From Rhodobiaceae bacterium (GTDB lineage Bacteria > Pseudomonadota > Alphaproteobacteria > Puniceispirillales > Puniceispirillaceae), in contig JAAZUU010000008.1 of NCBI GenBank assembly GCA_018624035.1, forward strand, positions 1 through 36,896: DNA of 36,896 bases. The letters are read 5' to 3'. The notes under the pieces were generated by a model. That model had not been told where the DNA came from, searched no databases, and saw only the letters and a program-made list of their open reading frames with translations. Below, in pieces: positions 1 through 36,896 of this stretch (positions within the stretch are counted from its first letter, which is position 1; each line of letters opens with the position of its first letter). Position numbers and translations under genes: made by a program.

Positions 1-837
1 GTGTCGGTCTTCGGCAATTTCATTTTCTCTGATGTCCCCGAAAATGGCGTGTCGGTGGTGGTGACGGCGGCCGAGGATCATGACCTCGCCATGGGTCTCG
101 CAGATGAAATCGCGCAAATGGCCTGGCGACGGCGGCATGATTTCAGACGTGAGCTGACGTCGGTATCGGAGGCGGTGGAGATGGCTCTGGACCATGACAG
201 GAAGCCGCTGATCTTTTCCGAGGCGGGGGACAATCCCGGCGGTGGCGGGTCCGGCCGAACCACGCAGCTGCTGGCTGAACTGATCAAGGCAGAGGCGCAG
301 AATGTTTTTTATGGGTCCTTCTTTGATCCCGACCTGGCGGCGGACGCGCATCGCGCCGGCGTCGGTGGCAGGCTTGTTGCGAAATTCAATCGCCACCGGG
401 GGGCAGCGGACTGGGAGATGTGGGACACGCCGCTGGAGGTTGAGGCGGAGATCATCGGATTGATCGACGGCGATGTCGTTGGCAGGCGGGGCATGCTGCA
501 GGGCCGCCGGATGCATCTCGGCAAATCCGCGCTGTTGCGGATCGGCGGTATTGACGTCGTGATCATTTCGGACCGCGCGCAGACAGCGGACCCGGTATTC
601 TTTGAGATGTTCGGTCTGAACGTGGCAGAGGCCCAGACCGTGATCGTCAAGTCCAGGGGGCATTTCAGGGCGGGCTTCAATATATGGTTTTCGCGTGAAC
701 AGACTTTCGAGATCGATACCGCCGGATTGACATCGCCTGTTTTGAGCCGGTGGAACTTCACCCGCATAAACCGGCCCAGCTACCCGTTGGACGAGGACAC
801 GGAATGGGCGTGCCAGACGTCGTCGCCCGAGGGCTGA
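1..837 (+). CDS. M81 family metallopeptidase (MlrC-like), C-terminal part, truncated by window start
   Basis: Open from base 1; DNPGGGGSGRTT and the MlrC C-terminal-type sequence layout; about 278 aa, so the N-terminal half is missing. Confidence 0.75.
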   Translation: MSVFGNFIFSDVPENGVSVVVTAAEDHDLAMGLADEIAQMAWRRRHDFRRELTSVSEAVEMALDHDRKPLIFSEAGDNPGGGGSGRTTQLLAELIKAEAQNVFYGSFFDPDLAADAHRAGVGGRLVAKFNRHRGAADWEMWDTPLEVEAEIIGLIDGDVVGRRGMLQGRRMHLGKSALLRIGGIDVVIISDRAQTADPVFFEMFGLNVAEAQTVIVKSRGHFRAGFNIWFSREQTFEIDTAGLTSPVLSRWNFTRINRPSYPLDEDTEWACQTSSPEG

Positions 838-1041
838 ATCGCCGGAAACCCCCGGTTGAATGCCATCGCCGCGACAGGAAGCTGTGCGGATGAACCTCTC
901 CGCCTTTTCATGGTTTCATGGTGTCACAGGGACGGTCCGGTGGATGCGGCAAGATGGGGTGTTCGACCTCGCTATGGTAATTTCGCCGAGCCTGTTGTTT
1001 GATCATGGCGAACCGAAACCTGTCCTTTCAGGAGTGTCCAA

Positions 1042-2652
1042 ATGGCAAAGTGTATGATTTCCGCACCACAACCGGAAGCCGTTGAGGCCGGCCTGGAGAC
1101 ATTCAAGCGCGGCGGCAATGTGATGGATGCCGCAATAACCGCGGCCATGGTGCAGACGGTTGTCGACCCACAGATGTGCGGCATTGCCGGGTTCGGATCA
1201 ATGCAGATCATCAGGCCCGGCGCGGGCGAAAGCAGCTTCATTGACTTTCATGGCAGCGCTCCCTTGGCCACAACCCCCGATATGTGGGAGCACTTGATCG
1301 AGCGCGAATGTGATGACGGGTTCGGCTTTGTCCTGAAGGGGCGGGTGAACGAATTCGGCTACACCTCGATGACATCGCCAATGACATTGCGCGCGATGGA
1401 CCTGGCGTTGTCAAAATATGGCTCGATGTCGCTTGGTGATGTGATGAAGCCAGCCATTGAATATTGCTTTGACGGGTTTGCCGTGCGGCCCAAGGTCCAT
1501 GCCTTCTGGATGCAGCCGGCGCAGGCCGGCCGGATGGAACGCATCGCGGTGGTCAACAAGCTGCCGGCTTCGCGGAAGATCTATCTTGATTCGCAGGGTG
1601 AGCTGCTGAAGATTGGCGATTGCTTGAAAAACCCTGACATGGGGCGCACCTATCAGCAGATTGCCGACGAAGGGGTGGAGGCGTTTTACAGCGGTTCCAT
1701 CGCCGACGCCATCGAGGCCGATATGCGTGCGCATGGCGGGCTTCTGACCAAACAGGATCTCGCCAACTGCGCGGCCGTGCCAAATCCGCCTCTGGTTGGC
1801 CATTACCGCGGTTTGGAGGTGGCGACCAACCAGCTTCCCGGCGGGGGCCTGATGATCCTGCTGATGCTCAACATTCTCGAATGTTTTGATCTTGTCGGTA
1901 TGGGGCATAACTCGGCTGCCTATATCGCGACGGTCGCCGAGGCGATGAAGCTGGCCACCATCGACAAGGACCTCAGCATGGGCGACCCGAACTTTGTCGA
2001 CGTGCCTGTCGAGCGGTTGTTGTCAAAATCTTACGCAAAGTCGCTGGCTGACCGCATCCGGGCCGGTGAAAAGGCGCATGTCAGGCGGTTGAATACAGGC
2101 GCCCCGGAAAGCAAGGATACAACGCATCTTGTCGTTGCCGACAGTGACGGCAATGTTGTCAATCTGACGCATTCGCTTGGCTCCAGCTCCGGTGTGATCA
2201 CTGATGGCCTTGGGTTCATGTACAATAACTGCATGATGGTTTTTGACCCGCGCCCGGGTCATGTCGGCTCGCTGGCGCCCGGCAAGGCCCGTTTCACCGC
2301 CATGTGCCCGACGGTGTTTTCAAGGGACGGGGCGCCAATGCTGGCGGTCGGCGCGCCGGGTGGCACCACCATCACGATGGGCGTGCTTCAGGCAATCCTG
2401 AATGTGGTCGATTTCGGCATGACGGCACATGAGGCGGTGTCCGCGCCACGTTTCTGTGCCACGTCGGACGTCATTGAACTGACCAACCGCATCTTCCGGT
2501 CAGTGGAGACCGAACTGAATGCGGCAGGTTACGAGACCGCCCGGTATGCCGCCAGCTATGTCACGCCAATCGTGCATGCGGTGCGGATCATTGACGGGAA
2601 ACTTGATGGCGGTGCCGACCCGGCCGGGGACGGTATGGCGGCATCCTGCTGA
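1042..2652 (+). CDS. Gamma-glutamyltransferase family protein, no obvious signal peptide
   Basis: 536 aa; GGNVMDAAITAAMVQTVVDPQMCGIAGFG and DTTHLVVADSDGNVVNLTHSLGSSSG (nucleophile Thr region), PGGGLMILLMLN. Confidence 0.9.
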   Translation: MAKCMISAPQPEAVEAGLETFKRGGNVMDAAITAAMVQTVVDPQMCGIAGFGSMQIIRPGAGESSFIDFHGSAPLATTPDMWEHLIERECDDGFGFVLKGRVNEFGYTSMTSPMTLRAMDLALSKYGSMSLGDVMKPAIEYCFDGFAVRPKVHAFWMQPAQAGRMERIAVVNKLPASRKIYLDSQGELLKIGDCLKNPDMGRTYQQIADEGVEAFYSGSIADAIEADMRAHGGLLTKQDLANCAAVPNPPLVGHYRGLEVATNQLPGGGLMILLMLNILECFDLVGMGHNSAAYIATVAEAMKLATIDKDLSMGDPNFVDVPVERLLSKSYAKSLADRIRAGEKAHVRRLNTGAPESKDTTHLVVADSDGNVVNLTHSLGSSSGVITDGLGFMYNNCMMVFDPRPGHVGSLAPGKARFTAMCPTVFSRDGAPMLAVGAPGGTTITMGVLQAILNVVDFGMTAHEAVSAPRFCATSDVIELTNRIFRSVETELNAAGYETARYAASYVTPIVHAVRIIDGKLDGGADPAGDGMAASC

Positions 2653-2661
2653 TGGTCTCTG

Positions 2662-3828
2662 TCAGAGGCCGCTGCTTGTCGGCTGGTTCGCAAGTTTCAG
2701 GATCGTGCGCGCGATGAAACGCGCCCGTTCGGCGAGACTGTCGATCTCCATCCATTCATCGGGGCGGTGATAATTGCCGCCGACCGGTCCGACGCCACAG
2801 ATTACCGGTGTGCCGGCGGCGGCGATGAAGCCGCTGTCGGCGCAACCGCCCGAATGATCCCCCGCAACCTCCACGCCATCCTGCGCGGCAATCTGCCGGT
2901 AGATGTCAAACAGCTCGGCCGACCGTTCCGACGGGTTGAGCGGGTAGAATTCACCCTTGATCTGCAGGGATGATGACGTGCCGTCGACTGTTGTTGTCTC
3001 GCAGATGGCACTGACCCTCGACAGGATATGCTCACGATCAGGGTGGTCCCGGTAGCGGATATCGATTGCACAATTCGCATCGGCGGCAACGGTATTCACC
3101 GATTGTCCACCCCCGACCAGCCCGACATTGATTGTGATGCCCCGTTCAAGATCGGTCAGCGCGTGGAGCGCCTGGACCTTTCGCGCCAGCTCCTCGATGG
3201 CGCTTCGCCCGTCCTCGAAGAATCCTCCGGAATGCGCCGCAACACCGGTTATGTCGCATCGGCAGAAGATTCCCCCTTTGCGTTGGGTGACGATATTGCC
3301 ATTGGGTCGGCTTGGTTCACTGTTGAAGGCGAGACGCGCCTTTTCCGCCTCGGCGGTGATCACATCCTTTGATGCGGGCGATCCGATTTCCTCATCACCG
3401 GTAAACAATCCGACAAGCGGGTTCGGATGACCGCCAAATTTGTGGAAGGCGGCGAGGATGAAGGCGTTGATTACAAGGCCGGGCTTCATATCCGCAACGC
3501 CCGGCCCAAAGGCCTTGCCATCGGCAGTCGAGAAAGGGCGTTTTTCCACCTCGCCTGTCTGGAACACCGTGTCACGATGGCCGCAAAGAAGAATTGGCTG
3601 ATTGCCGTCCCCGCCGGACACCACGGCCCGAATGGCGTCTCCATATACCTCAAGCGGGATGGTTTCATGCGGGATTTCATGTTGATCAAGGAATGACACA
3701 AGCCGTGCCCCGACGCGGTCCACGCCGGCCTTGTCAAAACTGTTGCTGTCGATATCGACAAGATCCTTCAGCAGCGCCAGCATGTTGTCCTGTTGCTGGT
3801 TCAGCCATTCGATAATCGGTTCACTCAT
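2662..3828 (-). CDS. M20 family metallopeptidase (glutamate carboxypeptidase/ArgE-like)
   Basis: ILLCGHRDTVFQTG, GPGVADMKPGL, GLFTGDEEIGSPASK, CADSGFIAAAGTPVICGVGPVGGNYHRPDEW; Met at 3828 preferred over the ORF start. Confidence 0.88.
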   Translation of the reverse strand: MSEPIIEWLNQQQDNMLALLKDLVDIDSNSFDKAGVDRVGARLVSFLDQHEIPHETIPLEVYGDAIRAVVSGGDGNQPILLCGHRDTVFQTGEVEKRPFSTADGKAFGPGVADMKPGLVINAFILAAFHKFGGHPNPLVGLFTGDEEIGSPASKDVITAEAEKARLAFNSEPSRPNGNIVTQRKGGIFCRCDITGVAAHSGGFFEDGRSAIEELARKVQALHALTDLERGITINVGLVGGGQSVNTVAADANCAIDIRYRDHPDREHILSRVSAICETTTVDGTSSSLQIKGEFYPLNPSERSAELFDIYRQIAAQDGVEVAGDHSGGCADSGFIAAAGTPVICGVGPVGGNYHRPDEWMEIDSLAERARFIARTILKLANQPTSSGL

Positions 3829-3832
3829 CCGT

Positions 3833-4756
3833 TCACCCTCTGTCACCGGGAAGTGTTTCTCTTGCCGTCACCTTCCGTTCGGACATTTCACGCCGAATGA
3901 CATAGAAAGACGAGCCAAAAATTATGCTGGCGCCCACCCATGTCCAGATATCCGACAATTCACCAAACAATATCCATCCGAACAGCATGGCAAATGGTAG
4001 GCGGGCATAATCGACACCCGCCACGAAGGAAGCATCCGCCAGCTTGTAGGCCCTGGTCAATGTGACATGTCCGATCACGGCCACCGGGCCGGTTACAGCC
4101 AGAATCAGCCAGACCTTCATTTCCGGCCATTCCCAGACATAGAGCGCCGGCAAAAGTGCCAGAGGCACCATGATCAGATGCGAGATGAAGACGATGACAA
4201 GCGGGTCATCCTTGCGCGTCAGATGTTTCACGACGAGCATCGAACAGCCCATCGCCAGAGCCGAGCCGATGGCGACGATGTGGCCAAGGCTGACCTCGGT
4301 AATTCCGGGCCTGAGAATAATGAACGCGCCGATGAACCCGATCATGATCGCAAGCCACCGCCGCAGCCGAACGGTTTCTCCAAGAAACAGGGCGGCCCCC
4401 ATCGTGGTGAAGAGCGGTGCAAGGAAGCTGAGCGCTGTCTGCTCACCGATGGGAATGAGCGTGACAGCAAAAAACCATGCCCACATCGCGATGATGCCGA
4501 CAACGGCCCGAAAGACATAGGTCTTGAATTGCGTGGTCGCGATGGTGCCGATGCCGCTGCGCAATACCAGGACCAGCAGGATCAGAAAGGCAAACAACAC
4601 ACGGCAGAAAACAGTTTGAAACGAATTTACGTCGTATTGTCCCAGCAATCTGCCAAGCGCGGCGAGAAGCGACAGGGCAACGCAGGACACAAGCATCCAG
4701 AAGGCAGACTGCAATGTCTTGTCTGCGTTTTTTAAAAAATGTGCCGAAAAATCCAA
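3833..4756 (-). CDS. DMT superfamily (EamA) transporter
   Basis: About 10 hydrophobic segments, two EamA-like halves (SFLAPLFTTMGAALFLGETVRLRRWLAIMIGFIGAFIILRPG); start codon would be TTG, so start uncertain. Confidence 0.85.
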   Translation of the reverse strand: MDFSAHFLKNADKTLQSAFWMLVSCVALSLLAALGRLLGQYDVNSFQTVFCRVLFAFLILLVLVLRSGIGTIATTQFKTYVFRAVVGIIAMWAWFFAVTLIPIGEQTALSFLAPLFTTMGAALFLGETVRLRRWLAIMIGFIGAFIILRPGITEVSLGHIVAIGSALAMGCSMLVVKHLTRKDDPLVIVFISHLIMVPLALLPALYVWEWPEMKVWLILAVTGPVAVIGHVTLTRAYKLADASFVAGVDYARLPFAMLFGWILFGELSDIWTWVGASIIFGSSFYVIRREMSERKVTARETLPGDRG

Positions 4757-4971
4757 TGGTTACCTTATCAACTGGTCGTTCGCGCCTGCCGCGAATGCAG
4801 CGAGGTGGCGGCTGTCGAAATGACAACAATTCAAATTCCACAAAGCATGCCGGCCATCACCGCCGGGCGCAACAAATCAATCAAGGGCATCGCAGGGCCT
4901 TGGCAAGTCCCGATGCCTGTGCTTACGATGAAAGCCTGGCACGACAATGTTGAGTTGCAGGAGGATTCAAT

Positions 4972-6489
4972 ATGAAAAGACAGTTTTTATTGACCATCAC
5001 CAGCATGGCGCTGGCCGCCGGGATCTCCGGTGTCGCGCATGCAGGAAAATCGGACGACACGCTCAATGTCGCGATTGATAGAGAGCTTGAGTCGGTCGAC
5101 AATTATTACAATACGGCCCGTGAAGGCATCGTGATTTCACGGATGGTGTGGGACGCGCTTCTCTATCGCGACCCGGCCACCAACGAATATCTGCCGAACC
5201 TGGCCACCTCATACAAATGGGTTGATTCCACAACCCTCGAGTTTGATCTGCGCAAGGGCGTGACATTCCACAATGGCGAGAAATTCGACGCTGATGATGT
5301 CGTCTACACCCTTGACTATGTCTCGGATCCGAATAACGGCGCCAAGCCGGCAAGAAATGTGAACTGGTGGGCTTCAACCGAGAAGCTTGGTGATTACAAG
5401 GTCAGGTTGAACCTCAAGAAAGAATTTCCGGCCGCGCTGGAATTTCTTTCCGGTCCGATTGTGATGTATCCGAATGAATATTACGCGGAGGTTGGCCCGG
5501 AAGGGATGGCCCTCAAGCCTGTTGGCACGGGTCCATATGCCGTAACGAGCGTCGAGCCCGGCAAGCGCTACAAGTTCAAGAAATATGACGGCTACCATTC
5601 CTCCAGCCCGAAGGGGCAGGCCAATATCGGCAATGTTGTCATCCGCACCATCGCGGAAAGCAACACCCAGCTTGCCGAACTGTTTTCCGGCGGCATTGAC
5701 TGGATCTGGAAGGTGAAGCCGGATCAGGCCGAGCGCATAGAGGCGCAAGGCCAGTTCACCGTCAAGAATTCATCGACCATGCGAATTGGCTATCTGAATT
5801 TTGACGCCATGGGCCGACACAGCAAGAATCCGATGAACGATGTTCGGGTGCGGCGCGCCATCGCCCACGCCATTGACCGTGAGGGCATTGTGAATGCGCT
5901 CGTCAAGGGCGAGTCCATGGTGGTGCATTCGCTGTGCTTCCCGTCACAGTTCGGCTGCACGCAGGACGTGCCGAAATATGACTACAACCCGGAGAAGGCC
6001 AAGCAGCTCCTGGCCGAGGCCGGCTATGTGGATGGTTTTGAAATTCCGTTCCTTGCCTATCGCAACCGGGATTATGCCGAGGCGATGATCAACAATCTGA
6101 ACGCAGTGGGTATCAAGACGAACTTTGAATATCTGAAATATGCCGCGTTCAGGGACAAGGTGCAGGATGGTGGATCACCGTTCAATTTCGGCACCTGGGG
6201 GTCATATTCGATCAATGACGTCTCTGCCATCACAAGCCACTTCCAGTCTGGCGGCAAGGATGATTATTCGAAGGATGCCGAGGTCATCAAGCAGCTTGGC
6301 ATCGGCGATTCCTCGGTTGATCCGACCGTCCGACAGGACGCCTATAAAGCGGCGCTCTCGCGTATTTCGGGCGAGGTGTTCATGTTCCCACTGTGGTCAT
6401 ACAACACCTGGTATGCGTTTTCGAAAGAGGTGGATTTCAACCCGACACCGGATGAGATCCCGCGCTTCTTCACAGCCAAGTGGCTGTAG
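4972..6489 (+). CDS. ABC transporter substrate-binding protein, peptide/nickel family (SBP_bac_5)
   Basis: Signal peptide MKRQFLLTITSMALAAGISGVAHA; LATSYKWVDSTTLEFDLRKGVTFHNGEKFDADDVVYTLDYV; GGAGG-like RBS upstream. Confidence 0.93.
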   Translation: MKRQFLLTITSMALAAGISGVAHAGKSDDTLNVAIDRELESVDNYYNTAREGIVISRMVWDALLYRDPATNEYLPNLATSYKWVDSTTLEFDLRKGVTFHNGEKFDADDVVYTLDYVSDPNNGAKPARNVNWWASTEKLGDYKVRLNLKKEFPAALEFLSGPIVMYPNEYYAEVGPEGMALKPVGTGPYAVTSVEPGKRYKFKKYDGYHSSSPKGQANIGNVVIRTIAESNTQLAELFSGGIDWIWKVKPDQAERIEAQGQFTVKNSSTMRIGYLNFDAMGRHSKNPMNDVRVRRAIAHAIDREGIVNALVKGESMVVHSLCFPSQFGCTQDVPKYDYNPEKAKQLLAEAGYVDGFEIPFLAYRNRDYAEAMINNLNAVGIKTNFEYLKYAAFRDKVQDGGSPFNFGTWGSYSINDVSAITSHFQSGGKDDYSKDAEVIKQLGIGDSSVDPTVRQDAYKAALSRISGEVFMFPLWSYNTWYAFSKEVDFNPTPDEIPRFFTAKWL

Positions 6490-6500
6490 ACCAATACGCC

Positions 6501-6526
6501 ATCTGCGCGCCGAAAGGCGCGCAGAT
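6501..6526 (+). promoter_or_regulatory. Perfect 11-bp GAAA-tetraloop hairpin between SBP and first permease (RNA stabiliser/attenuator candidate)
   Basis: ATCTGCGCGCC-GAAA-GGCGCGCAGAT, 12 bp after the SBP stop, no downstream U-tract. Confidence 0.8.
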
Positions 6527-6559
6527 ACCTTTGTCAGTGGCAATTTGATGCGTTAAGCG

Positions 6560-7477
6560 ATGATTTACTACACGATAAAGCGTCTGGGTCTTGCATTGCT
6601 GGTGGCACTCACGGTGTCATTCATCAGTTTCGGATTGCTGTATCTTTCAAGCGATCCGGCCATCGCGATGGCGGGCGAGACAGCCTCGGACGCGGATATC
6701 GAGGCGATCAGAAAGCTGTATGGTTTTGACCGGCCCATCCTTGTTCAGTATTTCGACTGGCTGCAACGCGCCATGGGCGGCGATCTTGGCAAGAGCTATT
6801 ACTTCCGCACGGATGTAAGCTCCCTGATCGGCGAGAGATTGCCGACGACAATGACGCTTGGCGTGTGTGCCATCACTTTTGCGATTGTCCTGTCGGTTCC
6901 GCTTGGCGTGGCTGCCGCGATCCGCCCGAACAGTCTGGTCGACCGGGTGGCCCTGTTCCTGTCTGTGATGGGCCAGGCGCTGCCAAGCTTCTGGTTTGCC
7001 CTGATGCTGATTGTGTTCCTGTCGGTGAATTTGCGGCTCCTGCCAACATCCGGTTCGGACACCTGGCTGCATTTTGTCATGCCAACCGTCGTTCTGGGAT
7101 ATTATGCGGCGCCGGCCATCATGAGGCTTACACGTACCGGCATGCTCGAGGTTCTGAGCACGGATTACATAAGGACGGCCCGTGCCAAGGGGCTTCGGCC
7201 CTGGGTAGTGCTGTTCAAGCATGCCTTGCGCAATGCGATCATTCCCGTTGTCAGCCTTGCCGCCGTGCAGTTCGGCTTCATGCTGGGGGGATCCATCGTT
7301 GTTGAGACCATCTTTGCCCTTCATGGGGCCGGGTTCCTGGCATGGGAGTCGATCACCCGTAATGATCTGCCGACGGTGCAGGGGCTGATACTGGTGTTCT
7401 CGCTCTTTTATATCGTTCTCACCTTTTTTGCTGATCTTTTGAATGCATGGCTTGATCCGCGCATCAGGATAAATTGA
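6560..7477 (+). CDS. ABC transporter permease (DppB type)
   Basis: MIYYTIKRLGLALLVALTVSFISFGLLYLSSDPA; DYIRTARAKGLRPWVVLFKHALRNAIIPVVS EAA motif. Confidence 0.93.
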   Translation: MIYYTIKRLGLALLVALTVSFISFGLLYLSSDPAIAMAGETASDADIEAIRKLYGFDRPILVQYFDWLQRAMGGDLGKSYYFRTDVSSLIGERLPTTMTLGVCAITFAIVLSVPLGVAAAIRPNSLVDRVALFLSVMGQALPSFWFALMLIVFLSVNLRLLPTSGSDTWLHFVMPTVVLGYYAAPAIMRLTRTGMLEVLSTDYIRTARAKGLRPWVVLFKHALRNAIIPVVSLAAVQFGFMLGGSIVVETIFALHGAGFLAWESITRNDLPTVQGLILVFSLFYIVLTFFADLLNAWLDPRIRIN

Positions 7478-8367
7478 TGGCTTCTTCAGACAGTCAACCC
7501 AACGACGCCACCTCCGTCTACGGCCTGATGAAAAAGCGGGTGCGGGGTCATCAGGGCATGATCATCGGTTCGCTGATCGTCCTGTCGGTCCTGCTGATCG
7601 CGCTTCTTGCTCCATTGATTGCGCCACATGATCCCTATCAACAGGATCTGCTGAAACGGTTGATCCCGCCGGTATGGGACAGCCGAGGAAGCTGGGAACA
7701 TATTCTTGGCACGGATCATCTTGGACGGGATTACCTGTCACGTCTGATCTACGGCGCCAGGATTTCCCTGCTGATAGGTATTGGCGCGGCGCTGATATCC
7801 GGCATTATCGGGACGATCATGGGCGTCATGGCAGGCTATTTCGGTGGCCGTGTGGACATGATCGTGACCTTCATGATCACGGTAAGGCTTTCCATGCCGG
7901 TGGTGCTTGTCGCGCTGGCGGTTGTGGCGATTGTCGGTGGCTCGCTGCAGGTTGTGATCACCGTGCTTGGTCTTTTGTTGTGGGATCGCTTTGCCGTTGT
8001 CATGCGATCCTCCACATTGCAGATCCGGTCCATGGACTATGTTGCCGCGGCGCGGGCGGTAGGCTGTTCGACATCGCGTGTTCTTGTGACCGAGGTCATG
8101 CCGAATGTCGTCAACAATCTGATCGTCATTGCGACGATTGAAATCGCCCATGCGATCATTCTGGAAGCAGCCCTGTCTTTCCTTGGGCTTGGTGTCCAGC
8201 CGCCATTGCCGTCCTGGGGGCTTATGGTCTCGGAGGGAAAGGACATGATGCTTTTTGAGGCCTGGCTGATCACCATCCCGGGCGTTGCGCTGTTCCTGCT
8301 GGTTCTGGCGATCAATCTGATGGGCGACGGGGTTCGAGATATTACCGCGCCGGAAAACCGGAACTAG
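7474..8367 (+). CDS. ABC transporter permease (DppC type)
   Basis: LLAPLIAPHDPYQQDLL, GTDHLGRDYLSRLIYGARISL, EAALSFLGLGVQPPLPSWG; overlaps upstream stop (ATGA). Confidence 0.93.
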   Translation: MMASSDSQPNDATSVYGLMKKRVRGHQGMIIGSLIVLSVLLIALLAPLIAPHDPYQQDLLKRLIPPVWDSRGSWEHILGTDHLGRDYLSRLIYGARISLLIGIGAALISGIIGTIMGVMAGYFGGRVDMIVTFMITVRLSMPVVLVALAVVAIVGGSLQVVITVLGLLLWDRFAVVMRSSTLQIRSMDYVAAARAVGCSTSRVLVTEVMPNVVNNLIVIATIEIAHAIILEAALSFLGLGVQPPLPSWGLMVSEGKDMMLFEAWLITIPGVALFLLVLAINLMGDGVRDITAPENRN

Positions 8368-8376
8368 GAGGCCGAG

Positions 8377-9372
8377 ATGGGTAATCGTGTTTTGAGCGTC
8401 CGGAACCTTTCCGTTGATATCCCGCTGGCCGATGGCGTCCTGCATGCAGTTGATGACGTGAACCTGCATGTTGATCGCGGCGAGACGCTGTGCATTGTCG
8501 GCGAGTCCGGCTGCGGAAAGTCACTTACCTCGCTTGCCCTGATGGACCTTCTTCCCAAGAAGGCCATTCGCACAATTGGAAGGCTGGACCTGAACGAGGC
8601 CAGCATTCTGGATTATTCCGAAAGGCAGATGTCGGATGTCCGGGGCAATCGGATGGGGATGATTTTCCAGGAGCCCATGACGAGCCTGAACCCGGCATTC
8701 ACCATTGGCAACCAGATGGTGGAAACGCTGCGCCGGCATCGCGACATATCCAAATCGGACGCAAGGGATCTTGCCAAGCAGATGTTGGAAAAGGTGGGGA
8801 TTACTGCCGCTGAGCAGCGCCTTACCCAGTATCCGCATCAGCTGTCAGGCGGGCTTCGCCAGCGTGTGATGATTGCAATGACATTGTTGTGCGAACCGGA
8901 ATTGATTATCGCGGACGAGCCGACCACAGCGCTTGATGTCACGATCCAGGCACAGATCCTGCTGCTGCTGCGAGAGTTGCAGCACGAGTATGACATGGGG
9001 CTGATTCTGATTACCCATGACCTTGGCGTGGTCGCCCGTATCGCGACACGGGTTGCGGTGATGTATGCCGGCCAGATTGTTGAGCAGGGCACGGTGGAAC
9101 AGATTTTTGAAAATCCCATGCATCCGTATACGCGCGGCCTCATGCGGTGTATTCCGGTACCGGGGAAAACCCGGCCTGGCGAGCCGCTCGGATCGATTCC
9201 GGGGATGGTGCCGTCACTGATTGGCAGCTTTACCGGCTGCCGGTTCGCGGACAGATGCGACCTGGTGAAAGAGGCCTGCCGCAAGAGCGACGTTGCGCTT
9301 CGTGATGTTGCCGGCAAGACGCAGGCCTATCGCTGTGTGATTGACCCGCAGGCGATGACAAAGGTGGCATGA
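8377..9372 (+). CDS. ABC transporter ATP-binding protein (DppD type)
   Basis: Walker [17 protein letters not shown] signature, Walker [15 protein letters not shown]-terminal oligopeptide-type Cys region. Confidence 0.94.
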
Positions 9373-10349
9373 TGGCTGAGGTGATGATCAACGCCAGCGC
9401 TGTGACCCGCGACTTTTCCATTTCGCGTGGCATGTTCCGCGGCAAGCAGCGCCTTCAGGCGGTAAACGGGGTGGACCTGACCGTCACCCGCGGCGAGGTA
9501 CTGGCACTGGTTGGGGAATCCGGCTGTGGCAAGACAACGCTGGCGAAAATTCTGCTTGGCCTGTTGCCGCAGACAAGCGGTTCCATATCGCTGTGCGGCA
9601 CGCCGATCGGCAGCGTGCCGCGTCTCGATCTGTCCAGAATGATCCAACCCATTTTTCAGGACCCTTACTCGTCACTGAACCCGCGCAAGAGCATTGGCAG
9701 CATTATCGGTCTTCCAATGCGGGTGCAGGGCATCGAGGACCAGCAGACGATCCTTCGGCGGGTCGAGGAAACGATGGAGCTTGTGGGTCTGCCACCGCGC
9801 CTGCTGAACGCCTATCCAAACCAGCTTTCAGGTGGCCAGCGCCAGCGTGTCGCCATCGCCCGCGCCCTGGTCAACAGACCCCAGATAGTTGTATGTGATG
9901 AGCCGACATCGGCGCTTGACGTCTCGGTGCAGTCGCAAATCCTGAATTTGCTGAATGACCTGCGGACAGAGCTTAACCTCACCTACATCATCATCAGCCA
10001 CAATCTGGCGGTTGTCGAACATATCGCCAGCCGCGTTGCGGTGATGTATCTGGGCCGTATTGTCGAACAGGCCGAGACCACCGCCATGTTTCGCAATCCA
10101 CAACATCCCTATACGCGGGCGTTGCTTGATTCGGTGCTGACACCCGACCCGCGTCTTGGTGTGCCCAATACCCAGTTGGGTGCCAGCTACCCCAATCCGA
10201 TTGACCCGCCGAGCGGCTGTGCCTTCCATCCACGGTGCGCCAACGCGATGCCGCATTGTGCGCAAACTGCGCCGGGCGGCACGGCCCATAATGATGCCTA
10301 TGTTGAATGCCATCTCTACAGTGACGCGGGTGTGGCGAAGGCCGGGTGA
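9369..10349 (+). CDS. ABC transporter ATP-binding protein (DppF type)
   Basis: [41 protein letters not shown]-terminal Cys motif; overlaps the previous stop. Confidence 0.94.
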
Positions 10350-10380
10350 TCAGGCTGATTGATCAGGCTGAATGATCAGG
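10347..10380. repeat. 13-bp tandem repeat (TGATCAGGCTGAW, about 2.6 copies) between convergent stop codons
   Basis: TGATCAGGCTGAT / TGATCAGGCTGAA / TGATCAGG read directly. Confidence 0.85.
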
Positions 10381-11809
10381 CCCTCAACCCGGCGAGATCG
10401 GGGATCGGCCGCCTCGTCGCATCATGGCCGGCAAGAACGGATTCCAGCGCCCTGGCGACTTCCACCACCAACCGGTCATTGCCGGGCGCGCTCATAACCT
10501 GAATGCCAAACGGCATGCCGGCGTGATCCAGTCCACAAGGAATGGCCACACTGCAGGCAAGCGCCATCGTCGGCAGATAGGTTATGCCAAGCCAGCGCAT
10601 ATAGGTCTCCATCGGCGTGCCGTCAATTTCGCTGATGGACCATTGATCATGCGGAAACGGTGTCGACGAGGCTGCCGGGCAGATTACCACATCGATATCT
10701 TCGAACAGATCAAGCCAGGCGCGTGCGATTCGTGATTGCTGAAGATGCGCCTTGGCCACATCGCCAAGGCTGTAGGCAAGCCCGCGGTCGACATTGTCAA
10801 CAACATTCGGGCTCAGGCGATCCCGATGATCACGGACCCGGTCGCCGTGGGCGGCAACAAAATTGACACCGCGCAGAACCTCGAAACAATTGTCACCGTC
10901 GGTGAAATCAGGGCTTGAATCAATGGCCGTGGCAAAATGATGCCGGAAGATCCCGGCGCGGTTGAGGAAAATGTCGCGGTAGGATTCCGACATGGCCGCG
11001 CTGCCAAGATCCGGCGTAATCATCGCCCGGATGCTGCCAAGATCGGCATCTTCCAGCGGGCTGTGTAATTCCGGAACCGGTGACGTGGAAAACGGATCAT
11101 GCGGATTTGGCCCCGCCTGTGTGCGAAGAAGCAGGCAGGCGTCATCGACGGTGCGCCCCATTGGCCCGAGAACCGAGAAGGGGAGCAGGCCGACGGGCCG
11201 GCCTTCAGCGGCAATCACACCGGGGCTTGGGCGTATGCCGACAACACCGCAGAAGCTGGCCGGCGTGCGCAGGCTTCCTCCATAGTCCGATCCGCTGGCA
11301 AGCGGCACCATACCGGTGGCCAGCGCCACCGCCGATCCGCCGGATGACCCGCCGCAGGTCCGTGCGGGATCGAACGGATTGCCTGTCGCGCCAAAAACAA
11401 GGTTGCGTGTGTTGGCGCCGGCCCCGAATTCCGGTGTATTCGTCTTTCCAAGGATTATGCCGCCAGCTTCACGAATATTGGCGACGACACCCTGATCCTT
11501 CGCCGGCACATGCTCGGCATATAATTTCGATCCGGATGTCGTGCGAATGCCGGCAGTCGCCTCAAGGTCCTTGATGCCGATCGGAATCCCGTGCAACAGC
11601 CCCAGCTCCCCGCCGTCAAGAACCGCTTTTTCGGCATTGCGCGCTTCCGATCTCGCCCGGTCATAGCTCTTTGTCACCATGGCATTCAACGCGCCGTCGA
11701 CACTCTCGATCCGATCAATGCAGGAATCGACAAGTTCAACCGGCGAGATGTCCTTGCGGCCAATCATCCGGCGCAATTCACTGGCAGTCAGATCACATAA
11801 ATCCGGCAT
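10376..11809 (-). CDS. Amidase signature family protein
   Basis: GIPIGIKDLEATAGIRTTSGS, GKTNTPEFGAGANT, FDPARTCGGSSGGSAVALATGMVPLASGSDYGGSLRTPASFCGVVGIRPSPG. Confidence 0.93.
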   Translation of the reverse strand: MPDLCDLTASELRRMIGRKDISPVELVDSCIDRIESVDGALNAMVTKSYDRARSEARNAEKAVLDGGELGLLHGIPIGIKDLEATAGIRTTSGSKLYAEHVPAKDQGVVANIREAGGIILGKTNTPEFGAGANTRNLVFGATGNPFDPARTCGGSSGGSAVALATGMVPLASGSDYGGSLRTPASFCGVVGIRPSPGVIAAEGRPVGLLPFSVLGPMGRTVDDACLLLRTQAGPNPHDPFSTSPVPELHSPLEDADLGSIRAMITPDLGSAAMSESYRDIFLNRAGIFRHHFATAIDSSPDFTDGDNCFEVLRGVNFVAAHGDRVRDHRDRLSPNVVDNVDRGLAYSLGDVAKAHLQQSRIARAWLDLFEDIDVVICPAASSTPFPHDQWSISEIDGTPMETYMRWLGITYLPTMALACSVAIPCGLDHAGMPFGIQVMSAPGNDRLVVEVARALESVLAGHDATRRPIPDLAGLRA

Positions 11810-11844
11810 GTTTTTCTCTTCCCTTTTCAACCTTCACATCAACT

Positions 11845-13233
11845 TCAGGCAGCTGGCGTTTCGCCGGCACCAAGATCCCACCACAGGCCCGTCATCAACC
11901 GCAAGGCGGTCCTTGTCGTGCCTTCGAGAATATGCTCGTTCGGGGCATGCTGCGAACATCCGGCATAGGAATGTGGCACCCATATTGTCGGCAACCCCAG
12001 CACATCTGCAAACACGTCGTTCGGCAGGGAGCCGCCAAGGTTCGGAATCACGGCAATGTCGTCGCCATGTGTTTCGGCAAGCGATGCGACAACCCATTTC
12101 GCCCATGGATGGTCCGGGTCAAGTCGTGTCGCATACATGGGGTCGCGCTCGGCCTCAATCTCGATGGCGTTGAAGCCGTGTTTGTCGAGATGCGTTCTCA
12201 GCATTGGCATCAATTGATCAGGGTCGGTGCCAACAACATAGCGAAGATGCCCGAAAACGATGGCCGATGGCGGAATCGCATTGGCCGGCGATTGCGGATT
12301 GCCGGTTTCAAAGGCGCGGATTTCAAAGGTATTGCTGGCGAAGACCCGCTCGGCCGGGGTCATGTCAGGCTCACCCCAGTTCGGGTTGATGGTCGGCGCA
12401 TTCTCGCCGCCGCCAACATCAAGCCTTGCGAGAGCAGCCCGTACCGAACCCGACATCTCGGTGCTGCGCCAGCCTTCGACCAGTATCTTGCCGTTCGGGT
12501 CAACCATGCTGGCAATGGCGTGCGCCATCACGATTCCCGGATTGGTCAGCAGCCCACCCCAGTTTCCGGAATGGTGGCCGCCATCATGCACGTCAAGTTT
12601 CATCGTGAAGTTAAAGACGCCGCGCGAGCCCATGAACATGGTGGGCGTGTCCGGGTGGATGCGCGGCCCGTCCGATGCGATGAAAACATCGGCGTCAAAG
12701 AGATGTTTGTTCGCCGCACAGAATTCCTTGAGCCCGGGGGACCCGCGCTCCTCGCCCATCTCGATCAGGACGATGATGTTGAAGCCCAACGCGCCACGCG
12801 TATCGAGGACAGTCTTCAACGCGGCGAGATTGATCGTATGCTGGCCTTTGTTGTCAGCCGTGCCGCGGCCATACCAGCGATGTCCGCTTTTTGTGATGAG
12901 CCACGGGTCGATCCCGTCAATCCACTGGCCGTCATACCCGGCCACGACATCACCATGCCCATAGGTCATCACCGTTGGCAGCCCGTCATCTTCCTGTCGC
13001 CGCGCCACCAGAATGGGGCCGGCATCGCTGCGCGGGTTCGGATGGATCGTGCAGTCGAACCCCATCGATGACAGAAAGGGTGTCATCTCATCGTCAAGGT
13101 AACTCTGCAGGGCGGCTTCACAGCCCGCAAGGTTGCTCTCGGTCCTGACGGCAACCCGCCGTGCCAGATCAGCCTCGAAAGAGCCATTCAAAAAATAGTC
13201 ATCAATTTGACCGAGTGCCTCGTCACGTCCCAT
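11845..13233 (-). CDS. M20 family dipeptidase
   Basis: TVMTYGHGDVVAGYDGQW, RGTADNKGQHTINLAAL, IEMGEERGSPGLKEFC, HSGNWGGLLTNPG; internal Met 13233 preferred. Confidence 0.9.
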   Translation of the reverse strand: MGRDEALGQIDDYFLNGSFEADLARRVAVRTESNLAGCEAALQSYLDDEMTPFLSSMGFDCTIHPNPRSDAGPILVARRQEDDGLPTVMTYGHGDVVAGYDGQWIDGIDPWLITKSGHRWYGRGTADNKGQHTINLAALKTVLDTRGALGFNIIVLIEMGEERGSPGLKEFCAANKHLFDADVFIASDGPRIHPDTPTMFMGSRGVFNFTMKLDVHDGGHHSGNWGGLLTNPGIVMAHAIASMVDPNGKILVEGWRSTEMSGSVRAALARLDVGGGENAPTINPNWGEPDMTPAERVFASNTFEIRAFETGNPQSPANAIPPSAIVFGHLRYVVGTDPDQLMPMLRTHLDKHGFNAIEIEAERDPMYATRLDPDHPWAKWVVASLAETHGDDIAVIPNLGGSLPNDVFADVLGLPTIWVPHSYAGCSQHAPNEHILEGTTRTALRLMTGLWWDLGAGETPAA

Positions 13234-13405
13234 CTGCGCTCTCCTCAACCCGACTTTCACCGTCGGATTCTATTGCGGAATCTGATTGACTGCCATCGAA
13301 ATGCAGAGAGGATTCGTATTTACCGACGTCAGAGGTCCATATTGCTGACAAGGTGCCGGATTTCACCGCGAACATGGATATGAAGGCATTGGATCCAGGA
13401 TCACC

Positions 13406-13421
13406 CGGCTGAATTCAGCCG
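13406..13421. repeat. Perfect 16-bp palindrome CGGCTGAATTCAGCCG (candidate operator)
   Basis: Intergenic self-complementary sequence. Confidence 0.75.
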
Positions 13422-13490
13422 CCGGCCCTTTGATGCCGGTCAGCATGACAATGAGAGCGGTCACCACATCCACCAAACGCGTCATGGCTG

Positions 13491-14297
13491 TCAGGTGCCT
13501 TCCGCCAGCCCCAGAATCTCCCGTGCTTTCATTTCAACGGGAAGGTCGATCATGCGCCCTTCATATGACGATGTGCCGCGCCCCTCTGTCTCAAGGGCCT
13601 GCAACACGCCCCGCGCCCAGACCACATCCTCGGGTGATGGCAGGAAGGCGCCTCGTGCTGGTGCAATCTGTGCCGGATGGATCAACAGCTTGCCCCCGAA
13701 GCCCAGATTTTTCGCGGCCTTGGCATCGTCAGCGGTTGCGCTCTCGTTCCTGAAGTCAACGGTAATGCTGTCAATCGGTGGCGGCATTCCGGCAAGGCGC
13801 GAATGCAGGACGATCTGCGATCGCGCATATGCAAGGGCCTTCTGATCAGTGCCGCTTCCCGAATCCAGCGCGAAATCGAGATGCCCGAAGGCGACCCTGT
13901 CGACATTGTCCGCGGCCAGAATCTCGGGAAGTGCGAAAAGGGATTTGACTGTTTCAATCTGGGGAATGAGCATCCGTTTGTTATCAAGGGCGTCATCGAC
14001 CAGTTTCAGGCAGCCTTGCCCTTCCGCCTTGGGAACCATGACGGTCTGCACGGGCAGATCGCGTATCATCGCCACGTCCAATTCGAAATGCGTTGAACCG
14101 CCATCGTTGATCCGGATGATTACCCGCGACCAGTTCAAATCGCCTGCTTTTATGGCGTCGCGGCCAGCCATCTTGTTCTTCGGGGTTACGGCATCCTCAA
14201 GGTCGATGATCACCCGATCGGCCCCTGATGACAGGGCTTTGACGAATCTTTCCGGCCGGTCGGCCGGGACAAACAGATATGTGATTGGCTCTGGCAT
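13491..14297 (-). CDS. HpcH/HpaI aldolase / CitE-like CoA ester lyase (possible citramalyl-CoA lyase)
   Basis: YLFVPADRPERFVKAL, DRVIIDLEDAVTP, VMVPKAEG, LIPQIETVKSLF, GFGGKLLIHPAQIAPA. Confidence 0.88.
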   Translation of the reverse strand: MPEPITYLFVPADRPERFVKALSSGADRVIIDLEDAVTPKNKMAGRDAIKAGDLNWSRVIIRINDGGSTHFELDVAMIRDLPVQTVMVPKAEGQGCLKLVDDALDNKRMLIPQIETVKSLFALPEILAADNVDRVAFGHLDFALDSGSGTDQKALAYARSQIVLHSRLAGMPPPIDSITVDFRNESATADDAKAAKNLGFGGKLLIHPAQIAPARGAFLPSPEDVVWARGVLQALETEGRGTSSYEGRMIDLPVEMKAREILGLAEGT

Positions 14298-14312
14298 GGC
14301 AGTTCTGCCGCC

Positions 14313-15452
14313 TCAGGTTGATGCCGCTGCGGGATCGCCGAATTCGGCACGTATCGCATCGGTATGCTGGCCAAGCGACGGCACCGGGCCATATTGCAGA
14401 TCCTCACCGCGGGTCACAAACCCCGGTGCCATCAGCTCGATCTCGCCACCATCCGATCGCACGGTAATGAACCGGTTCTGCGGATGCGCTGTCAGATCCT
14501 GCAGATCTGTCAGGCGCCCGAACGCGACGCCGGCAGCATCCAGACGTTCGATAATGTCCTCGCGCGGCGCGCTGCCAAAGACGCCTGCCACGATCTCTTC
14601 CAACGCGTCACGGTTGGCGACCCGGCTGTTGTTGCTGTCAAATCGGGGATCCGTGGCAATGCCGGCATCGCCAAGAACCTCACTGGCAAGCCGGCCCCAT
14701 TCACGCTCGTTCTGGATCGAGATCAGCACGGCCTTGCTGTCGCCGCACATATAGGCCCCGTAGGGAGCGATGGTGGGATGCCGCAACCCGACCCGTGTCG
14801 GCGGCTTGCCGCCATAGCGGGTCTGCAGATATGGGACATTCATCCAGTCGGCCAGGGCGTGATAGAGCGAGACGTCGATGATGCGTCCCCTGCCATTGCG
14901 CGTTCTGGCGAAAAGTGCCTGCATGATGGCCTGGAAGGACTGCATTCCGGCAGCGATATCGCAAACCGAAACGCCGACCCGCGCGGCCCCGTGTTCGGTG
15001 CCGTTGACAGCACAGAGGCCACTTTCGGCCTGTACCAGCAAATCATAGGCCTTCTGATCGCGGTAGGGTCCATCGCGGCCATATCCGGTGATCGAACAAC
15101 AGATGAGAGACGGGTGCCTTGTCAGAAGTTCCTCCATACCGAACCCCATACGCTCGACCGCGCCTGGCGCAAGATTCTGGATAAACACGTCGGCACTGGC
15201 GATCATCGCGGCCAGGATGGACTTGTCAGCTTCGTCCTTCAGGTTCAGGCAGACGGATTGCTTGCCGCGGTTGAGCCATACGAAATAGGCACTGTCGCCA
15301 TTCACCAGCGAATCATACCGCCGTGCGAAATCACCTTCGGCGCGCTCGATCTTGATCACGCGCGCCCCGGCATCGGCAAGGCGTGACGACGCATAGGGCG
15401 CGGCCACGGCCTGTTCGAGCGCGATGACAGTGATGCCTTCAAGATCATTCAA
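14313..15452 (-). CDS. CaiB/BaiF (family III) CoA-transferase, resembling mesaconyl-CoA C1:C4 transferase-type proteins
   Basis: LEQAVAAPYASSRLADAGARVIKIERAEGDFAR, LNRGKQSVCLNLKD, YDLLVQAESGLCAVNG, RVGVSVCDIAAGM; TTG start 15452 with GGGAGG RBS proposed. Confidence 0.87.
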   Translation of the reverse strand: MNDLEGITVIALEQAVAAPYASSRLADAGARVIKIERAEGDFARRYDSLVNGDSAYFVWLNRGKQSVCLNLKDEADKSILAAMIASADVFIQNLAPGAVERMGFGMEELLTRHPSLICCSITGYGRDGPYRDQKAYDLLVQAESGLCAVNGTEHGAARVGVSVCDIAAGMQSFQAIMQALFARTRNGRGRIIDVSLYHALADWMNVPYLQTRYGGKPPTRVGLRHPTIAPYGAYMCGDSKAVLISIQNEREWGRLASEVLGDAGIATDPRFDSNNSRVANRDALEEIVAGVFGSAPREDIIERLDAAGVAFGRLTDLQDLTAHPQNRFITVRSDGGEIELMAPGFVTRGEDLQYGPVPSLGQHTDAIRAEFGDPAAAST

Positions 15453-15739
15453 AGCTGCCTCCCAGTTCCAGGCCGAAAGATACGCTTCCCGCGACAAAAC
15501 ATAAGTTGTTGGCTCTTTTGGCCCGCCGGAGGAATTTACTATAAAACATGCGGGAAGTGGTATCGTGGAGTTTGATACTTTCGATATTTGTATCGATTCC
15601 GGCCCCGGTGATGTCCATTATTGCCGCAGCTGGGAAGCAAGCAGCTTTTGATAAAGCCAAGGCAGGGGAAAACACGCGCGGGGCAGGGCACGGCCGAGGA
15701 GGGGAACTCTTCCCTGGCCAGTCGCCGAGAGGGGTTATC

Positions 15740-17083
15740 ATGTCATCATTGACGGACGGGATTATCGACATCGCCATGCGTTCGGCGGAGGTCGTGCCGG
15801 ACCTGCCAGTCACCTTCGCGAAACTTTCGCTTCTTGACTGGATGACCTGTGCCATCGCCGGTGTCGGCGAGCCGCTGGCGATCAGGCTCCGGCAGATGGC
15901 GGCCAATGAAGGTGGGCGGCCTCTGGCATCCGTCATCGGCGGGATGCGGGCACCGCCACGCATGGCCGCACTGGTGAATGGCGCGACAAGCCATGCGCTT
16001 GATTATGACGATACGCATTTTGCCCATGTCGGACACCTGTCGGTCGGAATCTACCCTGCAGCGCTGGCCATCGCCGAGATGCAGGATGTTTCTGCCGAGG
16101 AAATGGTTACAGCATTCCTCCTTGGCGCCGAGGGGGGCATCCGCGTCGGGATGACCCTTGGTCGCGCGCATTACAATCATGGCTTTCACCAGACAGCCAC
16201 CGCCGGCGCCTTTGGGGCGACACTGGCGGCAGGAAGGTTGCTTGGGCTTGATCAGCGGCAGATGCGTCACGCGCTGGGTCTGTGCGCGACGCGGGCCTCC
16301 GGCCTGACCTCGCAGTTCGGCAGTATGGGCAAGCCCTATAATGCCGGCATCGCCGCTGCGAACGGTGTGGAGTGTGCGACGCTTGCCAGCCTTGGTTTCA
16401 CCTCTGCGGATGACGGCCTGATGGGCCATCAGGGGTTTGTCGGGGCGCATCTTCCCGGCGGGATCGAGGCAGCAAGCCGGTCGCCGGAATGTGCCAGCTA
16501 CCTGTTCCCGGATAACAAATACAAGCTTCACGCCTGCTGCCACGGACTGCATCCGATGATCGAGGCGCTGCTGTCCGCCAAAGAGGCGTCTGGTCTGATA
16601 TTCGATGACATCAGTTCCTTCGCGCTGTCGACAAATCCCCGTTGGCTGGCTGTCTGCGATATCAAACGGCCTCGCACCGGGTTGGAGGTGAAATTCAGTT
16701 ATAACTGGCTGGCCGGGATGACGCTGCGTGGCGACAATACGGGCGATGACCGACTGTTTACCGACAGCCTCGCCGGTGATGCCGCCCTTGCGGGTTTTGC
16801 CGAGCGGATCAGCGTCACAGGTGATGACAATCTGACGGATCTCCAGGCGCGGGGCGAGATCAGGCTTACGGATGGTCGCGGCATTCCGGTCTGGTTCGAT
16901 CTGGCCGATCCGTTCGCTCCCGAGGTGCTGGCTGAGAAGCTGCAACGAAAATCATCAACGATGATCGGTGATACAAGCTCTGTCATCTGGGACCTTCACC
17001 CGCGCCTCGGCCAGCTTGGCGCGCGTGATGTCGCCGGCGCGTTGCTGGCAGCCGGCGCGGACGGTCAGGCCGTCAACGGCTAG
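15740..17083 (+). CDS. MmgE/PrpD family protein
   Basis: SHALDYDDTHFAHVGHLSVGIYPAALAIAE, HQTATAGAFGATLAAGRLLGLDQRQMRHALG; ATG 15740 (MSSLTDGIIDIAMR) preferred over ORF start 15548. Confidence 0.88.
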   Translation: MSSLTDGIIDIAMRSAEVVPDLPVTFAKLSLLDWMTCAIAGVGEPLAIRLRQMAANEGGRPLASVIGGMRAPPRMAALVNGATSHALDYDDTHFAHVGHLSVGIYPAALAIAEMQDVSAEEMVTAFLLGAEGGIRVGMTLGRAHYNHGFHQTATAGAFGATLAAGRLLGLDQRQMRHALGLCATRASGLTSQFGSMGKPYNAGIAAANGVECATLASLGFTSADDGLMGHQGFVGAHLPGGIEAASRSPECASYLFPDNKYKLHACCHGLHPMIEALLSAKEASGLIFDDISSFALSTNPRWLAVCDIKRPRTGLEVKFSYNWLAGMTLRGDNTGDDRLFTDSLAGDAALAGFAERISVTGDDNLTDLQARGEIRLTDGRGIPVWFDLADPFAPEVLAEKLQRKSSTMIGDTSSVIWDLHPRLGQLGARDVAGALLAAGADGQAVNG

Positions 17084-17133
17084 GTATCGGCGGCTGCCGT
17101 CAAGGCGGTGTCACGGCGTCACCGTGCCTGCGG

Positions 17134-17976
17134 CTACCATTGGGCAACGGCCTGCATGGCCACAGGCCCGCCATCCCGCGCCGTCCACAGCGACATGCCA
17201 CTATCCCGCTCCGCGGCATGAACGCCAAAAGGCACATCGTCGAATAGAGGAGTTTTGCCGCGAAAGCTGAAGGTTTTCGGCGTCTTGCCCGCCAGATCGG
17301 CCGCCATATGCGCCATCATCGTCGCCTGCAACGGCCCGTGGACCACAAGGCCGCCATAACCCTCGATCTCGCGGGAATAGGGGGCGTCATAATGAATCCG
17401 GTGACCATTGAAGGTGATCGCCGAATAGCGGAACAGCATTGTCGGTGTCGGTGTGACCGTCAGATTATGCGTGCCGGTCGGTGCCGGGTCCTCCTGTCTT
17501 ACCGGACCCGAGCCGGTGGCAGGCGGCGGGTCGCGATAGACGATATCCTGGCGCTCGCGCACGCATGTCTGTGATTCGCAGCCATATTCATGAATGACGG
17601 TGACAAAGCACAAGGTCCCCGACCGGCCGGTTTTGATCTCGATATTCTGGATGGTGGAATGGCGGGTGACATCCTTGCCGATGATCAGCGGGGCCCTGAA
17701 TTCGATTTCACCGCCAGCCCACATACGGCGTGGCAGCGGCACGGGCGGCAGGAACCCCCCGCGCTTCGGATGTCCGTCATGGCCAAGCTCGTCCATTGGC
17801 GCGACGGGCTGCGCAAGGCAGAAATGGATCATCAACGGTGCGGCGTTTCCACCCCCGCACGGCGCGTCGGAACCGATGGTCGCGTTGAAGCGTGCGACAA
17901 GCTGGGGCGACAGCATTTCCGACATGGTCTCGCTGTTGCCGATCCACCGGCGAAGATGATCAAGGTCGAGATCCAT
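17134..17976 (-). CDS. FAS1-like dehydratase-domain / MaoC-type hydratase (possible mesaconyl-C4-CoA hydratase)
   Basis: GFLPPVPLPRRMWAGGEIEFRAPLIIGKDVTR, FRYSAITFNGHRIHYDAPYSREIEGYGGLVVHGPLQATMM. Confidence 0.85.
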   Translation of the reverse strand: MDLDLDHLRRWIGNSETMSEMLSPQLVARFNATIGSDAPCGGGNAAPLMIHFCLAQPVAPMDELGHDGHPKRGGFLPPVPLPRRMWAGGEIEFRAPLIIGKDVTRHSTIQNIEIKTGRSGTLCFVTVIHEYGCESQTCVRERQDIVYRDPPPATGSGPVRQEDPAPTGTHNLTVTPTPTMLFRYSAITFNGHRIHYDAPYSREIEGYGGLVVHGPLQATMMAHMAADLAGKTPKTFSFRGKTPLFDDVPFGVHAAERDSGMSLWTARDGGPVAMQAVAQW

Positions 17977-17999
17977 GACAAGGGCCCCTTGCTTATGCG

Positions 18000-19172
18000 T
18001 CAGAACGACCGCGGCATGCCAAGCACATGCTCGGCAATGTAGCTGAGGATCAGGTTGGTCGAAATCGGTGCCACCTGATAGAGCCGCGTTTCGCGGAACT
18101 TGCGTTCGATATCATATTCACAGGCGAACCCGAACCCGCCATGGAACTGAATACAGGCATTGCCGGCCTCCCAGGATGCCTTGGCGGCCAGATATTTCGC
18201 CATATTGGCCTCGGCACCACAGGGTCTGTCTTTATCAAACAGCGCACAGGCCTTGTAGCGCATCAGATTGGCGGCCTCCACCTCGATGAAGGCTTCGGCA
18301 ATCGGAAACTGCACGCCCTGATTCTGCCCGATCGGCCGGCCAAAAACCTCGCGCTCGCTTGCATAGGCCGCCACCCGGTCGATAAACCAGTAGCCATCGC
18401 CGATACATTCTGCCGCGATCAGGGCGCGTTCAGCATTCAGGCCGGTCATGATGTATTTGAACCCCATCCCTTCCTCGCCAATCAGGTTTTCGGCCGGGAT
18501 CTCGAGATTGTCGAAGAACAGCTCGTTCGTCTGATGGTTCACCATATTGTCGATGGGGCGCACCGTCATGCCCGACCTGGTGGCCTTATGGATATCGACA
18601 AGGAAGATCGACAGTCCCTCGGATTTCTTTTTGACCTCGTTCAGCGGCGTGGTGCGCGCCAGCAGGATCATCAGATCGGAATATTTCACCCGGCTGATCC
18701 AGACTTTCTGGCCATTGATGACATATCTGTCGCCCCTGCGCACCGCGGTTGTCTTGATCTTTGTGGTGTCGGTGCCGGTTGTCGGTTCGGTGACACCCAT
18801 CGACTGCAGGCGCAGCTCCCCACTGGCGATTCGCGGCAGATATGTCTGGCGTTGTACTTCCGAGCCATGCCGGATCAGGGTGTTCATATTATACATCTGG
18901 CCGTGGCAGGCTCCGGAATTGCCGCCGGCGCGATTGATTTCTTCCATGATCACGCTTGCCGCCGTCAGTGACAGGCCCGACCCGCCATATTCCTCGGGGA
19001 TGAGAGCGGCCATCCAGCCGGCCTTTGTCAGCGCATCGACAAACCTTTCCGGATAGGCACGGTCATGGTCTATCTTGCGGTGATACTCGTCCGGAAACTC
19101 GGCACAGACAGCACGCACGCCAGCACGAATATCCTCAAACTCGTCAGAAATGGACTGCAAAACGATCTCCAT
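18000..19172 (-). CDS. Acyl-CoA dehydrogenase family protein
   Basis: GVTEPTTGTDTTKIKTTA, INGQKVWIS, GMGFKYIMTGLNAERALIAAE, QFHGGFGFACEYDIERKFRETRLYQVAPISTNLI; ATG 19172. Confidence 0.93.
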   Translation of the reverse strand: MEIVLQSISDEFEDIRAGVRAVCAEFPDEYHRKIDHDRAYPERFVDALTKAGWMAALIPEEYGGSGLSLTAASVIMEEINRAGGNSGACHGQMYNMNTLIRHGSEVQRQTYLPRIASGELRLQSMGVTEPTTGTDTTKIKTTAVRRGDRYVINGQKVWISRVKYSDLMILLARTTPLNEVKKKSEGLSIFLVDIHKATRSGMTVRPIDNMVNHQTNELFFDNLEIPAENLIGEEGMGFKYIMTGLNAERALIAAECIGDGYWFIDRVAAYASEREVFGRPIGQNQGVQFPIAEAFIEVEAANLMRYKACALFDKDRPCGAEANMAKYLAAKASWEAGNACIQFHGGFGFACEYDIERKFRETRLYQVAPISTNLILSYIAEHVLGMPRSF

Positions 19173-19466
19173 TTGTTGCTGAGATGACGCATCACCCGGG
19201 TCACGACGTTCCGGACACGGCTCCCATATGGATGTCGTACCTGACCGGGATGAGATGCTGCCAGTGCCGGACAATCACAACAACAATCTAGTAAATTATG
19301 TTCTGCAAGGTGAGGTGCAATTTGGTCGCGCATGTCACCCAAAAGGCTGACCTCGCTGAAAATTGTGAAGTTACTTGCGACAGAGGCTGTTGTTGCGCTA
19401 GGGACTTGATAGAAGGTTTTTGCCATTCAGACCAGCCAAGTTTCCGGTTCCACAAGAGAGTGAGTG

Positions 19467-19649
19467 ATGAACTTTTTCCTGAACAATCCCAATCCGCCGA
19501 CGCCCCTGTCTGACGATGAGCTGGAACAGATGGCCCTCGATAATCTGGCGGCCATCAAGCGCAAAGCCGCCAAGGCCAGCAAAAAAAGTTGCGGTTGCTG
19601 CCCTGTAGACGACGGTCCCGAAATCTGTCCTGATGACAGTGGCAGGTAA
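19467..19649 (+). CDS. Small acidic protein with Cys-rich C-terminus (KKSCGCCPVDDGPEICPDDSGR); function unknown
   Basis: About 60 codons, GAGAG RBS-like sequence upstream, ordered composition (LSDDELEQMALDNLAAIKRKAAKASKKSCGCC). Confidence 0.6.
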   Translation: MNFFLNNPNPPTPLSDDELEQMALDNLAAIKRKAAKASKKSCGCCPVDDGPEICPDDSGR

Positions 19650-19761
19650 TTTCCAGATAAATTATATCTGATGAAACATTTCCCTTGCGTGCTGTTTGAA
19701 CGCCGCAAAGGAAATTGGACAGGGTTACTCGACAGAAACAAAGCTGAGAAGGTGGAACAGG

Positions 19762-20025
19762 ATGGAAACGACAATCATTACTTTCGAGATCACATCTTCA
19801 TTTGCTGACTGGTCAAAGGCATATGACGAAAGCCTGCCCTTGCAAAAGGAATTCGGGCTCCAGTCTTTATTTCGGGGAAATGACAGGGATGTGCCGACGA
19901 GATGTGTGGTCATAGTCGCGGCCGAACCCGGTCAACTCGATAAGTTCATGGAAGCAAATGCGGAAATGGTAGCGGCCTCAGGCCATGTTCTGGAGAGCAC
20001 GGTTCTGACGACTTATGTGAGCTAG
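19762..20025 (+). CDS. DUF3764-like small protein
   Basis: METTIITFEITSSFADWSKAYDESLPLQKEFGLQSLFRGNDRDVPTRCVVIVAAEPGQLDKFMEANAEMVAASGHVLESTVLTTY resembles the family as remembered; AGGTGG upstream of ATG 19762. Confidence 0.65.
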   Translation: METTIITFEITSSFADWSKAYDESLPLQKEFGLQSLFRGNDRDVPTRCVVIVAAEPGQLDKFMEANAEMVAASGHVLESTVLTTYVS

Positions 20026-20073
20026 ACCGAAAGCAGACGGTAAAAAAACGTTCGGCGAGCCGACCGCTTCGTT

Positions 20074-20388
20074 TCAGACTTTGGAAGTCAGCTGATCCAG
20101 GGTCACGTCGCCGGCGATCAGGAAATCCGTGAGCTGTCCGGATAGAGGTTCCGATTTGGCTCCCATTTCGGCAATCTGATCTCTGGCCTGTTGGGTATGT
20201 TTTGCATATCCCTCTGCCGTTTTTTCATCAGGGAATATGCCTATATGGACGACCTGATTTTCGGCAGTATGGATCTTGAAGCTCATCATCATGCCATGTT
20301 TCAGATCAAAGTTCTGGATCATGAAGTTGGTTACACTTTGCTTCATCATTTCGTTAGTGAAAGTGTGCCTCACACCTCTGGCGTACAT
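20074..20388 (-). CDS. Hypothetical small protein, possibly dimeric alpha/beta-barrel (ABM-like)
   Basis: 104 aa ORF; HIGIFPDEKTAEGYAKHTQQARDQIAEM resembles ferredoxin-like-fold monooxygenase/regulator proteins; true start may be 20349 or 20346. Confidence 0.5.
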   Translation of the reverse strand: MYARGVRHTFTNEMMKQSVTNFMIQNFDLKHGMMMSFKIHTAENQVVHIGIFPDEKTAEGYAKHTQQARDQIAEMGAKSEPLSGQLTDFLIAGDVTLDQLTSKV

Positions 20389-20469
20389 TGATTCCCATCT
20401 CCACAGTTTTCGACAGTGATTCCCGGTGTCTCACCTTACAGTTTTTACATGTGGTAAGTGAACCGGACG

Positions 20470-20494
20470 AAAAAAAGGCCCACCGGAGCGGGCC
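20470..20494 (-). terminator. Intrinsic terminator on the minus strand
   Basis: Minus-strand reading GGCCCGCTCCGGTGGGCCTTTTTTT: GC stem followed by 7 U. Confidence 0.7.
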
Positions 20495-21150
20495 TCAGTT
20501 TCGAGGGAAAAACATGACGTGTCAGTTTCCTGACTGGATTGCCAAGTCAGGGCAAGAGTCGTGCCAAAACCCCCACTCGGTCATTCGTTTCTTGGTGAGA
20601 TATGGTGGATCTTCCGCAGGTTGATCTTTCTCGCGGATTTGGGGGCACGCAAGAAGACCATGCCGCGTCCCGCGTCATTGATCGCAACATGGAAGGACCG
20701 GATGTGCCATTTCGCCGGGGCAGAACAGGCATTGGACGCGTTTCTTGACAGCTTGGAAGGTTCATCGTCGAGAGCCGGGACACTTACCTCGGTTGAAAGT
20801 TTACAAGTTAACGCAAAAATGGACTGTGAAGTTAACCGAACACACAGACACACTCTTTATCGTGACATGCGCCACCACCGGTGCGAATGCCGCCGAATGT
20901 TGATAAACATCAAAAAATTCCGCCGTGCTTGCGGTAATGCCGGGCTGTCCATGGCGATCCTGGTCGGACTTCTGATCTTCAGGCGTTACGCGGTAAGAAG
21001 CCGGTAAACAGCCATCCCGAATCACGAAACCAGTGTTTCCGGCCAGCGGCAGTCAGCTTTCGGGTTGTGTGCGTTCTGTGTCACGTCGCTTCGTCGATAC
21101 TCGACCCGTTCGCGGACGTGGTCGCGTCGGATCGCGTGACCTGGTGCCTT

Positions 21151-23169
21151 TTACAGCTCGTCGGCCGGAATATGGCAATTGATCACATGTCCCGCCCGCA
21201 ATTGCCGCGCCGGCGGCATTTCGCTGTCACAGATCGTGCCAAGCTTGCGTGAACATCGACGCTGAAACGGACAGCCACGCGCCGGTGGAGACAGTTCCAC
21301 CACATCATCGGCGATCAGCTTTGGCGCCACATCCGGATCAGGTTCAAGAACAGCACCAAGGAGTACATCGGTATACGGGTGGAAAGGCGCCGTATAAACA
21401 GCCTCAGCCGATCCGATTTCACACAGGCGTCCCTGATACAGAACAGCGACACGGTCTGAAATGGCCTTTACCACCGCCAGATCATGCGAGACGAAGATAT
21501 AGGTTGTCCCCTGCTGGGTTTTCAATTCATCCAGAAGGTCCAGCACCGCCGCCTGAACGGACACGTCAAGAGCCGATGTTACCTCGTCACACAACACGAT
21601 CTCAGGCTCAGCGGCAAAGGCGCGGGCGATGGCGACGCGTTGCTTCTCGCCTCCGGAAAGCTGACTTGGGAGACGGTCGAGGTAATGTGCACCAAGACGG
21701 ACACGTTCAAGCATTGATACGCTTGCCTCATGGAGCGCATCGCCGGACAGGCCGAAATACAGCTGCAATGGCTGCGCCAGAATCTGGGCGACGGCGTGTC
21801 GCGGATTGAGGCTGTCATCCGGGTTCTGGAATATCATCTGGATCTGTCGCAGATTGACAGCCGGTCGATCCTCAACGCGAGGTGTAAGCGCGGTCTGGCC
21901 ATGCAGCATTATGTGACCGCGCTTTGGTGAGATCAGGCCTGCGATAGCCTTCAGAATGGTCGACTTGCCGCTGCCACTCTCACCAACAAGGCCCAGCGTC
22001 TCGCCCTTCTCAATGCTGATTCCGATGTTGTCAACAGTGGCCGGTGGCCCACCATCCGCTGGCGAGAGAACCGTTCGTAACCAGTTGTCCCTAGCATAGC
22101 TGATGGCAACATCCCGCAGGTCAAGTGCTGTGTCGCCTGTCTTGTCATCCGGCCTGTTCAATCGTGACGGCTGGCGGCTGGGCACCGGCATCCGGTCGAT
22201 CATGTCACTTTTGAAACAGCGGACAAGCTCACCTGAAGAGAGACCGACCATCTCCGGTGCCTCGGTCAGGCATTTATTGTCGGCAAGGGCACAGCGATCC
22301 GCGAAGGCACAGCCGGTTATCGCCTCGCCGGGCATCGGTGGCCGGCCGTCCAGTGCCATTGGCATGCGGGTCTGGTCGAGTCGTGGGATCGACGTCAGCA
22401 ATCCGTGGGCATAGGGGTGGCGTGGTGCCAGCAACACCTGACGCGTTGTTCCGGTCAGAACCGCCTCGCCTGCATACATGACCACAACTTGATCGCATAC
22501 TCGCGAAATGGCCCCCAGATCGTGGCTGACATAGAGCATCGCCATGTTCCGATCACGCGCGAGATCCCTCAGCAATTCAAGAATATGGGCCTGTGTTGTC
22601 ACATCAAGGCCGGTTGTCGGTTCGTCCAGAAGAAGGGCATCCGGTTCGCCGGCAAGGGCCATCGCGATAGCCACGCGCTGTTGCTGACCGCCGGATAATT
22701 CATGCGGATATCGCGATACGAGTTTGGCCGGGTCGGGCAGCCTGACCTGTGTCAGCAGCTCAACCACACGATCTGAAAACTGACCGGCATCAAGATTGCT
22801 GTGAAGACGCAGAGCTTCGGTAAGCTGTTGGCCGATCCGCATCGTCGGGGTAAGCGACTGGCCTGAATTCTGCGGTATCAGCGCAAGCCGCCCGCCCCGT
22901 ATTGCCTGCAACTCATCGCGGTCAAGAGCCAGCATGTCAACGCTGTCGAAATGCACATCACCAGAGAGTGGCCGCAATCCACGCTTGAAATAGCCCATTG
23001 CTGCGAGTGCCAGAGTGCTTTTTCCCGATCCGCTTTCACCGACAAGTCCGACACTTTCCCCCCGGTTTATCTCGAGGCTGACATTGCGCAACACCCGGAT
23101 GATCTTTCCGGTGCGGCTGGTATAGCCCACCGACAACCCATTGACGCTGATAAATGGCTGTGTCGTCAT
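21151..23169 (-). CDS. Fused tandem ABC transporter ATP-binding protein (DppD-DppF type, two NBDs)
   Basis: Two Walker A motifs (GESGSGKST twice), two signatures ([28 protein letters not shown]), two Walker B. Confidence 0.94.
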   Translation of the reverse strand: MTTQPFISVNGLSVGYTSRTGKIIRVLRNVSLEINRGESVGLVGESGSGKSTLALAAMGYFKRGLRPLSGDVHFDSVDMLALDRDELQAIRGGRLALIPQNSGQSLTPTMRIGQQLTEALRLHSNLDAGQFSDRVVELLTQVRLPDPAKLVSRYPHELSGGQQQRVAIAMALAGEPDALLLDEPTTGLDVTTQAHILELLRDLARDRNMAMLYVSHDLGAISRVCDQVVVMYAGEAVLTGTTRQVLLAPRHPYAHGLLTSIPRLDQTRMPMALDGRPPMPGEAITGCAFADRCALADNKCLTEAPEMVGLSSGELVRCFKSDMIDRMPVPSRQPSRLNRPDDKTGDTALDLRDVAISYARDNWLRTVLSPADGGPPATVDNIGISIEKGETLGLVGESGSGKSTILKAIAGLISPKRGHIMLHGQTALTPRVEDRPAVNLRQIQMIFQNPDDSLNPRHAVAQILAQPLQLYFGLSGDALHEASVSMLERVRLGAHYLDRLPSQLSGGEKQRVAIARAFAAEPEIVLCDEVTSALDVSVQAAVLDLLDELKTQQGTTYIFVSHDLAVVKAISDRVAVLYQGRLCEIGSAEAVYTAPFHPYTDVLLGAVLEPDPDVAPKLIADDVVELSPPARGCPFQRRCSRKLGTICDSEMPPARQLRAGHVINCHIPADEL

Positions 23170-23170
23170 A

Positions 23171-24058
23171 TTACATCGGGGCCTTTTGAGCACGGTCGAT
23201 GCCAAGCGCCTTTGCCAGCGCGTCCGCGGTAAGATTGATTCCGATAATCAGTGATGAGAGCGCGATCACCGGCCCGATCACGCCCCAGGGCGCAAAGGAC
23301 ATGAATCCGCGGGCGTCTGAAATCATCAGGCCCCAGTCAGGAGTTGGCGGTGACACGCCAAAGCCGAGAAATGAAAGCGAGGAGAAGGCAAGCAGCATCC
23401 ATGACCACCGCATCGCCCCCTCGACCATCAGCGTGTCCAGTACATTGGGAAGCAATTCTCGCCAGATGATGCTGATCCGCCCGTGACCGCGTGCCTTGGC
23501 CGCCCATACAAAATCGCGGGCTATGACATCATGTGTGGCGGCGCGCGCTATGCGGATCACCGGAATGCCGTAGAAAAAAGCCAGAGTCGGGATCAGAACC
23601 TCGATCCCGGTGCCGAAGGTGACGATCAACACCAGCATCTTCAAAATCCAGGGCAGGGACAAAAAGGCGTCGACAACGCGCATCAGCACCTCGTCAAGCC
23701 GCCCCCCGACAAGACCGAACAGAATGCCGATGAACCCGCCCCAGATGACGGCAAGCGGCGTCGCCACACCGGTCACCAGCAGCGCTTCACGCCCTCCCAT
23801 CAGGGTCCGGGAGAAAACATCCCGGCCAAGGTGATCGGCGCCAAGCCAGTGAATGGAGCTGGGCTGGCTCAGCATCAATGCCGAATTCTGCAATTTGTAG
23901 TCAAATGGCACGATGAAGGGACTGATGATGGCCAGAATGACGTGGCACACCACAAGCGACAGACCGATCATACCCGATGGACGGGACACGAGATCCTTCA
24001 ATATGCCGATCGCACGGCTTCCCGAAGCCTTGCTGCCATGCAGAGTACCGGCCATCAT
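23171..24058 (-). CDS. ABC transporter permease (DppC type)
   Basis: SPFIVPFDYKLQNSALMLSQPSSIHWLGADHLGRDVFSRTLMGGREALLV; FSSLSFLGFGVSPPTPDWGLMISDAR. Confidence 0.92.
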   Translation of the reverse strand: MMAGTLHGSKASGSRAIGILKDLVSRPSGMIGLSLVVCHVILAIISPFIVPFDYKLQNSALMLSQPSSIHWLGADHLGRDVFSRTLMGGREALLVTGVATPLAVIWGGFIGILFGLVGGRLDEVLMRVVDAFLSLPWILKMLVLIVTFGTGIEVLIPTLAFFYGIPVIRIARAATHDVIARDFVWAAKARGHGRISIIWRELLPNVLDTLMVEGAMRWSWMLLAFSSLSFLGFGVSPPTPDWGLMISDARGFMSFAPWGVIGPVIALSSLIIGINLTADALAKALGIDRAQKAPM

Positions 24059-25014
24059 TTCCTCATATACATCGTGCGAAGCTTGGGATTGGCAAGCATG
24101 GTCAACAGGTCCGCTGCCAGGTTCACGCAGACATAAACGCTGGCAACAATAAGCGCGATTGACTGCACCACGGGAAGATCACGATCGGAAATGGAGTCAA
24201 TCATCAGTCTGCCAAGACCGGGATAATTGAACACCACCTCAATCACCACGACGCCGCCAAGCAGCCAGGCAATTGTCAGTGCGACCACATTGATCGCGGG
24301 AAGCAGCGCGCTTGGCAGTGCATGGCGAAACACCGTCGGCCAGTAGGGCACCCCCTTCAGCGTCGCCATCTGCACGTAATCGCTGGCCATGACCTCGATC
24401 ACCGACGAGCGCACCATGCGCATGATATGCGCGCACATCACCAAGGAAAGAACGATCATTGGCAGCAGGATTTCGGGAAAGAATTCCGCTGCCGGCGCAC
24501 TTGCCGACGTCAGCACGATGCCGGGAAGCCAGCCAAGCCAGATGCTGAAGACCAGGATCAACAGGGTTGCAGAGACAAATTCAGGAATGGTCATGGCAAA
24601 AATTGCCAAAGTGGATGCGATCAGGTCAGGCAACCTGTCACGCCACAGGCCTGTGATGACGCCAAGCAGCAATGCGAGGGGCACGCCGACGCTCATCGCA
24701 CACAACGCCAGAAGCAGGGAATTCTGAAGGCGATCGCCGACAATCGTGCTGATTTTTGTTTTGCCGTCGACAGCAAGCCCAAGATCGCCTGTGACGGCGC
24801 CGCCGGCCCATTCAGCAAAACGGTCAAATGCCGGGCGGTTCAGGTCCAGATCCTTGCGGCACTGGGTCAGCAGCTCGTCATCGGCCTGATATTCACCAAG
24901 ATACTGCGTACAGGCGTCCCCCGGCAGAATTTCAACCCCGGCAAAGATGATGAGGGACACAATACACACCGTAACCAGGCCAAGCAGGATCCGTCTGAAC
25001 AGAAGCAACAGCAT
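24055..25014 (-). CDS. ABC transporter permease (DppB type)
   Basis: MLLLLFRRILLGLVTVCIVSLIIFAGVEILPGDAC; DYVQMATLKGVPYWPTVFRHALPSALLPAINV. Confidence 0.92.
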   Translation of the reverse strand: MLLLLFRRILLGLVTVCIVSLIIFAGVEILPGDACTQYLGEYQADDELLTQCRKDLDLNRPAFDRFAEWAGGAVTGDLGLAVDGKTKISTIVGDRLQNSLLLALCAMSVGVPLALLLGVITGLWRDRLPDLIASTLAIFAMTIPEFVSATLLILVFSIWLGWLPGIVLTSASAPAAEFFPEILLPMIVLSLVMCAHIMRMVRSSVIEVMASDYVQMATLKGVPYWPTVFRHALPSALLPAINVVALTIAWLLGGVVVIEVVFNYPGLGRLMIDSISDRDLPVVQSIALIVASVYVCVNLAADLLTMLANPKLRTMYMRK

Positions 25015-25131
25015 GTAATTGATTCCCCGCCTGAAGATATCGCGGCGTTACAGGTAAAGGGCCAGCGCCACACCGAAACAGATCGGATATGGACACTGGC
25101 CTTCATCCAGTCACAACGGGTGTTGATCAGC

Positions 25132-26613
25132 CTAGTTGACCGTTACCTTGTGCCACCGGATGGTGTGATTTTCCACGGCGTCGATTCCCTTGACCCCCGC
25201 ATCCATGACATAGAGCTTCGACACATGATACGGGATCAATGTTCCGGCCGTCTCATGGAGATGCTCCTGCGCCTTGACATACAGTGCCTTGCGCTTGTTG
25301 AAATCAAGCTCGCGGCGGGCTTCGCCGAGAAGGGCGTCAAAGGCCGGATCATTGTAGTATGACTCGTTCCATTTGGCGCTGGACAGGTAGATCTCATGCA
25401 GTGCCGAGTCGGCGGGACGCTCGTTCCACCGTGTTGCCGAAACGGTTTTCTGCATCCAGGTGTCACTCCAGTACCCGTCTGAGGGGACCTGCTTGATGTT
25501 GACACGGATGCCCGCTTCCGCGGCCTGCTGCTGATAGGCCTCGGCCAGAATTGGCCAGGTCGGCTCAAGCGTTGCGACATAGACATCGATATCTATGCCG
25601 TTTGGAAATCCTGCCTCGGCAAGCAGTTTCTTGGCACCGGCAATATCCTGCGGACATGCGATGTCGGCCCGATACTGGTCGTCAGGCTTGACCGGCGTGT
25701 CACAGGCAACCGTCGCCGCGCCACCCATGATGAGTTTGACAAGCTCCTCGCGATCGGCTGCCATTCTGACGGCCTTGCGCACCTTCAAATCGGTGAAAGG
25801 TGCCACGTCGGTCCGGAAGACAAGACCACGCCAGTTGCCGGTCGGCACTTCCATCATGTTGAATTTGTTGCTGCTTGCGAACATCGGCTTCTGCTGATTG
25901 GTCACAGTGTTCTCAAAATGGATCTGTCCGCCAAGCAATGCCTGCATCCGCGCCTGGCCATCACCGATTCCGATGATTTCCATTTTTGCAACGCCGGGAG
26001 CACCCTCCCAGTAATCCATGTTTGCCTCAAGCTTCGTCACACCGGCGGCATCAAAGGATACCAGCTTGAACGGACCGGTTCCGATCCCGGATGTGGCGAT
26101 GCTGTCGCCGGACCCCTCGGGGATGATCCGAAGCCGATAGTCCATAAGCTGCAATGGCATGTCGGCGAAAGGCGTCGACAGGGTGAATTTCACGGTCATG
26201 CTGTCGACAGCTTCCATCTTGTCGATCATCTTGATGGCCGAGCGGGCGGGAGATTTGTTTTCCGGATCCAGAACACGCGAGAAAGTGTAGATCACATCGC
26301 CTGAGTCAAAAGCGCTTCCATCATGGAAGGTCACGCCTTGACGCAGATTGACGGTCCATTCCGTGGCCGTGTCGTTGGACGTCCAGGATGTTGCCAGATC
26401 CGGGCTTGGTGAGCCTTCCATGCTGGGTCTGATCAACCTGCTCATCAGCTTTTCGGTGATCTGCATGACCCGCCCGCGTGAGGCTGGATCGAGATTTGAT
26501 TTGTCACCATAACCATATTCATGTGCCTGCTTGAAGGTACCGGTCGGGTTGGCCATTGCGCCTGTCCCGACCAACACCAGCGCCATTGCCGGCGCGATAA
26601 GCCATGTTTTCAT
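25132..26613 (-). CDS. ABC transporter substrate-binding protein (SBP_bac_5)
   Basis: Signal peptide MKTWLIAPAMALVLVGTGAMA; LATSWTSNDTATEWTVNLRQGVTFHDGSAFDSGDVIYTFSRVLDP. Confidence 0.92.
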   Translation of the reverse strand: MKTWLIAPAMALVLVGTGAMANPTGTFKQAHEYGYGDKSNLDPASRGRVMQITEKLMSRLIRPSMEGSPSPDLATSWTSNDTATEWTVNLRQGVTFHDGSAFDSGDVIYTFSRVLDPENKSPARSAIKMIDKMEAVDSMTVKFTLSTPFADMPLQLMDYRLRIIPEGSGDSIATSGIGTGPFKLVSFDAAGVTKLEANMDYWEGAPGVAKMEIIGIGDGQARMQALLGGQIHFENTVTNQQKPMFASSNKFNMMEVPTGNWRGLVFRTDVAPFTDLKVRKAVRMAADREELVKLIMGGAATVACDTPVKPDDQYRADIACPQDIAGAKKLLAEAGFPNGIDIDVYVATLEPTWPILAEAYQQQAAEAGIRVNIKQVPSDGYWSDTWMQKTVSATRWNERPADSALHEIYLSSAKWNESYYNDPAFDALLGEARRELDFNKRKALYVKAQEHLHETAGTLIPYHVSKLYVMDAGVKGIDAVENHTIRWHKVTVN

Positions 26614-26930
26614 CGAAGTTCCTCCTGATAACGTCACCCTGACCCCGGTTCGCAGGGATGCAGATCACGCCATAGCCATTGGTTTCGGGAGGCTTTGGGA
26701 CCCCGGTCCCGTGCTTCCCCCTGTTTTGGTGGCAGAAGTATGAGTTTCCCACCGCATGATAACAAATAGAATTTATGAATATATCGATGCATAAAGCGGA
26801 TGAATTCGTTTTTTACATACAGATTGCCTATCATGGAAAACCCGCGCAGAATTGGCGCTGTCAGATGTTGTTCAGTCGAACCGTTTCCTGTCGATGACAG
26901 CTCATGATGTCTGCAATCAGGGCATTTCAG

Positions 26931-27010
26931 GGATTGTGACGCCCGGGGATTGTAACGCCCGGGGATTGTAACGCCCGGGGGTCGTGAAGCCCGGCAATTG
27001 TGAAGCAGGG
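26931..27010. repeat. 16-bp direct tandem repeat, about 5 degenerating copies
   Basis: GGATTGTGACGCCCGG / GGATTGTAACGCCCGG / GGATTGTAACGCCCGG / GGGTCGTGAAGCCCGG / CAATTGTGAAGCAGGG. Confidence 0.9.
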
Positions 27011-27023
27011 ACCGACCTGAACA

Positions 27024-27758
27024 TTGATGAAGGGCATGTCTGTGGGCACGCGGGTGCAAATCTTTGCTGTTGGTGGTGGTGGTTTCACTGATCCAGAGGG
27101 CGTCTGTGCAGATGACAGGAATCTTGAAGATTACCTTCTGGCACTCGCCGGGCCAGTATCAAGGCTCAGAATTGGCTATATTGGCCACGCCAGCAATGAT
27201 GATCCCATTCGCATAGACGCCTTTCACCATCGGTTTCAATATTGCGCCTCCACGGCGATCCTCGACATTGAGGCCACCGCCGCAGGGGCAAGCGCGTTCC
27301 TCGCCGATCTCGACATGATCTATGTTGGTGGAGGCAGAACAGCAATGATGCTGGATCATTGGCGTGATACCGGCATTGCCGAAGAACTGCTGGCGGCAGC
27401 GGACAGGGGGGTCATCCTGAGTGGTGTCAGTGCCGGCGCCATTTGCTGGTTTTCCGATCTTCTGCTTGGCACGGCAGAGGATGGTTACGAGGTTCACTGC
27501 GGGCTTGGCCTGCTGGGTGGAAGTGCCTGTCCTCACTACCGGAACGAACCGCCGCGCCGCGCGGCCTATGACCATCACATCGCCAGCGGTCATCTGGCCG
27601 CCGGTCTGGCGATTGATGACGGGGTGGGGGTGCACATATCAGACGGCGTTGTCATCGACATTGTCAGGGCCCGCGCAGATGCCGGCAATGCCTATCATGT
27701 TGCGCCTCACCAGACAGGTGTTGATGTTCAGCCCCTTCAAGCAGGTCATCATCTGTAG
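27024..27758 (+). CDS. Peptidase E-like / type 1 glutamine amidotransferase-like protein (S51)
   Basis: VQIFAVGGGGFTD, DMIYVGGGRTAMML, GVILSGVSAGAICWFSDLL (nucleophile Ser), GLGLLGGSACPHY. Confidence 0.88.
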   Translation: MMKGMSVGTRVQIFAVGGGGFTDPEGVCADDRNLEDYLLALAGPVSRLRIGYIGHASNDDPIRIDAFHHRFQYCASTAILDIEATAAGASAFLADLDMIYVGGGRTAMMLDHWRDTGIAEELLAAADRGVILSGVSAGAICWFSDLLLGTAEDGYEVHCGLGLLGGSACPHYRNEPPRRAAYDHHIASGHLAAGLAIDDGVGVHISDGVVIDIVRARADAGNAYHVAPHQTGVDVQPLQAGHHL

Positions 27759-27812
27759 ACACGGTGCGGAAAAACGGCGATCGGTCAGTGTGATCGCTTG
27801 GCGCGGCGAAAC

Positions 27813-28733
27813 CTAGATATTATCGCCATCACGAATGATCGGATCGGCCTCGAGGGCCTCTATCATGGCGTCGGCAAGTTGACGTGTCTCGCGGGTCATG
27901 ACCTCAAGCCCGCGCGTTATGATGCCGATATGATATGTCAGACGCTGTTGGATGGGCCTTACAACCACACCACCCGCGCTGGCGGACATCCGGGCTGAAA
28001 ACGGATCCACAAGCGCCGGCAGACCGGCCGCGCGCACCAGCATCGCGGCTGCCAGCATGTTCGCCACGCTGTAGCGCGCATTTTTCTGGAATCTGGCAGC
28101 CAGCGTCTCGTCCATACCCTGCATCTCCAGCGGATAGACGTTGCCAAAAGTGATGAATTCCTCGATCCCCGCCACATCTTCCAGATCCAGAACCGCCTGT
28201 GAACCGGCAAGGGCATGGCCCTCTGGTATCAGGGCCACATAATTCACCTCGGTCTGATAAAGGCTCTGAACACCTTCATAGGGTGGCGAGCGGGACACAA
28301 TGCCAAGATCGAACTGGTGAAGTCTCACCGAATCGACAATAGCGGGTGTATTGCGGATATAGACAGTGGTGTGCGTGTCATCCCTGTGCGAGCGGAGCTG
28401 GCCCAGAACATCAGGCAGCAATGACATGGTGAATGTCGGAATTACCCCGACCGATACCTTGCCAACCGCCGTATCGCGGATCGCTGCTGCCAGATCATCG
28501 AGTCTTTCAATGTTCAGGAAGGCACTTTCCACAGCCTGATGAAACCGGCGCGCCTCCAACGTTGCCGCGATACCGCGGCCGCGGCGTACAAACAACGTAA
28601 ACCCAAGCCCGGACTCCAGCTCATGGACCAACCGCGTCACACTTGGTTGCGATACCCGCATTTCCTTGGCGGCGCCGGTAATCGATCCAAGCCGCATGAC
28701 CGTGTCGAAGGCTTTGAGCTGTCTGAAATTCAT
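27813..28733 (-). CDS. LysR family transcriptional regulator
   Basis: MNFRQLKAFDTVMRLGSITGAAKEMRVSQPSVTRLVHELESGLGFTLFVRRGRGIAATLEA HTH plus substrate-binding domain. Confidence 0.95.
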   Translation of the reverse strand: MNFRQLKAFDTVMRLGSITGAAKEMRVSQPSVTRLVHELESGLGFTLFVRRGRGIAATLEARRFHQAVESAFLNIERLDDLAAAIRDTAVGKVSVGVIPTFTMSLLPDVLGQLRSHRDDTHTTVYIRNTPAIVDSVRLHQFDLGIVSRSPPYEGVQSLYQTEVNYVALIPEGHALAGSQAVLDLEDVAGIEEFITFGNVYPLEMQGMDETLAARFQKNARYSVANMLAAAMLVRAAGLPALVDPFSARMSASAGGVVVRPIQQRLTYHIGIITRGLEVMTRETRQLADAMIEALEADPIIRDGDNI

Positions 28734-28755
28734 CCTGCCCTCCCTTTGACAAGAT

Positions 28756-28770
28756 ATAGCTTTTTCCTAT
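28756..28770. promoter_or_regulatory. Candidate LysR-type binding site ATAG-N7-CTAT (T-N11-A)
   Basis: ATAGCTTTTTCCTAT in the lysR/oxidase divergent intergenic region. Confidence 0.5.
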
Positions 28771-28849
28771 GAATTCATCCGATAATTATATTTGCATTAT
28801 AATTTTTGTGTTTGGTACCTTGCTTTTCAGAGATGTAAAGGGTCGACCA

Positions 28850-30028
28850 GTGGTCAAACAGCTTTTTTCTGTTGATGAGGCGCGCCGGCGGGCGAGAAAC
28901 CGGCTGCCCCGAATGATGTTTGATTTCATCGATGGAGCCTCAGGTGACGAGACCCTCCGCGGCCTCAATTCCTCAGCAATCGATCAGATCAGATTGATGC
29001 CGAGGGTGCTGATCGATGTCAGCGAGCGCGATCTGTCGAGCAGCATTCTGGATCAGAAAACCGGCATGCCGTTCGGCATCGCGCCGATGGGCATGTGTGC
29101 CCTTGCCTGGCCCGGGGCCGATCGGGCTCTGGCCGGAGAAGCGGCGCGGCGGCGGATTCCGCTCTGTGTATCAACAGCATCGTCAATGGCTCTTGAGCAG
29201 GTCATCGAGCTTGCGGAAGGTCACGCCTGGTTCCAGCTCTATGCCGACCAGTCGGATGAGTTCGTCGATGAACTGGTCGGACGCGCGGCGAGCGCAGACT
29301 ATCAGGTGCTGGTTCTGACAGTTGATGTGCCGATCCCCTCGGTGCGGCCGCGTGATCGTCGCAACGGCTTTACGTTTCCGATGCGCTGGGGGCTGCCACA
29401 GCTGCGGGATTTCGCCACGCATCCACATTGGTCACTCGCCACTCTCATCCATGCCCTCAGCCACGGGATGCCGCAGCCGATGAACTATGCCACCTCGAGC
29501 GGCAAGACCAGTTTTGTGCGTAACGCCAGCAGGGCAAGGGCCGGCTGGTCCTTCCTCGCGGCCTTGCGAGACAGATGGCCACGAAAGCTGGTGGTCAAGG
29601 GTGTGCAATGTCCCGAAGATGCCATACGCATGAAATCAATGGGCATAGATTCGATCTATGTGTCCAACCATGGTGGCCGGCAGCTGAATGCTGCGCCGGC
29701 CGCCATAGAGTCGCTGGCGCAAATCAGGCAGGCTGTTGGCGCGAACTTCCCGCTGATTTTTGACAGCGGGGTGCGCAATGGCGAGCATGTCGTCAAGGCA
29801 CTTGCGACGGGAGCAGATTTTGTCATGTTTGGTCGCAGCGTAATGTATGGGCTTGGTGCTGCCGGTGGGCGCGGCCTGTCCGATGTTCTCGATCTGATTG
29901 GTCATGAAGTCAGCACCGTGATGGGACTTGTGGGTTGCCGGCAGTCGGGGGAAATCGACAGCGGCTGCCTTGCCAGTCAGCACGGCAATCCGGCAATCCA
30001 TGTCATTTCGGAAAGGGTGGCTGAATGA
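28850..30028 (+). CDS. FMN-dependent alpha-hydroxy-acid oxidase/dehydrogenase (LldD/glycolate-oxidase family)
   Basis: FDFIDGASGDETLRGLNSSAIDQIRLMPRVLIDVSERDLS, PFGIAPMGMCALAWPGAD, VSNHGGRQLNAAPAAIESL, FDSGVRNGEHVVKALATGADFVMFGRS; GTG 28850 with AAAGGG RBS preferred. Confidence 0.93.
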   Translation: MVKQLFSVDEARRRARNRLPRMMFDFIDGASGDETLRGLNSSAIDQIRLMPRVLIDVSERDLSSSILDQKTGMPFGIAPMGMCALAWPGADRALAGEAARRRIPLCVSTASSMALEQVIELAEGHAWFQLYADQSDEFVDELVGRAASADYQVLVLTVDVPIPSVRPRDRRNGFTFPMRWGLPQLRDFATHPHWSLATLIHALSHGMPQPMNYATSSGKTSFVRNASRARAGWSFLAALRDRWPRKLVVKGVQCPEDAIRMKSMGIDSIYVSNHGGRQLNAAPAAIESLAQIRQAVGANFPLIFDSGVRNGEHVVKALATGADFVMFGRSVMYGLGAAGGRGLSDVLDLIGHEVSTVMGLVGCRQSGEIDSGCLASQHGNPAIHVISERVAE

Positions 30029-31767
30029 CTGAAACAACCAAGATGCGTGGCGGTGCCATTCTGGCGCGGGCGCTTCAGGAAAAGGGTGTTGAGCATGTCT
30101 TCACGCTGTCCGGCGGTTTTTGCAATCCGGCGCTGGAAGGGTTCATGGAATGCCAGATGAAGGTAATCAATTGTCCCCATGAGCAGATTGCAGGACATCT
30201 TGCCGACGGGCATACACGCATCACGCGCAAACCTGCCGTCTGCCTTGTCGGGCCCGAGGGATTCTCGAACGCGGTGCCGGCCATGATGGAAGCCTGGGGT
30301 GAACGATCACCGGTCATTTTCGTCACCGGATCAAGCACATTGAAGCGGCAGGGATCAGGCGGGTTCAAGGAAATCGATGATGTCGCCATTGCCAAGCCGC
30401 TGACAAAATACAGCGCAACCATCACCGATGGGGAGCGGATCAATGAATTTGTCGACCGCGCCTACAAGATTGCCACCAATGGCTATCCCGGCGCGGTGCA
30501 TCTCAGCCTTCCTGTCGATATCATGTTTTCGTCCTTTGCAGAGGATGCAGGCCGTCAGGAACGCCCCTTTGACCTGACCCCGCAAGCCCCGGCACGGAGT
30601 TGGCCGGAGCCATCCCGTCTGCGGCTGGTGCTTGATAAACTGACTGCTGCCAGCCGTCCGGTGCTCATTGGCGGGCATGGTGTGTGGTGGTCGGGTGCGA
30701 AGGCCAGTCTTGAAGAGGCCGGTCGTCTCCTCGGCATTCCGGTTTTCAATATTCCCTATCACCAGAAGTTGCTTGGCGAGGAGTGTGAGGCCTATATGGG
30801 GCTCGCGGACATCCATCAATATCCCCCCTCTGCCGACGCCTTTCATGAGTCTGACCTTGTCCTCATGGTGGGCGCGCGGCTCGACAACCAGATGAATTTT
30901 GGCAACCCGCCACTGTTCCCCGCGACTGCCGAACTGGTCTGTATCAACGGCTCGCATGAGGAAATTGACCTTAACCGCGCCGCCGACATGACGCTGCTCA
31001 GCGATCCGGGGGCGTTTCTGGAGGCATTGGTCGATCTTGCAAAATCGCCCGATTTTCAGGGTGACCGGAGCTGGTATGATCTGAATCGTCGTCGCCGCGC
31101 TGACTGGGTGGCCAGAATGGTTGAAGACATGGAGCAAGAGGCCGCGGCCCCGGAATTCGGTGGTCGTATTCATCCGCTGCAGCTGGCGCTTGACGTACAG
31201 CAGGCGATGGGTGACGAGGACTGGCTGGTGATTGATGGTGGCAACACGCATTTCTGGTCCGAGATCGCGGTGAATATTGCCGGCTTTCAGGGCAGGAAAC
31301 TTGGCGGCATCCTGCATCCGGGGACCTTCAGCCTTCTTGGTGTCGGTGTATCCTTCGCGATATCCGCAAAGAACACCCATCCTGACAGGAATGTCGTGCT
31401 GATCAGTGGCGACGGCGCGTTTCTTTCAGGCGGGCTGTCTATCGAAGCTGCCTTTCAGGAGAACCGTCCGATCACCGTGATCATCGACAATAACGGCGGG
31501 CTGGACTGCATCTCGCAACAGCAGGAACGCCTGTTCGAGAGTGGCACTCATTTCGCAACAGACTTCCGCGACATTCCCTTTCACACGATGTTTGAAGGCC
31601 TTGGTGGGCATGGAGAACTGGTTACGAGGCGCGAGGACATCATTCCCGCTGTCGAGCGGGCGATTGCCAGCGGCAGGACAGCCTGCGTCAATGTGAAGGT
31701 GAAGGGCGTTATCAGCCCGATTGTACTTGCGACCACCTCAAAGCGTGACAAGGCCTCAATCGAGTAG
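30025..31767 (+). CDS. Thiamine diphosphate-binding enzyme (acetolactate synthase / 2-hydroxyacyl-CoA lyase / oxalyl-CoA decarboxylase superfamily)
   Basis: GGGILARALQEKGVEHVFTLSGG-type N-terminus (observed: GGAILARALQEKGVEHVFTLSGG), HEQIAGHLADGHTRITRKPAVCLVGPEG, GGFKEIDDVAIAKPLTKYS, GDGAFLSGGLSIEAAFQENRPITVIIDNNGG ThDP motif; overlaps upstream stop. Confidence 0.92.
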   Translation: MTETTKMRGGAILARALQEKGVEHVFTLSGGFCNPALEGFMECQMKVINCPHEQIAGHLADGHTRITRKPAVCLVGPEGFSNAVPAMMEAWGERSPVIFVTGSSTLKRQGSGGFKEIDDVAIAKPLTKYSATITDGERINEFVDRAYKIATNGYPGAVHLSLPVDIMFSSFAEDAGRQERPFDLTPQAPARSWPEPSRLRLVLDKLTAASRPVLIGGHGVWWSGAKASLEEAGRLLGIPVFNIPYHQKLLGEECEAYMGLADIHQYPPSADAFHESDLVLMVGARLDNQMNFGNPPLFPATAELVCINGSHEEIDLNRAADMTLLSDPGAFLEALVDLAKSPDFQGDRSWYDLNRRRRADWVARMVEDMEQEAAAPEFGGRIHPLQLALDVQQAMGDEDWLVIDGGNTHFWSEIAVNIAGFQGRKLGGILHPGTFSLLGVGVSFAISAKNTHPDRNVVLISGDGAFLSGGLSIEAAFQENRPITVIIDNNGGLDCISQQQERLFESGTHFATDFRDIPFHTMFEGLGGHGELVTRREDIIPAVERAIASGRTACVNVKVKGVISPIVLATTSKRDKASIE

Positions 31768-31790
31768 GCCGAAACTCGGGTAACGGACAG

Positions 31791-32138
31791 ATGGCAACAC
31801 TCTCATCTCATTTGCTCAATGGTGTCGATGGCACCCACGCGGCACAGGTTGGCATGACGCTGACCCGCATCGCGGCGGATGGCGGGCGTGAGCTGGTGAT
31901 ATCGGCAAAGAGCGACGATGGAGGGCGGTTGACGGTCAATGTTGATACGCCTGCCAACGCCAGATACGAAATGGCCATCGCCAGCGGCGCTTATTTTCAA
32001 GCCCTGAAGCTGCCACGGACAGGCATGCAGATTGTCGAGGAGATTGTGATCCGTTTCAGCATGCCGGACCCGGAGGCGCGCTATCATATTCCGGTGATAA
32101 TGTCCCCGAACAGCTATTCCTGCTGGTGGTCCGAGTGA
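31791..32138 (+). CDS. Transthyretin-like / 5-hydroxyisourate hydrolase-family protein lacking the YRGS C-terminus
   Basis: LSSHLLNGVDGTHAAQVGMTL N-terminus, YHIPVIMSPNSYSCWWSE C-terminus compared with HIUase YHVPLLLS..YSTYRGS. Confidence 0.8.
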   Translation: MATLSSHLLNGVDGTHAAQVGMTLTRIAADGGRELVISAKSDDGGRLTVNVDTPANARYEMAIASGAYFQALKLPRTGMQIVEEIVIRFSMPDPEARYHIPVIMSPNSYSCWWSE

Positions 32139-32188
32139 TCAACGCAGTATCGGACAGGGTGGATTGAGTGAGCCAATCGGGTCTGAAT

Positions 32189-33292
32189 ATGTCGCGCCGG
32201 ATCCGGCGCACGCCCTACACCGATCGTGTCGAGGCGCACGGTGTGCGCGGGTTCAGTGTTGTGAACCACATGCTCCTGCCAAAGGCCTATGGCCCGTCTG
32301 TCGAGGAGGATTACTGGCATCTTCGCGAGCATGTGCAGATCTGGGATGTGGCATGCCAGCGGCAGGTTGAAATCCGTGGCCCCGACGCGGCCCGTCTGGT
32401 CCAGTTGATGACACCGCGTGACCTGCGCAATGCGCGCGTTGGTCAGGGTCTGTATGTTCCCCTGATTGATGAGGCGGCCGGCATGCTGAACGATCCGGTG
32501 CTGCAAAAGCTCGATGATGACCGCTTTTGGCTGTCGATCGCGGATTCCGACATCCTTCTGTGGGCCAAGGGTCTGGCCTACGGCATGCAGCTTGACGTGC
32601 AGATTGATGAACCGGACGTCTCGCCACTTGCGGTGCAGGGCCCGAAGGCCGGCACACTGATGGCCAGCCTGTTCGGGGAGGCGATCAGGGATCTTCCCTA
32701 TTTCGGGTTTGCCATGTTTGATGTTCTTGGCACACGCCAGCTTATTGCCAGGTCCGGCTACAGCAAACAGGGCGGTTACGAGATTTATCTCGAAGGCAGC
32801 CATCTTGGGGCTGGTCTGTGGGATCTGATCTGGGAAGCCGGTCAGGACCTGAACATCACTCCCGGATGCCCGAATCTGATCGAACGCATTGAAGGGGGTC
32901 TGATTTCCTGTGGCAACGAGTTCACCCGCGCCAACAACCCCCTTGAGTGCGGATTCCGGCAGCTGTGTCATCTTGGTGATGATGTTGATTATATCGGCAG
33001 GCCGGCGCTGCAACGCATTGCCAGCCGCGGACCGGTACAACGCCTGTCGGGAATTCGTTTCGGTGGTGGCAGGACCCCGCCATGTGGCAAACCATTCCCG
33101 CTAACCACGCCGGAAGGCCTGCAGGTTGGACAGATCACATCCGGAATATTCTCCCCGCGCCTCGACTGCAATGTCGGCCTGTCGATGGTGGCGAGCACAC
33201 ATTGGGACATCGGCACGTCCCTGGTGGTTCACACGCCCGACGGATTGGCCCGCGAGGCAACCGTTTCCGCGCTGCCTTTCAGCGATTCCTGA
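32189..33292 (+). CDS. GcvT-like THF-dependent aminomethyltransferase/demethylase, DmdA-like
   Basis: RRIRRTPYTDRVEAHGVRGFSVVNHMLLPKAYGPSVEEDYWHLREHVQIWDVACQRQVEIRG, ARSGYSKQGGYEIYLEG, PGCPNLIERIEGGL match remembered DmdA-family features. Confidence 0.82.
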   Translation: MSRRIRRTPYTDRVEAHGVRGFSVVNHMLLPKAYGPSVEEDYWHLREHVQIWDVACQRQVEIRGPDAARLVQLMTPRDLRNARVGQGLYVPLIDEAAGMLNDPVLQKLDDDRFWLSIADSDILLWAKGLAYGMQLDVQIDEPDVSPLAVQGPKAGTLMASLFGEAIRDLPYFGFAMFDVLGTRQLIARSGYSKQGGYEIYLEGSHLGAGLWDLIWEAGQDLNITPGCPNLIERIEGGLISCGNEFTRANNPLECGFRQLCHLGDDVDYIGRPALQRIASRGPVQRLSGIRFGGGRTPPCGKPFPLTTPEGLQVGQITSGIFSPRLDCNVGLSMVASTHWDIGTSLVVHTPDGLAREATVSALPFSDS

Positions 33293-33373
33293 CATGGCAG
33301 CACTGCCATGCCCGGCTGCAAACTGGCGATGATACTCCGGGTACCGATATCGAACCCTCTTCCAGAGGTGACC

Positions 33374-33628
33374 ATGAATCCCGATTTTGCCATGGGGCAG
33401 CGTGCCAGCCTTCATCACGGGATTGTTCATGCCGGTGAGGCGGACAGCCATATGGTGACGCCTGCTGATCTGTCGCGTCTGACATCAGCGGATTGCGGTG
33501 CGCTGATCGCATCGCACGCTGCCGCACCTGATAGGGCTGTGACGGTTCCCATGCGCCACGGTCAGGACGGCCCGGAGCGAGGCAACCCGATCATGCTGTC
33601 CGGCGTGGCGCTGGAAGAGGCGTCCTGA
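33374..33628 (+). pseudogene. Truncated/degenerate MobA/MocA-like nucleotidyltransferase remnant
   Basis: NPDFAMGQRASLHHGI..TPADLSRLTSADCGALIASH..AVTVPMRHGQDGPERGNPIML matches the family's central region; no N-terminal GxGxRMG signature and no LGDMP segment. Confidence 0.5.
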
Positions 33629-33726
33629 GGCCAAATACAAGGCTGCGAGAGAGCCAGATTCCGGGTCCCCATCCCGAGATGGTTATCAAGCTGTCACGAG
33701 TTGTTCGTAATGATGCGGAGATCAAA

Positions 33727-34512
33727 ATGCTGGAAGGTCATACCATTCATCGCGCCGCGCGAGACCACCACAAGGCGCTTGCTGGCCAGAAGCTGACAAT
33801 CCAGTCACCGCAAGGCCGGTTTGCAGAAGGGGCTCTTCAACTGTCAGGGCAAATTTGTACTGCTGTAGAGACATTTGGCAAGCATCTCATTTATCGGTTT
33901 GATACTGGTGATGCGCTCCATATCCATCTTGGTTTGTTTGGAAAAATTCGCAAAAGTACATTGCCTCTGGAGCAACCGAAGGGTGCTGTACGTGTTCGCT
34001 TGATCGGTAACAGTCACGCCATAGACATAAACGGCCCGTCAATTTGTGAGGTATTGGCTACAGAAGAGCTGATGAGGTTGATTGACCGGGTCGGTCCTGA
34101 TGTCTTGCGTTCAGACGCCGATCCGGACCTGGCATATGAAAAAATCAGAAAAAGCAATTCTTCAATTGGAAGTCTGATCATGAATCAATCTGTCATGGCA
34201 GGTATTGGAAACATCTACCGGACGGAAATCTTGTGGCGCCAGGCAGTACATCCGGAGACGCCCGGGAAGATGATCGACAGGCAAACCTTTAATCGCATCT
34301 GGAATGACGCAAAGGCTTTACTCACGCTTGGTGTGAAACACAATGCCATCATTACCAAGGAAGGCGCGAGCAAATCGCGAGGCAAATATCGCGAATGCGT
34401 CAATATTTTCGCCATGGAATCCTGTCCTGTATGCAAGGACGAAATCTGCCGTCTTGAAATCAATGGGCGTTGCGCATTTGTATGCCAGAATTGCCAACCA
34501 TTACCGCGCTAG
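33727..34512 (+). CDS. Fpg/Nei family DNA glycosylase with Leu at the catalytic position 2
   Basis: MLEGHTIHRAARDHHKALAGQ, NQSVMAGIGNIYRTEILWR, C-terminal CPVC..CQNC zinc finger; GGAG RBS upstream of ATG 33727. Confidence 0.9.
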   Translation: MLEGHTIHRAARDHHKALAGQKLTIQSPQGRFAEGALQLSGQICTAVETFGKHLIYRFDTGDALHIHLGLFGKIRKSTLPLEQPKGAVRVRLIGNSHAIDINGPSICEVLATEELMRLIDRVGPDVLRSDADPDLAYEKIRKSNSSIGSLIMNQSVMAGIGNIYRTEILWRQAVHPETPGKMIDRQTFNRIWNDAKALLTLGVKHNAIITKEGASKSRGKYRECVNIFAMESCPVCKDEICRLEINGRCAFVCQNCQPLPR

Positions 34513-34762
34513 AATTTCTGCCTCCTTGGCTGCTTGGAAGAAGCGGTTCTCATGAAACGAATATCAATGGAATTTAACGGTGGTAGCGGTCCAGCTTGCG
34601 CATGTTTCTTTGGTGCCGACCTCGTTGAGGTTCTGGATGCGCAAGACAGTGACAGTTTCGACTTCACAGATTTTTTGTATTCTGATCAGGTCAAGCGCGA
34701 CATGTATTCGGGCCAACACCGGGCGCTGGACAGGGGCCGGTAAACCGGCGCAGGATAACGCT

Positions 34763-35389
34763 ATGCCGCATGATCATCACGATGACAACCCGCACCGCCT
34801 TCTGCCGTCCGAACCCGCGCTTCGGGTGAAGGCGCTTGAGACCATTCTGGTCGAGAAAGGGCTGATCGACCCGGCCGCGCTGGACGCCATCATAGACCTT
34901 TATGAGCGCGATATTGGTCCGCAGATCGGGGCCGGTCTTGTCGCCCGCGCCTGGAACGATCCCGAATTCCGTGCCGCCTTGCTGACCGATGCCGACCGGG
35001 TGATCACCGAGCTTGGCCATGGCGGCCGCCAGGGCGAGCATGTGGTAGTGGTGGAAAATACGCCTGACACCCACAACCTTGTCGTCTGCACATTGTGCAG
35101 CTGTTACCCCTGGCCGCTGCTTGGCATTCCGCCGGGATGGTACAAGTCCGATTCCTACCGGGCCCGCGCTGTGCGGGAGCCGCGCGCTGTCCTCGCCGAA
35201 TTCGGCGTCACCCTTGCCGAGGGTACCACGGCGCGGGTGTGGGATTCGACAGCCGAGATCCGCTATCTGGTGTTGCCGATGCGGCCGGAAGGAACCGAAG
35301 GTCTGGATGAAGCCGCGCTTGCCAGCCTTGTTACCCGTGATTCGATGATCGGCGCCGGCCTGCCACGTTCTGCCGGGACAGCGGCATGA
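34763..35389 (+). CDS. Nitrile hydratase subunit alpha (cobalt-type) or related hydratase
   Basis: VVCTLCSCYPWPLLGIPPGWYKSDSYRARAVREPRAVLAEFG; Cys cluster CTLCSC. Confidence 0.93.
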   Translation: MPHDHHDDNPHRLLPSEPALRVKALETILVEKGLIDPAALDAIIDLYERDIGPQIGAGLVARAWNDPEFRAALLTDADRVITELGHGGRQGEHVVVVENTPDTHNLVVCTLCSCYPWPLLGIPPGWYKSDSYRARAVREPRAVLAEFGVTLAEGTTARVWDSTAEIRYLVLPMRPEGTEGLDEAALASLVTRDSMIGAGLPRSAGTAA

Positions 35390-36069
35390 CCCGAATCCAT
35401 GACATGGGCGGGCGCTTCGGCGATGGCCCGGTGCCGCGTGAGGATGATGAATCCCGCATCTTTGCCAAAGACTGGCATGGGCGCGCCCTCGCACTTACGG
35501 TGGCGGCCGGCGCGCTTGGCAAATGGAACATCGATGCCTCGCGACATGTGAAGGAATGCCTGCCACCGGCGGATTATGCCAAATTCGGCTATTACGAAAA
35601 ATGGCTTGCCGGCCTTGCCAATCTTCTGGTCGAACATGGTATTGCCAGCCCCGAGGAAATCGCCGCCGGTAGGAGTGACGCGCCGGCCCCGGATGACCTT
35701 GTCGCGCGCCGCCTTGATGCCGCGCGGGTGAAAGCGGCGCTTCGCAGCGGCGGCCCGTCAGCGCGTTACAGCAGCGACGGCCCGGCTTTTGCCACCGGCG
35801 CGAAGGTGCGGACCAGCGCGATTGCCGGCAACCGGACGCAGAATGGTGGCCATACCCGCCTTCCCGCCTATGCCGCCGGCCGCGTCGGCACCATTGTTCT
35901 GCATCACGGTGCGCATGTCTTTCCCGACAGCAACGCCCATTTCAATGGTGAGGCCCCGCAGCATCTCTACACGGTCAGCTTTGCTGCCGGCGATCTATGG
36001 CAGCATGCCGAATCCCCGCATGACGAGGTGCGGCTTGATCTGTGGGAAGACTATCTGGAGCCGGCATGA
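35386..36069 (+). CDS. Nitrile hydratase subunit beta
   Basis: MTRIHDMGGRFGDGPV, FAKDWHGRALALTVAAG, TRLPAYAAGRVGTIVLHHGAHVFPDSNAHFNGEAPQHLYTVSFAAGDLW; overlaps alpha stop. Confidence 0.93.
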   Translation: MTRIHDMGGRFGDGPVPREDDESRIFAKDWHGRALALTVAAGALGKWNIDASRHVKECLPPADYAKFGYYEKWLAGLANLLVEHGIASPEEIAAGRSDAPAPDDLVARRLDAARVKAALRSGGPSARYSSDGPAFATGAKVRTSAIAGNRTQNGGHTRLPAYAAGRVGTIVLHHGAHVFPDSNAHFNGEAPQHLYTVSFAAGDLWQHAESPHDEVRLDLWEDYLEPA

Positions 36070-36392
36070 GCCAGACCGCGCCCCGCCCTGAGCAGCCTTT
36101 CGAACAGCCCTGGCATGCCGCCGCCTTTGCGCTGACGGTGCATCTTCATGAACGCGGCCTGTTCAGCTGGACCGAATGGGCCGACAGCCTGGCGACAGCG
36201 CTTGCCGATAACGGCAAGGCCGGCAATCTGGATGGTGGGGATGACTATTACACCGCCTGGCTTGCCGCGCTGCAGAGACGTCTGGCGGAAGGGGGTGTTA
36301 CCGGCGAGGACGAGATCAGCGCCATGATGGCGGCCTGGACCGAGGCCTATCTAACGACACCGCATGGCCATCCGGTGACGCTCGGCGGATAA
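36066..36392 (+). CDS. Nitrile hydratase accessory/activator protein
   Basis: FEQPWHAAAFALTVHLHERGLFSWTEWADSLATAL..DDYYTAWLAALQRRLAEGGV; overlaps beta stop (ATGA). Confidence 0.9.
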   Translation: MSQTAPRPEQPFEQPWHAAAFALTVHLHERGLFSWTEWADSLATALADNGKAGNLDGGDDYYTAWLAALQRRLAEGGVTGEDEISAMMAAWTEAYLTTPHGHPVTLGG

Positions 36393-36658
36393 GGCCAGCT
36401 TTCGATCCAGCTCGGGTCGCACTTTTCGATAAAGAGGGCAATCTCCTCTTCGGCGTCATTCGCCGGCATGTTCTCCGCCATCACCGCCGCCGCATGGTCG
36501 TGGGCATCGGCAAGGCTGCGTTCCGCCTGCTGATAGAAGGTCGGCTTGCCAAAGGCGACGGTGGCTGTCGATTTCGCCGCGATGCGTCGCGCCATATCTG
36601 TCATCATATCGATTGGCTTGTCCCGTACCCTGCCAGAATCGGCTGTGGATCGGTTACA
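36347..36658 (-). pseudogene. C-terminal fragment of an enoyl-CoA hydratase/isomerase family gene
   Basis: CNRSTADSGRVRDKPIDMMTDMARRIAAKSTATVAFGKPTFYQQAERSLADAHDHAAAVMAENMPANDAEEEIALFIEKCDPSW is crotonase C-terminal type; the upstream in-frame sequence is not crotonase-like. Confidence 0.65.
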
Positions 36659-36896
36659 CAGTGGCCTGCCACCGGGTTCGGGTCTATCCCCACCCTCATC
36701 GAAACAACAACAATGATTCGATGACAGCGTGTCAGCACATCAATCGTGATGGTCATGGTGCCCAGGAGATGGGTTCGACGCCCTACTCAGGGACCATTCA
36801 AGACCTGACTTTCAATCTATTCAGTATCTTAGCTGACCAGTGTCTGTCAGCCAACGCCCTATTTTGGATAACAGTCTGGATAACAGCCATGGACCA

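Follow-up and report, generated by a model that had tools for sequence, protein, structure and literature searches.

The window, i.e. the whole stretch of 36,896 nucleotides that was analysed, carries at positions 31791-32138 (+) an uninterrupted ATG...TGA frame for a protein of 115 aa, MATLSSHLLNGVDG...YHIPVIMSPNSYSCWWSE, located, as the earlier note had placed it, between a gene for a ThDP-dependent enzyme upstream (30025-31767) and a DmdA-like gene downstream (32168-33292). The C-terminal octapeptide of this protein is SYSCWWSE in place of the SYSTYRGS of 5-hydroxyisourate hydrolases (HIUases), its length being unchanged, and the protein and its homologues with the same kind of end are called here W-tail proteins. 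The features of the locus are the following:

21151-26637 (-): Opp/Dpp-type ABC transporter (ATPase 21151-23205, permeases 23171-24058 and 24055-25014, binding protein 25132-26637)
27024-27758 (+): peptidase S51, a conserved SAR116 neighbour (PF03575; 14 loci)
27813-28733 (-): LysR regulator, divergent from the operon (Pfam; place conserved in SAR116 loci)
28769-30028 (+): FMN-dependent 2-hydroxyacid dehydrogenase/oxidase, overlapping the start of the ThDP gene by 4 bp (PF01070, 391 bits)
30025-31767 (+): ThDP-dependent enzyme, the obligate partner, with catalytic Glu53 and a GDG...NN motif (Pfam TPP_enzyme N/M/C)
31791-32138 (+): W-tail gene of the HIUase/transthyretin (TTR) fold, 115 aa (PF00576, AF2, Foldseek, W-tail clade)
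31809-31811 (+): codon of H7, catalytic His kept, equivalent to His7 of kpHIUH (invariant in W-tail and YRGS rows; role from PMC8272043)
31836-31838 (+): codon of H16, a family-specific His (39/39 W-tail rows; Pro in 24/25 YRGS rows)
31926-31928 (+): codon of R46, catalytic Arg kept (invariant in both groups)
32085-32087 (+): codon of H99 in YHIP, catalytic His kept (invariant in both groups)
32115-32135 (+): replaced tail YSCWWSE, residues 109-115, canonical YSTYRGS (translation, orthologue comparison)
32168-33292 (+): DmdA-family tetrahydrofolate-dependent demethylase of an operon-specific clade (NF009133, 583 bits; cut-off 410)

The HIUase/transthyretin-like identity that the earlier note had read from the letters was borne out by an HMM profile check, in which PF00576 matched the protein with 57.2 bits (cut-off 25.3), and by the structure prediction that the same note had proposed. 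The AF2 monomer model, computed from 28 family members, has a pLDDT of 94, and its top solved matches in Foldseek are HIUases (TM 0.82-0.87), the closest structures being 4q14, 8uw4 and 2igl, so that profile, model and structure search concur on the HIUase/transthyretin superfamily PF00576. The hydroxyisourate hydrolase model TIGR02962 matches 28/28 aligned W-tail members at E <= 0.001, and the window protein reaches 60.4 bits with it, below the equivalog cut-off of 87.45. Among the marks of this equivalog, the H/R/H residues are present, and the score, the YRGS tail and the urate neighbours are missing. As its score stays under the equivalog threshold and its tail is not YRGS, the W-tail protein is, as judged from its sequence, a member of the PF00576 superfamily that is not to be classed as a HIUase; it may have HIUase-like chemistry.

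To compare the two groups residue by residue, 39 W-tail rows (one locus being present twice), the most distant of them about 37% identical to the window protein, were set against 25 YRGS rows, all of which have the Y, R, G, S tail. Both groups have H7, R46, H99, L9, G14, G45, P101 and P106 without exception; the retention of the N-terminal His (SSH, H7) and of the YHxP His (YHIP, H99) had been noticed earlier, and the comparison adds the retention of a third catalytic residue, Arg46, and the change of Pro to His at residue 16. Together with H7, R46 and H99, the residues W112, S114 and H16 are identical in 39/39 W-tail rows. The switches from YRGS to W-tail proteins are T6 to S, D10 to N, T11 to G/A/S, P16 to H (39/39), N42 to D and the loss of D44 and, in the tail, T111 to C/V/I/T, Y112 to W (39/39), R113 to W/L/A and others, and G114 to S (39/39). 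The replacement of YRGS by WWSE claimed in the earlier note stands for the window protein, but the literal WWSE is not conserved among homologues, whose signature is W-x-S-x in the YRGS position (39/39 rows); variation occurs at the second W and at the last residue, and there are W-tail proteins that extend 1-5 residues beyond the usual end. The family has a new conserved set composed of N10, a small residue 11, H16, W112 and S114.

In the Klebsiella HIUase, two His activate water and an Arg polarises the carbonyl, Tyr105 and Ser108 of the terminus bind HIU, and deletion of the tetrapeptide greatly suppresses catalysis (PMC8272043). The tail Tyr is essential in the S. dublin TLP, where Y108F fails (PMC4324301). 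Read against the residue roles in the Klebsiella enzyme, the switches indicate that the W-tail protein has retained the residues of the chemistry and exchanged those that hold the substrate. In the alignment with the zebrafish HIUase, residue 11 corresponds to I16 and residue 112 to Y116, i.e. to the two positions whose joint change (I16A/Y116T) is reported as fundamental to open the HIUase site into a hormone channel with thyroxine binding (PMC4324301).

A second, canonical HIUase with a YRGS tail is encoded in the same genome on contig C178 (121.7 bits), where it adjoins genes of OHCU decarboxylase, xanthine dehydrogenase subunits, XdhC and urate oxidase, which form a complete urate operon. 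Beside the W-tail gene, no urate-degradation genes were found either in its operon or in the W-tail loci read, in agreement with the earlier statement that none lie near it. Since the YRGS HIUase is situated inside the complete urate operon, urate breakdown is handled by the C178 copy and not by the W-tail locus. Compared with the HIUases (TIGR02962; PucM, HpxT, UraH; EC 3.5.2.17), the W-tail protein has the same fold and length, the equivalents of H7/R46/H99 and the YHxP and SPxxYS stretches, whereas it differs by W-x-S for YRGS, P16H, D10N, N42D and the small residue 11, by the lack of urate genes nearby and by a score under the curated cut-off.

In GTDB species genomes, a scan found 33 loci that encode a W-tail protein, and genome searches added more. 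The hosts belong to SAR116/Puniceispirillaceae, Rhodobacteraceae, Roseobacteraceae, Stappiaceae (Roseibium, Labrenzia), Kiloniella and a few unplaced Alphaproteobacteria, and identity to the window protein within the family is 37-67%. Cultured hosts of the cluster include Kiloniella spongiae MEBiC09566 (L058), Roseibium album CECT 5095 (L054) and Leisingera sp. ANG-Vp (L060). A tree computed after exclusion of the tail columns has one branch, with a support of 100/100, that separates its 38 W-tail rows from its 25 YRGS rows. The search of 399 genomes of the phylum yielded one extra W-tail case, in an alphaproteobacterium (G672), and none beyond Alphaproteobacteria, the other matches with inspected ends being YRGS enzymes; this absence is provisional, since the distribution reflects sampled genomes and peptide patterns favouring close relatives. 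Plasmids (199 records) gave only weaker matches, all below 38% identity among the matches listed, and the best ones listed are annotated uraH.

The same ThDP gene lies immediately upstream of the W-tail gene in 33/33 loci and in all additional loci, and the collection of homologues that the earlier note had suggested, with a view to co-occurrence with the operon, thus returned this arrangement in every locus found. The ThDP stop overlaps the TTR-fold start (TAATG, TGATG or similar) in 15 loci, the gap in the window being 23 bp. Of 385 alphaproteobacterial genomes, exactly six have the W-tail protein, and the same six have the ThDP orthologue; four of these are of one family, so that they do not count as six independent events. 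The ThDP orthologues are 69-93% identical and the next homologues in the class are at most 32% identical, and on the strength of this gap (orthologues at least 69%) the ThDP enzyme can be regarded as a discrete family. Glu53 and GDG...NN are invariant in 20 sequences, and the C-terminal end is very strongly conserved, with an invariant ASIE. The closest solved relatives are 2-hydroxyacyl-CoA lyase/synthase and benzaldehyde lyase; with these and with oxalyl-CoA decarboxylase the partner shares the ThDP fold, the catalytic Glu and GDG...NN, whereas its identity in fold matches is about 22-27%, it falls far under every NCBIfam cut-off and it is always paired with the TTR-fold protein. The ThDP model from 20 sequences was mediocre (pLDDT 76), with fold matches of high rmsd, and served for family confirmation alone. 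The pairwise-distance correlation between the ThDP enzyme and the W-tail protein (r 0.905) is uninformative as a test of physical contact, since it does not exceed the values of the other operon genes (all operon genes 0.90-0.95). In Labrenzia sp. DG1229 (L063), two ThDP gene copies were observed in one locus, one preceding the TTR-fold gene behind Tct genes and the other behind LysR and the FMN enzyme, cut by the locus end (copies at 4271-6001 and 11207-12343).

The typical gene order is Opp-type ABC transporter, LysR, FMN 2-hydroxyacid dehydrogenase, ThDP enzyme, TTR-fold protein and DmdA-type demethylase. The FMN enzyme, which has (S)-mandelate dehydrogenase among its closest solved structures, is present in 29/33 loci and the DmdA-type gene in 27/33. 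Counterparts of the ABC binding protein with 79-89% identity adjoin the operon in relatives, and the transporter varies with lineage (Opp ABC, TRAP in L059 and L061, Tct in L063). The SAR116 relatives have an extra peptidase S51 and an MTTB methyltransferase, whose gene lies between peptidase S51 and LysR in L033 (470-2032), L036, L038, L041-L043, L046 and L091; it is missing at the corresponding place in the window. The ThDP/W-tail pair persists without the FMN enzyme and DmdA in L064, L065 and L090: in L064 and L065 it lies between two PhyH oxygenases and formate dehydrogenase-like genes, and in L090 (G366) it comes after aconitase and asparaginase genes and before a short-chain dehydrogenase. 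A 143-aa protein without Pfam match, which occurs in two SAR116 genomes (L064, L065), is encoded in L064 (6350-6781) between the TTR-fold and the formate dehydrogenase-like genes. G161 (L089) has, upstream, a gene for a homocysteine S-methyltransferase and a second gene of the GcvT type. Since the flanking genes differ between lineages and the pair persists, the pair is the constant core, and the remaining genes probably feed or drain it.

The operon DmdA scores 583 bits with NF009133, above the DmdA cut-off of 410, and groups with the P. ubique DmdA (3tfh), but inside the DmdA family it forms a clade of its own, linked to the operon (support 100). This separate clade, together with a second, non-operon DmdA over the cut-off in G161, makes a substrate other than DMSP plausible for the operon enzyme. 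Two more DmdA-like genes, with 369 and 285 bits and below the DmdA cut-off, were seen on contigs C154 and C166 of G000, the latter gene being cut by the contig end.

Taken together, the fold family, the retention of H7/R46/H99, the loss of YRGS and the pairing with the ThDP enzyme form the sequence-level basis on which we propose that the W-tail protein is probably a neofunctionalised TTR-fold hydrolase, acting on a compound that the ThDP enzyme consumes or produces and not on 5-hydroxyisourate. The earlier note had thought of a protein for another substrate, either a neofunctionalised hydrolase or a binding protein, and this idea gains from the separate clade, the loss of the tail, the canonical HIUase elsewhere and the constant non-urate pairing; between its two forms, the invariance of H7/R46/H99 makes us lean to the hydrolase. 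The two-fold active site at the dimer-dimer interface would be reshaped, with the bulky side chain shifted from the side of residue 11 (Thr/Ile in HIUases, Gly/Ala/Ser in W-tail proteins) to the tail (Tyr to Trp), and the reshaped pocket could receive a different carbonyl compound, of which a lactam, lactone or otherwise activated acyl bond would be hydrolysed.

The strict one-to-one adjacency, the co-occurrence and the translational coupling, and the fact that the cluster has no other constant part than the pair, could also be explained if the W-tail protein served the ThDP enzyme as a non-catalytic subunit or activator that would dock to it and gate or stabilise its active site. TTR-fold proteins form tetramers of 222 symmetry, as many ThDP proteins do, and the small subunits of acetohydroxyacid synthase act on the large one in such a way. 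The strong conservation of the C-terminal end of the ThDP enzyme with its invariant ASIE is in agreement with this role, and the identity of the W-tail proteins (37-67%), lower than that of their ThDP partners (69-93%), could suit a non-catalytic accessory subunit and is a counterpoint to the hydrolase. However, a pure scaffold would not be expected to keep invariant all three HIUase catalytic residues together with the new H16, and neither a fusion nor interface evidence was found; we consider such a subunit rather unlikely, although it ranks first among the alternatives.

A ligand-binding or sensing protein without catalysis, carrying a pathway intermediate in the manner of transthyretin, would account for the changes at the tail and at residue 11, the same positions that turn the zebrafish HIUase into a thyroxine binder (Y116T/I16A), but the size change at the tail is opposite (Trp where the binder has Thr) and no sequence lacks H7, R46 or H99, which makes it very unlikely. 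Vertebrate transthyretin itself is not known to have the equivalents of these catalytic residues; it shares the fold with the W-tail protein, and both depart from HIUase at the tail Tyr and at residue 11 (I16 in zebrafish), whereas the W-tail protein keeps the catalytic His and Arg, all three residues being present, has the small residue on one side only with Trp on the tail, and is encoded in a bacterial operon. Slightly less credible still is an ordinary HIUase acting on 5-hydroxyisourate with a tolerated tail change: the PF00576 match, the retained H/R/H residues and the TIGR02962 matches of all 28 aligned members would fit it, but the tail Tyr is essential in known enzymes (PMC4324301), the score of 60.4 bits is below the TIGR02962 cut-off, the gene never adjoins urate genes in the loci read, and a canonical YRGS copy stands in the complete urate operon of the same genome. 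A decaying duplicate, a sequencing error or a frameshift is hardly conceivable, since in-frame orthologues in many genera share the tail signature and the invariant residues; a frameshift at the tail, which the earlier note had named as a finding that could overturn its reading, did not materialise, and an error hiding YRGS is ruled out by the in-frame W-x-S of relatives.

Returning to the hydrolase, the module would in most genomes import a methylated 2-hydroxyacid-like compound, which the FMN enzyme would oxidise and the ThDP enzyme cleave or decarboxylate; the W-tail protein would hydrolyse the intermediate from the ThDP step, and the enzyme of the DmdA clade would pass methyl groups to tetrahydrofolate. 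The order of the steps and the substrate are inferred, and the pathway model is weak since the flanking enzymes differ between lineages. We advance only tentatively that the ThDP and TTR-fold proteins are an undescribed two-component enzyme in an equally undescribed marine pathway for methylated 2-hydroxyacid-like compounds, in which the ThDP part would make or cleave a C-C bond adjacent to a carbonyl and the HIUase-like part would hydrolyse an intermediate, e.g. a formyl/acyl adduct, lactone or lactam. The module is probably tied to methylated sulfonium or ammonium compounds. DsyD, a purine-type lyase domain, is predicted to decarboxylate DMSHB (4-dimethylsulfonio-2-hydroxybutyrate) (PMC11306096), and this prediction, with the 2-hydroxyacid oxidase and the DmdA relative in the operon, leads us to consider DMSHB as a candidate substrate only.

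If the hydrolase reading is true, the W-tail family would be a bacterial counterpart of the switch from HIUase to transthyretin, at the same two positions and with catalysis apparently kept, the role of the tail in substrate choice would become directly testable, and an undescribed catabolic module would be indicated in SAR116 and roseobacters, two abundant groups of the surface ocean. No prior account of the gene pair or of the W-tail protein in SAR116 was found in the open-licence literature. A name given by similarity would be hydroxyisourate hydrolase, and any reconstruction of purine catabolism would be misled by it.

Directly behind the DmdA gene, a 106-aa ORF of the window (33308-33628, +) is matched solely by the later part of a MobA/MocA-type nucleotidyltransferase, with 25.7 bits, just below the Pfam cut-off, and may be what remains of a truncated gene. 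At 34580-36069 (+), genes for the alpha and beta subunits of nitrile hydratase were observed; the family match of the alpha subunit begins at residue 78, indicating an N-terminal extension or a too-early start, and the same protein is also over the cut-off of the NHLP leader-peptide model TIGR03793.
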